Assembly (NCBI RefSeq): GCF_014779555.2
Contig: NZ_CP094357.1
Location: forward strand, 4,898,001-4,962,000
Source of the DNA: Lysobacter capsici
GTDB lineage: Bacteria > Pseudomonadota > Gammaproteobacteria > Xanthomonadales > Xanthomonadaceae
Direction: 5' to 3'
DNA: 64,000 bases
Below, in pieces: positions 1 to 64,000 of the stretch. How positions within the stretch are numbered: position 1 is the first letter of the stretch; each line of letters starts with the position of its first letter. The notes below the pieces were generated by a model. The model made no database searches. It was not told the DNA's origin and saw nothing but the letters and a program-made list of their open reading frames with translations. The position numbers were made by a program, and so were the translations under genes.

Positions 1-231
1 AGCGGCCAGGTAATCGATCTTGCCGCGCCCGGCGCACTCACGATGATGGAGCTAGTGGAAACGATGGAGCGGATGCTCGGCGAGAAAGGCAACTACGACC
101 TGGTGGACCGCGGTGGTGGAAGCATCCCGGACGCCACCTTGGCTGTGCAGTTCGCAAACGAACTCGGCATCGACCTTTGCGACGATTACCCTGAAAGGGT
201 GCTCAGAAAATATTACGGAGTCCGGCGATGA
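1..231 (+). CDS. C-terminal end of an NAD-dependent epimerase/dehydratase-like protein (partial)
   Basis: The frame is open from base 1 to a TGA at 229-231, so the 5' part lies outside the window. About 76 residues are visible. They end in a pattern typical of the tail of extended short-chain epimerases in sugar-nucleotide pathways: a helix after 'SGQVIDLAAPG', then 'DDYPERVLRKYYG'. The stop overlaps the next start by 4 nt (ATGA), so it belongs to the same + strand glycan operon. The Rossmann motif and catalytic Tyr-Lys are not in view, so substrate and even family are inferred from the tail only. Confidence 0.55.
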   Translation, partial: SGQVIDLAAPGALTMMELVETMERMLGEKGNYDLVDRGGGSIPDATLAVQFANELGIDLCDDYPERVLRKYYGVRR

Positions 232-1187
232 GCATCGAGACAAGCGTGGTCATCCCCGCGTACCGAAGCGCCAACATATTGCCGATGCTGGTGCAAAAGC
301 TGCAGGAAGCGCTGGACGGCATGTATCCGGACGCCGGCAGCGAACGCTATCAGGTGATCCTGGTGAACGACTGCAGCCCAGACGACACCTGGGCGCGCAT
401 CGAGGAGCTTTCTCGCGACCGCCCGTGGCTGAAGGGCATCAACCTGCGCAAGAACGCCGGACAACACAATTCCCTGCTGACCGGCTTGCGCTACGCGCGA
501 GGCCAGTACGTGATCATGATGGACGATGATCTCCAGCACGATCCGGCCGATATTCCGAAGATTGTCGCGTCGCTCAAGGCCGGGAACGACGTGTGCTACG
601 CCAAGTTCAAGTCCAAGCGCCACGCGATGTGGAAGCGCCTGGGCAGCCGCTTCAACAGCATGATCGCCGATCGCCTGCTGCGAAAGCCGAAAGAGCTCTA
701 CCTCTCGCCGTTCAAGGGGGTAGTTCGCGGCGTTCGCGACCAGATGGTCCGCTTCGTCGGTCCGCACGTGTATCTGGACGGGCTAATACTCGCCAGCACG
801 AACCGGGTGACGATGATCGAGCTCGATCATCACGAAAGACTCGACGGACAATCCGGCTATAGTCTCGGCAAATCGATATCGCTCTGGCTGAAAATGGCCA
901 CGAGTTTCTCCATCGAACCTTTGCGCATCGCATCGCTCCTGGGCATCTTTTTCTCCGGCTTCGGCTTCCTCTCGGCTGTTGCCTTGATCGTCCAGCGCTT
1001 TACTCTCAACGCGATGCCCGTGGGCTGGTCTTCGCTGATCGTCTCGGTGCTGATTCTCGGGGGCATTCAGTTATTGGCCCTGGGCATCATCGGCGAGTAC
1101 GTCGGCCGGGTTCTGCTGCACGTAAATGGCACTCCGCAGGCGGTGATACACTCAGCGGTTAATCTGGAGGTCGGCGAGCATGATTGA
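228..1187 (+). CDS. GT2 family glycosyltransferase, polyprenyl-phosphate sugar synthase type
   Basis: A 319-residue protein. The N-terminal two thirds is a GT-A fold: 'VVIPAYRSA' near residue 8, 'VILVNDCSPDDTW', 'NAGQHNSLLTGLRYA' and the metal-binding 'MMDDDLQHDP' near residue 100. Two hydrophobic helices follow at roughly residues 235-257 and 267-290. This is the architecture of DPM1/GtrB-type enzymes, which move a sugar from a nucleotide donor to undecaprenyl phosphate on the cytoplasmic face of the inner membrane. It overlaps the upstream frame by 4 nt and the downstream GtrA-like gene by 8 nt; that pairing is the classic context for lipid-linked sugar modification of surface polysaccharide. 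The sugar cannot be told from sequence. Confidence 0.88.
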   Translation: MSIETSVVIPAYRSANILPMLVQKLQEALDGMYPDAGSERYQVILVNDCSPDDTWARIEELSRDRPWLKGINLRKNAGQHNSLLTGLRYARGQYVIMMDDDLQHDPADIPKIVASLKAGNDVCYAKFKSKRHAMWKRLGSRFNSMIADRLLRKPKELYLSPFKGVVRGVRDQMVRFVGPHVYLDGLILASTNRVTMIELDHHERLDGQSGYSLGKSISLWLKMATSFSIEPLRIASLLGIFFSGFGFLSAVALIVQRFTLNAMPVGWSSLIVSVLILGGIQLLALGIIGEYVGRVLLHVNGTPQAVIHSAVNLEVGEHD

Positions 1188-1587
1188 CCGGCTCGGCAAG
1201 ATCCTTGCACATGAAGATGCACGGAAATTGCTTCTTTACGCGATCTGCGGCGGGTCCGGAGTCCTGTTGGACCTCGCCACCTATACGGTTCTGCTGGCGT
1301 TCGAAATCAACTACCAAGCAGCCAATGCATGCGGGTACGTGGCCGGCACGTTGTTGAGTTTCGCGTTGAACCGTCATTTCACCTTCCAGACCTATGACAA
1401 CACGTTGCGACGTCTGGCCATGTTCTGCGCCGCCGCCGGCGTCGGATATCTGATCTCGACCATCGTGCTGTGGCTGCTGGTCGACCGCATCGGACTGAAC
1501 CCGCTGCTCGCCAAGATCGCCACGTTGGGCGTGGTGCTGGTCGTCCAGTTCTCGCTGAACCGCGCAATCACGTTCCGGCAACGATAA
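1180..1587 (+). CDS. GtrA-like membrane protein (putative lipid-linked sugar flippase)
   Basis: A 135-residue protein with four hydrophobic segments, the size and pattern of the GtrA/DPMS3 family. Family signatures are 'YAICGGSGVLLDLATY' in the first helix and 'FALNRHFTFQ' after the second, repeated in form as 'FSLNRAITFRQ' at the C terminus. GtrA proteins are thought to move undecaprenyl-phosphate sugars across the inner membrane. The start overlaps the upstream GT2 gene by 8 nt, so the two are translationally coupled and probably act in one pathway. Confidence 0.88.
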   Translation: MIDRLGKILAHEDARKLLLYAICGGSGVLLDLATYTVLLAFEINYQAANACGYVAGTLLSFALNRHFTFQTYDNTLRRLAMFCAAAGVGYLISTIVLWLLVDRIGLNPLLAKIATLGVVLVVQFSLNRAITFRQR

Positions 1588-1616
1588 AAGAACAACCACT
1601 TCAGCTAGGTATTCAC

Positions 1617-2945
1617 ATGCAGTTTGATACAGCCATCGTTGGCGGCGGATTCGCCGGACTTGCCGCGGCATACGAGCTGGCCCGCAACGGCAAGCGAGTC
1701 GTGGTTCTGGAACGCGACAGCGCCGTCGGCGGCCTCGCGGGCGGCTTCGACATCGGCGGGCACGTACTGGAAAAGTTCTACCATCACTGGTTCAACAACG
1801 ACCGGCACATTCTCGAACTGATCGAAGAGCTCGGCGAGAACGGAAACGTCCTGCTGCGCCCCACCCGCACCGGCATGTATTACGCCGACCAGTTTTTCCG
1901 TTTGAGCACGCCGCTCGACCTGCTGCGCTTCAAGGCGTTGCCATTCCTCGATCGCATTCGCCTCGGCATCGCGGTATTGCGCGCCCGTTCGGTGAAGGAC
2001 TGGTCGAAGCTGGAACACCTCAGCGCCAAGGAATGGTTGATCGACCTGTGTGGCCAGCGCGCCTACGACGTAGTCTGGGATCCGCTGCTGACCGGCAAGT
2101 TCGGCGCCGTCGCCGATGACGTGTCAGCTGTGTGGTTCTGGAAAAAGCTCGTTCTGCGAGGCGGCAGCCGCAGCAGCTCGGGCGACGAGGTCCTGGCTTA
2201 CTACCGGGGCGGTTTCGCCGCGCTCGCCGAGCGTCTTGAACAGGAAATCAACAAGCTCGGCGGTGAAGTGCGGGTCAACACCCCGGCCCTGCGCATCGTC
2301 GCGGACGCCGACGGACGCGCCGCGGGCGTGGAAACCGCCGAGGGCACGATCAAGGCCGACAACATCGTGGTCACCACCCCGCTGCCGATCACCGCCGACC
2401 TGCTCGAACCGCTCGCTCCCGCCACCTACATCGCGTCCCTGCGTCGCGTCCGCTATCTGTCGAACGTCTGTCTCGTGCTGGCGCTGAACCGCAGCCTGTC
2501 GGAAACCTACTGGTTGAACGTCAACGACCCAGGCTTCCCGTTCGTGGGCGTGATTGAGCACACCAACTTCGAACCGCCCTCATCCTATGGCGGGCACCAC
2601 ATCGTCTATCTGTCGAAATATCTGCCGCCATCCGACGCCATGTACTCGATGAGCGCGGACGAACTGCTGGAGTTCTCCATTCCCCACATCCAGCGCATGT
2701 TCCCGGACTTCAAGCGCGAATGGATCGATCACCACTATGTCTGGCGCGCGGACTATGCGCAGCCGATCGCCGAGAAGCATTATTCCAAGTTCGTGCCCGG
2801 AAATGCGACTCCGCTGAGTAACGTGTTCATCACCACGATGGCTCAGGTATATCCGGAGGATCGGGGTACGAACTATGCCGTCCGCGAAGGTCGTCAGCTC
2901 GCGCGCACGCTCCTGGGCGAATCGGTCGCGACGCGCAAAGAATGA
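1617..2945 (+). CDS. NAD(P)/FAD-dependent oxidoreductase, amine-oxidase/protoporphyrinogen-oxidase-like
   Basis: A 442-residue protein. The ATG at 1617 is chosen because it puts the dinucleotide-binding motif 'AIVGGGFAGLAAAYELA' within the first 25 residues, followed by 'VVVLERDSAVGGLAGGF'. The C terminus carries the usual second FAD contact, 'AQVYPEDRGTNYAVREGRQLA'. Such flavoproteins occur in glycan clusters as sugar or lipid-carrier oxidoreductases, but the substrate here is unknown. It lies 29 nt after the GtrA-like gene and overlaps the next gene by 4 nt, so it is part of the same operon. A desaturase or UDP-galactopyranose-mutase-like role is possible; mutase motifs were not recognised. 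Confidence 0.75.
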   Translation: MQFDTAIVGGGFAGLAAAYELARNGKRVVVLERDSAVGGLAGGFDIGGHVLEKFYHHWFNNDRHILELIEELGENGNVLLRPTRTGMYYADQFFRLSTPLDLLRFKALPFLDRIRLGIAVLRARSVKDWSKLEHLSAKEWLIDLCGQRAYDVVWDPLLTGKFGAVADDVSAVWFWKKLVLRGGSRSSSGDEVLAYYRGGFAALAERLEQEINKLGGEVRVNTPALRIVADADGRAAGVETAEGTIKADNIVVTTPLPITADLLEPLAPATYIASLRRVRYLSNVCLVLALNRSLSETYWLNVNDPGFPFVGVIEHTNFEPPSSYGGHHIVYLSKYLPPSDAMYSMSADELLEFSIPHIQRMFPDFKREWIDHHYVWRADYAQPIAEKHYSKFVPGNATPLSNVFITTMAQVYPEDRGTNYAVREGRQLARTLLGESVATRKE

Positions 2946-4972
2946 CAGCTTCCCCGATAGACAACGAGGCACCGGCTCGCAACGGATGGGCCGGCTTCGC
3001 ATGGCCTCTCGTCGGCGCTGCCGCCGCCGCGATCATGCTGTCCGTGCTGTTGATGCAACCGGTCTGGAGATTCGGCGACGGCAGCGAGTACTACGCGCTT
3101 TACCTGGCGATACTGGAGCACGGGCGCCCGTTCATGACCGAGGGCGCTTGGCGGGACTATTCGTCGATCGCGATCGACGGGTCGATCCCCCAGATGGTCG
3201 ACACCGCCACGCTACGGGCCACCTTCCCGTCGCTGGCGGACGCCCACACTGCCGATTTCAACCATTTCTGGTTTTATCCGGCGCTCGCGGCGATCGTGGC
3301 GGCTCCGTTCAAACTGGTCGGGCTGAAGCTCGGCCCGCATACGGCGTTCCTGGCGCTGCATGCCATCTTGTTCGGCATAACGCTGGCGCTGGCGGGCCGG
3401 CTGCGCGGCGTGCGTGGCGTCGTGGCGGCGGCATTGCTATTCGTGGCGTCGCCCATTCTCTGGTTCGCGACGAAGGTCCATACCGAATTCTTCACGATCG
3501 CCCTTGTGCTGCAAACCTTCATCCTGATAAGCCGCGGCAAGTTCTTCTATGCTGCGTTGCCCATCGCCCTAGCTTCCACCCAGAACATCAGCTTGGCCGC
3601 GACCGCGTGGGCGCTCATCGCGTTTGGCCTGCTCGCGAATCACATGTCCGGCCGCTCGGCTGCCCTGCGCGAAATGGTCGTCGCCGGCCTCGCCCTGCTG
3701 GCCACCGCGCTGCACCCCCTCTACTACCTGTATCGCCACGACGTGATAACCCCGCAGTTAAAAGCGGGGGGCGCAGTGGTGGGCGGCAACGCCGACCAAT
3801 TGCTGGCGGTACTGATCGATCCCGACATCGGGCTTTTCACCAATTGGTGGTTCGGAACCTTCATCCTCGTCGCAGGATTGGTGCTGGCGGCGCGCTCCCG
3901 GCCGAAATTGAAGCTGGCCTATACCGCCATCGCGGCGATATACGTGGTCACTAATCTGTTCGCCCAGGCTTCCACCACCAACCTCAATTCCGGCTCGATC
4001 GATCTGTCGCGCTACGCGCTTTGGTACGTGCCCGTTTTCTACGCACCACTCGTTTGGCTGTTGGGCGAGGCGAGCCGGAAGCCAACCCGCTGGCTCGTCT
4101 CGCTCACGCTGGTCGGCGTCGCCTCGCTCCTGGTCGTGTGGAACTTGGGCTGGTATTGGCCAACCCGGCATGAGCGCTATACCGAGCCGACCATTTTTTC
4201 CCGAGTACTGCAATCCAAATTCCCGGGCTTGTACGATCCGCCGCCCGAAATTTTCTACGAACGCAACTCCGGCCACGGCGAAACCGATGTGCCGGTCGCC
4301 GCGATAGCCGGCCCTGATTGCCGCAAGTTGTACGTTCCGCCGCAATTACTCGGCGCGACCTCGATCAAGGTGGTTTCGCGGCATCGCTGCGCTTTCGACG
4401 AAGACCTGCTCGCGACCCTGGTTGCTGACAGGCTGGCCGACAACCCACCGCAGGACAAGAGCCATGGCATGTACGTGCGTCTCGATGACAGTGACTTGCG
4501 GCACCTGCAGCTGAGATTCGCGGTCGGGCGCATCGGCTTCGGCGCGGATGCGAATGGCGCCAACGCATTGGCCGCCGGTTGGAATATTCCGGAACCCTGG
4601 GGCACCTGGTCGAACTCGACCCATCCGAGAATCGAAATCGACCTCGCGAACTGCGGCTCGGATGTGCTTCAGGCGAAACTCAACGCGCGCGGATTCGCAA
4701 TCCCTGAAAATCCGCGCGTCGTGGTTGCGGTCAAGGTCCAGGGCCGCCAGGTCGGCAGCTACGATTTCACCGCAGACAGCCCTGGCCCGAAGCGGTTGAA
4801 GTTCGACTATTCATGCGCCGACGCAGTTCGCGCGGGAAACATGCTTGCGTTGGACTTTGAAATCACCGGTGCCGGCTCCCCCTCCGCCTTGGGGCTCAGT
4901 TCCGACAACCGCCTGCTCGGCATAGGCGTGGAGTGGATCGAGATCAGTCGCCGACCGGCGGCGGAGCACTGA
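2942..4972 (+). CDS. large polytopic membrane protein, possible GT-C glycosyltransferase
   Basis: A 676-residue protein. The first 410 residues or so hold about ten hydrophobic helices; the last 240 or so form a soluble, probably periplasmic domain with several Cys residues. After the first helix comes 'VWRFGDGSEYYALYLAI', an acidic first loop like those of GT-C enzymes, which use lipid-linked sugars on the outer face of the membrane. No named family was recognised with certainty. It overlaps the flavoprotein gene by 4 nt and closes the + strand operon, so it is a good candidate for the transferase that uses the sugar lipid made and flipped by the first genes. A structural or polymerase role is not excluded. 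Confidence 0.6.
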   Translation: MTASPIDNEAPARNGWAGFAWPLVGAAAAAIMLSVLLMQPVWRFGDGSEYYALYLAILEHGRPFMTEGAWRDYSSIAIDGSIPQMVDTATLRATFPSLADAHTADFNHFWFYPALAAIVAAPFKLVGLKLGPHTAFLALHAILFGITLALAGRLRGVRGVVAAALLFVASPILWFATKVHTEFFTIALVLQTFILISRGKFFYAALPIALASTQNISLAATAWALIAFGLLANHMSGRSAALREMVVAGLALLATALHPLYYLYRHDVITPQLKAGGAVVGGNADQLLAVLIDPDIGLFTNWWFGTFILVAGLVLAARSRPKLKLAYTAIAAIYVVTNLFAQASTTNLNSGSIDLSRYALWYVPVFYAPLVWLLGEASRKPTRWLVSLTLVGVASLLVVWNLGWYWPTRHERYTEPTIFSRVLQSKFPGLYDPPPEIFYERNSGHGETDVPVAAIAGPDCRKLYVPPQLLGATSIKVVSRHRCAFDEDLLATLVADRLADNPPQDKSHGMYVRLDDSDLRHLQLRFAVGRIGFGADANGANALAAGWNIPEPWGTWSNSTHPRIEIDLANCGSDVLQAKLNARGFAIPENPRVVVAVKVQGRQVGSYDFTADSPGPKRLKFDYSCADAVRAGNMLALDFEITGAGSPSALGLSSDNRLLGIGVEWIEISRRPAAEH

Positions 4973-5292
4973 TATAGCGATCGATCGTGGACATCGCCGC
5001 GCTCCATAGCGCGGCGAACAAGCGTTATGCCATGCATCGCATGGCCGCAGGCCAGGCACCCGATTTTTCGAGAGGATATCGCCCTGGGATCGCGCCGCAA
5101 CGCACACCGACTTCGACTTCCCCATCGCAACGTTGAAATCGGGCCAGGTCGATCATCCCGACACGGCATCGGACATATCGCTGCGGTAGCGGCGAAATCC
5201 TCTCATCGCCGCTACCGTTAACGCATCGAACGGGTGGTTGGCCCATCCGGACCGGCGTTCGCGGCGCCCGACCGCGTCCTTGATGCGGCGAA
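4973..5292. other. intergenic region between two convergent glycan operons
   Basis: No credible gene was seen. The two operons converge here. A perfect 12-bp stem at 5184-5217 is the only clear structure; the remainder shows no repeat or promoter that I could support. Confidence 0.6.
5184..5217. terminator. 12-bp perfect hairpin between convergent operons
   Basis: Arms cggtagcggcga and tcgccgctaccg enclose a 10-nt loop. It sits between the + strand membrane protein (ending 4972) and the minus-strand methyltransferase (ending 5293). There is no long T tract on either side, so it may be a bidirectional stop or an mRNA-stabilising hairpin rather than a canonical terminator. Confidence 0.5.
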
Positions 5293-6906
5293 TCAGCCGA
5301 ACAAGCGCCAGCGCCGACGCTCGCCCTGTGCGATAGCAGGTTTGGTTACGGCCTTCTTCCTAAATACCTTCACCATTCCCCGCAGCAGCAACTCCTCGCG
5401 ACTGAAACCCAGTGACAGGCATTGCTGGAAGTTTTCATGCGATTCACTTCCAGGCACCACGCAGCCGCTCCACTCGCCCTCGTGCAGGAATTCGACTTCA
5501 CCGCGCATCGACTCGAACAGATCGCGATAGTACGAGAGCCGGCGCCGGTTCATGGCATGCACGTACTCCGATCCCTCGTCGTCCGAGCCGCCGGCTTGCT
5601 TCATCATCTCCACGAACTCGGTGTCGTCGCTGATCAGGTGTTGCCAAGGCCTGGGAACCCTGTGCTGGAAGTGACTGCCGAAGTCGCAGGTCCAGATCGG
5701 ATCGAAGGTGATGTAGGCAAGCCCACCCGGCTTGAGCACGCGCACGATTTCCTTCAATGCCGCGCCCGGATCAGGAATGTGCTCGAACGCGTTGAACGAG
5801 AAAATCGCGTCGAACAGATCGTCGCGATAAATCGTGTTCATTGCGTCGACCGCATGAAACTCCAAACGCTCGATCGGAAAACCATGACCGTGACGAACAA
5901 GTTTTTCCTGCAACAGCTTCACCAGCTCGCCGCCGAAACGCGCATTCTGGTCGAAATAGTCCGTGCAATAGATACGGCCGACATCGTTGGCTATGAAAGC
6001 GCTATGACCACCCGCACCGCCGCCGACGTCCAGCGTCACCGCATTGGCCGGCACCTTCAGTCCCAGCGAGTTGAGCAACTGCCACATCCGCTCGACATCC
6101 ACCCGATGCTCGTTGACGTCCGCGGATTCGCAATAACCGCCGGTAGCGGCTTCGGGCTGTGTTTCCTGGGTCGACTGGTCTTGCGCCGTCACGGGCACGA
6201 CTCCTGCGGGTAGATAAAAAGTATTGGTCGTCGCGCCGTGGAACGGGGCCATGACACCGGCATCCCAGCGGTACGGTTGATAGCCCAATTCGGCAAGCAG
6301 CGCGGTCACATTGTGCCAATCGCTGTTTTCGACCAGCAAAATGGGCTTGCATGCTTCGATGGTGGTCAGCAGTCCCCGAATGGCGGAGGCTTCGAAACCC
6401 TCGACATCCACCTTAATCAGATCGGGACGCAGGGCACAATCGTCGCCACGCTTGACTGGCACGCGGACTTGCGAAAATTCCGGGGCATGGCCCCGCTCGA
6501 GATACTTCTCGCGCACCCAGGGCTTGTCGAACTGGTCCAGATCGAACGTGGACTCCTCGAGGAACACCTCGCCATCCACCGAAGGCACGTGCAAGGTCAA
6601 CTCGATCGCCTCATCCCCAAGCCCCGCCCGATGGATATGCACCGCACCACCGGACTCCCTGGCGATGCTCTCCAGTCCCGGCCAAAGTTGCGGATTGGCC
6701 TCGAACGAGTGGATCTCGACTCTCTCACCCAGAGTCGATCTGATCGACGCGATGGTCTGCCCGCCGTTGGCGCCGATATCCAGAACGGTGCGGATCGGTC
6801 GCAGGTTGCCGTCGATCCAACTCAGCGCCTCGAAATCAGGGTCATGTATCGCCTTGTTCCGGAGCTGTTGAACCACTTTCGCATGCAGCGCTTCGATTTC
6901 CGTCAC
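5293..6906 (-). CDS. fused FkbM-type and class-I SAM methyltransferase
   Basis: A 537-residue protein from a GTG start at 6906, chosen because longer extension runs into unlikely, Trp/Cys-rich sequence antisense to nothing known. Residues 41-50 carry the SAM motif 'VLDIGANGGQ' and the module continues through 'KVDVEGFEASAIRGLL', the hallmark of FkbM methyltransferases. After a linker, a second SAM motif 'TLDVGGGAGGHSAF' (about residue 290) with 'FDAIFSFNAFEHIPDP' and 'VLKPGGLAYITFDP' marks a type-11 methyltransferase. The start lies inside the 3' end of the glycosyltransferase gene (65-nt overlap), and this is the last gene of the O-antigen operon. Likely O-methylation of sugar residues. Confidence 0.82.
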   Translation of the reverse strand: MTEIEALHAKVVQQLRNKAIHDPDFEALSWIDGNLRPIRTVLDIGANGGQTIASIRSTLGERVEIHSFEANPQLWPGLESIARESGGAVHIHRAGLGDEAIELTLHVPSVDGEVFLEESTFDLDQFDKPWVREKYLERGHAPEFSQVRVPVKRGDDCALRPDLIKVDVEGFEASAIRGLLTTIEACKPILLVENSDWHNVTALLAELGYQPYRWDAGVMAPFHGATTNTFYLPAGVVPVTAQDQSTQETQPEAATGGYCESADVNEHRVDVERMWQLLNSLGLKVPANAVTLDVGGGAGGHSAFIANDVGRIYCTDYFDQNARFGGELVKLLQEKLVRHGHGFPIERLEFHAVDAMNTIYRDDLFDAIFSFNAFEHIPDPGAALKEIVRVLKPGGLAYITFDPIWTCDFGSHFQHRVPRPWQHLISDDTEFVEMMKQAGGSDDEGSEYVHAMNRRRLSYYRDLFESMRGEVEFLHEGEWSGCVVPGSESHENFQQCLSLGFSREELLLRGMVKVFRKKAVTKPAIAQGERRRWRLFG

Positions 6907-9900
6907 GAACCACCCCCAGAATGATCTGCCGCAGATGTTTGGCCAACGCTCGCCAACTGTAACCACGCGCGGTTTCGATGCCCGCCGAGCCATGCCGATC
7001 GGCAAGTTCTGAATCGTCAAGGTATCGCTTGATCGCGCCAGCCAGATCGCCGACGTTGTCGGCGAGGAAGCCGTTGTGACCGTCCTGCACCAATTCGGTG
7101 AATGCCAGCGTTGAGCTGCGTGCCACCACCGGCCGCATGGCCATCCACGATTCCAGCAGCACGATCCCAAAGCTCTCGCTTTCGCTCATGTTGGCCAGAC
7201 ACAGCGAGCTGGCCAACGCTCCGATCACCACCTCACGCGGCTGCGCGCCGTAGTAATGCACACCAGACCCCTCCAGCGCTATGCCGTCGTCATCCGGCCC
7301 GATCAACACCACGTCCAAGCGATGCCCCGCGGCACGCAATTGTTCGCAAGCCTGCACGATCATTCTGTAGTTCTTCGCGCCGGTCTTGCGGCCCAGCACC
7401 AGCACAAACGGATTTTCGCCGGCATGGATCCGGCGGAACGCTTCGCGACCGCGAGCGAGCGATTCGGCAGAGAAGTCGCTGGCATCGAAGCCACCGCCTG
7501 GCGCGACCTGCGCATTGGCGCCGATCAGGTCGAAAAACACCGACTTGCTCGCGGCGGGAGCCGCAATAACCGCCTCGACCGTACTGAACACATCGTAGAA
7601 CTGCCGCCAGTGGTAGTAACGATCTTCCATGTGGAAATGTGGCAGCACGACGGCGGGAATGCCGTTGCGCGCGGCCACCTGCGCGCCCAGGACCGAGGTC
7701 GAGAACGGCACGCCCTGCGCGAGGATGACGTCATAGCCGACGCAGGCGCGCTCCAGCCAAGCCTCGAGTTCGGAGCTATGTGGACCACGCGTGCCGAAAA
7801 AAAGCTGATCCTGGTCTCGGGGTCGTTCGCGGGTCACGGCAACCAGTTCCTTCACCCAGCGCTCGACCGGAATCTGACGCGCGCGTTGCTCCATCCCCTC
7901 GACCAGCGAAATCTCCACCTCGCCATAAGCGCCGGTGGCCGTGCAGGCATCGACGATATAAGCCAGTTCGCGAACGTCGTCGTCGCCTTGATAACGCGCC
8001 GAGGTTTGCAACTCGAGCAGGCGACCCTCGGTATTGAGGTGCTGGGTAAACGAAAACTTGCGGTGAAGCCGCTTGACGCCCAATTCCTTGCCGTCGAGGC
8101 GAATCGAGACCTGGACCGGCTCCAGCGCCAGACCGGAGACGGTCAACGATTGAGTATCCGGAGGCAGGCGAATCTGCGCTGTCTGTGCTGCCCACCGAAT
8201 AACGCCGCCGTTGTGGCGCTCGGCGAAGTTCCAGCCGCCGAGTAAGCCATCGCCGAGATCTTCGGCCAGCTCCCGGCCCAGCTGAAGCGACTCGCGCATC
8301 CATGTCGATTGCAATGTGCGGGCACTCTCGAAGCGATCCTTGGCGGGCGGATCGAGCGGGAACAGGTGCACCGCGCCCCTCATCGCCGGCACCCGATCGT
8401 TGGCCGAAGGCGGATCGTAGTCCGCGGAAAAGTGCAATGTGTCGCGAATAGCGCCCACCGCCGGAGCGACGACATCGAATTCGATGCCATCCAACCGTTC
8501 CAGCTCGCGCAATACGTTCAGCAGAAACACTTCGGCGCCGCCACGCGCGGGCTCGCCGAATCGGTAAGTCAGCACCAGCGCCTTGCACGGCCGCGAACGC
8601 GGCATCAGCGCGCGCAGGCTACGTCTGAACTTGCCGCCGAGGACGCGCCAGTCCAGGTGGGTCGAAACGTAGTCCATGGCGGCGCTGGAAAGCCGCGACC
8701 TCAGCGCGGCATCGTCGAGCATCTGCGGAATTAGTTCGGCCATCTGCGATGGCTGCGCCTCCACATAGTGCTCGCCTGCGCGCAGCCCGGGAAACCCGCG
8801 TGCGCCCACGGCCGAGCTCAACATGGGCAGGCCGGCCACGAGGAAATCGGGCACCTTGAGACTTGAACCGCCGCCTTCGAACAGCGGATTCACGGCCAGG
8901 TCGGCGACGGCGAACAGAGCTTCCTTTTCCTCGCGGCCGAGAAACCCCAACAACACGACATTGTCGGGCAGCGAATTGCCCATGACCGATTGGCAAACCG
9001 AGCCGACTATCGCGAACGTCACCTGCGGCAACTTGCCGGCCAACTCGTCGATGATGTATTGCACCGCTCCGACATTGGGCGGATGCCCGCTACCGACGAA
9101 TACCGCGATCGGGCGACGCGAAACCTCGTCTGTGGAGGACTGCTTGGGCGCCAACGACTGCCGGTGGATCGAGGGAATCCGCACCCCGTTCTCGATGACC
9201 AGCGCATTGTCGACCTTACGCGTCGCGCAGAACAGATCGCGATCCTCTTCGGAAACGCAAAGCAAAAGATCCGCGCGCTCGAGCAGTCGCGACTCAAGCG
9301 CTTCGACCGCCTCGATCCATTGCGGCCCATCGTTGCGTGCGGCGAGCAGCGCCTGCTTCAACGAGGTTTCGACGTTCTGCGACGAGTAAACGACGCTTAG
9401 GCCATCGGGCACGAACGCCAGCAGAGGAGTCAGGAAACACTGTTCGAAGATCACTACCGAGACCGACCCGATCTCCTCGCGCAATGCGGCGACCAGCTGC
9501 GGATTGTCCAGACAGTGCTTGGCCGAGACCAGATCCGCCACCGACACGGACTGATTGCGCAGCGACTCCACGTCCTCGCGCCGATGCGATTCGGATTTAG
9601 GAATCGCCCGCTGCACGACTCCAGGCGCGAGCATGCGCCTGATTTCGATGTCGGCATCGCTCAGGCACAGGAAGGTGACGTCGAATTCCTTACCCAGTTC
9701 GGTTAGCAACTCCTTGATCCGAACCTGCCCACCGCCCTGTGCGACGTGGACTTCGTAGTCGCAGAGCATAAGCACCCGCTTGCGGGATGCGGCGGACGAG
9801 GAAAGGTCCAGCACCTCGTCGATCGCTGTGGCGGTCGCCGCGGCGATGCTGGCCCAGGCGTACTTCGATTCGGCCAAGGCAGCACCCGCGTGCCCCATGC

Positions 9901-10987
9901 GCGCGCTCGCGGCGCCGTCTTGCAACACCGACGTCAGGCCTGCCGCGAACTGCTCGAGCTCGCAGATGCGGGCCTGTTCGCCATCGACCAGATCCAGTCC
10001 CCGCGCGCCCACCGCGGTACACACGATCGGCGCGGCATGCGCCATGTAATCGAGCATCTTGAGATTGGTGCCCGCGCCGCTGGTCAGGGGATTGATCGCG
10101 GCGCCGCATTGCCGGAGCAACGCGCTCTTCTCGGCCTCGGAAACGAAGCCCAGCAATTTCACATTGGAAGGCACCGTGCCCTGATACGCCTTGCAGACGC
10201 TGCCGATGACGTTGAATGTCACCGATGGCAATGCCGGAGCCAACTGCCCGACGATGTATTGCAGCGCCTCCACGTTCGGCGGATGCGCGCTGCCGAGGAA
10301 CAACACCCCCCCGTCGCGTTGCGAGTCCGCCGTGGCGTCCATCGGTTCAGGCGGATCGAAACCATTCGGCGCGAGGAAAATACGCTGTAAGGGGAAGCCG
10401 AACACACGGGCGAATTCGCGCCGTTCCTCCTCGCTGGTGGCGAATATCGCCGACGAACAGGCGATCAGCCGCGCTTCCAGATCGCGGATAAACGCCGAGG
10501 CCTGAACGCCCACCGCGCCCTTGAGCATCTGCTGCGCGAGCCGATACTCCACGTTGTACGCGTTATAGATGCGGAATTTTCCGTCGCTGCCCGCGCCCTT
10601 GTCGTACGGCAATGTAAACGGCGATTCGTGGATGATCGCATCGGCATCGGCCGCCAACTCGCCCAACCGGGCGCCGAAATCGGTGTCGAATTCCGAGGCC
10701 ATCGCGACCGCGAGCGCGGAACACTCCGGCCCAATGCCCTCGGTTTCCAGCGACCAGTGGATCTGTTCGGTCTCGACCGGCTTGGGCACCCGGAACTCGC
10801 GAAAACTGGGCGAATGCTCGACTCGCTCCGCTTTCGCGCTGGAGTAAGTCGCCGACAGCAAGGTCACGTCGAACTGCTCGCTCAAATGCCGATAAAGCAT
10901 GTAGTAGCGCTGCTCTCCTCCGCTCGTGGGAGGCACGAACGCAGGAAAGAAGTTGATCGCGAGTAGTTTCTTGCGTTTGTCTGTCAT
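6842..10987 (-). CDS. 1381-residue protein with three tandem GT4-type glycosyltransferase modules
   Basis: The ATG at 10987 starts 'MTDKRKKLLAINFFPAF', directly entering a GT-B fold. Module 1 (about residues 1-395) has 'SGGEQRYYMLYRHL' and 'INPLTSGAGTNLKMLDYMA'. Module 2 (about 400-795) repeats the plan with 'CDYEVHVAQGGGQVRIKELL' and 'VNPLFEGGGSSLKVPDF'. Module 3 (about 804-1381) has 'YRFGEPARGGAEVFLLNVL' and the full EX7E motif 'ESFGIVLLE'; it also holds an insert of about 150 residues that looks like a beta-sandwich. Modules 1 and 2 resemble each other more than module 3. It starts 26 nt after gmd. Likely cytoplasmic, assembling successive sugars, probably D-rhamnose, of an O-antigen. Confidence 0.85.
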   Translation of the reverse strand: MTDKRKKLLAINFFPAFVPPTSGGEQRYYMLYRHLSEQFDVTLLSATYSSAKAERVEHSPSFREFRVPKPVETEQIHWSLETEGIGPECSALAVAMASEFDTDFGARLGELAADADAIIHESPFTLPYDKGAGSDGKFRIYNAYNVEYRLAQQMLKGAVGVQASAFIRDLEARLIACSSAIFATSEEERREFARVFGFPLQRIFLAPNGFDPPEPMDATADSQRDGGVLFLGSAHPPNVEALQYIVGQLAPALPSVTFNVIGSVCKAYQGTVPSNVKLLGFVSEAEKSALLRQCGAAINPLTSGAGTNLKMLDYMAHAAPIVCTAVGARGLDLVDGEQARICELEQFAAGLTSVLQDGAASARMGHAGAALAESKYAWASIAAATATAIDEVLDLSSSAASRKRVLMLCDYEVHVAQGGGQVRIKELLTELGKEFDVTFLCLSDADIEIRRMLAPGVVQRAIPKSESHRREDVESLRNQSVSVADLVSAKHCLDNPQLVAALREEIGSVSVVIFEQCFLTPLLAFVPDGLSVVYSSQNVETSLKQALLAARNDGPQWIEAVEALESRLLERADLLLCVSEEDRDLFCATRKVDNALVIENGVRIPSIHRQSLAPKQSSTDEVSRRPIAVFVGSGHPPNVGAVQYIIDELAGKLPQVTFAIVGSVCQSVMGNSLPDNVVLLGFLGREEKEALFAVADLAVNPLFEGGGSSLKVPDFLVAGLPMLSSAVGARGFPGLRAGEHYVEAQPSQMAELIPQMLDDAALRSRLSSAAMDYVSTHLDWRVLGGKFRRSLRALMPRSRPCKALVLTYRFGEPARGGAEVFLLNVLRELERLDGIEFDVVAPAVGAIRDTLHFSADYDPPSANDRVPAMRGAVHLFPLDPPAKDRFESARTLQSTWMRESLQLGRELAEDLGDGLLGGWNFAERHNGGVIRWAAQTAQIRLPPDTQSLTVSGLALEPVQVSIRLDGKELGVKRLHRKFSFTQHLNTEGRLLELQTSARYQGDDDVRELAYIVDACTATGAYGEVEISLVEGMEQRARQIPVERWVKELVAVTRERPRDQDQLFFGTRGPHSSELEAWLERACVGYDVILAQGVPFSTSVLGAQVAARNGIPAVVLPHFHMEDRYYHWRQFYDVFSTVEAVIAAPAASKSVFFDLIGANAQVAPGGGFDASDFSAESLARGREAFRRIHAGENPFVLVLGRKTGAKNYRMIVQACEQLRAAGHRLDVVLIGPDDDGIALEGSGVHYYGAQPREVVIGALASSLCLANMSESESFGIVLLESWMAMRPVVARSSTLAFTELVQDGHNGFLADNVGDLAGAIKRYLDDSELADRHGSAGIETARGYSWRALAKHLRQIILGVVRDGNRSAACESGSTAPEQGDT

Positions 10988-11013
10988 GGTACTGCCCGGC
11001 CGATCCCTGTCCT

Positions 11014-12907
<1,894 letters not shown>

Positions 12908-12911
<4 letters not shown>

Positions 12912-14320
12912 GGGCGCCTCCCCAGGACCGCGTAATCCGGCCCCACGTTCAGTAACCACAGCATGTCATTGATCGACTTCGCTCCAGGCAAATCGTCCGC
13001 AATCAAGGGCGGCGCGTTGAGTTCGCGATGTGCGCTCAAGCGCTCCACACGCACATCGGTGAAGCCACGGTTCCCCACCAACCATTGCAGCATCGCGGAA
13101 GGCAGGGGATTGCGATGAGTCGGGTCCATATAGAAATAGTGCGCGCCTACCAGCAGGTTTTCCGGGTTCGGCGTCTCCAGAAACAGCAATCCGCCAGGAC
13201 GCAGGACCCGCAGGCTTTCCTCGACCAGTTCCACCACCCGCTCGAACGGAAGGTGCTCGACCAAATGCATCGATGTGATCGCGCCCACGGAACCTTCCGG
13301 CATGCGACGCAGCACCTCGACCGCATCGCCTTCTACGACCTTCAGCCCGGTGCCCTTGCAACTGGCGACGAAATCGTGGTTCAGGTCGATACCGCTGGCC
13401 TCCAGGCCGTGTTCGCCCAACAGTTCCAGCCATTCACCCCGGCCGCAGCCGATGTCCAGCACCGGCGCCTCCAAAGTGCCGGCCCCGACTTCACGGATCC
13501 ATTCCAGATAAGGTTCGATTCGCGCCCGGATCAGTTCGCGCGAACCGCGGAACTGCTCCTCGAACGCCGAATAGAGCGCGTCCATTTTTTCGCGAATACG
13601 CGCCTCGTCGCGCTCGGCGACCTTGGCCGTTTCCATCATCGGCATCAGTTCGCCGATGCTCTGGCGCAACTTCGCGTTTTGGCCGCGCAGCTCGGCGATT
13701 TCGTCGACCAGCAGATTGATGTGGCGGCCCAGCTCATGCGATTCCTGGGCCTGCACCGTGTCCAGGACTTGCTGGCGATCGTGGTTAGCCCCCAGCCGCA
13801 GCAGCGCGTGCGCCCACGACACGAGCTTGCCGACGATCGGCTTGCGCTTGAGTTTCTGCAACCTGAACGGTATCAACAGGCCGTCGATATGAACCTGCTT
13901 GGCCATGCCCTCCTCGGACCAGCGCAGGGCCCCGAGAATTTCCACCTTGGTCAGACGCCGCGCGCGCAATTCCTCGAGGAAATACGTCATCCCGTCCGGA
14001 TCGGGTGCCCGCCTGAGCACGGTGCGATAAGCCGTCTCGACGAAGCTCGCGTCGGACGGGACAAGCAACTCGCCGAGCACGTACTGGCGTTTGGCCGGCA
14101 CCGTGTAGGAGACGGAACGCCAATACGACCCCCTCCTGGACGATCCGGCACCGCCGGAGCGCGCATCGAGCTCGTCGTCGATCCTCGCGAGCATGCGCGC
14201 GACAGCCGCGTCGCCATCGTCTTTCGCCGGCATCGAACCGAGCGGAACGGATTCGCTCAAGCGCGCGCTTACCGAACGCATCACGCCATAGACATCTTTC
14301 GGGTCAGGTTTTTGACTCAC
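12908..14320 (-). CDS. DUF4214 - coiled coil - SAM methyltransferase protein
   Basis: A 470-residue protein from a GTG at 14320 that overlaps the wzt stop by 4 nt. A segment near residues 85-150 ('VETAYRTVLRRAPDPDGMTYFLEELR') is a DUF4214-like helical domain. A helical, probably coiled-coil stretch (about 195-260) links it to a class-I methyltransferase with 'VLDIGCGRGEWLELLGEHG', 'SMHLVEHLPFERV' and 'LRPGGLLFLETPNPENL'. In ABC-transporter O-antigen systems a methyltransferase next to Wzt commonly caps the non-reducing end so that Wzt recognises the finished chain; the coiled coil could act as a length ruler, as in WbdD. Capping is inferred from position and architecture. Confidence 0.8.
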
Positions 14321-15585
14321 GAAATCACCTTGCCCGATTGCACAGGTACGGCCTGACCGGAACCAACTTCCCGCACGACGATAGTCGGTGGGATCCACGC
14401 GCTACCGACGAAATTGTCCTTGTCCAGATTGGCCACGGTGAATATCAGCGCCAGATCGCGCCAGTGATAGTTCTTTTGCAGATGGGTTTCGGTGCTCGAC
14501 AGCGCGACCGAGAACGAATAGGTGCCAGGGCCGAGATTGGCCGGGAAACTTACCCGATATTCCACCTCGTCTCCCGCCCGCAACTGATCGCGGGCTTGCT
14601 TGGTGTGGTGGGTATTGGTTCCGAAGATCGCCTGGCCCAGGCGGTCGCGGATCATGTACCCAAACACCAGCCGTTCCACCGGCTGATGCACGGCAACCTT
14701 CGCCCGCAAGGTCACCGCCTGCCCCACGTTCACGTACTCCACTGGGGCGTCCGTCGCGTCCAGCAATTGCAACTGGGTGATCACCGCTTCACCGGTGCCC
14801 GATTCGGTCGAGATCTTCCCCTCGACCGCGGCCTCGGTCTTGACGGTGCTGTTCTCGCGCTGGGCGATCAGAGCGTTGTAATAGTCGAAAACTTCGTATG
14901 GGTCGCTGTCGAGCACCACCCGGCCGCCGTCGAGCAGGATCGCGCGGTCGCAAAGCGATTGGATCGCCGAGGGATCGTGCGAGACGATCAGCAAGGTCGT
15001 GCCCGCCTCGCGGAATTCGCGAATGCGCTTGAAGCACTTATGCACAAAGTAGGCATCGCCGACCGATAGCGCCTCGTCGACGATCAATACGTCCGGACGC
15101 ACCGCGGTCGCCACGCTGAACGCGACCCGCATCTGCATGCCGCTGGAGTAGGTACGCACGGCTTGATCGAAGTACTCGCCGATTTCGGCGAACGCCTCGA
15201 TCTCCGGCAGCAGTGTTTCGATCTGGTCCTGCGGCAGGCCCATCAGGCCGGCGGCATGGATCACGTTCTGGCGTCCGGTCAGCTCGCTGCTGAAACCCAG
15301 ACCGAGTTCCAACAGGGCCGCGACCCGGCCGTGCAAAGCGATCTGTCCTTCGCTCGGCTTGGTAGTGCCGGTGATCATCTTCAGCAAGGTGCTCTTGCCC
15401 GCGCCGTTCTGGCCGATGATGCCGATCGATTCGCCCTGGTTCACCGAGAACGTCACATGACGTATGACCCAGTGCTCGGCGCGCGGAACCACCGGCACGC
15501 CCATCCAGCGCGCGAAACGCTGCAGTTCGCTACGGTATTCGACGTACGATTTGCCGACCTGATTGACGGTAAGAACGGCGCTCAT
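14317..15585 (-). CDS. wzt: O-antigen ABC transporter ATP-binding protein
   Basis: A 422-residue protein. Residues 1-250 are an ABC ATPase: Walker A 'GQNGAGKST', signature 'YSSGMQMRVAFS', Walker B 'PDVLIVDEALSVGD', H-loop 'LIVSHD'. The last 170 residues or so form a beta-rich domain typical of Wzt proteins that bind the capped end of their own O-antigen before export. It overlaps wzm by 4 nt and the methyltransferase by 4 nt, so transporter and capping enzyme are co-translated. The extended C-terminal domain argues for a terminal-residue-gated exporter rather than a generic teichoic-acid-type one. Confidence 0.94.
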   Translation of the reverse strand: MSAVLTVNQVGKSYVEYRSELQRFARWMGVPVVPRAEHWVIRHVTFSVNQGESIGIIGQNGAGKSTLLKMITGTTKPSEGQIALHGRVAALLELGLGFSSELTGRQNVIHAAGLMGLPQDQIETLLPEIEAFAEIGEYFDQAVRTYSSGMQMRVAFSVATAVRPDVLIVDEALSVGDAYFVHKCFKRIREFREAGTTLLIVSHDPSAIQSLCDRAILLDGGRVVLDSDPYEVFDYYNALIAQRENSTVKTEAAVEGKISTESGTGEAVITQLQLLDATDAPVEYVNVGQAVTLRAKVAVHQPVERLVFGYMIRDRLGQAIFGTNTHHTKQARDQLRAGDEVEYRVSFPANLGPGTYSFSVALSSTETHLQKNYHWRDLALIFTVANLDKDNFVGSAWIPPTIVVREVGSGQAVPVQSGKVIS

Positions 15586-16373
15586 AGCACATCCACCATT
15601 TCTGCCGAAGCACGGCGGAACAGGAACATGCCCACCATCAGCAGGACCACCGTTGCGACCAGCACACTCCACAGGCTCTGCTGTGGCGCGCGCTGATAGA
15701 CGATGATGTCGTGATAGGCCATGGCCAACGGCGCCACCGGGTTGAACAACAACGTCACCTTGAATGCCTCCGGCACCACCTTGATCGGATAGACGATCGG
15801 CGTGACCCAGAACCAGAACTGCAGAATCACGCCCATCACATGCCCCACATCGCGGGCGAAGACGTTCAGGACGCCCACGATCAGGCCCACGCCCGTGGCC
15901 AGCGCCACGGTCAGCGCCATCAACACCGGCAGCCACAGGTAATGCACGTTCGGATAGACGCCTAAGATCGGCAGGATCACCATGATCACGCAGAACAGCG
16001 CCATGCTGTTGACCAGCGAAGAGCCTACCGAAATCATCGGCAGGGCTATGCGCGGGAACTGCATTTTCTTCAGCAGCGAGCCATGGTCGATGAACACCAT
16101 CAGCAAGCGCTGGACGATCTCGGCGAACAGCGACCAGCACAGGATGCCGGAGATCAGGTAAACCGCGTAGGCGTACTTGCTGCCGACCCCCTCCAGTCGC
16201 GCGCCCAGCACGTTCGACAGGATGGTGGCGAAGATCAGCACCTGAGCCAACGGCTGCAGGATGATCCACGCCCCGCCGAAGGCGCTGCGGGAAAAACGTG
16301 ATTTGAACTCGTTGACCACCGATGAAACGATGAATCCGCGATACCGCCATGCGGCCCTGAGTAATGCAGACAT
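15582..16373 (-). CDS. wzm: O-antigen ABC transporter permease
   Basis: A 263-residue protein with six hydrophobic segments. The N terminus 'RYRGFIVSSVVNEFKSRFSRS' and the following 'GGAWIILQPLAQVLIFATIL' are typical of ABC-2 polysaccharide permeases (Wzm/KpsM/TagG). It forms the inner-membrane channel for the Wzt ATPase, moving undecaprenyl-linked O-antigen to the periplasm. Start at 16373 is 17 nt after the stop of the upstream glycosyltransferase; the stop overlaps wzt. Confidence 0.93.
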   Translation of the reverse strand: MSALLRAAWRYRGFIVSSVVNEFKSRFSRSAFGGAWIILQPLAQVLIFATILSNVLGARLEGVGSKYAYAVYLISGILCWSLFAEIVQRLLMVFIDHGSLLKKMQFPRIALPMISVGSSLVNSMALFCVIMVILPILGVYPNVHYLWLPVLMALTVALATGVGLIVGVLNVFARDVGHVMGVILQFWFWVTPIVYPIKVVPEAFKVTLLFNPVAPLAMAYHDIIVYQRAPQQSLWSVLVATVVLLMVGMFLFRRASAEMVDVL

Positions 16374-16390
16374 CCGTTGGGTTCTCTCGG

Positions 16391-17812
16391 TTAGCGATTC
16401 GACGGCGCGAACGCGGATGCGTCGTCGCGGATTGGTTTCGGTTGCATGCCCAGCGCCTGCAGACGCTGCGCTATCCGCTGCGCCGCCAGACGCGGCGAAA
16501 GCAGGTTCACCGCGTCGATGCGCGCCTGCCGGCCGAGGGTCGCGGCGAAATCGCGATCGTCGGCGAGCCGACGCATATGCCGGGCGGCCTGATCCACGTC
16601 GGCTTCGGCCCAATGCGCGCCCGGCTCGTGCGGATACTCGCCTTCACCCACCGGTACCAGCCGATAGCCGACCAAGCAGCTGTTGCGTTCGTTCATGAAG
16701 TCGCGGTTGCCCGACCAGTCGGTACCGATCACCGGCTTACCCAGGGCCATGCATTCGGCCAGGCCCAGGCCGAAGCCTTCCGAACGGTGCAGCGACACAT
16801 AGACGTCAGCGCAGCGCTGCAAGGCATGCACATGCGCGCGGTCGATCACTTCATCGCGCACCACGATGCGCGAATCGCCGGCGACTTCGTTGAGCAGGGC
16901 GCGGAAGGTTTCCAGGTGGCGATGACCGTTGCTGGACTTCAACAGCAATTGCACGTCTGTCCGATCGGACGGAAACGCCCGCCGGAACGCATCGATCGTC
17001 GCGAGCGGATTCTTGCGCGCGACCCAGGAGTTGAAATCGAACGTGCACAGGAACACGAAGCGGTCAGGCCGCAGGCCGAAGTCCTCGCGTTGCAGGCCGC
17101 TATCGGGCACTTCGTTCAGAGGCAATGGCACGCGCAGGATCGGCTTGTGGGTGACTCGCCGGAACGCCTGCTCGACGAATTCCGACGCCACCATGATCTC
17201 GTCCACCCGATCAATCGCGGGCAGCCATGCCGCCGGGATTTCCTGCAACTCCCAAAACCAGCAGCCGATCAGGTAACGGCCTTGCATGCGGGCCTCGCCG
17301 ATGTGCTCGATCGCACTGGGCAGGTAATCGGGATTGACGAAGACAATGCTCACCGGGTGCGGCGTGTCCTGCCCGATCTGTCCCTGCAGGCTTCGATCGT
17401 CAAGCACGTGCGGCAAATCGATATCGATGTCGTGCAACGCCACCGGATAGCCGCTGTCGAGCAGAGCGCGCGCGTACATGCGTGCGCTTTCGGCCAGGCC
17501 GAACTGACCACGGAAATACCCGAACAGATTGACCCCGGCGGCGGACGCGTACTCCGGCGCGACCGACGCGACCGGCGCTGGCGGGTCGACGATCGCGCGA
17601 TCCCAGGCGGGCGTGCGTGCGAAGCGCGCACGCTGCTGGGCCCGACCGGACATCGCGCGCGAGACGCCGTCGCGCAGGACTCGCGGAAGACGCCGGTACA
17701 GCACTTGCAACCAAGCCTGCCGCCGAATCCAGGCAGCCAGATTCAGTAGCAGCAAGCCCGTGCCGCTACTCACGCGCACGTCGGAGTTCAAGAGTCGAGC
17801 CTCGTTAGCCAC
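16391..17812 (-). CDS. GT4 family glycosyltransferase
   Basis: A 473-residue protein from a GTG at 17812. The N-terminal domain includes 'VNLFGYFRGQFGLAESARMY' near residue 95, a pattern seen in GT4 transferases of LPS clusters. The C-terminal domain has 'FDFNSWVARKNPLATIDAF' and the nucleotide-sugar motif 'HRSEGFGLGLAECMALGKP', with the EX7E pair. It is cytoplasmic or membrane-associated, probably acting in O-antigen initiation or chain growth. Its start is only 18 nt after the metB stop, so it may be transcribed by read-through from metB. Confidence 0.87.
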   Translation of the reverse strand: MANEARLLNSDVRVSSGTGLLLLNLAAWIRRQAWLQVLYRRLPRVLRDGVSRAMSGRAQQRARFARTPAWDRAIVDPPAPVASVAPEYASAAGVNLFGYFRGQFGLAESARMYARALLDSGYPVALHDIDIDLPHVLDDRSLQGQIGQDTPHPVSIVFVNPDYLPSAIEHIGEARMQGRYLIGCWFWELQEIPAAWLPAIDRVDEIMVASEFVEQAFRRVTHKPILRVPLPLNEVPDSGLQREDFGLRPDRFVFLCTFDFNSWVARKNPLATIDAFRRAFPSDRTDVQLLLKSSNGHRHLETFRALLNEVAGDSRIVVRDEVIDRAHVHALQRCADVYVSLHRSEGFGLGLAECMALGKPVIGTDWSGNRDFMNERNSCLVGYRLVPVGEGEYPHEPGAHWAEADVDQAARHMRRLADDRDFAATLGRQARIDAVNLLSPRLAAQRIAQRLQALGMQPKPIRDDASAFAPSNR

Positions 17813-17830
17813 GATCGCATCGGCGGACGG

Positions 17831-19012
17831 TCAGGCAGCAAGCGCGCGTTCAAGCTCGGCCCGCAAATCCGCCAAATCCTCCACGCCCACGCTCAACCGC
17901 ACCAGATTGTCGGTAATCCCCAACGCCGCGCGGCGATCGGGCGGAATCGACGCGTGCGTCATCACCGCCGGATGGTTGACCAGGCTTTCCACGCCGCCAA
18001 GCGATTCGGCGATGGTGAACAGTTCGCAGCGCTCCATCATCCGGCGCGCGCCGTCCATGCCGCCCTTGACGTAGATGCTGACCATGCCGCCGAAGCCGTG
18101 CATCTGGCGCTTGGCCAGTTCGTGCTGCGGGTGCGATGTCAGGCCGGGGTAGATGACCTTTTCGACCGACGGGTGGGTCTGCAGCCATTCGGCCAGCGCC
18201 TGCGCGTTTTCGCAGTGGGCCTTCATGCGCAGGTGCAGGGTCTTCAGGCCGCGCAGCGCGAGGAAGCTGTCGAACGGGCCCTGGATGCCGCCGACCGCGT
18301 TCTGCAGGAAGGTCATGCGTTCGGCGAGGTCCGCGTCGTCGCCGACCACGGCGATGCCGCCGACGATGTCGGAGTGGCCGTTGAGGTACTTGGTCGCCGA
18401 GTGCATGACGATGTGCGCGCCCAGCTCGAGCGGGCGCTGCAGGATCGGCGAGGAGAAGGTGTTGTCGACCACCACGACCAGGCCGCGCTTGCGCGCGATC
18501 GCGGCGATGGCGGCGATGTCGACCAGCTTGAGCAGCGGGTTGGTCGGGGTCTCGATCCAGACCAGCTTGGTCTCGGGGCGGATCGCGGCTTCGAACGCGG
18601 CGGTGTCGCTCAGGTCGACCCAGCTGAAGTCCAGGCCGGCGCTGCGGCGGCGCACGCGCTCGAACAGGCGGTAGGTGCCGCCGTAGACGTCGTCCATCGC
18701 GATCACGTGGCTGCCGGCGTCGAACATCTCCAGGATGGTCGAGGTCGCGGCCAGGCCGGAGGCGAAGGCATAGCCCTGGGTTCCGCCTTCCAGGCCGGCG
18801 ATGCAGCGCTCGTAGGCGAAGCGAGTGGGGTTGTGGCTGCGCGAGTACTCGAAGCCCTGGTGCTGGCCGGGGCTGCTCTGGGCGTAGGTCGAGGTGGCGT
18901 AGATCGGCGGCATCACCGCCCCGGTGCTGGGGTCGGGCGACTGGCCGGCGTGAATGGCGAGTGTGCCCATGCCGTATTTGCGGGCATCGCCTTGCGGCGG
19001 TTGTTGGCTCAT
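17831..19012 (-). CDS. metB: cystathionine gamma-synthase/lyase family PLP enzyme
   Basis: A 393-residue protein starting at the ATG at 19012. Family marks are 'YATSTYAQSSPGQHQGFEYSR', 'YGGTYRLFERV', 'ETPTNPLLKLVDI' and the PLP lysine in 'HSATKYLNGHSD'. The fold makes or splits cystathionine in the cytoplasm; synthase and lyase members cannot be parted by eye. The neighbouring cystathionine beta-synthase suits the lyase direction (homocysteine to cysteine), whereas the name metB follows the Xanthomonas gene that borders the LPS locus. It is the housekeeping boundary of the glycan cluster here. Confidence 0.9.
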   Translation of the reverse strand: MSQQPPQGDARKYGMGTLAIHAGQSPDPSTGAVMPPIYATSTYAQSSPGQHQGFEYSRSHNPTRFAYERCIAGLEGGTQGYAFASGLAATSTILEMFDAGSHVIAMDDVYGGTYRLFERVRRRSAGLDFSWVDLSDTAAFEAAIRPETKLVWIETPTNPLLKLVDIAAIAAIARKRGLVVVVDNTFSSPILQRPLELGAHIVMHSATKYLNGHSDIVGGIAVVGDDADLAERMTFLQNAVGGIQGPFDSFLALRGLKTLHLRMKAHCENAQALAEWLQTHPSVEKVIYPGLTSHPQHELAKRQMHGFGGMVSIYVKGGMDGARRMMERCELFTIAESLGGVESLVNHPAVMTHASIPPDRRAALGITDNLVRLSVGVEDLADLRAELERALAA

Positions 19013-19514
19013 TGAGTACTTCCCAGGGGCGGCATTCCGCCGGTTGGCGCAACCGCGAAGTTTAACATTGCGGCCGTGAGCGCCTGTCCGCCCGGGCCCG
19101 GACTTCAGGCAGCGTGCAGGCGGGGTGTGCGGGTGGCGGGTATTTGCGACGGCGGCCACGTTGGGCGGCGGTCGGACGGGGCTGAATGCGCGGTCTGGGC
19201 GGGGTGGCTCGGGCGAAAGCGGCGGTTTGGCTGTGGTTTTGGCGAATTTCTGCTGCTGCTCGCGCGGGGATCGGACTCACTTGACCGATAAGGATCGCGG
19301 CTGGCATGGCCCCGCCCTGGCGAGGCGGCCCCCGAGCTTCAAGCCCCCTCTCCCGCTTGCGGGAGAGGGTTGGGGTGAGGGCGCGCGCCCTCATCCGCCC
19401 TTCGGGCACCTTCTCCCGCGAGCGGGAGAAGGACTCTTCTCGAGGTTTCGGGCAATTCGGGTCAGGGCACCGCAGCGCCCCGGGGACATGGGGCCCGTGG
19501 CCCGGAGCCCGGCC
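19013..19514. other. cbs-metB intergenic region with a repeat pair
   Basis: About 500 bp between two minus-strand genes. It carries two hairpin repeats at 19346-19369 and 19409-19432 and presumably the metB promoter. No conserved protein frame or riboswitch-like fold was recognised. Confidence 0.5.
19346..19432. repeat. two REP-like hairpins of the ccctctcccgc type
   Basis: The palindrome ccctctcccgc-tt-gcgggagaggg at 19346-19369 is followed by 'ttggggtgaggg'. A variant, ccttctcccgc-ga-gcgggagaagg, lies at 19409-19432. The same palindrome recurs at 37174-37197 and 37268-37292, also as a pair. This arrangement is characteristic of dispersed repeats in Xanthomonadaceae intergenic DNA. Confidence 0.85.
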
Positions 19515-20885
19515 TTACTGCACGCGCCGACGCAGGAAATTCAATAAATCGATGCGGGTAATCAGACCGAGGAACTTGTCGCCGTCCATGACGATGGCGA
19601 CATGGCCGCGGTCGAATACCGGCAGCAACGATTCGATCGGGTCGGCGACCGGGATCTTGTCGAGCTTGCTGACCATCGCGGTCGAGACCGGATCGCGGAA
19701 GCGCGATTCGTCGCCGTACACGTGCAGCAACACATCGCTTTCGTCGACGATGCCGACGATGTGCTCGCCGTCCATCACCGGCAGCTGCGACACGTCGTAC
19801 AACTTCATTCGCTGGTAGGCGGTGACGAGCAGATCGTTCGGGCCGACCACCACGGTGTCGCGCTGCGAATACGGACGCAGAATCAGATCGCGCAGATCGC
19901 CGTGCTGTTCGCGCTGGATGAAGCCGTTGTCGAGCATCCAGTAGTCGTTGTACATCTTCGACAGGTACTTGTTGCCGGTGTCGCAGACGAACACCAGCAC
20001 CTTCTTCGGCGTGGCCTGCTCGCGGCAGTACTTCAGCGCCGCGGCCAGCAGGGTGCCAGTCGAGGAGCCGCCGAGGATGCCTTCCTTTTCCAGCAGCTCG
20101 CGCGCGGTCAGGAAGCTTTCCTTGTCGTTGATCGCGTAGGCCTTCTTGACCCGGGTGAAGTCGGAGATCGGCGGCAGGAAATCCTCGCCGATGCCTTCGA
20201 CCATCCAACTGGCCGACTTGTCCGACAAGGTGCCGCGGTTGATGTATTCCTCGAGGATCGAGCCGACCGGATCGGCCAGGATCAACTCGGTGGCCGGCGA
20301 CAACTTCGCGAACGCGCGCGACAGGCCGGTCATGGTGCCGGAGCTGCCGCAACCGAACACGATGGCGTCGAGCTCGCCGCCCATCTGTTCGAGGATTTCC
20401 GGACCGGTGCCGAACTCGTGCGCGGCCGGGTTGTCGGGGTTGCCGAACTGGTTGATGAAGTAGGCGCCCGGGGTTTCGCCGGCGATGCGCTCGGCGAGGT
20501 CCTGGTAGTAATCCGGATGACCCTTGGCCACGTCCGAACGGGTCAGCACCACCTGCGCGCCCATCGCCTTGAGGTTGAAGATCTTCTCGCGGCTCATCTT
20601 GTCGGGCACGACCAGCAGCAGCTTGTAGCCCTTCTGCTGCGCGACCAGGGCCAGGCCGATGCCGGTGTTGCCGGCGGTGCCTTCGACCAGGGTGTCGCCG
20701 GGCTTGATCTTGCCGGCCTTCTCGGCCGCTTCGATCATCGACAGGCCGATGCGGTCCTTGATCGAACCGCCGGGGTTCTGCGATTCGAGCTTGAGATACA
20801 GCTCGCACACGCCGGTGTCCAGGCGCTGGGCCTTGACGATCGGGGTGTTGCCAATGAGTTCGAGTACCGAGGAGTGAATGGCCAT
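19515..20885 (-). CDS. cbs: cystathionine beta-synthase (PLP domain plus CBS pair)
   Basis: A 456-residue protein. The N-terminal PLP-dependent domain has 'ELIGNTPIVKAQRLD', the lysine motif 'NPGGSIKDRIGLSM', 'EGTAGNTGIGLALVA' and the phosphate-binding 'LGGSSTGTLLAAA'. From about residue 335 two CBS domains follow ('VTAYQRMKLYDVSQLPVMD' and 'IVMDGDKFLGLITRIDLLNF'), as in eukaryotic-type CBS, suggesting ligand control. It condenses serine and homocysteine to cystathionine. With the adjacent metB-family gene it gives a complete transsulfuration route to cysteine. No N-terminal haem domain is present. Confidence 0.92.
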   Translation of the reverse strand: MAIHSSVLELIGNTPIVKAQRLDTGVCELYLKLESQNPGGSIKDRIGLSMIEAAEKAGKIKPGDTLVEGTAGNTGIGLALVAQQKGYKLLLVVPDKMSREKIFNLKAMGAQVVLTRSDVAKGHPDYYQDLAERIAGETPGAYFINQFGNPDNPAAHEFGTGPEILEQMGGELDAIVFGCGSSGTMTGLSRAFAKLSPATELILADPVGSILEEYINRGTLSDKSASWMVEGIGEDFLPPISDFTRVKKAYAINDKESFLTARELLEKEGILGGSSTGTLLAAALKYCREQATPKKVLVFVCDTGNKYLSKMYNDYWMLDNGFIQREQHGDLRDLILRPYSQRDTVVVGPNDLLVTAYQRMKLYDVSQLPVMDGEHIVGIVDESDVLLHVYGDESRFRDPVSTAMVSKLDKIPVADPIESLLPVFDRGHVAIVMDGDKFLGLITRIDLLNFLRRRVQ

Positions 20886-21274
20886 GCGGCTCCTGCCAGC
20901 CGCTACCGTGCGGCGAATCGGACCATTCTAGCCGCCGGGCCGTGGTGCGCGCCTCCTCGCGGAGCCGCGAACGCCCGGGATATCACCTTCATGGCGCCGA
21001 TGCGCGCAGCGGTCGCCGGCGCAGACCGGGGCCGCACCGCGCCCGTCGGCTTGCGGTGAGTTCATCGCTGCAGTGGTAGCCGCGGGCGGCAGCGATCGAC
21101 GAGGATGACCGCCGCCGCCCGCGCTAAGCCTGGAGCCGCGACCGCGGGCGGGTCGGGTCCGTGTGGACTGAGCCGGGGCCTGCGCGCCCGGCCGGTGCGC
21201 AACCGGCATCGCGCCGGCTGCGCTGCATGCGCGGCCGCCTCACCCGCGGGTGGGCCGCACGCATGCGATGGGCT
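20886..21274. other. GC-rich intergenic region
   Basis: About 390 bp between the DUF465 gene and cbs, both on the minus strand. It contains runs such as cgccgccgcccgc and no credible frame on either strand. The cbs promoter probably lies near 20886-20950, but no clear boxes were found. Confidence 0.4.
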
Positions 21275-21490
21275 TCAATGTTGCTGATCGTAGAGTTGGA
21301 TCAGCCGATCCTTCGCAGCCAACTTCTCGCGTTTCATCTGACCCAAGGTGGTGTCGTCGATCGGCAGCACGCCGAGCTCGGCGTCCATCACCTTCTTGTC
21401 GAGATCCTTGTGGCGCTGGTAGAGCTGTTTGAATTCCGGGTTGCTCTTGATCAGCGCGTCGATTTCAGGCTGCGGTTGTTCTTCGAACAT
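21275..21490 (-). CDS. DUF465/YdcH-like small helical protein
   Basis: A 71-residue protein from the ATG at 21490. The sequence 'FKQLYQRHKDLDKKV' and 'LGQMKREKLAAKDRLIQLY' form two helices in the order and spacing of the YdcH/SlyX-like DUF465 family. These are short soluble coiled-coil proteins of unknown role. It stands alone, about 390 bp upstream of cbs on the same strand. The upstream in-frame extension to 21670 is Arg/Pro rich and not included. Confidence 0.8.
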   Translation of the reverse strand: MFEEQPQPEIDALIKSNPEFKQLYQRHKDLDKKVMDAELGVLPIDDTTLGQMKREKLAAKDRLIQLYDQQH

Positions 21491-22115
21491 GAAAGCCTCC
21501 TTCAGCACGAATGCAAACGCCCCGGCCGCGAGACCAGGGCGTTGCGGGGGACCGTAAGGTGCGTCGGGCTCGGCGCGGCGCCGGCTTCGCACAGGCCGGC
21601 CGCGCGCGAATGTGCGGCGGCGGGATCCTGCGGAAAGGGCGTATCGCTCATCGGCCTGACTCTTCGCCAAGCGGCGGTAGAACCGCTCGGATAATCGACC
21701 CTACTCCTGCGATCCGGATCCGGCAAGGGTGGACTGCAAACGGTTTCAGGCTACGGCCAGACTCGCCGGCCCGGACCGCAAGCGGCGCTTAACCATTTGA
21801 TTACAAAGAAATAACTCACACACATTCGGTGCATGGATCGCGCTGCGAATCGCAGCTGGAATGTGGCTTTGATCGCCACGGCCGTTCGTCGGGAGCGAGT
21901 CTCCCGCTACGGCAAGGTGGCTGATGGCGGGACGCCAGATGGCGCGAATGAAAGGCGGGGCCTGGGAAAGGCGGGATCGCCCGACCCTGGTCCGCGCCGC
22001 AGCGCTGGCCGGCACGCGACAGCGGGCTTCGGGTCCAGATTGACGCGGCCCATAGACCGCCCCGCGGGGGCGGCTTGAGTCCGGCATCGGGACGGGCCGC
22101 TGGCCCGCCTCCGGC
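21491..22115. other. intergenic region with an AT-rich patch
   Basis: About 625 bp without a supportable gene. A markedly AT-rich stretch at about 21788-21835 (taaccatttgattacaaaga and onward) contrasts with its GC-rich surroundings and may contain a promoter for the DUF465 gene. A frame at 21746-22087 on the minus strand has no recognisable family and biased Arg/Ser/Ala content, so it is not called. Confidence 0.4.
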
Positions 22116-22757
22116 TTACTTCTTCTTCGGCTTGGGCTTGGGCGCCGGCTTGGGCGGAGTTTCGCCCATCAGCTCGGCTTCCTTGCGCGCCAGCTCGGCG
22201 TCGCGCTCGCGCGCGGCGCGCAGTTTGGCGGCCTGCTGGCCGGCGACGTTGTCGAGCAGGCCCTCGGCCTCGGCGCGGGCCTGGGCTTCCTGATCGGCGG
22301 CCAGGCGCAGGCGCTCGGCCTCTTCGGCCTGGATCTGGGCCTGCACGCGCAGGCGCTCGGTCTCGGCGCGGGCGCGGTCGGCGTCGCGGCGGCTGGCTTC
22401 GACCAGCAGTTCGCTGCGCTCGCGGTCGAGGCGATCGACCTCGCGCTGGGCCAATTGGGTACGGGTCACGATTTCGGCGGTTTCGACCCGGCGATCGGCG
22501 ATCCGCAAGGCCCAGGCGCGATCGCGGCTGCGCGCGGCGCGCACCGCGTCGATGGCCTGACGCGCGCGCAGGCGCTCGAAGGCGCCGTACTGGGCGGCGT
22601 CGGGATTGGATTCGATCACGATCACCCGCTGGTTCAGGCGGGCGATATCGGGATCGTCGGGCGGCGCGGCGAAGGCCGCGGCGCAGGCCAGGGACAGGAC
22701 CGTGGCGGCAAGCGTGCGCACGGCGAGGCCGCGGCGGAGGTCGGCGAACGCGCTCAT
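22116..22757 (-). CDS. periplasmic Ala/Glu/Arg-rich coiled-coil protein
   Basis: A 213-residue protein. A signal peptide is clear: basic N terminus, hydrophobic 'LAATVLSLACAAAFA' and a cleavage site before 'APPDDPD'. The mature part is almost wholly helical with heptad-like 'AEAERLR'-type repeats (about residues 85-195) and ends in a Lys/Pro tail 'PKPAPKPKPKKK', which could bind anionic cell-wall or LPS groups. It overlaps the upstream lipoprotein gene by 4 nt, so the pair probably works together in the envelope. No enzymatic motif was seen. Confidence 0.7.
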   Translation of the reverse strand: MSAFADLRRGLAVRTLAATVLSLACAAAFAAPPDDPDIARLNQRVIVIESNPDAAQYGAFERLRARQAIDAVRAARSRDRAWALRIADRRVETAEIVTRTQLAQREVDRLDRERSELLVEASRRDADRARAETERLRVQAQIQAEEAERLRLAADQEAQARAEAEGLLDNVAGQQAAKLRAARERDAELARKEAELMGETPPKPAPKPKPKKK

Positions 22758-23134
22758 TGGCCGGCTCCGTTCTGCAGGCGGCGGCGCAATTCGGCGATCT
22801 CGGCGCGGCGCTGGTTGAGTTCGGCGCTGGTCTTGGCCTCGCGGCTGCGGGCCAGGGCCAGGTCGGCTTCGGCCGTGGCGGTCAGGGCCAGACGCCGGGC
22901 GTCCTCGTCCTTGCCCTGCGACAACGCTCCCTGGGCCCCGCTCAGCGCGCTGCGCGCGGCGTTGAGGTCCTGCGGCGCGTACTGGTCGGCGTCGGCATCG
23001 TCGGCGCGCATCACCGCCTGCTGCGCGGCGGACAGCTCGCCGGTGGGCGGAGGCGTGGACGCGCAGCCGGCCAGGGCGGAAGCGAGAACTGCGGCCAGCA
23101 GCGGCAAACGAAATTGTGCGAAGCTTGCGGTCAT
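22754..23134 (-). CDS. DUF4398-like outer-membrane lipoprotein
   Basis: A 126-residue protein from the ATG at 23134. A lipoprotein signal peptide ends in 'LASALAGC', placing the lipidated Cys near residue 25. The mature part is helical and Ala-rich: 'AAQQAVMRADDADADQYAPQ' followed by a region rich in Glu/Arg. The 'A..A..ADA..YAP.....A...L' spacing is that of DUF4398 lipoproteins, which often precede an OmpA-like protein. Here the partner is the coiled-coil protein, joined by a 4-nt overlap. It is divergent from pilU with 98 bp between the starts. Confidence 0.78.
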   Translation of the reverse strand: MTASFAQFRLPLLAAVLASALAGCASTPPPTGELSAAQQAVMRADDADADQYAPQDLNAARSALSGAQGALSQGKDEDARRLALTATAEADLALARSREAKTSAELNQRRAEIAELRRRLQNGAGQ

Positions 23135-23232
23135 TAGGGGAGCGCTGTGCGGAAGGGATGACGCACGGACATTGTCGTCAGGCCGGCAGCGTGCTTGCAA
23201 CGGCGCGCGCCGTCAACAAGGGGTATGAATGC

Positions 23233-24348
23233 ATGGACATCGGCTATTTCCTGAAGCTGATGACGGAAAAGAACGCGTCGGACATGTTCCTGACGACTGG
23301 CGCGCCTGTGTACATCAAGGTCGAAGGCCGTCTTTACCCGCTCGGCAACACCGGCCTGCCGCCCGGCATGGTCAAGAAAATCGCCTATTCCTTGATGGAC
23401 GAAGGCCAGGTCCCGCTGTTCGAGCGTGATCTCGAACTGAACATGGCCCTCGCCCTGCCCGACGCCGGGCGCTTCCGCATCAACGTGTTCAAGCAGCGCG
23501 GCGAAGTCGGCATGGTGATCCGCGCCATCCGCAGCATCATCCCGAGCATCGAGGAGCTGCAGCTGCCGCAGGTGCTCAAGGACATCATCATGGCGCCGCG
23601 CGGGCTGGTCCTGATCGTCGGTTCGACCGGCTCGGGCAAGTCGACCACGCTGGCCTCGATGATCGACCACCGCAACACCAACACCGCCGGCCATATCCTC
23701 ACCATCGAGGATCCGATCGAATACCTGCACAAGCACAAGAAGTCGATCGTCAACCAGCGCGAGGTCGGCCTGGACACCCATGCCTTCCACAACGCGCTCA
23801 AGAACGCGATGCGCGAAGCGCCCGACGTGATCCTGATCGGCGAAATCCTCGATGCGACGACCATGGAGGCGGCGATCGCGTTCGCCGAAACCGGTCACCT
23901 GTGCCTGGCGACGCTGCACTCCAACAACGCCGACCAGACCCTGGAACGCATCCTCAACTTCTTCAACGAGTCGGCGCACAAGAACGTGCTGATGAACCTG
24001 GCCTTGAACCTCAAGGCGGTGGTCTCGCAGCGGCTGGTGGTCGGCGTCGACGGGCGGCGTCTGCCGGCGGCGGAAATCCTGATCAACACCCCGCACGTGC
24101 GCGATCTGATGCGCCGCGGCCAGGTGCACGAGATCAAGCAGGCGATGGAAGAATCGCTGGAAGACGGCATGGAGTCGTTCGACCAGTGCCTGTTCCGTTT
24201 GTACAAGGAAGGCCGGATCGAGATGGAGGAGGCGCTCAAGGCGGCCGACTCGCGCGACGGCCTGGCGCTGAAGTTCCGCCTGTCCGAGGGCGGCACCGGC
24301 GAGCACGATCCGTATGCGGATATGTATGACGCGACTGCCGCTCATTGA
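23233..24348 (+). CDS. pilU: type IV pilus retraction ATPase, PilU type
   Basis: A 371-residue protein starting 'MDIGYFLKLMTEKNASDMFL', the usual PilT/PilU N terminus. The ATPase core has Walker A 'GSTGSGKSTTLASMID', Asp box 'ILTIEDPIEYLH', Walker B 'PDVILIGEI', and His box 'AETGHLCLATLHSNNADQT'. The Walker B continuation reads 'ILDATTMEAA' instead of the common 'IRDRETMEHA' of PilT. PilU aids pilus retraction powered by PilT; no pilT lies in the window. A hairpin with a T-rich tail follows at 24399. Confidence 0.93.
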   Translation: MDIGYFLKLMTEKNASDMFLTTGAPVYIKVEGRLYPLGNTGLPPGMVKKIAYSLMDEGQVPLFERDLELNMALALPDAGRFRINVFKQRGEVGMVIRAIRSIIPSIEELQLPQVLKDIIMAPRGLVLIVGSTGSGKSTTLASMIDHRNTNTAGHILTIEDPIEYLHKHKKSIVNQREVGLDTHAFHNALKNAMREAPDVILIGEILDATTMEAAIAFAETGHLCLATLHSNNADQTLERILNFFNESAHKNVLMNLALNLKAVVSQRLVVGVDGRRLPAAEILINTPHVRDLMRRGQVHEIKQAMEESLEDGMESFDQCLFRLYKEGRIEMEEALKAADSRDGLALKFRLSEGGTGEHDPYADMYDATAAH

Positions 24349-24398
24349 GCGAGCAGTGAGTGCACAGGAGTGAGGAACGAGTAAAGCGTTCCGCAGCG

Positions 24399-24432
24399 AA
24401 CGGGTCCTTCGGGGCCCGTTTTGCTTTTTGGT
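24399..24432 (+). terminator. rho-independent terminator after pilU
   Basis: The hairpin aacgggtcc-ttc-ggggcccgtt is followed by ttgctttttgg. It lies about 50 nt after the pilU stop. Confidence 0.8.
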
Positions 24433-24440
24433 GCGGCTTG

Positions 24441-24536
24441 AGGAATGAGTGGAGAAGAGTGAGAAGTGAGTAAAAGCAGCAGGTCGCGACGACTACCTTG
24501 CTCTTACTCGCTCCTCACTCCTTTGAACTCATTTTC
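24441..24536. repeat. imperfect inverted repeat of gagtgag motifs
   Basis: The left arm has gagtgagaagtgagtaaaag and the right arm cttactcgctcctcactc. It lies between convergent pilU and maiA. The same motif family forms a longer hairpin at 60625-60731, so this is a dispersed intergenic repeat that may also stop transcripts. Confidence 0.7.
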
Positions 24537-24540
24537 TGCT

Positions 24541-25203
24541 TCACCCGGGCGGCCGATCCGGCTGATTCTCCGGCCGCGCCTTGTCGAACTCCGGCAGCTC
24601 CAGGCAGGCCTGTTCGATCCGCAGCAAGGTCGGGAACGGTTCCAGCGGCACGCCGAAGCGGCGCGCGTTGTACAGCTGCGGGATCAGGCAGCAGTCGGCC
24701 AGGCCGGGGCTGTCGCCTTCGCAATAGGTGCCGGTGGCCGGATGGTCGGCGAGCATCGCCTCGACCGCGGTGAAGCCTTCGTGGATCCAGTGCGCGATCC
24801 AGCCGTCGCGTTCGGGCTGCGGGACGTTCCAGGTGCCGTCGAGGTACTGCAGCACGCGCAGGTTGTTGAGCGGATGGATTTCGCAGGCGATGGTCTGGGC
24901 GATCGCGCGCACGCGGTGGCGATCGCGCGCGGTCACCGGCAGCAGGTTCGGCCGCGGCCAGGTTTCGTCGAGGTATTCCAGGATCGCGATCGACTGGGTC
25001 AGGGTGCGCGAGCCGTGCTGCAGCACCGGCACCAGCCCCTGCGGATTGAGTTCGCGGTACGCCGGCAGATGCTGCTCGCCGCCGCCGCGAACCAGATGCA
25101 CCGGCACGATCTCGTACTCGAGCCCCTTGAGGTTCAAACCGATACGCACGCGATACGAGGCGCTGGAGCGCCAATACGAATACAACCGCAATTGCTCGCT
25201 CAC
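24541..25203 (-). CDS. maiA: maleylacetoacetate isomerase (zeta-class glutathione transferase)
   Basis: A 220-residue protein from the GTG at 25203. The N-terminal thioredoxin fold has the catalytic 'YWRSSASYRVRIGLNLKGL', the diagnostic SSxxxR motif of zeta GSTs, followed by 'NPQGLVPVL' and 'LTQSIAILEYLDE'. The C-terminal part is all-helical with 'CEIHPLNNLRVLQYL'. It isomerises maleylacetoacetate to fumarylacetoacetate with glutathione, in tyrosine/homogentisate breakdown. The gene for the next enzyme lies 94 bp upstream on the same strand. Homogentisate dioxygenase is not in the window. Confidence 0.92.
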   Translation of the reverse strand: MSEQLRLYSYWRSSASYRVRIGLNLKGLEYEIVPVHLVRGGGEQHLPAYRELNPQGLVPVLQHGSRTLTQSIAILEYLDETWPRPNLLPVTARDRHRVRAIAQTIACEIHPLNNLRVLQYLDGTWNVPQPERDGWIAHWIHEGFTAVEAMLADHPATGTYCEGDSPGLADCCLIPQLYNARRFGVPLEPFPTLLRIEQACLELPEFDKARPENQPDRPPG

Positions 25204-25297
25204 CCGGGCTCCACCTGGTTGTCGCTGCACCCCTGCACGGCGAACCTTACCGGTTGCGCCGCGCCGGAGTCGACCTCTCGTCCCGCGCCCGACGCCG

Positions 25298-26284
25298 TCA
25301 GGCGGAAGGTCGTTCCATGCGCTGTTCGATCGCGCCGAACAGGCTGCTGCCGTCGGCGTCGAGCATTTCGATGCGCACGGTGTCGCCGAACTTCATGAAC
25401 GGCGTCGACGGCTTGCCGTGTTCCAGCGTCTCGACCGTGCGCTTCTCGGCGAAGCACGAGGCGCCCAGCGAGGTGTCTTCGTTGGCGACCGTGCCCGAGC
25501 CCACGATGGTGCCGGCCGACAGCGGCCGGGTCTTGGCCGCGTGCGCGACCAGCTGGGCGAAGTTGAACTGCATGTCGATGCCCGCTTCCGGCGCGCCGAA
25601 CCACTCGCCGTTGATGTGGGTGAGCAGCGGGCGGTGGACCTTGCTGTCGATCCAGGCCGGGCCGAGCTCGTCGGGCGTGACGAACACCGGGCTCAGCGCC
25701 GAACGCGGCTTGGACTGCAGGAAGCCGAAGCCCTTGGCCAGTTCGTTCGGAATCAGATTGCGCAGCGAGACATCGTTGACCAGGCCGATCAGCTGGATGT
25801 GGCCGGCCGCGTCTTCGGCGCTGACCGCCATCGGCACGTCGTCGGTCACGATCACCACTTCGGCTTCCAGGTCGATGCCGTAGTCCTCGCTGACCACCCG
25901 CACCGGATCGCGCGGACCGTAGAAACCGGCGCTGACCGCCTGGTACATCAGCGGATCGGTGTAGAAGCTTTCCGGCACCTCGGCGCCGCGCGCGCGGCGC
26001 ACGCGCTCGACGTGCGGCAGGTAGGCGCTGCCGTCGACGAATTCGTAGGCGCGCGGCAATGGCGCGGCGAGCGCGGTGAAGTCGACCTCGAAGGCGTCGG
26101 CGGCGGTGCCGGCGTTGAGATCGTCCGACAGCGCGTTGAGCCGCGGCGCGGTGTTCGACCAATCCTCCAGCGCGCGCTGCAGGGTGTCGGCGATGCCGGT
26201 CGCGCGCACGGCGCGGGTCAGGTCGCGCGAGACGACGATCAGCGTACCGTCGCGGCCGCCTTCCTTCAGGGATCCAAGCTTCAT
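25298..26284 (-). CDS. fumarylacetoacetate hydrolase family protein
   Basis: A 328-residue protein. It starts 'MKLGSLKEGGRDGTLIVVSR', as in bacterial fumarylacetoacetases of about 330 residues. Metal-binding and catalytic pieces include 'PLMYQAVSAGFYGP', 'DYGIDLEAEVVIVTDDVPM', 'LVNDVSLRNLIPNELAKG' and 'GSGTVANED'. It hydrolyses fumarylacetoacetate to fumarate and acetoacetate, the last step of homogentisate catabolism. Being upstream of maiA on the same strand supports this substrate over other FAH-fold acylpyruvases. Confidence 0.9.
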   Translation of the reverse strand: MKLGSLKEGGRDGTLIVVSRDLTRAVRATGIADTLQRALEDWSNTAPRLNALSDDLNAGTAADAFEVDFTALAAPLPRAYEFVDGSAYLPHVERVRRARGAEVPESFYTDPLMYQAVSAGFYGPRDPVRVVSEDYGIDLEAEVVIVTDDVPMAVSAEDAAGHIQLIGLVNDVSLRNLIPNELAKGFGFLQSKPRSALSPVFVTPDELGPAWIDSKVHRPLLTHINGEWFGAPEAGIDMQFNFAQLVAHAAKTRPLSAGTIVGSGTVANEDTSLGASCFAEKRTVETLEHGKPSTPFMKFGDTVRIEMLDADGSSLFGAIEQRMERPSA

Positions 26285-26774
26285 CCAGACCTCGATGTCG
26301 ATTCAGGGCGCCGCGGCGCAATGGTTTCAATTGTAACCACTCGCGGCGCCATTGGCAGCCACGGGCTCGGGACGCCGCGTAAAGACCTCGGCCGGTCCGG
26401 GAACCGGCCGTAGCCAGCGCCGGGGCCCGCCAGGGCAGCGTTTGCGGCCCCGTCGAACCCGCCGCCGCTCGCTCCGGCCGCCATTTTGCCGCGTTCCGGG
26501 CCGGGCCGAAAAATAATTTGAAATTTCTTGATGGGTCCGGCCGCCCTTCCCCGGTTTGTTGAGTTAAGCGCGGCGTGGTCACGCCCGGGTTCGCCGGGAC
26601 AGACCCAGCCGTGTGGAGCCGGGATTAGAGATTCGGGATTCGGGATTGGCCAGCCAAGGCGACGCGGCCGCTTTCCCAATCCCGAATCCCCAATCCCAAA
26701 TCCCGGCTCCACGGGTTGAGGGCTCGTCCCTCTGCGACCGCGTGATTCCTCAATCATGCCTATGGAGTTTCATC
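26285..26774. other. divergent intergenic region with a long inverted repeat
   Basis: About 490 bp between the divergent fumarylacetoacetate hydrolase and M23-like genes. It includes the inverted repeat at 26613-26712. The M23-like gene has an RBS-like ggag 9 nt before its ATG. Promoters are expected on both sides but no confident boxes were seen. Confidence 0.5.
26613..26712. repeat. inverted repeat of gattcggg units with roughly 38-nt arms
   Basis: The left arm begins gtggagccgggatt and runs through two gattcggg units to about 26649. The right arm is its near-exact reverse complement, ending aatcccggctccac at 26712. Similar gattcggg units recur at 63722-63757 and, reversed, near 37505. Folded, the element would make a very stable hairpin upstream of the M23-like gene. 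Confidence 0.8.
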
Positions 26775-28754
26775 ATGAAATCGCATCTCAAATCGCAATC
26801 GTCCCGCCTGCTACTGCGCGCCCTGCCGGCCGCGCTCGCCCTGTGCGTCAGCGCCGGCGTCAATGCCCAGGCCCTCACCATCGACGTGGTCAACCCGATC
26901 AAGGACGGCAAGGTCGTGTTCGAAGCGATCGGCCCGTCCCAGGTCGGCGGCGCCAAGCAAGGCCGCGTCTCGCTGCGCATGGGGATCCGCAACGACGGCG
27001 CCACGCCGTTGAAGATCACCAAGGTCGAGATCCTCAACCAGCTCGCCTCCAACTTCCTGGCGCCGGTCGAAATCGCCCCGGGCACCCAGTACGCGTTCCA
27101 GAACTGCAACTGCGATTATTCCAACCCCGATCCGAACGCGCCGGACGTGCCGGCCTCGTATCCGATCATCATCAACGCGCCGTATCCGACCACGGTCAAG
27201 GTCGCCGTCTACGTGCAGGGCTTCGCCAATCCGGTGATCAAGAATCTGCCGTTCACCGCCGCCACCAACGACAACGGCCCGCTGCGGTTTCCGGGCAAGG
27301 CCAGCGACCTGCGCTTCAACGAAGCCTGGCAGACCTCGAGCAACCACGTCGGCGGCAGCCAGGCGTTCGGCCTGGACAACAGCGTGACCGGCTGGGACGG
27401 CGACTCGTGGGACGACAAGCGCCCCGGCGCCGATCCGACCAAGCCCGAGGGCCGCCGCGCCTACGGCCTGCCGCTGTACGCGATGGCCGACGGCATCGTC
27501 TGCGAAGGCCTCAACGATCTGCCGGAGTGGAAGAACTACCCGCGCGTGTCGAAGGAGATCGAACCCGAGCCGATCGCGCCGAGCACCGGCCAGTACTCGG
27601 CCGGCGGCAACTTCCTCAAGATCCAGGCCGGCAACGAAGTGGCGTTGTACGCGCACATGCAGCCCGGTTCGATCCCGGCCGAACTGCTGGTGCCCGGCGC
27701 GGTGGTCAAGCAGGGCCAGTACCTGGGCAAGGTCGGCTACACCGGCCAATCCAGCGGCCCGCACGTGCATGTGCACGTCAGCCAGGAAACCTCGCCGGGC
27801 TCGTGCGAAGGCAACGCCATTCGCCCGCGTCCGATGACCTTCTCCCAGTTGCAGAGCCTGACCCGCGGCGAAGCCACCGCGATGGCCAGCGCCAACAACA
27901 TGGATCCGACTGACTGGACCGCGCTGAGCAACCATTCCGCGCCGCACACCTTCAGCCTGCTGTATCCGGCCAGCACGCCGTATGCGTTCGATGCCGCCGA
28001 AACCGACAACAAGACCTTCCTCGGCGTGTGGCGGGCGAGCGACGAGATCGAGATCCGGGTCAACCAGCCCAGCTGGACCGCCTTCACCCAGAAGCGCGCC
28101 GAGCTGGTCGCCGACGACTTCCGCCTGGAACAGATCGACACCTACGTCGAAAACGGCGACCGCCATTTCGTGGGCGTGTACAAGCGCGGCACCGGCGCCG
28201 GCGCGCTGTACAACGCCAGCAGCTGGGCCGACTTCACCGCGGTGTGGCAGGAGCTGAGCGAGGACGGTCAACGCCTGGTCGACATGACCACCTACCTCAG
28301 CGGCAGCACCCGTCACTACGTGGGCGTGTTCCGTCCGGGCACCGGCAACGCCGGCCTGTGGAGCCACACCGGTTTCTCGGCCTTCGCCGCCCAGCGCGAA
28401 ACCGCCAAGGACCAGGGCCTGCGCCTGATCGACATGGAGAGCTTCGACATCGGCAACGGCCAGCGCCAGTTCATCGGCGTGTACCGCGCCGGCAGCGATT
28501 CCACCGCGCTGTGGCGTTCGACCTCGTGGGGCGGCTTCACCGCGAAGTGGGCCGAATTGTCCGACGACGGCTACCGCCTGATCGATGTCGACACCTATGT
28601 CGATGCCGGCGTGCGCAACTACGTCGGCGTGTTCCGCGCCGGCAGCGGCGGCAAGGCGCTGGAAGCGGTCAAGGGCTGGCAGGGTCTGTATCAGTCGGCC
28701 GAGAAGTACGCGACCAAGGGGTTGCGTCTGGTCGATGTGCAGGCGATCGAATGA
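26775..28754 (+). CDS. secreted M23-family-like peptidase with five C-terminal BTRD1-type repeats
   Basis: A 659-residue protein from the ATG at 26775, which has ggag 9 nt upstream. A signal peptide ends near 'SAGVNAQA'. Residues about 215-340 resemble a LytM/M23 core: 'YGLPLYAMADGIV', 'GNEVALYAHMQPGS' and the metal motif in 'SGPHVHVHVSQ' (about residue 329). The usual first HxxxD is not seen in standard form; 'NHVGGSQAFGLD' near residue 190 is the only candidate. From about residue 414, five tandem units of 48-50 residues follow with the pattern '[HF]VGV[YF]R.G....LW....W..F......L...G.RL.D...Y', matching bacterial tandem repeat domain 1. Lysobacter secretes many bacteriolytic enzymes, so cell-wall attack is likely. 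Confidence 0.8.
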   Translation: MKSHLKSQSSRLLLRALPAALALCVSAGVNAQALTIDVVNPIKDGKVVFEAIGPSQVGGAKQGRVSLRMGIRNDGATPLKITKVEILNQLASNFLAPVEIAPGTQYAFQNCNCDYSNPDPNAPDVPASYPIIINAPYPTTVKVAVYVQGFANPVIKNLPFTAATNDNGPLRFPGKASDLRFNEAWQTSSNHVGGSQAFGLDNSVTGWDGDSWDDKRPGADPTKPEGRRAYGLPLYAMADGIVCEGLNDLPEWKNYPRVSKEIEPEPIAPSTGQYSAGGNFLKIQAGNEVALYAHMQPGSIPAELLVPGAVVKQGQYLGKVGYTGQSSGPHVHVHVSQETSPGSCEGNAIRPRPMTFSQLQSLTRGEATAMASANNMDPTDWTALSNHSAPHTFSLLYPASTPYAFDAAETDNKTFLGVWRASDEIEIRVNQPSWTAFTQKRAELVADDFRLEQIDTYVENGDRHFVGVYKRGTGAGALYNASSWADFTAVWQELSEDGQRLVDMTTYLSGSTRHYVGVFRPGTGNAGLWSHTGFSAFAAQRETAKDQGLRLIDMESFDIGNGQRQFIGVYRAGSDSTALWRSTSWGGFTAKWAELSDDGYRLIDVDTYVDAGVRNYVGVFRAGSGGKALEAVKGWQGLYQSAEKYATKGLRLVDVQAIE

Positions 28755-28811
28755 GGGCGAGGTTCGCGACGCGGTTTGAGCGTCGCTGATCGTCAGGTTC
28801 GACGATAACGG

Positions 28812-28844
28812 GAACGCCGCCTGCGAGGGCGGCGTTCTTGTTTG
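28812..28844 (+). terminator. terminator after the M23-like gene
   Basis: The stem aacgccgc / gcggcgtt spans 28813-28836 and is followed by cttgtttgttg. It lies about 60 nt after the stop codon. Confidence 0.78.
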
Positions 28845-28984
28845 TTGACACCCGACAATGCGATTTGTTCGTCGTATGCAAATTACCGTTGCCGGCTGGA
28901 TTTTGCGCCGTCGTTCGAAGTTCGCGGTCGCGGCCTGCGCCGCTCCTATAGGTAGGCCATGCGGCTTTGGCTAGAGGTCTTGCA

Positions 28985-29235
28985 GTTCATCCAGCGCTGC
29001 GAGGCTTGGAGCTCGCGTTAGCAACAGCACACCCGAAGGGCGGCGCACATGGATGTACGCCGTGCGCCACCGAGACAGGATGTCTCGTGTGGCGCATGCC
29101 CGCGTAAGCACCGATCGCGTGGGCCCTTGATTCATAAAAAAGCATTTTTCTTTGGTTACCTTTTGACCGAAGGGAATCCAGGCGGACTTTTGTTGCTTTA
29201 GACAAAAGAAAGTAACTCGGCCGCTTGCGGACGAA
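28985..29235. repeat. copy 1 of a 240-bp interspersed element
   Basis: Runs from 'ttcatccagcgctgcgaggc' through 'ggcgcacatggatgt' and 'catttttctttggttacctt' to 'acaaaagaaagtaactcgg'. Two more copies lie at 58595-58830 (same orientation) and 58895-59140 (inverted). This copy has an insertion or divergence after the ggttacctt block. Each copy keeps a frame coding 'DV.CGACPR.HR..GPLI' then 'FFFGYL'. No transposase is present. Confidence 0.8.
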
Positions 29236-29405
29236 AGCCGTTGATCTCGCCTTCGGCTTCAAAAGCTTTAGAGCTTTAGATATCTAAAGCCTTCCAAGCT
29301 TCAAGCAGGATCAAAAGCTTCCACCAAGAAAGCGGCAGGTCACCTTCGTTTGTCTAAAGCAAGAAACTGCGCAGAAGCCACACGAGCCAACTCACCCATC
29401 CACAA

Positions 29406-32189
29406 CTAGCGCGACACCACCCGCAACCCCGGAGTCCCCCGCTTAAGCGCATCCAACCGCCGCAACAAATCCGATTCGGAATACAACTCCCGCCGCAACG
29501 CCGGCTCAGCCAACCGCACCTGCTCCGCCGCCCCCTGCGCATCCCCGCGCGCCCGCAACACCTCCGCATACGGAATCCGCGCCTTAGCCGTCTTCACCTG
29601 CCCCGCGCCCAACTGCTGCGCGCTATCGGCGACGATCGCCGCCCAGGCCCGTTCGGCCGCGGCCCAATCGCCACGCCGCTGCGCCAGCTCAGCACGCAGA
29701 CCGGGAATACGCGCAAGCATCAAGGCGTTGTACTCGCCGCGATCCAGATCCAACCCGTCCAGCCCCGCGGCCGCCTCATCGAGCCGATCGGCGCTGAGCA
29801 ACCATTCGATCCGGCTCAACGCCACCATCAACCGCCCCGGATAATCCTCGCCATGACGCGTGTTCCATACCCGGGTGGAATGCTCGATCAGCGGCTGCGC
29901 CCGCTCGCTGCGACCGGCCCGCGCCAGCAAGCGGCCAAGCGCGCTTTCGATACGCAACACGCGGCGCTCCTCCGGATCCAGATGCTGACGCCGGATCGAC
30001 AGCGCCAGTCCCCAGCGCCGCTCGGCCTCGGCCACATCGCCGCGCTCGTCGGCGAGCACCGCCCAATTGTTGAGCACGCGCGCGTAATCCAGGCTGCGTT
30101 CGCCGGCGACGGTCGCCATGATCGCCAGCGCCGCGCGGTAGTGCTCGTCGGCCTGTCGAAAGTCGCCCAGATCCTGCGAGGTGTTGGCCAGGTCGGAATG
30201 AATATTGGCGACCATGTCGCTCTGTTCGCCGTACAGCTCGCGGGCCAGAATCAGGTTGTCGAGCAGTTCGCGCCGGCTGTCGTCGACCCGACCCTGGCCG
30301 AACAACGAACGCGCCAGCCCGAACTGATTGAGCTGGGTGGCGACCGTGTTCGGCCCGCTCGCGCGGGTGATCGCCAACGCCTCGCGGAAGGTCTGTTCGG
30401 CGCGCTTGAGTTCGCCGCGGCGCAGATACAACTCGGCCAGATGGCCGAGCATGCTCGCGCGCTCCTCCGGCGACTGGCGCATGGCGTGCCTGCGCCGCAG
30501 TTCCTGCGATTGCGCGAACGAGCGCTCGGCTTCGGGATATTGACTGTTAGCGACCTGGGCCAGGCCGAGCGTGTCGTAGGCATCGGCCAGCGCGCGCGGT
30601 TCGCCGTCGCGCTCGCGCAGCGCCAGCGCGCGGCGCGCGACCGCGACCGCCTGGCTGCCGTACTGGCGCGCGCTCATCGAACGCGACAGCTCGGCCAAGG
30701 CCTGCGCGGCCTGATCGGGACGCGCCACGGCCGGGTCGAGAAACTCCTTCGCCGCCTGTTCGAGCAAGGCCTCGGCGCGTTGCGGCTGGCCCAGATTGCG
30801 ATACGCGCGGCCGAGCACCGCGCGCAGGCGCGCGCGGATCGCCGGGGTTTCGTCGAGCCCGCGTTCGATCCGTTCGGCCGAACTGTCGAGCACTTGGCGC
30901 GCGCTGACTTCCTGATCCGGACGCGCGCCGCGCATGCGCGGGTCGGCGGCGTCGAAGGCCGACACCAGAAACTCGCTGACTTGTTCGGCCACCGCCGCTT
31001 CGCGCTGCGCGTTCGCGCGTTCGGCGGTGACTCGCCAGACGAAACCGCCGGCGAGCAGCAGCACGATCGCGCTGGCCGCGCTCTCGCGCCAATGCCGGCG
31101 CAGATAGCGGCCGAACCGGTAATGCCAGGTCGGCGCGCGCGCTGTGACCGGACGCCAGGCCAGATGCCGATCGATATCCAGCGACAGCGCCTCGACCGAG
31201 GAATAGCGTTTGCGCGGATCCAGCGCGCAGGCGCGCGCGGCGATCGCGTCGAGGTCGCCGCGCAACGCGCCGCGCCAGGCGCAATCCGCGCCAGCCCAGG
31301 CGCTGGGCAGCGGCACGGGCGTATCGCGCTCGCCGATGCCGCGACCGATCGCCCGGCACGCCAGCAACTCGGTCAACAGCACGCCCAGCGCGAATACGTC
31401 GCTGACCACGCTGACCCGCGCGCCGCCGAGCAACTCGGGGCTGGCATAGGCCGGCGTGCAGAAATCGGTGCCGCGTTCGCCGTCGCCGTGCTGCCGGTCC
31501 AGTACCTGGGCGATGCCGAAATCCAGCAACACCGGCTCGCCGTCGTCGAGCACCAGCACGTTGCCGGGCTTGAGATCGCAATGCACGATCAAGCGCTGAT
31601 GCGCGCTCTGCACCGCGCCGCAGATGCGCTGGAACAGGCGCAGGCGTTCGCGCAGCCCGGGCTGGCGTTGCTCGCAGTAGTCGTCGAGCGCGCGGCCGGG
31701 CACGTACTCCATCACCAGATAAGGTTCGCCGTTCGGCGTGGTGCCGCCGTCGTACAACCGCGCGATGTTGGGATGCTGCAATTCGGCCAGCAACTGCCGC
31801 TCCGCCGCCAGGCGCTGGGCGAATTCGGCCTGATTGACCCCGCTGCCGCGCAGCAGCTTGATCGCGACCTGCTGGCGGAACAGTCCGTCGGCGCGTTCGG
31901 CGATGAACACCGTGCCCATGCCGCCGCTCGCCAAGCGTTCGACCAGCACCCACGCGCCCAAGCGTTCGCCCGCGCGCAGTTCGCTGTCGGGCCGGTTCGC
32001 CATCAACTCGCCCAGCGGCTTGAGCGCCTGGTCGAAGCTAGCGGTTTGCGCCTGCAACAGATCCAGGGCTTCGTCGATCAGCTGCGGATCGTCGCTGAGC
32101 CGTTGCAACTCATCGCGCCAACGCTCGGCCGGCAAGTCGCAGACCGCATCGAACAAGGCGCGCAGTTGCTGCCAGCGTTGCGTTTGCAT
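29406..32189 (-). CDS. membrane-anchored Ser/Thr protein kinase with C-terminal TPR sensor
   Basis: A 927-residue protein. The kinase domain spans about 80-345: Gly loop 'LASGGMGTVF' (86-95), Lys111 in 'VAIK', catalytic 'VHCDLKPGNVL' with Asp205 (HCD in place of HRD), 'DFG' 223-225, and activation-segment end 'PAYASPEL'. One transmembrane helix lies near 370-388. The remaining 530 or so residues are helical repeats of TPR type, probably periplasmic. The gene lies 48 nt downstream of an ECF sigma factor on the same strand. Kinase-TPR plus ECF pairs are common in Lysobacter and Xanthomonas; the kinase probably controls the sigma factor. Confidence 0.93.
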   Translation of the reverse strand: MQTQRWQQLRALFDAVCDLPAERWRDELQRLSDDPQLIDEALDLLQAQTASFDQALKPLGELMANRPDSELRAGERLGAWVLVERLASGGMGTVFIAERADGLFRQQVAIKLLRGSGVNQAEFAQRLAAERQLLAELQHPNIARLYDGGTTPNGEPYLVMEYVPGRALDDYCEQRQPGLRERLRLFQRICGAVQSAHQRLIVHCDLKPGNVLVLDDGEPVLLDFGIAQVLDRQHGDGERGTDFCTPAYASPELLGGARVSVVSDVFALGVLLTELLACRAIGRGIGERDTPVPLPSAWAGADCAWRGALRGDLDAIAARACALDPRKRYSSVEALSLDIDRHLAWRPVTARAPTWHYRFGRYLRRHWRESAASAIVLLLAGGFVWRVTAERANAQREAAVAEQVSEFLVSAFDAADPRMRGARPDQEVSARQVLDSSAERIERGLDETPAIRARLRAVLGRAYRNLGQPQRAEALLEQAAKEFLDPAVARPDQAAQALAELSRSMSARQYGSQAVAVARRALALRERDGEPRALADAYDTLGLAQVANSQYPEAERSFAQSQELRRRHAMRQSPEERASMLGHLAELYLRRGELKRAEQTFREALAITRASGPNTVATQLNQFGLARSLFGQGRVDDSRRELLDNLILARELYGEQSDMVANIHSDLANTSQDLGDFRQADEHYRAALAIMATVAGERSLDYARVLNNWAVLADERGDVAEAERRWGLALSIRRQHLDPEERRVLRIESALGRLLARAGRSERAQPLIEHSTRVWNTRHGEDYPGRLMVALSRIEWLLSADRLDEAAAGLDGLDLDRGEYNALMLARIPGLRAELAQRRGDWAAAERAWAAIVADSAQQLGAGQVKTAKARIPYAEVLRARGDAQGAAEQVRLAEPALRRELYSESDLLRRLDALKRGTPGLRVVSR

Positions 32190-32237
32190 GGGTGCTCCGG
32201 AGCGATGGTGCGGCGGCGTTGCGGGTGGTGCGGCGGC

Positions 32238-32789
32238 TCAACTCAGTTGCTGACTCAACCAGGCGCGGGCGAAACGCAGGTCGCGCTCGACGGTCGGGAT
32301 CGACACCTCGAGCACGCAGGCGATCTCGCGCTGCTCCATGCCGCCGAAGTAGGCCATCTCCACCGCGCGCGCCGAACGCGGATCGCGCGCGGCCAGGCGG
32401 TCGAGCGCGTCGTGCAGCGCCAGCACGTCGAAACCGACCGTCTGCCCGCCCTGCAGATCGGCGTGCGACAAGGTCAACAGCACCGGGTTGGCGCCGCGCT
32501 TGGACGCGGCCTGCGCGCGCGCTTCGTCGACCAGCACCGAGCGCATCTTCAACGAGGCCAGCGCGTAGAAATGCGCGCGATCCTGCCAGTCGACCTCGCT
32601 GCCGATCAGCCGGATCAACGCCTCGTGCACCAAGGACGTCGCCTGCAAGGTGCGATTGGACGAACGCGCGCCGAGCCGCGCGGCGGCCATCGCGCGCAGG
32701 GTTTCGTACACCTCGCCGAACAGGCGGTCGCGCGCGGCGACATCGCCCCCACGCCAGTCCTGCAGCAACCGAGTCAGCTCCTCGCCCAT
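32238..32789 (-). CDS. ECF-type RNA polymerase sigma factor
   Basis: A 183-residue protein from the ATG at 32789. Region 2 includes 'LFGEVYETLRAMAAARLGA' and 'ATSLVHEALIRLIG', the pattern of the ECF group that sits beside Ser/Thr kinases. Region 4 has 'RSARAVEMAYFGGMEQREIA' and the helix-turn-helix 'VLEVSIPTVERDLRFARAWL'. No anti-sigma factor is nearby, which fits control by the downstream kinase rather than by sequestration. Longer in-frame upstream sequence is Arg/Ser-rich and is not included. Confidence 0.92.
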   Translation of the reverse strand: MGEELTRLLQDWRGGDVAARDRLFGEVYETLRAMAAARLGARSSNRTLQATSLVHEALIRLIGSEVDWQDRAHFYALASLKMRSVLVDEARAQAASKRGANPVLLTLSHADLQGGQTVGFDVLALHDALDRLAARDPRSARAVEMAYFGGMEQREIACVLEVSIPTVERDLRFARAWLSQQLS

Positions 32790-33123
32790 GCGCGTCCCCC
32801 GACGCCGTCGTGTCGCATCGATCCCCCTGCGCGCGGATGGTAGCCGAGCCTCATCGCCATGGCACAGGATGCGAGCCGATGCGCATCGCGGCCGCGACCG
32901 CCGGCACGGTTTACGGGTTTGGCCTGCTGCGGGCGACGTTCGTCTCATGACAACGCGCACCCGACATCCGGCGCGGCATGACGCCGCATTCGCCGCCAGG
33001 GCGCCACGGGCGCCCCCCCCGAACGCAGCGCCCAGTCTTCGAGCAACGCCAGCCGGCAAATCGCGGCATCCGCGACTATGGCGAAGGCTGCTACCTTGAC
33101 CGCACTCCACCCGATCCATCGCG
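32790..33123. other. divergent promoter region
   Basis: About 330 bp between the ECF sigma gene and the GNAT gene, which diverge. It has C-rich runs (cgcccccccc near 33013) and no credible frame. No clear ECF-type promoter motif was identified. Confidence 0.4.
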
Positions 33124-33618
33124 ATGCTGCCGTTACCGCTGCCACTGCGCCCCATCCGCGACGACGATCGCGCCGCATTGCGTACCTGGCTGGAGCAACG
33201 CTGGGGCACGCCGATCGTCCAGCTCGACGGCCGCGCGATCGACGCCGCGGCGTTGCCGGGCTTCGTCGCCGACCACGACGACGGCAGCCTCGCCGGCCTG
33301 ATCGTGCTGCTCGACGAGGCCGGGCATTCGGAGGTCGTGGTCCTGGACGTGCTGGCCTCGGGCATCGGCACGGGCACGCGCCTGCTCGAACTCGCCGCGA
33401 TCCGCGCGCGCTCGCTGGGCCTGACCCGATTGCTGGCGCGCACCACCAACGACAACCTCGACGCGCTGCGTTTTTATCAGCGCCGCGATTTTCGTTTGTG
33501 GCGGTTGACGCCGGGCGCGATCGACCGCGAGCGCGAGGCCGACCCGGAGATTCCCTTGCTCGGCCACCACGGCATTCCGCTGCGCGACGAGATCAGCCTG
33601 TTGCGCGAGTTGGGGTGA
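33124..33618 (+). CDS. GNAT family N-acetyltransferase
   Basis: A 164-residue protein. The GNAT motif A region is 'VVVLDVLASGIGTGTRLLELA' and motif B is 'TTNDNLDALRFYQRRDFR', the usual Asn..Ala..FY pattern. The N terminus 'LPLRPIRDDDRAALRTWLEQ' fits the first strand and helix. The acyl-CoA loop is atypical ('GIGTGTR' instead of Q/RxxGxG/A). The substrate is unknown. It is a monocistronic unit followed by a bidirectional terminator. Confidence 0.85.
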   Translation: MLPLPLPLRPIRDDDRAALRTWLEQRWGTPIVQLDGRAIDAAALPGFVADHDDGSLAGLIVLLDEAGHSEVVVLDVLASGIGTGTRLLELAAIRARSLGLTRLLARTTNDNLDALRFYQRRDFRLWRLTPGAIDREREADPEIPLLGHHGIPLRDEISLLRELG

Positions 33619-33786
33619 GCGATCCGGCCGCCGCGGCGATCGTTGCGCGGGATGCTTACTCGCGGAAATAAAAAACCCGGCTGATGGCGGGCTTTTCCTG
33701 CGAGCAACAAAGATCCGCCTGACCGCGGGAGCTTTCCTGGAACTGCTAAGACCTGCCCGACGGCGGAAGCTTTTCTCGCGGACAAC

Positions 33787-33813
33787 AAAAAACCCGCCTT
33801 TCGGCGGGTTTTT
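33787..33813. terminator. bidirectional rho-independent terminator
   Basis: aaaaaacccgcc-tttc-ggcgggttttt has A and T tracts on both sides, serving the + strand GNAT gene and the minus-strand tRNA-Gln. Degraded copies of similar hairpins lie at about 33668-33780. Confidence 0.85.
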
Positions 33814-33851
33814 CGCGAAGCCATCCGCCTTGCGGCGGTGGCGATCTTGTT

Positions 33852-33926
33852 TGGCAGCCCCGGATGGATTCGAACCACCGAATGCCTGAGTCAGAGTCAG
33901 GTGCCTTACCGCTTGGCGACGGGGCT
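33852..33926 (-). tRNA. tRNA-Gln, anticodon CTG
   Basis: Read on the minus strand, the acceptor stem agccccg pairs with cggggct, and the discriminator G and an encoded CCA follow. The D arm is gccaagcggtaaggc. The anticodon stem cctga/tcagg has loop ctctgac, giving anticodon CTG. The T arm is ggtgg-ttcgaat-ccatc (final G-C/A pairs imperfect at one position). Total 75 nt with CCA, as for E. coli tRNA-Gln. It is downstream of rplM-rpsI on the same strand. Confidence 0.93.
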
Positions 33927-33954
33927 ATAAAACACAGTCTAACGCAAAAATTCG

Positions 33955-33984
33955 CGGCTGCAAAAACAAAAACCGATGCAGCCG
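33955..33984 (-). terminator. terminator after rpsI
   Basis: Stem cggctgca / tgcagccg with a T-rich loop, followed on the minus strand by cgaatttttgcg. It begins 9 nt after the rpsI stop. Confidence 0.75.
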
Positions 33985-33992
33985 TCGAACGA

Positions 33993-34385
33993 TTAGCGCT
34001 TGGAGAACTGGGTGGCGCGACGGGCTTTGTGCAGACCGACCTTCTTACGCTCGACTTCACGGGCGTCGCGGGTCATGAAACCGGCCTTGCGCAGCTCGCT
34101 CTTCAACGATTCGTCGTACTCGACCAGCGCGCGGGCGATGCCCAGGCGGATCGCGCCGGCCTGGCCGGTGATGCCGCCGCCGGCGACGGTGACGTTGACG
34201 TCGAACTTGTCGGTCGACTGGGTCAGCTCGAGCGGCTGGCGCACGATCATGCGCGCCGTCTCACGGCCGAAGAACTCTTCGATCGTGCGCTGGTTGATGG
34301 TGATCTTGCCCTCGCCCTTGCGCAGGAACACGCGAGCGGTGGAGGACTTGCGGCGACCGGTGCCGTAATTCTGTTGGATAGCCAT
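33993..34385 (-). CDS. rpsI: 30S ribosomal protein S9
   Basis: A 130-residue protein with the invariant features of S9: '[20 protein letters not shown]' at the N terminus, '[19 protein letters not shown]' in the middle and the basic tail '[19 protein letters not shown]', which reaches the decoding-site tRNA. It follows rplM by 9 nt, the standard bacterial pair. Confidence 0.99.
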
Positions 34386-34394
34386 GTTCGTACC

Positions 34395-34823
34395 TTAGAA
34401 GTCCAGGGGCTGCGGCTGCTGCGCGGCGTGCGGGTGCTCGGAGCCCTTGTAGACCTTGAGCTTGCGGTACATGGCGCGGCCGAGGGGATTCTTCGGCAGC
34501 ATGCCCTTGACGCCGATTTCGATGACGCGCTCGGGGTGGCGATCAAGCGCCTGGCCCAGCGTTTCGCTCTTCAGGTTGCCGACGTAACCGGTGAACCGGT
34601 AGTACATCTTGTCCTGCAGCTTGTTGCCGGTGACCACGATCTTTTCGGCGTTGATTACCACCAGGTAATCGCCGGTATCGACGTGAGGGGTGTAGACGGG
34701 CTTGTGCTTGCCGCGCAGACGGCGCGCGAGTTCGGAGCACAGGCGGCCGAGCGTTTTGCCCGACGCGTCGACGATGTACCAGTCGCGCTGGACGGTCTCG
34801 TTCTTGGCGGTGAAAGTCTTCAT
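34395..34823 (-). CDS. rplM: 50S ribosomal protein L13
   Basis: A 142-residue protein. Typical L13 motifs are '[19 protein letters not shown]', '[19 protein letters not shown]' and '[20 protein letters not shown]'. An RBS-like aaagag is just before the start. It begins the rplM-rpsI operon; the roughly 180 bp upstream separate it from the divergent Fe-S gene. Confidence 0.99.
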
Positions 34824-35004
34824 GAAAACTCTTTTAGTGGGTGCAGATGGTCGGGCTGATTCCGCTGGATCGGACCCTCACGAGGAGGTATTCGGCCCGG
34901 GAACTTCGCCGCGCGTTGTAAATGTGGAACGTGAAGAGGCGAGATGATAGCGGGCTTATTCAGCCGCCGCAAGTCGACCCGACCCCCATGCTAGCATTCT
35001 GAAC

Positions 35005-36180
35005 ATGCCTGCCGCGCCCCGGATATCCGCCGATCCCGCCGATCCGCTGGTGGCGCTGGCCGACCGCTGCGTCCAGTGCGGGCTATGCCTGCCGGCCTGC
35101 CCGACCTACGGGCGCGAGCGGCTCGAGGCCGAATCCCCGCGCGGCCGGATCGCGCTGACCCGGGCCTGGGCGCTGGACACCATCGCGCCGAGCGCGATCG
35201 CCGACACCCACCTCGACCATTGCCTGGGCTGCCGCAGCTGCGAAGCGGTGTGCCCGGCGGGCGTGGAGTATGGGGCCTTGCTGACCCTCGCGCGCCGGCG
35301 CCAGCGCGAACGCCGCCCGGCGGCCTGGCGCCAGCGCCTGATCGAAGCGCTGGCGGCGCGGCCGCGTTGGCTGGGCGCGGGCCTGGGCCTGTATCGCCTG
35401 GCCTACCCGGTGCTGCCGGCGGCTTGGCGGCCGTTGCCGCGGCCGCCGCGGACGGTGGCGATGCCGGCCTCGCCCGAATCGAACAGCCCCGCTTCGGACC
35501 GGGTCGGCCTGTTCGTGGGCTGCGTCGCCGGTCGCTACGAGAGCCCGCTGCGCGCCGCCCTGGCGCGGCTGTGCGGCGCGTTGAACGTCGTGCTCGACCC
35601 GGTGGCGCGGCAGACCTGCTGCGGCGCCCTGCACGCGCATTCCGGCGATGCCGCCCATGCGCAGGCGCTGGCCGCGAGCAACCGCGCCGCCTTCGCCGGC
35701 CACGCCACCGTGCTGACCCTGGCCAGCGGCTGCCACGACACTCTCGACCGCGCCCTGGCCGACGGCGGCCGCGCGGTCGACGCGATCGTCTATCTCGCCG
35801 ATCGCGCCGAGCGGCTGCGGTTTCGTCCGAGCCCGCAGCGCGTCGCCCTGCACCTGCCCTGCACCCAGCGCAACGTGGTCAAGTCGGTGCCGGCGCTGCG
35901 CCGCCTGCTGGCCGCGGTGCCGGGGCTGCAGGTGATCGAACTCGATGCCGGGCATGGCTGCTGCGGCGCGTCGGGCACGCAGATGTTCGCCGATCCGCAA
36001 CGCGCGGCCGAATACCGGGCGCCGCTGATCGAGCAGTTCGAACGCAGCGGCGCGACTTGCCTGCTCAGCGCGAATATCGGCTGCCGGCTGCACCTGGGCA
36101 ACGGCACGGCGCTGCCGGTCCGGCACCCGCTGGAGTTCCTGGCCACGTTGCTCGACGACGGCCGGCGCGAAGCGCCTTGA
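35005..36180 (+). CDS. (Fe-S)-binding heterodisulfide/glycolate-oxidase-type subunit
   Basis: A 391-residue protein. Two 4Fe-4S motifs lie near the N terminus: '[15 protein letters not shown]' (about 22-36) and '[12 protein letters not shown]' (about 75-86). Two CCG domains follow: '[19 protein letters not shown]' and '[16 protein letters not shown]', as in GlcF-like subunits. GlcF passes electrons from glycolate oxidation by GlcD/GlcE. Neither glcD nor glcE is adjacent, so the partner is unknown; it may serve another FAD dehydrogenase encoded elsewhere. An in-frame ATG at 35005 fits the family start. Confidence 0.85.
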
Positions 36181-36298
36181 GGCCTCGCAGCAGGGACCGC
36201 CACGCGGATCGCGGCGCGATCTCGAACGAACTTCCCCGGACGATTTGTCCACCCCGTTTAACCGACTTCTACGCCGCCCGCGCCGTAGAATCGTCGGC

Positions 36299-36940
36299 AT
36301 GAACGCTCGCACTCTCAATCCCCTGGACCGCGTGCTCAGTGAAGCCCAGCGCGCCCTCGACACGGTCTTCGGCGCCCCCGGCGCCGAGCGCCCGAACCCG
36401 GCCGGCAGCACCGCCGAACTGGTTCTGGAACCGCCCGAGAAACGCCATTCGGCCGGGCTGATGCGGATCAACCACGTCGGCGAGGTCTGCGCCCAGGCGC
36501 TGTACTGCGGCCAGGCCGCGGTCGCCCGCGACGAGTCCACCCGCGAGCACCTGCTCGAAGCCGCGCAGGAAGAAACCGATCACCTGGCCTGGTGCGCCGA
36601 CCGCCTGCGCGAACTCGATAGCCGCCCCAGCCTTCTCAACCCGCTGTGGTACGCCGGCAGCTTCACCATCGGCGTGCTGGCCGGCCTGCGCGGCGACGGC
36701 TGGAACCTGGGCTTCGTGGTCGAAACCGAGCGCCAGGTCGAGGCGCACATCGACGAGCACCTGGAGTCGCTGCCCGAAGGTGACCAGCGCAGCCGCGCGA
36801 TCCTGCGCACGATGAAGGCCGACGAAGCCCGTCACGCCCAGAACGCCGAAGCGGCCGGCGCGCGCATCCTGCCGATGCCGGTGCCGACGATCATGGCGGC
36901 GGCGTCGAAGTTGATGAAGACGGTGGCTTATCGGGTTTGA
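36299..36940 (+). CDS. coq7: 2-octaprenyl-3-methyl-6-methoxy-1,4-benzoquinol hydroxylase (COQ7 family)
   Basis: A 213-residue protein from the ATG at 36299. The di-iron ligands come in two four-helix-bundle repeats: '[16 protein letters not shown]' with 'AAQEETDHL', and '[16 protein letters not shown]' with '[13 protein letters not shown]'. It hydroxylates demethoxyubiquinol in ubiquinone synthesis, at the inner membrane. The upstream in-frame extension to 36245 lacks conservation features. The stop codon sits inside the first unit of a tandem octamer repeat. Confidence 0.95.
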
Positions 36941-37018
36941 GGGTTTGAGGGTTTGAGGGTTTGAGGGTTTGGGGTCGAGGGTCGGGAACCGGGAACCGGG
37001 AACCGGGAACCGGGAACA
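36933..37018. repeat. two adjacent short tandem repeats, gggtttga and gggaacc
   Basis: Five near-perfect octamers gggtttga start within the last codons of coq7 (36933-36972). A run of about five heptamers gggaacc follows at about 36982-37018. Slippage here would leave the protein unchanged except for its last codon. Confidence 0.9.
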
Positions 37019-37028
37019 GCATGAGCAC

Positions 37029-37058
37029 AAAAGCCCGCCATTGGCGGGCTTTTGCTTT
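37029..37058 (+). terminator. terminator after coq7
   Basis: aaaagcccgcc-att-ggcgggctttt followed by gctttt. The strong stem and T tract make this a confident stop for coq7. Confidence 0.88.
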
Positions 37059-37173
37059 TGGAGCGCGCGCTTGCAGCGGGCTGTTCCGCGCCCAGGCAGT
37101 CCGCCGGCGGCCGGGTGTCGCGCCCAGACGGCCTCGCCATCAAGCGACGCGGTCGCGCCTACCGCGATCAGCT

Positions 37174-37292
37174 CCCTCTCCCGCTTGCGGGAGAGGGCTG
37201 GGGTGAGGGCCAGCGGCGGAGCGGCGGGACATCGGATTAAACCGCGCCTGCGGCGCCCCTCACCCCGCCCCTCTCCCGCAAGCGGGAGAGGG
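37174..37292. repeat. inverted pair of ccctctcccgc REP-like hairpins
   Basis: The palindrome at 37174-37197 is followed by ctggggtgaggg. The reverse-oriented copy at 37268-37292 is preceded by cctcaccccgcc. The two face each other about 70 bp apart, a REPIN-like arrangement that could fold as one larger hairpin. The same unit occurs at 19346-19432. Confidence 0.85.
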
Positions 37293-37420
37293 AGACGATC
37301 GGCGCGGTGGCTGGGGGCAACTCGCTCCGCGCTGTAATTGCGCGCATCAGTCAAGCCAGCGCCCAACTCCCTGCTGCACCGCAACGTCCGACCCGATGCC
37401 TGCGCCACCCCCAGCACAAC

Positions 37421-37450
37421 GAAAAAGGCCAGCTTGCGCCGGCCTTTTTC
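37421..37450. terminator. bidirectional terminator before speD 3' end
   Basis: aaaaaggcc ... ggccttttt with an inner gcttgcgc stem-loop. The A/T tracts on both sides let it act for speD (minus strand) and for any + strand read-through. Confidence 0.82.
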
Positions 37451-37527
37451 CTTAACCATTCAGCGGACCGTGACCGGAACCGGCTCTGCTCAAGCCAATC
37501 CCAACGCCCGAATCCCCAATCCCGGCC

Positions 37528-38322
37528 TCAATCAGCCAGATTGCGCCCGTGATACAGCTCCTCGATCTCCCGCCGCAGGCGCGCCTCGATCTTCATGCGC
37601 TCCTTGAACGAAAGGTTCTTGGCCTTCTCCTCGAACAGGTAGGTGTCGAGGTCGAATTCCTTCAGGTGCATCTTCGTGTGGAAGATATTTTCCTGGTAGA
37701 CGTTGACGTCGAGCATCTCGTAGCGCGACTTCACGTTCTTGGCCAGGTAGTCCTGGATCGAGTTGATCTTGTGATCGATGTAGTGCTTGCGGCCCTTGAT
37801 GTCGCGGGTGAAGCCACGGACGCGGTAGTCCATGATCACGATGTCCGACTCGAGGCTCTCGATCAGGTAATTCAAGGCCTTGAGCGGCGAAATCACCCCG
37901 CAGGTGGCCACGTCGATATCGGCGCGGAAGGTCGCGATGCCGCTGTCGGGGTGGGTTTCCGGATAGGTATGGACGGTGATGTGCGACTTGTCCATGTGCG
38001 CGACCACGGCGTCGGAGATGACGTCCTTGCCGGCCGCCTTCTTGTCGATCACCGGCTCTTCCGAGATCAGGATCGTCACCGACGCGCCCTGGGGGTCGTA
38101 ATCCTGGCGGGCGATATTGAGGATATTCGCGCCGATGATCTCAGCCACATCCGTCAGGATCTGGGTGAGGCGGTCGGCGTTGTAAGCCTCGTCGATGTAT
38201 TCGATATACCGACGGCGCTCGTCTTCGGAGGCCGCGAAGCAAACATCGTAAATATTGAACGAGAGGGCCTTGGTGAGGTTGTTGAAACCCTGCAACCGCA
38301 GGCGCGGCAACGGCTTGACCAC
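37528..38322 (-). CDS. speD: adenosylmethionine decarboxylase proenzyme
   Basis: A 264-residue protein from a GTG at 38322, the length of the E. coli-type enzyme. The self-cleavage site is in '[13 protein letters not shown]', where the Ser becomes the pyruvoyl group; '[20 protein letters not shown]' and '[12 protein letters not shown]'-type segments are conserved. It makes decarboxylated SAM, the aminopropyl donor for spermidine. The gene is divergent from clp, with 217 bp between the starts that must hold both promoters. No speE lies in the window. Confidence 0.96.
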
Positions 38323-38539
38323 TGTAGGAAGATTCCAGTCGGACGGCGAGGGCCGCGATTATGAGGCAAACAGCCCCGGGGGGAAACGCATGGTGTTTTT
38401 GGGCTTCGTTGGTGACAAAAGCGTGACCGTCGCTGAACTTCCATCATCGCTCTGTATCGAAGTCCGAGTTTCAACGTCAGGATTTGCTTCCACAGGCCGT
38501 ATCGCCCTAAGCTCGGTCGACTGCCAAAGCCGAATCCCA

Positions 38540-39229
38540 ATGTCCGCCAACCCGGTAGCTCCCTTGACTGCTCTGCGCCGAACCAACAGCCCGTTGCTGC
38601 CGGATGGCGCAACGATCGAACGCTTCCTGGCCCATTGCCACCGTCGTCGTTACCCGTCCCGTACGGACGTGTTCCGCCCCGGCGACCCGGCCAGCACGCT
38701 CTATTATGTCGTCTCCGGCTCGGTAAGCATCATTACCGAAGAAGAAGACGGCCGCGAATTGGTCCTGGGCTATTTCGGCCCCGGCGAGTTCGTAGGTGAA
38801 CTCGGCCTATTCATCGAAAGCGACCACCGCGAAGTCATCCTGCGCACCCGCGCCACCTGCGAGCTGGCCGAAATCGGCCACGAGCGCCTGTACGACCTGC
38901 TGCTGACCCGGCTGTCGCTGGACGCGCCCAAGCTGCTGTATGCGATCGGCGCGCAGATTTCCCGGCGCCTGCTCGACACCAGCCGCAAGGCCGGCCGCCT
39001 GGCCTTCCTCGACGTGACCGACCGGATCGTGCGCGCCCTGCACGACCTGGCCAAGGAACCCGAGGCCATGAGCCATCCGCAGGGCACTCAGCTGCGGGTG
39101 TCGCGCCAGGAGCTTTCGCGCCTGGTCGGCTGCTCGCGTGAAATGGCCGGCCGCGTGCTCAAGAAGCTCCAGGCCGACGGCAAGCTGCACGCCCGCGGCA
39201 AGACCGTCGTCCTCTACGGGACCCGCTAA
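38540..39229 (+). CDS. clp: Crp/Fnr-family global regulator Clp
   Basis: A 229-residue protein, matching Xanthomonas Clp. The cyclic-nucleotide-binding domain includes 'FLAHCHRRRYPSRTDVFRPG', 'YYVVSGSVSIITEEEDGREL' and 'GEFVGELGLF'. The helix-turn-helix is 'RVSRQELSRLVGCSREMAGR'. In xanthomonads Clp controls extracellular enzymes, exopolysaccharide and, in Lysobacter, antibiotics; c-di-GMP inhibits DNA binding. The start at 38540 fits the family; the longer frame to 38255 would run back into speD. Confidence 0.96.
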   Translation: MSANPVAPLTALRRTNSPLLPDGATIERFLAHCHRRRYPSRTDVFRPGDPASTLYYVVSGSVSIITEEEDGRELVLGYFGPGEFVGELGLFIESDHREVILRTRATCELAEIGHERLYDLLLTRLSLDAPKLLYAIGAQISRRLLDTSRKAGRLAFLDVTDRIVRALHDLAKEPEAMSHPQGTQLRVSRQELSRLVGCSREMAGRVLKKLQADGKLHARGKTVVLYGTR

Positions 39230-39235
39230 GCCCCG

Positions 39236-39697
39236 ATGGGACGCATCGCCCCGTCCGTCCAGACCGCGCCCTCGGTGCGGCTGGCGGAGTTGGGCGACGC
39301 CAACGACGTGGCCGGCCTGCTCGGCCACCTCGGCTATCCGTGCACCCGCGACGAAGCCTTCGAGCGGATCATCACCCTGCAGGACGATCCGCGGCATTAC
39401 CTGCTGCTGGCCGAAATCGACGGCCACGCCTGCGGGCTGATCGCCAGCCACACCCGTTATTCGCTGACCCACGGCACCGACCTGACCCGGATCACCGCCT
39501 TGGTGGTCGCGCCGTCGTGTCACCGCCAGGGCATCGGCCGGCAACTGCTGCGCGAAGTCGAGCGCCGCGCGCGCCGCGACGGGGTCAGCCGGATCGAGGT
39601 CACCAGCAACGTCAGCCGCCTGGACGCGCACGAGTTCTACCGGCGCTGCGGCTATTCGGACGGGTCGCTGAAGTTCGTGAAGACACTGGGCGACTGA
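39236..39697 (+). CDS. GNAT family N-acetyltransferase
   Basis: A 153-residue protein. It has 'ITALVVAPSCHRQGIGRQLL', an intact acetyl-CoA loop (Q-G-I-G), and motif B 'TSNVSRLDAHEFYRRCGY'. The start is 6 nt after the clp stop, so it is probably co-transcribed with clp. The acceptor is unknown; small-molecule N-acetylation is likely. Members of this size often sit beside regulators. Confidence 0.88.
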   Translation: MGRIAPSVQTAPSVRLAELGDANDVAGLLGHLGYPCTRDEAFERIITLQDDPRHYLLLAEIDGHACGLIASHTRYSLTHGTDLTRITALVVAPSCHRQGIGRQLLREVERRARRDGVSRIEVTSNVSRLDAHEFYRRCGYSDGSLKFVKTLGD

Positions 39698-40237
39698 GGT
39701 TCACGTCCGCCGAGCCGTCACCGGCCCCTACTTGCTACCGCCTACGTCACGGCCCGAAGCCACCTGTAGGAGTGGCGCGTGCTGCGACCGCGCCACTTTG
39801 AATATTGCGAACTCTGCCCGGAGAGCGGGCAACGTGCGGTGCCGCGCCTGAACGAGGTGCCTCGGCTCACGATTGCCCGTGTCGCGGCTCGCGCCGCTCC
39901 TACAGGGAGCGAGCGGTTCAACACATCTCACCCCCGATTGCGCAGTCCCGCTCGCAGCCCCTGTAGGAGCGGCGCAAGCCGCGACCGCGCCGGCTCGGCT
40001 ACTGCGAATGGCGCGGGAATGCAGCGATGCAGCGACGTGCGGTCTTCCGCTTATGGGCAGCTCCTCGGCTCACGATTAACCGCGTCGCAGCTTGTGACCA
40101 AAGGAAATCCAGTAGGACGCCACTCCTACAGGGCTGCGGGCGGGACTGCGCGATCTGACAGCAAGGCATCCGATCTTCCCGATCTTGCGAGAGCCGCGTG
40201 ATCGCAGGCCGCTCGGGCCGACCAGACGGGCCATCGA
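39698..40237. other. intergenic region with three REP-like units
   Basis: About 540 bp between convergent genes (GNAT and HAD). REP-like units of the gtaggagc..gcgaccgcg type lie at about 39765-39795, 39877-39903 (inverted) and 39964-39992. A fragment, ccactcctacagg, lies near 40120. Frames reading through are repeat-derived. No gene is called. Confidence 0.6.
39765..39992. repeat. REP doublet and extra unit
   Basis: The unit at about 39765 (tgtaggagtggcgcgtgctg) faces an inverted unit ending in gcgccgctcctacag at about 39903. A second direct unit (tgtaggagcggcgcaagccg) starts at 39962. The same family occurs at 51661-51770, 54538-55483 and 59163-59262. Confidence 0.8.
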
Positions 40238-40993
40238 TCAGGCCGACCCCACCGCATCCCCGCCCCGCCCCGGGCAACCCCAGTTGAGGATCGGCGTGCC
40301 GGCCGGCAATACGCGGCGGAACATCTCGACCCGCTTGCGCTTGGGATTGACCACCACCGGCTTGAGCGCGGCGTGCAGCAGCGGCAGGTCGGCGCTGCTG
40401 TCGGAATAGGCGACCTCGACCGGCGCGGTGAAGCCGGCTTCGCGCAGCATCGTCATCTTCATGTACGAGTGGCAGTGACGACGGGCGCCCAGCGCGCCCA
40501 GGCGCGGGCCGACCAGGGTGCCGACCACCGGCACGTCCTCGTGGGCGACGAAGCTCAGAATCGCGCGCGCCAGTTCCGGCGGCGCGCCGGTCGCGATCAC
40601 CACCCGGTCGCCCTGCTGGCGATGGTGATGCAGCACGTCCAGCGCGATCGGCAGCAGCCGCGCGCGGATCTGTTCGGTATGCAGGCTGACGTAGCGGTCG
40701 ATCATCGTGTCGAGCGCGCCGGCGCGATGCACGCCGACCGTGCCGACCCAGACGAAGGCGGAAATGCCGACCCGGCGGGTCTTGAGCCACGCCACCATCG
40801 GCCCGGCCACCGGCGCGATCAGCAGCGCCAGCGCCATCCGCCACCACGAACGCTTGATCAGCCAGGCGAACAGATGGCTGCCCGAATCGCCGTCGTACAA
40901 GGTGTGGTCGAAGTCGAACACGATCAGCGGCGCATCGGCGCGCACCGCGCGGAAACGCGGCGCGGCGACCTCGGCCGGACGGACCTCGCTCAC
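40238..40993 (-). CDS. HAD-superfamily (subclass IB) phosphatase
   Basis: A 251-residue protein from a GTG at 40993 that overlaps the trpC stop by 4 nt. HAD motif I is '[14 protein letters not shown]' (nucleophile Asp and acid/base Asp); motif II is '[15 protein letters not shown]'; motifs III/IV are 'KMTM' and '[12 protein letters not shown]'. Two hydrophobic stretches near 45-75 suggest membrane contact. This looks like the HAD-IB group of phosphoserine-phosphatase or lyso-PA-related enzymes; the substrate is unknown. Coupling to trpC seems to be a conserved neighbourhood rather than a pathway link. Confidence 0.85.
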
Positions 40994-41781
40994 GCCGCGA
41001 ACAGGCGCTGCAGCGCCGCGCCAGGGTCGCGTTCGCGCATGAAGCTTTCGCCGACTAGGAAGGTTTCGATCCCGGCGCCGCGCATGCGGGCGACGTCGCC
41101 GGCCGTGGCGATGCCGCTTTCGGTCACCAGGGTGCGATCGCGCGGCACCGCCTCGCGCAAGGCGATCGTGGTATCCAGCGACACCTCGAAGGTGCGCAGG
41201 TTGCGGTTGTTGACCCCGATCAGCTCGCAGTCGGTCTGCAGCGCGCGTTCGAGCTCGTCGATGTCGTGGACCTCGACCAGCACGTCCATGCCCAGTTCCA
41301 TCGCCAGCCCGGCCATCTCGATCATCGCGCCGTCCTCCAGCGCGGCGACGATCAGCAAGATCGCATCGGCGCCGATCGTGCGCGCCTCATAGATCTGGTA
41401 CGGGTCGATGGTGAAATCCTTGCGCAGCACCGGCAGCGAGCAGGCCTCGCGCGCTTCGGCCAGGTAAGCGTTGCTGCCCTGGAAGAAGTCCACGTCGGTC
41501 AGCACCGACAGGCAGGCCGCGCCGCCGGCCTGGTAGCTGCGCGCGATCTCGCCGGGCTTGAAGTCGGCGCGGATCAGGCCCTTGGACGGGCTGGCTTTCT
41601 TGACCTCGGCGATCACCGCCGCTTCGCCGGCGGCGTGCTTGCGCTTGATCGCGTCGACGAAACCGCGCGCGCGCGGCTGCGAGGCGGCGCGCGCGCGCAG
41701 GTCGGCCAGGGAGCGCACGCGGCTGCGTTGTTCGATTTCCTCGACCTTGCGGGCCAGGATCGTGCGCAAGACATCCGTCAT
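40990..41781 (-). CDS. trpC: indole-3-glycerol phosphate synthase
   Basis: A 263-residue TIM barrel. Signatures include '[17 protein letters not shown]', '[20 protein letters not shown]', '[16 protein letters not shown]', '[13 protein letters not shown]' and '[15 protein letters not shown]'. It closes the indole ring in tryptophan synthesis. Its start is 3 nt after the stop of the upstream Mur-type ligase, so trpC is transcribed together with cyanophycin genes. The HAD gene overlaps its end by 4 nt. Confidence 0.97.
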
Positions 41782-41784
41782 CGG

Positions 41785-43623
41785 TTACTCCACTTCGCGG
41801 GTCGGTTCGCCTGCGAGGGGCAGGCCGGGGCGCCATTGTCCCAGTTGCAGCCGATCGAGCAAGGCGACGACGGCGTCGCGGGCGTCGGAATTGTGAATCG
41901 GCATCACCAGCACATCGCCGGGGGCGGCCCATTCCAGCAATTGCGCGGCCGCGCGGACCTCGTCCAGACAGACCTGGATCGCCGCCTCGGGCACGCCGCG
42001 CTCAAGCAGCTCGGTGCGCAAGATCGCCGCGACCTCGCCCGGCGCGCGCCCGCGCAGGAAGCTTTCGATGTCCTTGAGCACGACCCGGTCCGGGCGGAAC
42101 GAGGCCGCGACCGCGGCCAGCGCGCGGATGTCGGCGTCTTCGCGGTTGCCGGCCTGGCCCAGAACCAGGCCCAGCCGGCCGTGGCCGCGCGCGGCGACTT
42201 CGAGCAGGCCGCGCAGGCCGTCGGGGTTGTGGGCGTAGTCCAGGTAGACCTCGCTGTCGCCCAGGCGCCAGCGCTGCAGGCGGCCGGGGTTGTCGCCCGG
42301 GTGCGAGCCGAAACTCGCCAGGACCTCGGCGATCTGCGCCGGGGCGACGCCCAGGCCGACCGCGGCCAGGGCCGCGCCGGCCAGATTGGCGACGTTGTAG
42401 CGGGCGCGGCCGGCGAAGCTCAGCGGCATGTCCGCGACCGCGCCGAGGTCGTGACGCTGGCCGGCGTAATCCAGTTGCAGACGGCCGGCGTCGTCGACGC
42501 CGCAGGTCGCGCCGCCGTCAGCGCGGTGCATCGCCAGCAGCGGGTGGCTGTCGTCCAGGGCGAACCAGCCGATCCGCCACGTCAGCGACGGGCCTTGCCG
42601 GGCCAGCAGGGCATCGTCGGCGTTGAGCACCAGCAGGCCGTCGTCGCCCAGGGCGCGGGCGACGGTCAGCTTGACCTGGGCCAGGTCCTCCAGCGAATGG
42701 ATGCCGTACTCGCCGAAATGGTCCGGGCTGATGTTGGTGACCAGGGCGACGCGCGCATCGCGCGGGGTCACGCCGCGGCGCAGGATGCCGCCGCGCGCGG
42801 TTTCCAGGATCGCCGCCTGCACGCTCGGCTGGCGCAGCAGGGTGCGCGCGCCGACCGGTCCGGAGTAATCGCCGCTGTCGACCCGTTCGCTGTCGACGAA
42901 CAGGCCGTCGGTGCTGCTGTAGGCGGTCGACCAGCCGTGCCGCCGCGCCATCGCCGCGAGCAGGCGCACGCTGGTGGTCTTGCCGTTGGAACCGGTGACG
43001 ACCGCGGTCGGGATCGCGTGCAACTGCGGCCACGGCACTTCCGAGGGCGGCGGCAACGCATCGATCGGCCAGACCCGGCCGCCGATGCCTTCGCCGATCG
43101 ACAATGCCTCGTCGTCGCTGTGCGCCGGAATCCCGCGCGCGCGCGCCTGCTCGAGCAATTCGATCAAGGCCGGATTCGCCTCCGCGACGGCCAGCGCGCG
43201 CAAGGTGGCGAGCGCGCTGGCGCGGTCCCAGTACGCGGCGTGGCCGGGCGCGTGCGGCGGCAACACGTCCTGGGCGATCGGCCCGGCCGCGGCGATCCAG
43301 GCCCATTCGGCGACTTCGGTGGCGGCGTACAACTGGTCGATCGGCGCGACGAAGGCCAGCGAGGCGCCGCTGGCATGCACGCGCACGACGATCGGGCCTT
43401 CCGGCCAATCCAGCGCGTCGCGCACGTCGGCGATGTTGCGCCGCCAGGCCGCCAGCGCGTCCGCATCCAGGCGCGCGTCGCCGCGCGTCTCCAGCGCGGC
43501 GCCGTGGCCGTCGAAGTACAGGTTGCTGCCAGTCAGCCGGCGCGAATCCTCGAACGCGAATGCGTACTCGGGCGGCGGCGGCGCGGTGGCTTGCTGGGAG
43601 GTCTCTTGCTCGGGTACGGACAC
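41785..43623 (-). CDS. Mur-ligase-type enzyme paired with cyanophycin synthetase
   Basis: A 612-residue protein from a GTG at 43623, 4 nt after the cphA stop. The first 195 residues or so carry no ATP-grasp motif that I can see. The Mur-ligase core has the P-loop 'VVTGSNGKTTSVRLL' near 205-219, 'ETARGGILRRG', 'VTNISPDHFGEYGIHSLEDL', 'YNVANLAGAALAAVGLG' and the ligase C-terminal 'YAHNPDGLRGLL'. These are the same motifs as in the CphA C-terminal half. Coupled on both sides to cphA and trpC, it is likely to ligate Asp or Arg or a related residue in cyanophycin metabolism. Substrate is inferred. Confidence 0.8.
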   Translation of the reverse strand: MSVPEQETSQQATAPPPPEYAFAFEDSRRLTGSNLYFDGHGAALETRGDARLDADALAAWRRNIADVRDALDWPEGPIVVRVHASGASLAFVAPIDQLYAATEVAEWAWIAAAGPIAQDVLPPHAPGHAAYWDRASALATLRALAVAEANPALIELLEQARARGIPAHSDDEALSIGEGIGGRVWPIDALPPPSEVPWPQLHAIPTAVVTGSNGKTTSVRLLAAMARRHGWSTAYSSTDGLFVDSERVDSGDYSGPVGARTLLRQPSVQAAILETARGGILRRGVTPRDARVALVTNISPDHFGEYGIHSLEDLAQVKLTVARALGDDGLLVLNADDALLARQGPSLTWRIGWFALDDSHPLLAMHRADGGATCGVDDAGRLQLDYAGQRHDLGAVADMPLSFAGRARYNVANLAGAALAAVGLGVAPAQIAEVLASFGSHPGDNPGRLQRWRLGDSEVYLDYAHNPDGLRGLLEVAARGHGRLGLVLGQAGNREDADIRALAAVAASFRPDRVVLKDIESFLRGRAPGEVAAILRTELLERGVPEAAIQVCLDEVRAAAQLLEWAAPGDVLVMPIHNSDARDAVVALLDRLQLGQWRPGLPLAGEPTREVE

Positions 43624-43627
43624 AGGC

Positions 43628-46417
43628 TCAGTCGCTCTCTTCGCGTTCGAAGCGCAAACCGCGTTCGTCGCGCACCACGCCTTCCATCGCCGCGAACGCG
43701 GCTTCGTCCAGCGCCGGTTCCAGCGGCGGCAGTTCGGCGCGCTGCGCCACCGCCGCGACCACGCCCTCGGGCTGGAAGTGGATGATCTGCTTCCACGAGC
43801 GCGCCAGCGCGTCGGCGAACACCAGCACCAGATCGCCGGCCTGGCCCATGCGCAGCGCGGCGTCGACCGCCTGCTGCTCGTCGGGAATGATCGAGATCGC
43901 CGTTTCCGCCACGCCCAGCGCCAGCAGCTTCTTGGCGATGATCCGCGGCACTTCGTCGCCGTCGCGGCCGCGCAGCGAATCGTCGCGGCGGCAGATGTAG
44001 TGATCGAAGCGGCCGGCGACCGCTTCGGCGATCGCATGCAGGTCCTCGTCGCGGCGATCGCCGGGACCGGCCAGGACCACGATGCGGCGGCCCGGCACGT
44101 CCAGGCGCTGAGCCAGGTCCGACATCACCCCGACCGCGTGGGCGTTGTGGCCGTAGTCCATCACCACCTTGAACGGATGTTCGTTGTAGACGTTCATCCG
44201 GCCCGGGGCCTGGAAGAAGGTCGTATCGAACGTGCGCAGGCCGTGGCGGATCGCATCGAGCTTGATCCCAAGCGAGAACGCCATCGCCGCGGCGACCATC
44301 GCGTTCTGCACGTTGTGCAGCGCGCGGCCTTCCATCGTCGCCGGGATCAGATGCGTCCACAGCAGCGGGATATGGCTGCCCTTGTCGTACAAGGTGATCA
44401 TGTGGCCGTTGATGCCGGCCTCCAGCGCGCAGGCGCGGCCGCCGGCGCGGATGTGCTCGCGCACCAGCGCGTGCGAGGGGTTCATGGTGACGTAGCAGAT
44501 CACCTTGGCGTCGGTGTAGGCCGACATCTTCAGCACGTGCGGATCGTCGGCATTGAGCACCGCGCAATCGGTGGCCACTTCGACCACCACCCGCTTGATC
44601 TCGGCCAGTTGTTCGAGCGTGTCGATGCCCTTCAGGCCGAGGTGATCGGACTGGATGTTGAGCACCGCGCCGACGTTGACCTCGGACACGCCCATGCCGG
44701 CGCGCAGCAGGCCGCCGCGCGCGGTTTCCAGTACCGCCATGTCGACGTGCGGGTCCGACAGCACCATGCGCGCGGACACCGGGCCGGTCATGTCGCCCTC
44801 TACGGTGCGCTGGCCGTCGATGTAGACGCCGTCGGTGGTGGTCAGGCCCGGGGTGTAGCCGCCCATCTTGGTGATGTGGGCGAGCATGCGCGCGGTGGTG
44901 GTCTTGCCGTTGGTGCCGGTGATCGCGGCGATCGGCACGCGCGAGGGCGCGCCGGGCGCGAACAGCATGTCGATGACCGGGCCGGCGGCGTCGCGCGGCG
45001 TGCCTTCGCTGGGCGCGACATGCATGCGGAAGCCGGGCGCGGCGTTGATCTCGCAGATGCCGCCGCCGATGTTCTTGTAGCTCTCGGCGATGTTGGGCGA
45101 GATGAAATCCACGCCGCCCACGTCCAGGCCGATCGCGAGCACCGCGCGCACCGCCATGTCGCGGTTATCGGGATGGATGATGTCGGTGACGTCGGTCGCG
45201 GTGCCGCCGGTGGACAGGTTGGCGGTGGAACGCAGGTAGACGATTTCGCCGGGCTTCGGGATCGACGCGGCGGTGTAGCCGACCCGCTCCATCATCAGCT
45301 CGGCCTGCGAATCCAGCTCCAGGCGCGTGAGCACCTTCTCGTGGCCGACGCCGCGGCGCGGGTCCTGATTCACCAGTTCGACCAGTTCGGCGATGCTGCG
45401 CAAGCCGTCGCCGACCACGTGGCCGGGCGTGCGCTTGGTCGCGGCGATCAGTTCGCCGTTGATCACCAGCAGGCGATGGTCGTCGCCGCCGACGAAGGTC
45501 TCGACGATCACCGAACGCGAATGCTCGCGCGCGGCCTCGAAACCGGCGCGCACGTCCTCGTCGCTGGAAATATCGATGGTGATGCCGCGGCCGTGGTTGC
45601 CGTTGTACGGCTTGGTCACGACCGAGCCTCCGAGCTTCTTCGCCGCGCGGATCGCGCCGCTGGAATCGGTGACCAACTCCTGTCGCGGCACCGGCAAGCC
45701 GAGCGAAGCGAGAATCTTGTTGGTCTCTTCCTTGTCGCTGGCCAACTCCACCGCGATGTGCGAAGTCCGCCCCGTCACCGTGGCCTGGATGCGCTGCTGA
45801 TACTTGCCGTGCCCGAACTGGATCAGCGACTGGTTATTGAGCCGCAGCCACGGAATATTGCGTTCCTCGGCCGCGCGCACCAGCGAAGCCGTCGACGGCC
45901 CGAGCGCGCGGCGCTGCGCGTAGCGGATGAAGCCGTCGCGCGCGCTTTCCCATTCGAAGTCCGCCGGCACGCTGCCGGCCGGGCGAATCTCCTCGGGCAG
46001 CAGCGAACACAACAGCTTGATGCCGAGTTCGCCCGCGGCGATGCCTTCCTCACGCTGCGCGTATTCGTACACCACCGAGTACACGCCGGGGCGGTCGTCG
46101 CTGACGCTGCGGGTCTTGCCGAAGGTGACGTTCTCGCCGGCGACGTTCTGCAATTCGATCGCGACGTGTTCGAGCACGTGGCCGAGCCAGGTGCCTTCGT
46201 CCTCGCGCATGCGCCGGACGAAACCGCCGGGTTCGCGGTAGGAGCAGCCGTGTTCGGCCAATCCGGGCAGCGCTTCGACCAGCCCGTCGATGAAGGCCGA
46301 TCCGAGACGCGCGGTCGGCCAGGCTTCCAGTGCCTGCAGGTCTAACTCCAGGCGTATGACCGGAAAGTGCGCATACAACGAAGGGCCGACATAAACGGAG
46401 CGATCGAGAATGCGCAT
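43628..46417 (-). CDS. cphA: cyanophycin synthetase
   Basis: A 929-residue protein with the full CphA order. An N-terminal domain ('HVLEHVAIELQNVAGENV') leads to the ATP-grasp domain at about 215-480 ('SVVTKPYNGNHGRGITIDI', 'VVGDGLRSIAELVE', 'GGICEINAAPGFRMH'). The Mur-ligase domain begins with 'ITGTNGKTTTARMLAHI' near 497-513 and continues through 'LETARGGLLRAGMGV', 'NIQSDHLGLKGIDTLEQLA' and 'MDYGHNAHAVGVM'. It polymerises Asp and Arg into multi-L-arginyl-poly-L-aspartate, an intracellular nitrogen store. cphB lies 159 bp upstream and a second ligase 4 nt downstream. Length is slightly above the usual 870-900. Confidence 0.96.
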   Translation of the reverse strand: MRILDRSVYVGPSLYAHFPVIRLELDLQALEAWPTARLGSAFIDGLVEALPGLAEHGCSYREPGGFVRRMREDEGTWLGHVLEHVAIELQNVAGENVTFGKTRSVSDDRPGVYSVVYEYAQREEGIAAGELGIKLLCSLLPEEIRPAGSVPADFEWESARDGFIRYAQRRALGPSTASLVRAAEERNIPWLRLNNQSLIQFGHGKYQQRIQATVTGRTSHIAVELASDKEETNKILASLGLPVPRQELVTDSSGAIRAAKKLGGSVVTKPYNGNHGRGITIDISSDEDVRAGFEAAREHSRSVIVETFVGGDDHRLLVINGELIAATKRTPGHVVGDGLRSIAELVELVNQDPRRGVGHEKVLTRLELDSQAELMMERVGYTAASIPKPGEIVYLRSTANLSTGGTATDVTDIIHPDNRDMAVRAVLAIGLDVGGVDFISPNIAESYKNIGGGICEINAAPGFRMHVAPSEGTPRDAAGPVIDMLFAPGAPSRVPIAAITGTNGKTTTARMLAHITKMGGYTPGLTTTDGVYIDGQRTVEGDMTGPVSARMVLSDPHVDMAVLETARGGLLRAGMGVSEVNVGAVLNIQSDHLGLKGIDTLEQLAEIKRVVVEVATDCAVLNADDPHVLKMSAYTDAKVICYVTMNPSHALVREHIRAGGRACALEAGINGHMITLYDKGSHIPLLWTHLIPATMEGRALHNVQNAMVAAAMAFSLGIKLDAIRHGLRTFDTTFFQAPGRMNVYNEHPFKVVMDYGHNAHAVGVMSDLAQRLDVPGRRIVVLAGPGDRRDEDLHAIAEAVAGRFDHYICRRDDSLRGRDGDEVPRIIAKKLLALGVAETAISIIPDEQQAVDAALRMGQAGDLVLVFADALARSWKQIIHFQPEGVVAAVAQRAELPPLEPALDEAAFAAMEGVVRDERGLRFEREESD

Positions 46418-46576
46418 GCAGAACCTCAGTTCATGGTGATTTGGGTCGAGTGGGTTTAAGTCGCGGGAATTGAATGGGACGGATTTGGGCGGAACAGATT
46501 TAGCCGGACGGATGTAAGTGCAGCGTAGTGAAGACGGTCGGACTCAAGCGGCGCGCACTCGTTCACGCCGACCGCG

Positions 46577-47422
46577 TCATCCCGACTTGGACACCGCCAG
46601 CGAACCGGCCGATGCCTTGCGGGTATTGAGATTGAACGTAGCGCCTTTGGTCAGGATGTGCACGCCCAGGCCGAGCAGGCAGACCGGTTCGTCCTCGCCG
46701 ACCATGTGCATGGACGAGAACTGCAGGCCGTCGGCGTCGACCACGGTGACCGAGCCGCTGCCTTCGACCTCGATGGTGTTGTCCGGGCCGATGAAGGCCG
46801 CGGTGTCCTCGTCCAGGCCGATGCCGATCGCGAACGGGTTGTAGGCCAGCGCCGCGACCAGGCGGCCGAGGCGGTCGCGCTGGCGGAAATGCTGGTCGAT
46901 CACCACCCGGTTGGTCAGGCCCAGGCCCGGCGCCAGCCGCACGCTGTCGGCGCGCGGCGAGGAGCCCTCGGTGCCGAACGCGATCATGTGCTCGCTGAGG
47001 ATGCTCGCGCCCGCGCTGGTGCCGCCGACGGCCACACCGCGCGCGTTCTGCGCGCGGATCGCCTGCGCAATCGGCGTGCCACCGAGCATGGTGGAGATGC
47101 GCAATTGGTTACCGCCGGTGAAGAAAATACCGCTGGCCTGTTCGATCCGCTGGATCCGGTTGGGCTCGAAACAATCGCGGCGGGTATCGAAATCCATCGA
47201 TTCCACCCGGTTGGCGCCGAGCTCGGAGAACAGTTTTTCGTAGCGGTCGCCAGTGTCGGGCATGCGGCTGGCGGTGGGGATCACCACGATGTCGGCGCCG
47301 TCGCCGCCGCACAGATCCAGGAACCGCTGCAGAATCTTCGCTCCGTTTTCCTTGTCTTCCGCACCACCTATCGGAACGATCCAGCCCCGCTCTTCACCGT
47401 CGGGGATTCTGCTTGGCGACAT
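46577..47422 (-). CDS. cphB: cyanophycinase
   Basis: A 281-residue serine hydrolase of the S51 family. The nucleophile elbow is 'VGGTSAGASILSEHMI', and 'FFTGGNQLRISTMLGGT' and 'DQHFRQRDRLGRLV' are typical of CphB. It releases beta-Asp-Arg dipeptides from cyanophycin in the cytoplasm. The next upstream gene encodes the dipeptidase that would finish the process, and cphA is downstream, giving a synthesis-and-recovery module. Confidence 0.95.
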   Translation of the reverse strand: MSPSRIPDGEERGWIVPIGGAEDKENGAKILQRFLDLCGGDGADIVVIPTASRMPDTGDRYEKLFSELGANRVESMDFDTRRDCFEPNRIQRIEQASGIFFTGGNQLRISTMLGGTPIAQAIRAQNARGVAVGGTSAGASILSEHMIAFGTEGSSPRADSVRLAPGLGLTNRVVIDQHFRQRDRLGRLVAALAYNPFAIGIGLDEDTAAFIGPDNTIEVEGSGSVTVVDADGLQFSSMHMVGEDEPVCLLGLGVHILTKGATFNLNTRKASAGSLAVSKSG

Positions 47423-47551
47423 CCGTACGTACTCACTCTTGGTCGGGCTGGCTGCGCGCGAGGCGAAGCGAAAGCGGCTGGCCGCCGCATGGCGGCGGCG
47501 GCAGGAATTCAGCGGTGGGCCGGTCCGGTCGGGCTGCGAACGGATCGGGTA

Positions 47552-48757
47552 TCAGGTCTCAAAATTACCACGCCGCAGCACCGCGCCGTCGCGCAGATGC
47601 GCGCGGCCGGCGATGAACACGTCGTGCGCGGCGCCGTTTTCGTCCAGCGCGACCAGGTCGGCGTCGGCGCCGGCGGCGATCAGGCCCTTGCCGGGCAGGC
47701 GCAGCAGGCGGGCCGGATTGAGGGTGAACGCCGGCAGCGCGCGTTCCAGTTCGACCCCGCGCGCCAGCACCGCGTTCAGGCATTCGAGCAGCGCGCCCGA
47801 TTCGCCCACGCCCATGCCGCACATCCGCCCGTGCTCGTCGAAACAGGCCAGGCAGCCGCCGGCATCGGAGCTGACGCTGACCCGGTCGGCCGCCGCGCCG
47901 CTGTCGAGGTACTGGATCAGGGCGTCCTGCGCGGTCCAGGCGTCCTCGCCTTCTTCGACCGGGAAGGCGGTCAGGTCGATATGGCAGCCGCGCCGCGCCA
48001 GCTCGATCGCTTCGGCGAACAAGGCCTTGCGCCGGTTGACGTGGGTCGGGTTGAACACCCGCGCCGGCAGTTCGCTGGTATCGAGCGCCTGACGCACCAG
48101 TTCCAGCCCGCGCGGGCCGTCGCCCAGATGCAGGTGAACGATGCCGGCCTTGCCGGTCATCAGGCCGGCGACATGCGCCTCGGAGGCGAGCTTGAGCAGT
48201 TCGTCGAGGGTCGGCTGGCTGGAGCGATGGTCGCTGATCGCGACCTCGCCCACGCCGATCAGCGGCTCGATGAACACCACGTCGCCGCGCACGCTGCCGG
48301 TCAGGGTGGTCGGCGGCAGGTGGTAGCCGCCGCTGTAGCCCCAGGCGTTGAGGCCTTCCTCGCGCAGCGCGTAGATATTGGCGACCAGCTCGCGGGTGCC
48401 GCGCGCGAGGTCGTCGGTGCCGAGCAGGCCGACCACGCTGGTCACGCCGGCGCGGGTGTAGCGCGACAGCATCGGCGCCGGCACGCGGGTGCGAAAGCCC
48501 GCTTCGCCGCCGCCGCCGGTGACGTGGACGTGGCCGTCGATCAGGCCCGGGATCAGCCGCCGGCCCTGCAGGTCGATGGTCTCGACCGGCAGCGAGGCCG
48601 GCAGCTGCGGCGGGTCGATGCCCATCCACAGGATCTTGCCGCCGCCGAGCAGCAGGTTCTGCCGGCCGAGCGCCTGGGGCGCATACACATCGGCATTGCG
48701 GATCAGGCGCAGCGCGGGTTCGTCGGTCGGGCCTGCGGACATCGTCGGTTCACTCAT
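47552..48757 (-). CDS. iadA: beta-aspartyl (isoaspartyl) dipeptidase
   Basis: A 401-residue amidohydrolase from the ATG at 48757, which overlaps the upstream stop by 8 nt; an alternative ATG at 48742 would shorten it by 5. Metal-ligand motifs are 'LIDGHVHVTGGGGEAGF', 'GIVHLHLGDGPRG', 'VFNPTHVNRR' and 'SVSSDAGGCLACFDE'. 'GYSGGYHLPPTTLTGS' is characteristic of IadA. It cleaves beta-Asp-X dipeptides, including the beta-Asp-Arg released by cyanophycinase, giving free Asp and Arg. Confidence 0.93.
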   Translation of the reverse strand: MSEPTMSAGPTDEPALRLIRNADVYAPQALGRQNLLLGGGKILWMGIDPPQLPASLPVETIDLQGRRLIPGLIDGHVHVTGGGGEAGFRTRVPAPMLSRYTRAGVTSVVGLLGTDDLARGTRELVANIYALREEGLNAWGYSGGYHLPPTTLTGSVRGDVVFIEPLIGVGEVAISDHRSSQPTLDELLKLASEAHVAGLMTGKAGIVHLHLGDGPRGLELVRQALDTSELPARVFNPTHVNRRKALFAEAIELARRGCHIDLTAFPVEEGEDAWTAQDALIQYLDSGAAADRVSVSSDAGGCLACFDEHGRMCGMGVGESGALLECLNAVLARGVELERALPAFTLNPARLLRLPGKGLIAAGADADLVALDENGAAHDVFIAGRAHLRDGAVLRRGNFET

Positions 48758-49145
48758 GGCGGCGGCCGGGTTCGGCATCGCTCGATTGTGCCGTGTCGGC
48801 GCGAGCCGCGTCGCGACGCCAGCCATAGGCGCGTTCGACCCGGGCGACGCGCAATTCGAATTGCGCGTACCACTGCTTGCGGCCGCGCTCGCGGATCGCG
48901 GTGTGTTCGAGGTTGCGCTTCCAGGCCAGGATCGAGGCTTCGTCGGCCCAGTAGCTCACGGTGATGCCGAAGCCATCGCTGCCGCGGGTCGACTCCACGC
49001 CGAGGTAACCGGGCTGCTGCGCGGCCAGTTCGATCATGCGCTGCGCCGCTTCACCGTAGGCGGTGTCGCCTTCTTCGGTGCGCTGGGAGCTGAAGATCAC
49101 CGCGTAGTACGGAGGTTTGGGGAGGGTGGCGAAGCTGGCTGGCAT
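48750..49145 (-). CDS. antibiotic-biosynthesis-monooxygenase-like (ABM) domain protein
   Basis: A 131-residue protein from the ATG at 49145. The ABM fold shows as 'YYAVIFSSQRTEEG', 'MIELAAQQPGYLGVESTRG' and 'ITVSYWADEASILAWKRNLEH', with a conserved Trp. Such single-domain proteins are haem-degrading enzymes, quinone monooxygenases or unknown. The sequence upstream of the start is a C-tract repeat, so the longer frame to 49277 is rejected. Its stop overlaps iadA by 8 nt; a shared role is not evident. Confidence 0.8.
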   Translation of the reverse strand: MPASFATLPKPPYYAVIFSSQRTEEGDTAYGEAAQRMIELAAQQPGYLGVESTRGSDGFGITVSYWADEASILAWKRNLEHTAIRERGRKQWYAQFELRVARVERAYGWRRDAARADTAQSSDAEPGRRHE

Positions 49146-49196
49146 GGCTGGCTCGGGGGTTGGGGTCGGGTAGAGCGAAGGCTTAAGAGCTGAAAG

Positions 49197-49372
49197 CGAA
49201 TCCCCCCTGCCCCCCCTTTTGCAAAGGGGGGAAAAGCACGGGGTTGTAAAAATCGATACGCGATGCCGAATTTCCAACGTTCAAATCGCACACGAAAGAA
49301 GCCGCGCCTTCCGATCGCTTCGTCGGCATTCCCCCCTTTGTAAAAGGGGGGCTAGGGGGGATTCGCTTTTGC
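49197..49372. repeat. inverted pair of C-tract elements
   Basis: The left end reads gcgaatcccccctgcccccc, then ttttgcaaaggggggaaaagc (49195-49236). The right end is the inverted form, ccccctttgtaaaaggggggctaggggggattcgc (about 49330-49367). A second pair with the same ends lies at 62296-62560. The ends could pair into a long stem; this looks like a small non-coding mobile or REPIN-like unit. Confidence 0.82.
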
Positions 49373-49413
49373 TCCAAGACGTGCAGAACCCATCGCACCG
49401 AACTCACAGCAAA

Positions 49414-50448
49414 TCACCCCGCCGCCAACCGCCGAGTCAACGCAACAAACTCATCCAACTTAGCCCGCGCCGCGCCCGAGGCCAGCGCCTCACGCGCGCG
49501 CTCGATGCCCTGGGCGATGCTTTCGACCACCCCCGCCGCATACAGCGCCGCACCCGAATTCAAGGCCACGATCTCGCGCGGCAAGCCTTCGCGATTTTCC
49601 AGCGCCTGCAGCAGCAACACCTTCGACTCATCGGCATCGTTGACGCGCAGATTGCGGCTGGCCGCCATCGCGATGCCGAAATCCTCCGGATGCACTTCGT
49701 ATTCGCGCACCACCCCGTCGCGCAGTTCGCCGACCAGCGAACCGGCGCCGAGCGACAGCTCGTCCATGCCGTCGCGGCCCCACACCACCAGCGCGCGCTG
49801 CGCGCCGAGTTCCTGCAGCACGCGCACCTGGATGCCGACCAGGTCGGGATGGAACACGCCCATCAGGATGCTCGGCGCATCGGCCGGGTTGGTCAGCGGG
49901 CCGAGGATGTTGAACAAGGTGCGCACGCCCATCTCGCGCCGCACCGGCGCGACTACCTTCATCGCCGGGTGATGCACCGGCGCGAACATGAAACCGATCC
50001 CGGCCTGCTCGATGCACTGGCCGACCTGCTCGGGTTGCAGCTCGATCACCGCGCCCAAGGCTTCGAGCACATCCGCGCTGCCCGACTTCGACGACACACT
50101 GCGATTGCCGTGCTTGGCGACCTTGGCCCCGGCCGCGGCCACCACGAACATGCTCGCGGTGGAAATATTGAAGGTGTGCGCGCCGTCGCCGCCGGTGCCG
50201 ACGATGTCGACCAGATGGGTGCGATCGGCGACCTGCACCGGCCGCGCGAATTCGCGCAGCACCGTCGCCGCGCCGGCGATCTCGCCGATGGTTTCCTTCT
50301 TGACCCGCAAGCCGGTGAGGATCGCCGCGGTCATGGTCGGCGAGACTTCGCCGCGCATGATCGTGCGCATCAACTCGACCATTTCGTCGTGGAAGATTTC
50401 GCGGTGCTCGATGGTGCGTTGCAGGGCTTCTTGGGGCGTCATGGGCAT
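49414..50448 (-). CDS. trpD: anthranilate phosphoribosyltransferase
   Basis: A 344-residue protein. PRPP and anthranilate sites are seen in '[20 protein letters not shown]', '[21 protein letters not shown]' and '[21 protein letters not shown]'. Two nearby ATGs (50448 and 50442) are possible starts. It follows trpG by 43 nt, so trpG-trpD are one unit. The next trp gene, trpC, is about 7.6 kb further on, beyond the cyanophycin genes. Confidence 0.97.
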
Positions 50449-50491
50449 GGGTGCCTACTCGGGAGTCGGGATCGGGAATTCGGCGAAGCCG

Positions 50492-51073
50492 TCAACGCTC
50501 GAGGAAATTGCGCAGCAACGCGTGCCCGTGCTCGGTCTTGATCGATTCGGGATGGAACTGCACGCCCTCGACCGGATGCTCGCGATGGCGCAGGCCCATG
50601 ATCTCCTCGAAACGGCCGTCCTCGTATTCGGTCCACGCGGTGATTTCCAGGCTCTCGGGCAGGCTGTCGCGCGACACCACCAGCGAGTGATAGCGCGTGG
50701 CCTCGTAGGCGTCGGGCAAACCGGCGAACACGCCGCGGCCTTCGTGACGGATGTGCGAAGTCTTGCCGTGCATGATGTGCTTGGCGCGGATCACCTCGCC
50801 GCCATAGGCCTGGCCCAGGCTCTGATGGCCGAGGCAGACGCCGAAGATCGGCGTGTTCGGACCGAGCCGGCGGATCACCTCGAGCGATACGCCTGCGTTG
50901 TCGGGCGTGCTCGGACCGGGCGAAATCACGATGCGCTCGGGCGCGAGTCTTTCGATCTCCTCCACCGACAACTCGTCGTTGCGGATCACCCGAACCTCGG
51001 CGCCCAACGACTGCAGGTACTGCACGATGTTGTAGGTAAAGCTGTCGTAGTTGTCGATCATCAAAACGGACAT
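50492..51073 (-). CDS. trpG: anthranilate synthase component II, glutamine amidotransferase
   Basis: A 193-residue class-I amidotransferase. '[17 protein letters not shown]' opens it; the nucleophile Cys is in '[17 protein letters not shown]'; the His-Glu pair is in '[16 protein letters not shown]'. It gives ammonia to TrpE. It may also serve PabB, as in other bacteria where only one such subunit exists. The start lies within the 3' end of an out-of-frame ORF (51061-51471), itself tied to a Trp-rich leader. Confidence 0.96.
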
Positions 51074-51471
51074 GACGCGCCTCGAATGCGGGTGGTGCGT
51101 GGAGTGCCTGGACGACGCACGTCGCCGGAGGACGATCGTGAGATCGGTCCCGGCATCGTGCCTGCGAATGATTGCGCCGATTGCGACGCCGCCGCGCGGC
51201 GGCGGCCAGGGCCGCGCCCTCGCCGGCCGGACGCGGCCGCAAGCCCGCCATTATCGCGATTGCGAACGGGCCGGGGCAGTGACTGGGGGCGGGAATTGCC
51301 CGGATGGGCGGTCAGGGCCGGATCGGGCGAGGTCGGATCGGGCGAGGTCGGATCGGATGAAACCGGATCCGGTCGGCGCAGCGCGGTTGCGATCGGATCG
51401 GGCGCTCCCGCGACGGGAAGGCGCCGGCGGCGCTCAGCGGCCGCGGGGGTGGAACGATTGGGCGGGGTCAC
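51061..51471 (-). CDS. small Pro/Arg/Ser-rich ORF between the trp leader and trpG (uncertain)
   Basis: A 136-codon frame from the GTG at 51471 to a TGA at 51061-51063, which lies 8-10 nt inside trpG. It has an RBS-like gaggaa about 8 nt before the GTG. The product is low-complexity with a duplicated 'DPTSP' from two 15-bp tandem units (51321-51350), and resembles no family I know. Its value may be translational: ribosomes that load at the GTG would end at the trpG start. The GTG is at the same distance (106 nt) from its leader ATG as the trpE GTG is from its own leader. It may not make a functional protein. Confidence 0.4.
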
Positions 51472-51577
51472 GCAGGCATTCCTCGAAAGACGACGGCACG
51501 GGGACGGAGGCGGCACGCCACCATCGCCAGCCCTGGCCGGCCTTCGGGGAATTGTGCGGGATCGCGCGGAGCTTCAT
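51434..51577 (-). CDS. Trp-rich leader peptide upstream of trpG (47 codons)
   Basis: Starts at the ATG at 51577 and ends in TGA at 51434. Residues 17-20 are Trp-Arg-Trp-Trp, in 'GQGWRWWRAA'. It has the same length as the leader before trpE, shares 'PH' at 7-8, 'RD' at 36-37 and a final Gly-Arg, and has tggcgatggtggc in the DNA of both. The 12-mer agcagttacagt precedes the ATG by 6 nt. It overlaps the start of the next ORF out of frame. Such Trp-codon runs are typical of trp attenuators. It is a regulatory ORF, not a stable protein. Confidence 0.75.
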   Translation of the reverse strand: MKLRAIPHNSPKAGQGWRWWRAASVPVPSSFEECLRDPAQSFHPRGR

Positions 51578-51583
51578 GGGCCT

Positions 51584-51595
51584 ACTGTAACTGCT
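51584..51595 (-). promoter_or_regulatory. shared 12-mer agcagttacagt before the trpG leader
   Basis: On the minus strand it is identical to the 12-mer before the trpE leader (57138-57149). Its last six bases, tacagt, fit a -10 box, and the leader ATG starts 6 nt later, so the transcript may begin at or next to the ATG (leaderless). No clear -35 box was found. A repressor operator is the alternative reading. Confidence 0.45.
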
Positions 51596-51660
51596 GGATC
51601 GGGGTTTGTGCGACCGCGGGCGCGGCGGCTCTTCGCCTCGCCGCACTGTCCCGTATCCGA

Positions 51661-51770
51661 CTGTAGGAGCTGCGCAAGCTGCGACCGCGCCAACACAACT
51701 ACGGCGCCACTACGGAATTTGCGCGGCAGTTGCATTGACGCGGTCGCGGCTCGCGCCGCTCCTACAGTCA
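51661..51770. repeat. REP doublet (REPIN-like)
   Basis: tgtaggagctgcgcaagctg (51661) faces its inverted form gcggctcgcgccgctcctac (ending about 51770). It lies between the histidine kinase stop and the trpG leader, and belongs to the same family as the array at 54538-55483. Confidence 0.82.
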
Positions 51771-51786
51771 GAACCGCACCGACGGC

Positions 51787-53145
51787 TCAATCCGCCGTCG
51801 CCCCCAACGTCACCCTGACCCGCAACCCCGGATGGTTGTCGAGCAAGGCGATATGCCCGCCGTGACGATGCAGGATCGCCCGCACCAGGCTCATGCCCAG
51901 GCCGGTGCCCGGCGAGCCGCGATGGGTCTCCAGGCGCTGGAAGCGATCGAACACCCGCGCCCGGTCCTCGGCCGGAATGCCCGGGCCGCGATCGTCGATC
52001 TGCAGCACGATCGCCTGCCGCTCGCGCTGCAGGCCCAGCCGCACCTCGGTATCGGCCGGCGCGTACTTGACCGCGTTGTCGAGCAGATTGACCAGCATCT
52101 GGAACAACTGGTCGGCATCGCCGCGCACCCGCGCGCCGCCCGGCGAAGGCAGTTCGGTGGTCAGGGCGATGCCGCGTTCGGCGGCGATCGGCGTGTACAG
52201 TTCGGCCGCATCGCGGACCAGGTCGGCCAGGTCGAGTTCGGGCTCGTCGTGCACCGGCGGCTGCGCCTCGATCCGCGCCAGGCGCAGCAGCGCGCCGAAC
52301 GAATGCAGCAGTTGATCGGTTTCGCCGATCGCCGCGTCCAGACGCGCGGCGGCGTCGGCGTCCTGTTCGCGCTGACGAGCCTCCTCCAGGCGATTGCGCA
52401 GCCGGGTCAGCGGCGTGCGCAGGTCGTGGGCGATGTGGTCGGTGGCGTGACGCACGCCGCCGAGCAATTCCTCGATCCGGTCGAGCATGGCGTTGAAGCG
52501 TCGCGCGAGCCGGTCGAAGGCATCGTCGCTGCCGTCCAGGCGCGCGCGCAGGTCCAGCTCGCCGCCGCCGACGCGCTCGGCGGTGTTGTCCAAATGCCGC
52601 AGCCGGCGCGAGACCCAGCGCGAGGTCATCCAGCCGATCAACGCGCCCAGGCTGGCCGCGACCAGCAGCGCCGCCAATGCCGTGCGCAGCATCAGGCCCA
52701 GGAAGCGGTCCTGGCTGCGGGTGCGGGTGCCGGTCAACAAGGTGGTGCCGTCGGGCAGGCGCAGCAGTTGCGCGACCACGCGCAGATCGCCGTCGCCGCT
52801 GTGTTCGGTGAATTCGATCCAGTGCGCGCCGCGACGATGGTTCGGCACCGGCGTGTTGCCGGCGACCACGCGGCCGTCGGGCGCGGTCAGCGCGTAGACC
52901 GCATCGGGATCGTCGTCGGAGGCGATGCGGTCGCGCAGCTCGGCCAGCAATGCCGCGCCGCCGTCGTCCTGGTACATCTCGACCAGCCCGGCCGCGTCGA
53001 CCTTGACTAGTTCGCGCGCGTCCTGGATCAGCATCGCCGACACCGCGTAATGCACGCCGATGCCGAGCAATACGAACGCGAACAAGAACGATGCGGTGAC
53101 CGCGAGCGCGAGACGCGCACTGGTCGAGCGCGGCATCAGGCGCAT
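51787..53145 (-). CDS. sensor histidine kinase
   Basis: A 452-residue inner-membrane protein. Two transmembrane helices (about 12-33 and 152-172) flank a periplasmic sensor of about 115 residues. A HAMP domain follows ('RWVSRRLRHLDNTAERVGGGE'), then the H box 'IAHDLRTPLTRLRNRLEEA', N box 'LVNLLDNAVKYAP', G1 'DRGPGIPAEDRARVFDRF' and G2 'GTGLGMSLV'. It is 34 nt downstream of an OmpR-type regulator on the same strand, so the two form one system. Architecture resembles the QseC/TctE-like group; the signal is unknown. Confidence 0.93.
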   Translation of the reverse strand: MRLMPRSTSARLALAVTASFLFAFVLLGIGVHYAVSAMLIQDARELVKVDAAGLVEMYQDDGGAALLAELRDRIASDDDPDAVYALTAPDGRVVAGNTPVPNHRRGAHWIEFTEHSGDGDLRVVAQLLRLPDGTTLLTGTRTRSQDRFLGLMLRTALAALLVAASLGALIGWMTSRWVSRRLRHLDNTAERVGGGELDLRARLDGSDDAFDRLARRFNAMLDRIEELLGGVRHATDHIAHDLRTPLTRLRNRLEEARQREQDADAAARLDAAIGETDQLLHSFGALLRLARIEAQPPVHDEPELDLADLVRDAAELYTPIAAERGIALTTELPSPGGARVRGDADQLFQMLVNLLDNAVKYAPADTEVRLGLQRERQAIVLQIDDRGPGIPAEDRARVFDRFQRLETHRGSPGTGLGMSLVRAILHRHGGHIALLDNHPGLRVRVTLGATAD

Positions 53146-53179
53146 GCGCGACGCCCGCCTGCGGTGATGCGCGGGCGAC

Positions 53180-53854
53180 TCATGCGCCCAACCGGTAACC
53201 GGCGCCGCGCACGGTGTGCAGCAACGGCCGCGGATAGCCCTGGTCGATCTTCTGCCGCAGGCGGCTGATATGCACGTCGATGACGTTGGTCTGCGGATCG
53301 AAGTGATAGTCCCACACCGCTTCGAGCAGCATGGTCCGGGTGACCACGCGTTCGGCCTGGCGCATCAGGTATTCGAGCAGGCGGAACTCGCGCGGCTGCA
53401 GTTCGATGCGCTTGTCGCCGCGGCGCGCTTCGCGGCTGAGCAGGTCGAGTTCGAGATCGGCCACGCGCAGGCGAGTCGGTTCGCTGCCGCCGGCGCTGCC
53501 GCGGCGCAGGATGCTGTCCAGGCGCGCGCTCAGTTCGGCGTAGGCGAACGGCTTGACCAGGTAATCGTCGGCGCCGGCGCGCAGGCCTTCGACCCGGTGG
53601 TCGACTTCGCCCAGCGCGGTCAGCAGCAGCACCGGCGTGCGGTTGCCGGCGCCGCGCAATGTCTGCAACAGCACCAGGCCGTCGAGCGCGGGCAGCATGC
53701 GGTCGAGCACGATCGCATCGAAGCTTTCGGTGGTGGCCAGGAACAAGCCGTCGCGGCCGTTGTCGGCGTGATCGACGGTATGGCCGTCTTCGCGCAGGCC
53801 CTTGGCGATGAAGCTGGCGGTGTGGGGATCGTCTTCGACGAGCAGGACGCGCAT
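53180..53854 (-). CDS. OmpR-family response regulator
   Basis: A 224-residue protein from the ATG at 53854. The receiver has 'VLLVEDDPHTASFIAKGL' and phospho-acceptor Asp in 'DAIVLDRMLPALDGL', with 'LLLTALGEVDHRVEGL' and 'DDYLVKPFAYAEL'. The winged-helix DNA-binding domain is 'RRGDKRIELQPREFRLLEYL' to 'SRLRQKIDQGYPRPLLHTVRG'. It is co-transcribed with the downstream histidine kinase. Target genes are not visible. Confidence 0.95.
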   Translation of the reverse strand: MRVLLVEDDPHTASFIAKGLREDGHTVDHADNGRDGLFLATTESFDAIVLDRMLPALDGLVLLQTLRGAGNRTPVLLLTALGEVDHRVEGLRAGADDYLVKPFAYAELSARLDSILRRGSAGGSEPTRLRVADLELDLLSREARRGDKRIELQPREFRLLEYLMRQAERVVTRTMLLEAVWDYHFDPQTNVIDVHISRLRQKIDQGYPRPLLHTVRGAGYRLGA

Positions 53855-54158
53855 GCCGACTCCGCGATCGCGACGGTGCATGAAGGAAAGGACGCCGACA
53901 GGATACCGCGCTGGCCGGGAACCACGGCGATGGCCGGCGCCGGGCCGCGGCGGTGGTCGCGCCGGGGAAAAATCGCCCGCCGGACGGACCGGCGGGGCAA
54001 GCCGAACACACTAGCGAAAGCGGAACACGGGATCACACGATCGTTCGACCGTCGTCGCGGTCGCTTCAATAAAGGACACCCCGCCGGCTCGCGCCGGCGG
54101 GGTGTCGGGGACCCACGCCGACGATGCGTGGGGCTCGGGGGAGCAGGCTCGCGAAGGA
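53855..54158. other. intergenic region upstream of the response regulator
   Basis: About 300 bp; it holds the terminator at 54069-54105 for the small secreted protein and presumably the promoter of the two-component operon. No gene is seen. Confidence 0.5.
54069..54105 (-). terminator. terminator after the small Lys/Ala-rich protein
   Basis: A perfect 13-bp stem (acaccccgccggc / gccggcggggtgt, 54076-54105) with a 4-nt loop, followed on the minus strand by cctttatt. Confidence 0.82.
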
Positions 54159-54350
54159 TCAGTTCGAGGCAGGCGCCGCCGCTTCGGCGGCCGGCGCGGC
54201 CTTGGCCGACTTCTTGGCCTTGTGATGCTTGTGCTTGACGGTCTTGGCGGCCGGCGCGGCGGTACCGGCGGTGGTCGCCGGCGCGGCGGCGAACGCGGAA
54301 CCGGCGAACGCGGTCAGGGCGACGGCAATCAGGGCGTTGCGAACGTTCAT
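54159..54350 (-). CDS. small secreted Ala/Lys/His-rich protein
   Basis: A 63-residue protein from the ATG at 54350. A signal peptide ('NALIAVALTAFAGSAFA') is followed by a short basic mature part with 'TVKHKHHKAKKSAKAAP', ending in 'PAASN'-like residues. This general type (signal peptide plus Ala/Lys/His tail) is common in Xanthomonadaceae and might act as a periplasmic cation- or acid-buffering peptide; the role is unknown. A terminator follows about 55 nt after the stop. Confidence 0.65.
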   Translation of the reverse strand: MNVRNALIAVALTAFAGSAFAAAPATTAGTAAPAAKTVKHKHHKAKKSAKAAPAAEAAAPASN

Positions 54351-55533
54351 GTGAGGCTCCAGGGGATTCGAGGGGGTGGGAGGTTTGGCCGGTGGGGTGG
54401 GCCCCATCGCGAAGCCAGATTGCGCCCCGGCGCTTGGCCCCGAGCTTTCCGCTGGATGAACTATTTTTAATGTGGCGCGGCGATTGCGTCGTGCTGATCG
54501 CTGCGACATCCGACCGACGTCACAGCTTTATCGGCGCGGTCGCGGCTTGCGCCGCTCCTGCAGTCGCCATCCCAACATCCTTCGCAACTTACGGCCGCCC
54601 CCTGTAAGAGCTGCGCAAGCTGCGACCGCGAATTGGGGATAACCAGCGCAACACGACGTGAGCGATCAACGCGACTTCCAGCCAACCTCGCGGCCGCAAT
54701 GACGCGGTCGCGGCTTGCGCCGCTCCTACAGTCGCCATCCCAACATCCGTCGCAACTGACGGCCGCTCCCTGTAGGAGCTGCGCGAGCTGCGACCGCGAA
54801 TTGGCGATTACCGGCGCAACACGACGTGAGCGATCAACGCGACTTCCAGCCAACGTCGCGGCCGCAGTGGCGCGGTCGCGGCTTGCGCCGCTCCTACAGC
54901 AGCCATCCCAACATCCGTCGCAACTGACGGCCGCTCCCTGTAGGAGCTGCGCGAGCTGCGACCGCGAATTGGCGATTACCGGCGCAATACGACGTGAGCG
55001 ATCAACGCGACTTCCAGCCAACGTCGCGGCCGCAGTGGCGCAGTCGCGGCTTACGCCGCTCCTACATTCGTTCTCCCAACATCCGTCGTAACTGACGGCC
55101 GCTCCCTGTAGGAGCTGCGCGAGCTGCGACCGCTCCTACAGTCGCCACCCCAACATCCGTCGCGACTGACGGCCACCCCTGTAGGAGCTGCGTAAGCTGC
55201 GACCGCGAATTGGCGATTACCGGCGTAACACGACGTGAGCGATCAACGCGACCTCCAGCCAACGTCGCGGCCGCAGTGGCGCGGTCGCGGCTTACGCCGC
55301 TCCTACAGTCGCTCTCCCAACATCCGTCGTAACTGACGGCCGCTCCCATGTAGGAGCTGCGCAAGCTGCGACCGCGAATTGACGATTACCGGCGCAACAC
55401 GATGTGAGCGATCAACGCGACTTCCAGCCAACGTCGAGATCGCAATGACGCGGTCGCGGCTTACGCCGCTCCTACAGTCGGTATCGGCAATCGGTCGCAA
55501 CAGCGACGCGAACGCCGCCGTCGCCCGCGGCGG
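54351..55533. other. 1.2-kb non-coding region, mostly tandem repeats
   Basis: The right part (54538-55483) is a repeat array. The left part contains the promoter side of the small secreted protein, with an AT-rich aactatttttaatg near 54459. Frames along the array are repeat translations, not genes. Confidence 0.75.
54538..55483. repeat. tandem array of about 168-bp units with REP ends
   Basis: Unit starts (tgta[a/g]gagctgcg) fall at 54603, 54771, 54939, 55108, 55180 and 55349: spacing 168, 168, 169, 72 and 169. Each full unit runs through gcgaattgg..gattacc, cgacgtgagcgatcaacgcg and ttccagccaac to an inverted REP end (gccgctcctacag), then gccatcccaacatccgtcgc. The fourth unit is cut. The regular spacing suggests unequal crossing-over or replication slippage. 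Confidence 0.92.
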
Positions 55534-57024
55534 CTACAGCCCCCGCGCTGCCTCGGCCACCGCGCGGAACAAGGCGCGGCCCTTGCTCATCGTCTCTTCC
55601 CACTCTTTCTGCGGGTCGGAGTCGTAGACGATGCCGGCGCCGGCCTGCACGTGCAGGCGGCCGTCCTGGATCACCGCGGTGCGGATCGCGATCGCGGTGT
55701 CGGCGTCGCCGTGCCAGCCGATGTAGCCGACCGCGCCGGAATACACGTTGCGCTTGACCGGTTCGAATTCGCGGATGACTTCCAGCGCGCGGATCTTCGG
55801 CGCGCCGCTGACGGTGCCGGCCGGGAACGTCGCGCGCAGCACATCGGCGTAGCTCATGTCCGGCTTCAGCTGGCCGGTGACTTCGCTGACGATGTGCATG
55901 ACGTGGCTGTAGCGTTCGATGCCGAACTGCTCGCCGACTTCGACCGTGCCCGGCAGCGACACCCGGCCGACGTCGTTGCGGCCCAGGTCGATCAGCATCA
56001 GGTGCTCGGCGCGTTCCTTCGGATCGGCCAGCAATTCGATTTCCAGCGCGTTGTCTTCCTCGGCCGTCTTGCCGCGCGGACGGGTGCCGGCGATCGGACG
56101 CACCGTGACTTCGCCATCCTGAAGGCGCACCAGGATTTCCGGCGAGGAACCGACCACCTGGGTGCCGCCGACATCGAGAAAATACATGTACGGCGACGGG
56201 TTCAACGCGCGCAGCGCGCGGTACACGTCGACCGGGCGCGCCTTGAACGGCACGCTGAGCCGCTGCGACAGCACCACCTGGAAAATATCGCCAGCGCGGA
56301 TCAGTTCCTTGGCTTTCTCGACCGCATCGATGAAGCCGTCGCGGGTGAAACCGGAAACGAAATCGCCTTCGTCCAGGCCGGCCGGATCGAGCGTTTCCGG
56401 ATAACCGGCGCCGCCGATGCGCAGCCGATGGACCAGTTGATCGAGCCGGCGATTGGCGCGCGCGAACGCCTGCGGCTCGCGCGGATCGGCGTGCACGATC
56501 AGGTACAGCCGGCCCTTGAGGTTGTCGAACACCGCCAGCTCTTCGCTCTGCATCAGCAGGATGTCGGGCGTGCCCAGTTCGTCGGGCTTGTAGCTGCCGT
56601 CGGGCTGCGGACCGGCCAGGCGCGGCTCGATGTACTGGATGCATTCGAACCCGAACCAGCCGACCAGGCCGCCGGCGAAACCCGGCAGGCCGTCGATCTT
56701 GGGCACGCGGTATTCGGTGCGCAGGCGTTCGACTTCGGCGAAGGGGTCTTCGACCTGGCGGCTGTCGACCAGTTCGCCGTGTTCGGACACGAACAAGGTG
56801 TGGCCGGCGAACGCGTACACGCGCTGCGCGGGCAGGCCGATGATCGAGTAACGGCCGAAGCGTTCGCCGCCCTCGACCGATTCGAACAAATAGGTGTGCG
56901 GGCCGTCGGCGAGCTTGAGATAGACCGACAGCGGCGTGTCGAGGTCGGACAGCACCTCGCGCACGACGGGAATACGGGTGTAGCCGTTAGCGGCCTGTTG
57001 CTGGAAGAGTTCGTGCGAGATCAC
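55534..57024 (-). CDS. trpE: anthranilate synthase component I
   Basis: A 496-residue chorismate-utilising enzyme from a GTG at 57024, with aaggaac 8-9 nt upstream. The N-terminal regulatory motif is 'YLFESVEGGERFGRYSIIG' (LFES in place of LLES). The catalytic part has 'VVLSQRLSVPFKA', 'IAGTRPRGKTAEEDNALE', 'HLMLIDLGRNDVGRVS', 'TFPAGTVSGAPKIRALEVI' and 'QAGAGIVYDSDPQKEWEET'. It makes anthranilate from chorismate with TrpG. The GTG lies inside the leader ORF, out of frame, which is a strong hint of leader-dependent control. trpG is about 4.5 kb away. Confidence 0.96.
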   Translation of the reverse strand: MISHELFQQQAANGYTRIPVVREVLSDLDTPLSVYLKLADGPHTYLFESVEGGERFGRYSIIGLPAQRVYAFAGHTLFVSEHGELVDSRQVEDPFAEVERLRTEYRVPKIDGLPGFAGGLVGWFGFECIQYIEPRLAGPQPDGSYKPDELGTPDILLMQSEELAVFDNLKGRLYLIVHADPREPQAFARANRRLDQLVHRLRIGGAGYPETLDPAGLDEGDFVSGFTRDGFIDAVEKAKELIRAGDIFQVVLSQRLSVPFKARPVDVYRALRALNPSPYMYFLDVGGTQVVGSSPEILVRLQDGEVTVRPIAGTRPRGKTAEEDNALEIELLADPKERAEHLMLIDLGRNDVGRVSLPGTVEVGEQFGIERYSHVMHIVSEVTGQLKPDMSYADVLRATFPAGTVSGAPKIRALEVIREFEPVKRNVYSGAVGYIGWHGDADTAIAIRTAVIQDGRLHVQAGAGIVYDSDPQKEWEETMSKGRALFRAVAEAARGL

Positions 57025-57130
57025 GCGGCGGTTCCTTCATGGACGAGTGGGCAGGAGCGAGGATGGCTTGCGGCCACCATCGCCAACCCACGTCGGCGCA
57101 AAAGGAATGCGGGTTCGCCCAGGCTTTCAT
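56987..57130 (-). CDS. Trp-rich leader peptide upstream of and overlapping trpE (47 codons)
   Basis: Starts at the ATG at 57130 and stops at TAA 56987-56989, 38 nt inside trpE but in another frame. Trp occurs at position 4 and in 'VGWRWWPQA' (16, 18, 19). The sequence ttcctt at codons 9-10 is complementary to the trpE ribosome-binding aaggaa, so a hairpin could hide the start until a ribosome moves through or stalls. Paired with the identical-length leader before trpG. Stalling at the Trp run would leave the trpE start about 50 nt downstream uncovered, whereas free movement would sweep over it. Confidence 0.78.
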   Translation of the reverse strand: MKAWANPHSFCADVGWRWWPQAILAPAHSSMKEPPRDLARTLPATGR

Positions 57131-57137
57131 GGCGCTC

Positions 57138-57149
57138 ACTGTAACTGCT
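57138..57149 (-). promoter_or_regulatory. shared 12-mer agcagttacagt before the trpE leader
   Basis: Identical to 51584-51595. The tacagt part would be a -10 box placing the transcript start 7 nt on, at the leader ATG. The site lies just after the yegS stop region (57178), so the trpE promoter probably lies within the yegS 3' end. Confidence 0.45.
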
Positions 57150-57177
57150 TCGCCGACCGTGCGCGACGGTCCGGCGC

Positions 57178-58155
57178 CTAGCGGTCGGACTCGGTCGCGA
57201 GCGCCCCCGGCAACGCCTGCGCCGCGCTAGCCGACAGCAGCGGGCAGTCCGCCGGCAGGTGCATGCGCAGCCGCGCCGGCACGCAGTCGATGCGGAAGTG
57301 ATGCGCGTGGACCGGTTCGCCGTCGAGGTTGAGTGTCAGCCCCTGCGGCGAATCGATTTCGACGTATTTCAGTTGCGCGCGCGCGGCGACGCGGTCGAGC
57401 GCGGCATGCTTGCCTTCGGTCAGCAGGGTGCGCACGGTCGCGCCGACTTCGCCCGACAACTCCGGGACCACGGTCACGTCGAGCAGGCCGTCGTCGACCA
57501 GCGCATCCGGACACAGCGCCTGACCGCCGCCGGCCTGCTTGCCGTTGCCGATGCCCAGGGCGATGAAGTCGCCTTCCCACTCGAAGCCGTCGCCGTGCAG
57601 GCGCGCGCGCATCGGCTCGATCTTGCCGAGCTTGGAAATACCGGTGACCAAGTACGCCAGTCCACCCAGCATTTTCTTGAGCCCCGCATCGGTCTCGATC
57701 GTCACCTGCGTGCCGAACCCGCCGCTGGCCAGATTGGCGGCCCAATGCAACCCGTCGGGCGCCTCCAGCCGGATCAGGTCGATCGGCCGTGGCGCCTGCC
57801 GATCGATCAGGTCCAGCGCCTGGGCCGGATCGGTCGGGATCAGCGCGGCGCTGGCGAAATCGTTGGCGGTGCCCAGCGGGACCAGGCCCAACGAGGGCAA
57901 CACGTCGGCCGATTCGTCGCGGTGCGCGAGCGTGGTCGCCACTTCGCTGAGGGTGCCGTCGCCGCCGGCCGCGATGATGGTGGCGACGCCGTCGGCGATC
58001 GCCTCGGACACGTAGCGCTCGGCGTCGCCGCTTTCCCAGGTGACCCGCACGTCGAGGACGATGCCGCGGTCGCGCATGGCGGCGACGGCGTCGCGCAGGG
58101 CATCGTCGCCGGCGGACTTGCCGTTGAGGATCAATCGCCAGCGGGGTTTGGGCAT
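57178..58155 (-). CDS. yegS: lipid kinase of the YegS/diacylglycerol kinase family
   Basis: A 325-residue protein. The nucleotide-binding motif is '[18 protein letters not shown]' (GGDGT), with '[14 protein letters not shown]', '[12 protein letters not shown]' and '[20 protein letters not shown]'. YegS phosphorylates phosphatidylglycerol or a related lipid in the cytoplasm or at the membrane. Its stop is 47 bp upstream of the trpE leader ATG on the same strand, so read-through into trp is possible. Confidence 0.93.
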
Positions 58156-58264
58156 GGGGTCGGGGGTCCGTGGAGGAGTCGCGAGGCTAGCAGCGCCGCG
58201 CGCAAGGCAAGTGAAATGCGGATACCGCGAAGTGTGTCACACACCTGTCATCGTTCATCCGGAA

Positions 58265-58348
58265 TATAAGAGGCCATATCAGGGACGACGGGCGGAGGCT
58301 GGATTGCCTCCAAATATTCCAGACGCGGGCCGAAAGGCCCGCGTTTTT
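58265..58348 (+). ncRNA. candidate small RNA ending in a strong terminator
   Basis: The strong terminator cgcgggcc-gaaa-ggcccgcg-ttttt (58324-58348) has no coding gene in front of it on the + strand. A tataag box lies at 58265-58270, about 55 nt before the hairpin, and a Clp-like half site (cgcga-N6-tcaca, 58226-58241) just upstream. This is the layout of a short Clp-controlled transcript. Start site and existence are inferred; it may also be a stray terminator for read-through. Confidence 0.35.
58324..58348 (+). terminator. strong hairpin terminator with GAAA loop
   Basis: The 8-bp GC-rich stem cgcgggcc / ggcccgcg with a gaaa loop is followed by tttttcgtttt. It reads on the + strand, opposite in direction to yegS. 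Confidence 0.85.
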
Positions 58349-58511
58349 CGTTTTGGAATGGCGGCTCTACAGCCCATGCAGGTTGCCCCACCTCTGGCCC
58401 CTGCCCGCTGCCCGCCGCCTCCTAGGCAGAGCTCAGCGATGAAATCGTTGGCATCCTCGCCTAGCCGAGGCTCCGCTGAGCCCATCGCTCTGGCTCCGTC
58501 TTCAACCTAAG

Positions 58512-58577
58512 CCTTGCCCTTTTGCCCTTTTGCCCTTTTGCTCTTTTGCTCTTTTGCTCTTCGCTCTTCGCTTTGAG
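58512..58577. repeat. run of octamers cccttttg / ctcttttg
   Basis: Three cccttttg and several ctcttttg units pass into ctcttcg copies. A pyrimidine-rich simple repeat with no coding role seen. Confidence 0.85.
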
Positions 58578-58594
58578 CATGAAGTCGCGCCTAC

Positions 58595-58830
58595 CCACCA
58601 GCGCTGCGAGGCTTGTAACTCGCGTTAGCAAAAGGACACCCGAAGGGGCGGCGCACATGGATGTGCGCCGTGCGCCACCGGGACAGGATGTCCCGTGTGG
58701 CGCATGCCCGCGCAAGCACCGGACGCGCGGGCCCTTGATTCACAACAAAGCATTTTTCTTTGGTTACCTTTCTTTTGTTGCTTTAGACAAAAGAAAGTGA
58801 CCCGCCGCTTCAGCGGCGGAAGCCTTTGAT
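58595..58830. repeat. copy 2 of the 240-bp interspersed element
   Basis: In the same orientation as the copy at 28985-29235. It keeps cgctgcgaggcttgtaactc, ggcgcacatggatgtgcgcc, ggacaggatgtcccgtgtgg and catttttctttggttacctt, then ttttgttgctttagacaaaa. A frame across it reads 'DVPCGACPRKHRTRGPLI' then 'AFFFGYLSF'. Confidence 0.85.
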
Positions 58831-58894
58831 CCTGCTTGCAGCTTTAAAGGCTTCAAGCTTTGAAGCTTTTAAGCCAGAGGCAAGATCAACAGCT

Positions 58895-59140
58895 TTCGTC
58901 CGCAAGCGGCCGAGTTACTTTCTTTTGTCAAAAGCGACAAAAGAAAGGTAACCAAAGAAAAACTCTTTTCTTTGAATCAAAGGCCCGCAAGTGCGGTGCA
59001 GGCGCGGGCACGCGCCACACGGGACATCCTTGTCCCGGTGGCGCGCGACGCGCATCCATGCGCGTCGTCCTTCGGGTGTGCTTTTGTTCTCGCGAGACAG
59101 CGGCTTCGCAGCGCTGGATGAACTGCGCGACTTCAAGCCC
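58895..59140. repeat. copy 3 (inverted) of the 240-bp interspersed element
   Basis: Reverse-complement orientation to copy 2, about 65 bp away, so the two could pair as a very long stem. The minus-strand frame reads 'DVPCGACPRLHRTCGPLI' then 'EFFFGYLSFVAFDK', matching copy 2 at protein level despite DNA differences. Confidence 0.85.
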
Positions 59141-59162
59141 AAGCAAAGCGACATGACCTCCC

Positions 59163-59262
59163 TGTAGGAGCGGCGCAAGCCGCGACCGCGGAAATACAAC
59201 TGCGACGCAGGTTACGACGTCGGCGTCATGGCGCGGTCGCGGCTTGCGCCGCTCCTACAGGA
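59163..59262. repeat. REP doublet (REPIN-like)
   Basis: tgtaggagcggcgcaagccg at 59163 faces its inverted form cggcttgcgccgctcctaca at 59242-59261, with about 60 bp between. Same family as the array near 55 kb. Confidence 0.85.
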
Positions 59263-59377
59263 GGGGACGCACCATGCGCGGCGCAATTGTTACTACGGCC
59301 TGTGCAACATCACCGCGTCGCGGTATGCATAGACGACGTCACCGCGGCAAACCCACACGCGTGACGACACTACGAAC

Positions 59378-59851
59378 TCACCCCAGAACACCATCCGCCA
59401 ACACCACCCCATCCGCATCCGCGCACAACCACTCGCCCGGACAGATCACCAAGCCACCGAACCGCACAGGCACATCGCGCAACCCCTGCCCCAACTTGTC
59501 GGTCTTGCGCGGACACGTCCCCAGCGCCTTAACGCCGAGCGCCATCGCCCCGATCGCCGCGCTGTCGCGGATCGCGCCGAACACCACCACCCCGGCCCAA
59601 CCGTTCTCCAGCGCCTTGGCCGCGAGCAGATCGCCGAGCATCGAACGACGCAGCGAACCGCCGCCGTCGATCACCAGCACCCGGCCGTTGCCGGGCTCGG
59701 CGACGGCATCGCGCACCAGCGAATTGTCTTCGTAGGCCTTGATCGTGCTGACGATGCCGTCGAAACCGATGCGGCCGCCGTAATCGCGCAGCGGCAGTTC
59801 GAGCACGCGCACCTGCGCGTCGTGGCGGTCGCACAGGTCGCAGGTGTTCAT
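59378..59851 (-). CDS. rraA: RraA-like regulator of RNase E activity
   Basis: A 157-residue protein with the RraA fold: 'MNTCDLCDRHDAQVRVLELP', 'GRVLVIDGGGSLRRSMLGD' and 'VVFGAIRDSAAIGAMALGV'. In E. coli RraA binds RNase E and lowers its activity; homologues in other organisms are aldolases (HMG/oxaloacetate). The length fits the short RraA form. It follows rpe by 24 nt on the same strand. Confidence 0.92.
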   Translation of the reverse strand: MNTCDLCDRHDAQVRVLELPLRDYGGRIGFDGIVSTIKAYEDNSLVRDAVAEPGNGRVLVIDGGGSLRRSMLGDLLAAKALENGWAGVVVFGAIRDSAAIGAMALGVKALGTCPRKTDKLGQGLRDVPVRFGGLVICPGEWLCADADGVVLADGVLG

Positions 59852-59875
59852 CGTCGCGCCCTTGTCGGAATGGGT

Positions 59876-60571
59876 TCAGCGCCGCGCGGCGGCGACCGCG
59901 TTCTTCATGCTCGCGATCACCTCGGCGTAGCCGTGCTGCTGCGCGCCGGGCGCGTTGAAGATCGCCGAACCGGCGACGAAGGTGTCGGCGCCGGCCGCGG
60001 CGATTTCGCCGATGTTGTCGGTCTTGACCCCGCCGTCGATCTCCAGGCGGATCGCGCGGCCGCTGTTGTCGATGCGCTCGCGCACCTTGCGCAGCTTGTC
60101 CAGCGCCGACGGGATGAAGCTCTGGCCGCCGAAGCCGGGATTGACCGACATCAGCAGCACCAGGTCGAGATCTTCGAGCACCCAGTCGAGCACTTCGATC
60201 GGCGTGGCCGGGTTCAGCACCAGGCCGGCGCCGCAGCCGTGCGACTTGATCAGCTGGATGGTGCGATGGACGTGCTGGCTGGCTTCGGGATGAAAGCTGA
60301 TCGTGCTCGCGCCGGCCTTGGCGAAGTCCGGGACGATGCGGTCGACCGGGTCGACCATCAGATGCACGTCGATCGGCGCGGTCACGCCGTGCTTGCGCAG
60401 CGCTTCGCAGACCAGCGGGCCGATGGTCAGGTTCGGCACGTAGTGGTTGTCCATGACGTCGAAATGGACCCAGTCGGCGCCGGCCTTGAGCACGTTGTCG
60501 ACCTCTTCGCCGAGCTTGGCGAAATTGGCCGAAAGGATCGAAGGGGCGATGACGGTGGATTGCGTGGTCAT
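59876..60571 (-). CDS. rpe: ribulose-phosphate 3-epimerase
   Basis: A 231-residue TIM barrel. Conserved pieces are '[17 protein letters not shown]', '[19 protein letters not shown]', '[15 protein letters not shown]', '[14 protein letters not shown]' and '[19 protein letters not shown]', holding the metal and catalytic Asp/His residues. It interconverts ribulose-5-P and xylulose-5-P. It leads a two-gene unit with rraA. Confidence 0.97.
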
Positions 60572-60624
60572 GGGCGCTGCCGGCGGGAGATGCGGGTATT
60601 GTCGCCTTGCTGGGCGGATCAGGC

Positions 60625-60731
60625 AAAAACGAGTTCAGAGGAGTGAGGAGTGAGTAAAGGCGGGGTCGCTGGCGCTCTTACTCACTCCTCACTCCTCACT
60701 CCTCACTCCTCACTCCTCTGAACTCGTTTTT
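60625..60731. terminator. long inverted repeat of gagtgag units, likely terminator of the DnaJ-like gene
   Basis: The arms read aaaacgagttcagaggagtg on the left and actcctctgaactcgttttt on the right, with five tactcc/cactcct tandem units within the right arm (60680-60715). On the minus strand the second arm ends in a T tract. It lies 6 nt after the DnaJ-like stop and before rpe. Confidence 0.78.
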
Positions 60732-60736
60732 CGCCC

Positions 60737-61069
60737 TTAGCGTCGGCGCAGCGCCTTGATCCGATCGTAGGCGCGATTGATCTCGCGCGCCTTGAGCTCG
60801 GCCTGCTGGCGGACCTCGGGGGCGGCGTTGGCGACCCGGTCGGGGTGGTATTGCGAAATCAGCCGGCGGTAGGCCTGTTCGACCTCGCCGTCGCTGGCGT
60901 CCGCGGTCAGGCCCAGCGCCAGGTAGGGGTTGTCGCCGCGCAGCTTGAACCAGTCGGTGTCGAAGGCGTGGCCGATCAGCAGGCCGACGATCGCGCCGAA
61001 CAGGGGGCTGCCGCGCATCAGCGCAATCCCGGCCACGACCCCCAGCAATTTGCCGTACCAGCGATTCAT
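60737..61069 (-). CDS. membrane-anchored J-domain protein, DjlA/TerB-like short form
   Basis: A 110-residue protein. One N-terminal hydrophobic segment ('[21 protein letters not shown]', first 20 or so residues of it) is followed by a J domain: '[20 protein letters not shown]', then '[13 protein letters not shown]' with the HPD that stimulates DnaK, and '[13 protein letters not shown]'. Like DjlA it has its anchor first and J domain last, but it is much shorter and lacks the TerB domain. It is single, followed by an inverted repeat. Confidence 0.88.
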
Positions 61070-61253
61070 TCAGGCCCCTCGCGCCGTCCAGCCGGGCCCG
61101 CGAGGGCCGAAGCGTCGCAGTTTACCCGCCCGGACCTGCACGCGGCCGGCCAGCCGGCGTACACTGCCCGGCCCCGTCGCGCAGGCGCGCGAGCCGAACG
61201 GCTCCGGGCGCAGGGCGATGGGGGTTTCTGTACCGCCATCAGGGGTCCCCACG

Positions 61254-62183
61254 TTGACGACCACACTGCTGCAATCCGAACTGCCCGGCCTGCCCTTGCG
61301 CCACCGCGGCAAGGTCCGCGATGTCTACGATCTGCCCGCCGACCGCCTGCCCGCGGGCGCCGCGCCCGGCGGCGACTGCCTGCTGATGGTCGCCACCGAC
61401 CGCCTCAGCGCCTTCGACGTGGTCCTGCCGGACCCGATCCCGGGCAAGGGCGAGATGCTGTGCCAGATCAGCAATTTCTGGTTCGGCAAGACCGCGCACA
61501 TCATTCCCAACCACCTGACCGGCATCGACGTCGCCGCGGTCCTGCCCGACGGCGTGGACCCCGCGCTGTACGCCAGGCGCACGGTGGTGACCAAGCGGCT
61601 GAAACCGGTCGCGATCGAGTGCATCGCGCGCGGCTACGTGATCGGCAGCGGCTGGAAGGACTACCAGCGCACCGGCCGGGTCAGCGGCATCGCCCTGCCC
61701 AGCGGGCTGCGCCAGGCCGAGAAGCTGGCCGAGCCGATCTTCACCCCCTCGACCAAGGCCGCGGTCGGCGACCACGACGAGAACATCGACTTCGACACCG
61801 CGGTGCGCACGGTCGGCGCCGAACTGGCCGAAGCGGTGCGCGACGCGACCTTGCGCCTGTACCGCTACGCCGCCGATTTCGCGGCCGAGCGCGGCATCCT
61901 GCTGGCCGACACCAAGTTCGAGTTCGGCACCGACGCTGACGGCCGTCTGTATGTGATGGACGAGATGCTGACGCCGGACTCCTCGCGCTACTGGCCGGCC
62001 GATGAGTATCAGGTCGGCACCAGCCCGCCGAGCTACGACAAGCAGTTCGTGCGCGACTATCTGGAGACGCTGGGCTGGGACAAGACCCCGCCGGGTCCGA
62101 ACCTGCCGGCGCAGGTGATCGAGCGCACTCGGGCGAAGTACGCCGAGGCCTTGCAGAAGTTGGCTGGGATATCGGTGGATTGA
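61254..62183 (+). CDS. purC: phosphoribosylaminoimidazole-succinocarboxamide synthase
   Basis: A 309-residue protein. The TTG start at 61254 has aggggt about 8 nt upstream and gives the usual '[20 protein letters not shown]' N terminus; an in-frame ATG at 61218 is the alternative. Signatures include '[18 protein letters not shown]', '[10 protein letters not shown]', '[19 protein letters not shown]', '[10 protein letters not shown]' and '[18 protein letters not shown]'. It makes SAICAR in purine synthesis. It is divergent from the DnaJ-like gene and followed by a strong terminator. Confidence 0.96.
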
Positions 62184-62191
62184 TTGGAACG

Positions 62192-62223
62192 AAAGGGCCG
62201 CGAAAGCGGCCCTTTCTTTTTGT
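62192..62223 (+). terminator. terminator after purC
   Basis: gaaagggccgc-gaaa-gcggccctttc followed by tttttg; an 11-bp stem directly after the purC stop. Confidence 0.9.
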
Positions 62224-62295
62224 GGGATGAGGTTGCGCGGGTGGTTTTGCTGCGGCGACGGGGGAGCGGAGGCAAAAAAGCGAAAGCGAAAAGCA

Positions 62296-62560
62296 AAAGC
62301 GAATCCCCCCTGCCCCCCTTTTCCAAAGGGGGGGAAAAGCAGTTGCGGGAGGTTGGGTGGGCCCTGCAGCCTGACCTGACCTGACCTGACCTGCGCGCCT
62401 CCCGTGACGAGGTCAGCACCAATGCCGCTGCCCGCGCCATTGCTGCTGCCGTTTCCTTTGCCGTTTCCTTTGCCGTTTCCTTTGCCGTTGCCGTTGCCTT
62501 TGCTGTTGCTGTTGCTGTTCCCCCCTTTGGAAAAGGGGGGCAGGGGGGATTCGCTTTTGC
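62296..62560. repeat. second inverted pair of C-tract elements with tandem repeats inside
   Basis: The left end is aaaagcgaatcccccctgcc then ttttccaaaggggggg (62296-62340). The right end is its inverse: cccccctttggaaaaggggg, then caggggggattcgc (to about 62560). Inside are the ctgac pentamers and the ccgtttcctttg run. Ends match the element at 49197-49372, but the interior is different, as expected for a mobile end pair or repeatedly invaded site. Confidence 0.82.
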
Positions 62561-62773
62561 CTTGCGCTTTTGCCCTGCGCTTTTGCTTCGCCCTTCCGCT
62601 TCACCCTTTTGCTTTTCCCCTACCCCGCCCCCCCCAACTGTCACCTGCTTTACAGAACCCGCCCGCTCAATACGCAACACTCCCCACAAGGCGCCATCCC
62701 GCGCCGCCTTCGCCGCCCGCCGACGCCATGCGCGCTACCCTGCCGACCTCGCCTCACGCGGATCGCCCCCGGC

Positions 62774-63109
62774 ATGAACATCGGCTACCTGTATCTCGCC
62801 ATCGCCATCGCCGCGGAGGTCGTCGCCACCAGCGCGCTCAAGGCCTCGGAAGGCTTCACCAAGGCCGGACCGACCCTGATCGTCGCGGCCGGCTACGGCG
62901 TCGCCTTCTATTTCCTGTCGCTGGTGCTCAAGAGCGTGCCGGTCGGGGTCGCCTACGCGATCTGGTCCGGGGTCGGCATCGTCCTGATCGCCGCGATCGG
63001 CTGGCTGTTCATGAAGCAAAGCCTGGACGCGGGCGCGATCGCCGGCATTTCGCTGATCGTCGCGGGGGTGATCGTGATCCAGCTATTCTCGAAATCCGCG
63101 GCGCACTAG
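62774..63109 (+). CDS. small multidrug resistance (SMR) family transporter
   Basis: A 111-residue protein with four transmembrane helices. The essential helix-1 Glu is in '[21 protein letters not shown]' (about residue 14), followed by '[20 protein letters not shown]' and '[20 protein letters not shown]'. This is the EmrE/QacE pattern (proton-coupled export of cationic drugs or dyes), not the Gdx/SugE guanidinium group, though that cannot be settled by eye. Start at 62774 is set by family length. Confidence 0.92.
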
Positions 63110-63224
63110 CCGCGCCGCGCGCGTCGTCCCTGCGCGCAAGCACCGATTCACGCGCGCCGTTCGCGGACGCGCCAGCCACCGCCGCGCGGGCCTCGCGCCC
63201 GCCACGCATCACCGGGAGCCGCAC

Positions 63225-63719
63225 ATGAGCACCGTCGCGCAAACTTCGTTCGAAACCCGTCCGATCGACCGCTGGTTCGCCAGCTATTCCGGCGATCACC
63301 GCAACGCCACCAACCAGCGCATCCACGTGTTCGCGGTACCGGCGATCCTGTGGAGCGTGATCGCGCTGCTGTGGTGCATCCCCGCCCCGGGCACCTGGTT
63401 CAAGCCCGGCATCTGGGCGGCGATGGCGATGTTCGCGGCGATGCTGTTCTACTACCGCGCCTCGCGCAAACTCGGCCTGGGCATGTTCGCGCAGTTCGCC
63501 GTGTTCGCCTTGCTCACGCACTGGATCGCGCAGTCGTTCGGGCTGACGGTGTTGTTGTGGTCGGCGGTCGGCGTGTTCGTGATCGCCTGGATCGCGCAGT
63601 TCATCGGCCACAAGATCGAAGGCAAGAAGCCGAGCTTTCTCACCGACCTGACCTATCTGCTGATCGGCCCGGCCTGGGTGCTGGCGAAGCTGTATCGCAA
63701 GTTGGGGTGGTCGTACTGA
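63225..63719 (+). CDS. Mpo1/DUF962-like membrane protein
   Basis: A 164-residue protein. It has 'IDRWFASYSGDHRNATNQRI' then 'HVFAVPAILWSVIALLW' at the start, the DUF962 signature with conserved His and Asn. Three or four more hydrophobic helices follow, with 'WIAQFIGHKIEGKKPSF' near residue 130. Yeast Mpo1 is an Fe(II)-dependent dioxygenase acting on 2-hydroxy fatty acids; the His residues needed (in 'GDH', 'IH', 'GHKIEGKKP') are present. Membrane located; bacterial function is not established. Confidence 0.85.
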   Translation: MSTVAQTSFETRPIDRWFASYSGDHRNATNQRIHVFAVPAILWSVIALLWCIPAPGTWFKPGIWAAMAMFAAMLFYYRASRKLGLGMFAQFAVFALLTHWIAQSFGLTVLLWSAVGVFVIAWIAQFIGHKIEGKKPSFLTDLTYLLIGPAWVLAKLYRKLGWSY

Positions 63720-63721
63720 GG

Positions 63722-63757
63722 GCCGGGATTCGGGATTCGGGATTCGGGATTCGGATT
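63722..63757. repeat. tandem gattcggg units
   Basis: Four gattcggg units in a row, directly after the stop of the Mpo1-like gene. Same family as the arms at 26613-26712. Confidence 0.85.
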
Positions 63758-63796
63758 GTTCGATCAAGCGCGATGCCATTGCGATTCGCAACGGCT

Positions 63797-64000
63797 TCAA
63801 GCCACGATCGCGCGAATCAACCCGACGATGCCGAACCCACCCCAGACCCACAGCATCAGCGCCGCCGGCCACGCCGTCCATAAGGCGCGCGACCAGCGCA
63901 GCTTGCTGCCGTCCGGGCCGGGCAGGAACATGCGCACCCCGGTGCCCAGGGCCAGGCAGGACAGCACGAAGGCGATCGCGATCAGCGGCCAGCCGCCGCC
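63797..64000 (-). CDS. C-terminal end of a hypothetical membrane protein (partial)
   Basis: The minus-strand frame is open from the window edge to a TGA at 63797-63799. About 67 residues are visible, including two hydrophobic helices ('PLIAIAFVLSCLALGTGVRM' and 'ALMLWVWGGFGIVGLIRAIV') joined by a charged loop 'GPDGSKLRWSRALW'. No family was recognised. It is convergent with the Mpo1-like gene. Confidence 0.6.
   Translation of the reverse strand, partial: GGGWPLIAIAFVLSCLALGTGVRMFLPGPDGSKLRWSRALWTAWPAALMLWVWGGFGIVGLIRAIVA

Follow-up and report, generated by a model that had tools for sequence, protein, structure and literature searches.

Trp-codon leaders before trpE and trpG of Lysobacter capsici: candidate translational attenuators of one family, with a putative relay ORF to trpG

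In the E. coli trp leader, Trp codons of a leader peptide lie paired in a hairpin arm, and in translational attenuators of the erm and cat type, a ribosome that stalls within a leader ORF exposes the ribosome-binding site of the gene that follows. Proteobacterial attenuators were reportedly the subject of a comparative study in 2004. We found no description of the leader reported here in the literature searched, most subscription journals lying outside the reach of that search. As in the E. coli trp type, it is a short leader ORF with codons for the product amino acid before a biosynthetic gene; unlike in E. coli, the leaders in our DNA come without a terminator-like site, and one of them overlaps trpE. 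In the mechanism we propose, a stall in the leader would open the next ribosome-binding site, as in erm/cat, with uncharged tRNA-Trp, and not a drug, as the presumed signal. ermC is named in the accessible part of PMC2965389.

The nearest amino-acid case among the systems compared is the LEU element before leuA of Actinobacteria (PMC1262725), which, in the portion of the report available, also combines codons for the product amino acid in a leader ORF with pairing to the biosynthetic gene's ribosome-binding site. There, however, the regulatory codons themselves pair with the Shine-Dalgarno (SD) sequence, while here this role would fall to a distinct stretch that lies 5' of the Trp codons, and the second copy here would act through a relay. 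The trpL gene of Sinorhizobium meliloti (PMC7298713) is similarly a Trp leader whose transcript begins at its ATG, but it works via a transcription terminator, and the available text of that paper describes no relay. A relay is known from Mycobacterium tuberculosis, where the uPPE2 uORF, located between a B12 riboswitch and ppe2 and called a relay by its authors, links a sensor to a gene that needs the uORF translated (PMC11260477, as far as its accessible part goes). In that excerpt the sensor is a riboswitch and the overlap is AUGA, whereas here the sensor would be a Trp-codon leader and the relay appears sequence-neutral, with 82–136 codons within the genus and a length that changes in triplets.

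The DNA studied is a 64,000-nucleotide stretch (the window) of the 6.24 Mb Lysobacter capsici genome; the trp genes, leaders and control elements described below lie on its minus strand. The genes trpE (57024-55534; Pfam PF00425 and PF04715) and trpG-trpD (51073-49414) are 4.5 kb apart with other genes in between, trpG (50492..51073; Pfam PF00117, 1.1e-60) encoding a glutamine amidotransferase and trpD (49414..50448) matching PF00591 and PF02885. We suggest that the leaders in front of trpE and trpG are probably tryptophan-sensing translational attenuators of one family, the trpG copy driving a sequence-neutral relay to the gene.

The trpE leader ORF (56987..57130) and the trpG leader ORF (51434..51577) both have 47 codons and a WRWW run encoded by TGG CGA TGG TGG, with the Trp codons at 16, 18 and 19 in the former and at 17, 19 and 20 in the latter. 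The initial annotation, made from the letters alone, had described two leaders of the same geometry, each with a GTG that lies 106 nt after the leader ATG and has a purine-rich ribosome-binding site, with Arg-Asp (RD) at codons 36-37 and with a final Gly-Arg, and all of this is true of both. In the trpE leader, the GTG at +106 (57024) is where trpE itself starts, and the leader therefore overlaps the initial 38 nt of trpE; the ribosome-binding site of trpE, read from the sequence, is AAGGAA (57032..57037). Since the WRWW positions differ by one codon between the leaders, the shared figure of 106 combines two one-codon differences. RD is the leader-frame reading of CGTGAYC, the controlled start. 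At trpG, the GTG (ribosome-binding site GAGGAAU, 51478..51484) opens the 136-codon relay ORF (51061..51471). This frame had been said to end 8-10 nt inside trpG; its last sense codon does occupy these nucleotides, but the stop lies at trpG nt 11-13, the TGA overlapping the codon for trpG Met-5 by 1 nt (TGATG).

A 12-mer, AGCAGTTACAGT, had been reported as identical before both leaders and does occur twice in the 64 kb (0.00 expected), but its identity is partly accidental, and relatives share less of it: the common part is TACAGT, TAAAGT or TATAGT, 6–8 nt 5' of the leader start. In the window this -10-like hexamer is TACAGT at 51584..51589, 6 nt 5' of the trpG leader ATG, and at 57138..57143, 7 nt 5' of the trpE leader. 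Over 91 leaders, selected by a filter that admitted spacings of 3–10 nt, the spacing was 6 nt in 49, 7 nt in 40 and 8 nt in 2, and a TCGC stands ~20 nt 5' of the hexamer in 28/28 trpG and 36/63 trpE leaders. A consensus promoter scan of both regions gave no sigma-70-like site, so it is from the hexamer and its spacing that a leaderless start is predicted, with transcription probably beginning at the start codon of the leader. The further suggestion of a duplicated control cassette fits the shared parts, but beyond WRWW the identity between the trpE and trpG leaders is weak (0.37 before and 0.39 after it, against 0.28–0.29 in a shifted control), and there is none upstream of the leader (0.30) or beyond the GTG (0.26).

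The strict leader pattern, which does not separate trpE leaders from trpG leaders, was found in 200 of 395 genomes of the family, and in a search across the order in 21/36 genomes of the same family and 0/164 of other families. All 20 genomes of the genus carry it, 17 of them twice. We compared trpE at 53 of 80 fetched loci plus the window, the nearest named TrpE relatives being Lysobacterales, including Lysobacter xinjiangensis at 87%. Among the compared loci, a leader precedes trpE in Xanthomonas, Stenotrophomonas, Pseudoxanthomonas, Lysobacter and several metagenome genomes, and none was seen before trpE in Rhodanobacter, Dyella, Dokdonella, Luteibacter, Luteimonas padinae and Arenimonas malthae. 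Our observations point to a Trp attenuator acting on translation in the family that includes Xanthomonas, Stenotrophomonas and Lysobacter. The leader ends at trpE +38 in 57 of 68 trpE leader loci (not deduplicated), at +14 in 1 and before trpE in 10, and the distance to the base aligned with trpE codon 1 is 91–145 nt in the overlapping leaders of the family. At L004, L008, L016, L118, L120, L150 and L176 the leader is short, closing a little beyond WRWW or WRWR without overlapping the next start, and such leaders would be a second form of the attenuator.

The trpG leader is present in 20/20 genus genomes, with 47 codons in 15, 46 in 1 and 53 in 4, and at 12 loci of at least three other genera: L116, L117, L146 and L147 in the first, L156, L171, L172, L181, L182, L183 and L185 in the second, and L176 in the third. 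It is thus not peculiar to this genome, a restriction that would have spoken against the initial annotation. The automatic leader filter missed L171, whose leader was identified by manual reading; L184 has the same leader and relay as L183, and L116, L148 and L187 represent one genome. No trpG leader was found at the remaining trpG loci that were passed through the strict -10 filter, a filter that also scores as leaderless some trpE loci at which a leader is seen by other means (e.g. L005, L011, L143 and L145), and the trpG leader may occur in more genera than these four. The 106-nt spacing at trpG, the constancy of which the initial annotation had named as a point to check, applies to all 20 genus leaders (19 with GTG, 1 with TTG) but varies elsewhere, with 106 nt in 6, 103 in 4 and 102 in 1 of 11 loci of other genera. 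In a metagenome-assembled genome, a very small ORF with GWRWW at its end was also seen ~1.4 kb before trpG (L005:13155).

In the mechanism that we propose, the part of the leader immediately 5' of the Trp codons would pair, around the Trp-codon hairpin, with the ribosome-binding site of the controlled start, and the start would be closed by default through this pairing. When charged tRNA-Trp is short, a ribosome would stall on WRWW and break both helices, and the start would open. At trpE the opened start would be that of trpE itself, and at trpG it would be the GTG of the relay ORF, the amino-acid sequence of which would be irrelevant. Relay ribosomes would then reach trpG, terminate at TGATG, and raise trpG translation (by reinitiation or unfolding) and/or shield a C-rich spacer from Rho. 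According to the accessible part of PMC12548453, coupling peaks between -4 and +3 nt and declines with overlap, so reinitiation would be expected to be weak at the annotated trpG ATG and strong at the Met codon of TGATG. A GAGG of trpG's own precedes its ATG in 13/17 aligned genus loci, and the relay may therefore raise rather than allow expression. We consider it fairly likely that the relay is a sequence-neutral translated spacer, an ORF of up to 136 codons kept open in one frame solely to carry leader-controlled ribosomes over ~400 nt. If so, a cassette built for trpE could be placed before trpG without rebuilding trpG's own start, which shows how a split pathway could bring both anthranilate synthase subunits under one signal.

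The relay can be described as a uORF that has start signals of its own and stays open as far as the following gene in 20/20 genus genomes and at 12/12 further loci, so that the GTG frame, the breaking of which in close relatives would have told against a relay, is intact throughout. Within the genus it runs open into trpG and has 82–136 codons (136 in the window); at the 12 non-genus loci, for which the start codon next in line behind a ribosome-binding site was used (at L171, by likeness to relatives), it ends at trpG +10 in 8, 3 nt before the ATG in 2 and at +98 in 1, and is fused to trpG in 1. The relay stop reads TGATG with an in-frame trpG Met in 19/20 genus genomes and 8/12 other loci, and in these 27/32 loci it sits 10–13 nt inside the annotated trpG (13 nt in the window). 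In G013 and L171 the relay is open but out of the usual frame. At L146 the relay is joined in frame with trpG, a fusion that could yield an N-terminally extended TrpG. In genome G174 (L116 and L187) the leader-controlled frame continues through a signal-peptide-like gene, which we take to be SIMPL-like, and which ends 3 nt before trpG.

The upkeep of the frame is apparent from its length changes. Leader and trpG lie 335–504 nt apart, a distance divisible by three in 19/20 genus genomes; on the trpG tree at least 15 changes of relay length are needed, only 1 of which alters the length modulo three (chance of ≤1 in 15, 2e-6 under a 1/3 null). As a control, the neighbouring gap between the stop of the upstream kinase gene and the leader was measured in the 17 genomes with a kinase match (the other three had none); it requires at least 14 length changes and 9 changes modulo three, versus 13 and 1 for the relay in the same 17 genomes. 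Triplet indels could arise from mechanical causes, but the 9 modulo-three changes in the control gap argue against a regional cause of this kind. Stop counts alone were rejected as proof of an open frame: over the 2056 codons in total from relay to trpG there are 0 stops in the relay frame versus 9 and 22 in the other two, yet this is too weak, a long frame in GC-rich DNA not being rare (0.12–0.75 per sequence), and length changes with the adjacent control were used instead. Part of the 22 off-frame stops is a conserved GATAAT element (51250..51255 in the window), present inside the relay region at 13/17 aligned genus loci, the window included, and at 6/7 loci of the second genus. It is possibly a second promoter that bypasses the relay and provides Trp-independent trpG expression.

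The likeliest alternative, which we regard as possible, keeps the leader part of the proposed mechanism but makes coupling at the trpG start secondary: an untranslated C-rich spacer would be a Rho loading site at which transcription ends before trpG, and translation of the relay would let the polymerase pass. In keeping with this, C exceeds G in 20/20 spacers (mean skew 0.16) versus 7/20 of the stretches 5' of the leader, the difference between C and G is ≤0.03 in trpG, the window region has no terminator-like site, and shielding needs just an open frame of free sequence. However, the skew is modest (0.07–0.26), and one particular frame together with a TGATG stop in 27/32 loci exceeds what shielding needs.

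The closed default state of the controlled start, as the attenuator reading requires it, was approached through RNA pairing. In the window, the segment complementary to the relay ribosome-binding site has its core (AUUCC) at 51548..51552 (-17.4 kcal/mol), and the segment complementary to the trpE ribosome-binding site is UUCCUUUU at 57100..57107. As the register of the SD/anti-SD pairing shifts between clades, fixed-column covariation on an alignment was not used, and a partner-swap test took its place, with identical anti-SD/SD pairs counted once (55 for trpE and 26 for trpG; L192, with no start at the expected place, was left out). At trpE, over 55 distinct pairs, the pairing energy was -13.85 kcal/mol with own and -10.89 with swapped partners (z -9.9, 0/1000 permutations); at trpG, over 26 pairs, it was -14.36 versus -11.17 kcal/mol (z -7.0, 0/1000 permutations). 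Controls with three other segments per gene gave z -1.7 to +1.3, with 44–891 of 1000 permutations at or below the own value; two of these six controls come close to 0.05, and an invalid energy (mean 3834) makes the one that lies upstream of the trpG transcript unusable. The partners at trpG include AUUCC/GGAAU (window), GAAAUCC/GGAUUUC (L098), AUUCCCG-type/CGGGAA (L094) and CAGUUCC/GGAACUG (L172 and L183). The family-wide result at trpE notwithstanding, the pairing of the window's own trpE leader, -10.7 kcal/mol, is about the shuffled mean (-10.3).

The Trp codons themselves lie in the 5' arm of a predicted hairpin (GAUGGUGGC / GCCUCCGUC; 51503..51525 in the window), in which 99.1% of cells are paired across 27 trpG leaders, versus 35–66% when slid, with no two-sided changes. 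Structure z-scores are -6.3 for the long trpE leaders (n = 57) and -5.2 for the trpG leaders (n = 30); by RNAalifold, 16 leaders of Xanthomonas, Stenotrophomonas and Pseudoxanthomonas were not significant (z -0.89) and 11 genus trpE leaders gave z -3.8. In free RNA the GGANN core of the ribosome-binding site is predicted to be closed, its unpaired probability being 0.12 at trpE and 0.05 at trpG; with the leader through WRWW removed this becomes 0.42 (up in 48/53) and 0.47 (up in 25/25), and with the part before WRWW shuffled 0.38 and 0.46. These figures should be weighed with the fact that GGANN was chosen only after the result for another core had been seen, for which trpE gave 0.36 and trpG went only from 0.20 to 0.26 (16/26). 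A ribosome-sized mask changed the predicted SD freedom from 0.07 to 0.19 at trpE and from 0.21 to 0.18 at trpG, and a block of the same size at leader nt 1-25 had the greater effect (0.27 and 0.29); the larger opening in the model needs the entire leader through WRWW kept unpaired. Covariation and predicted accessibility thus both point to a leader RNA that sequesters the ribosome-binding site belonging to the controlled start, and the closed default state is well supported in the model. Opening by a stalled ribosome is what we infer from this arrangement, a step weakened by the greater effect of the nt 1-25 block and by the weak trpE pairing in the window itself.

The uncertain SD release would not be needed if occlusion were the only mechanism, with a leader ribosome that crosses the downstream start blocking it, a stall at WRWW leaving it free, and no RNA pairing involved. 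The 57 of 68 trpE leader loci (not deduplicated) that end at trpE +38, and the genus trpG leaders, which cross the relay start, agree with this, but the SD/anti-SD covariation and the short leaders ending directly behind their Trp codons (10/68 trpE loci, and L176 at trpG) make it unlikely. Attenuation of transcription in the classical manner of the E. coli trp operon, by terminator and antiterminator, could draw on the Trp codons within a hairpin arm and on the structure z-scores of the long trpE and the trpG leaders given above. It is nonetheless very unlikely, as the long leaders overlap trpE and leave no room for a terminator, and the covarying partner is the ribosome-binding site. Moreover, the window, which alone was scanned, has 0 terminator-like sites in its two leader regions, and its leaders have no Rfam leader match: among the 17 matches listed for 48000-60000 at E≤5 there is no trp leader or T-box, and none overlaps either leader. 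That the trpG leader is a decaying, functionless copy and the open frame a product of chance in GC-rich DNA, where stop-free runs are common, is highly improbable in view of its retention in 20/20 genomes and three other genera, its covarying partners and its mostly triplet length changes.

Turning to the relay product, the relay body is unalignable between clades (17 loci). Beyond the leader overlap, one of 13 pairs had no substitution and the other 12 gave dN/dS of 0.29–2.46; in seven non-overlapping pairs (G000-G003, G001-G002, G006-G016, G008-G014, G004-G005, G017-G019 and G012-G018) the range was 0.63–2.46 with a median of 1.10, versus 0.02–0.18 for trpG. The GC content of the relay is flat over codon positions (0.65–0.82 at all three, 17 loci), unlike that of trpG (0.63–0.69, 0.39–0.42 and 0.87–0.96), and the 136-aa product has no homologue at E≤1e-3. 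A functional small protein is scarcely credible: the ORF is open in 20/20 genomes with a start codon and ribosome-binding site, and one close pair has dN/dS of 0.29, but values near 1 in most pairs, the flat GC, the unalignable body of varying length (82–136 codons) and the lack of a homologue at that threshold led us to reject it. It is the frame that appears to be kept, not the protein, which is expected of a relay but not of a protein gene; the translational role proposed for the extra ORF in the initial annotation is strengthened accordingly by this comparison of sequences. The relay belongs to a class of ORFs that the usual tests reject (dN/dS ~1, no homologue) although the frame looks selected, and users of gene finders and readers of Ribo-seq data should test frame upkeep separately from protein conservation.

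Elsewhere in the window, repeats resembling interspersed palindromic elements (TGTAGGAGC...GCGACCGCG) lie at 51640-51770, upstream of the trpG leader, and similar palindromic-type repeats occur, on visual inspection of the ORF list, in several copies downstream of trpE (~54470-55500). Two large ligase-like ORFs, a peptidase-like ORF and a dipeptidase-like ORF at 41785-48826 resemble genes of what we presume to be cyanophycin synthesis and breakdown.
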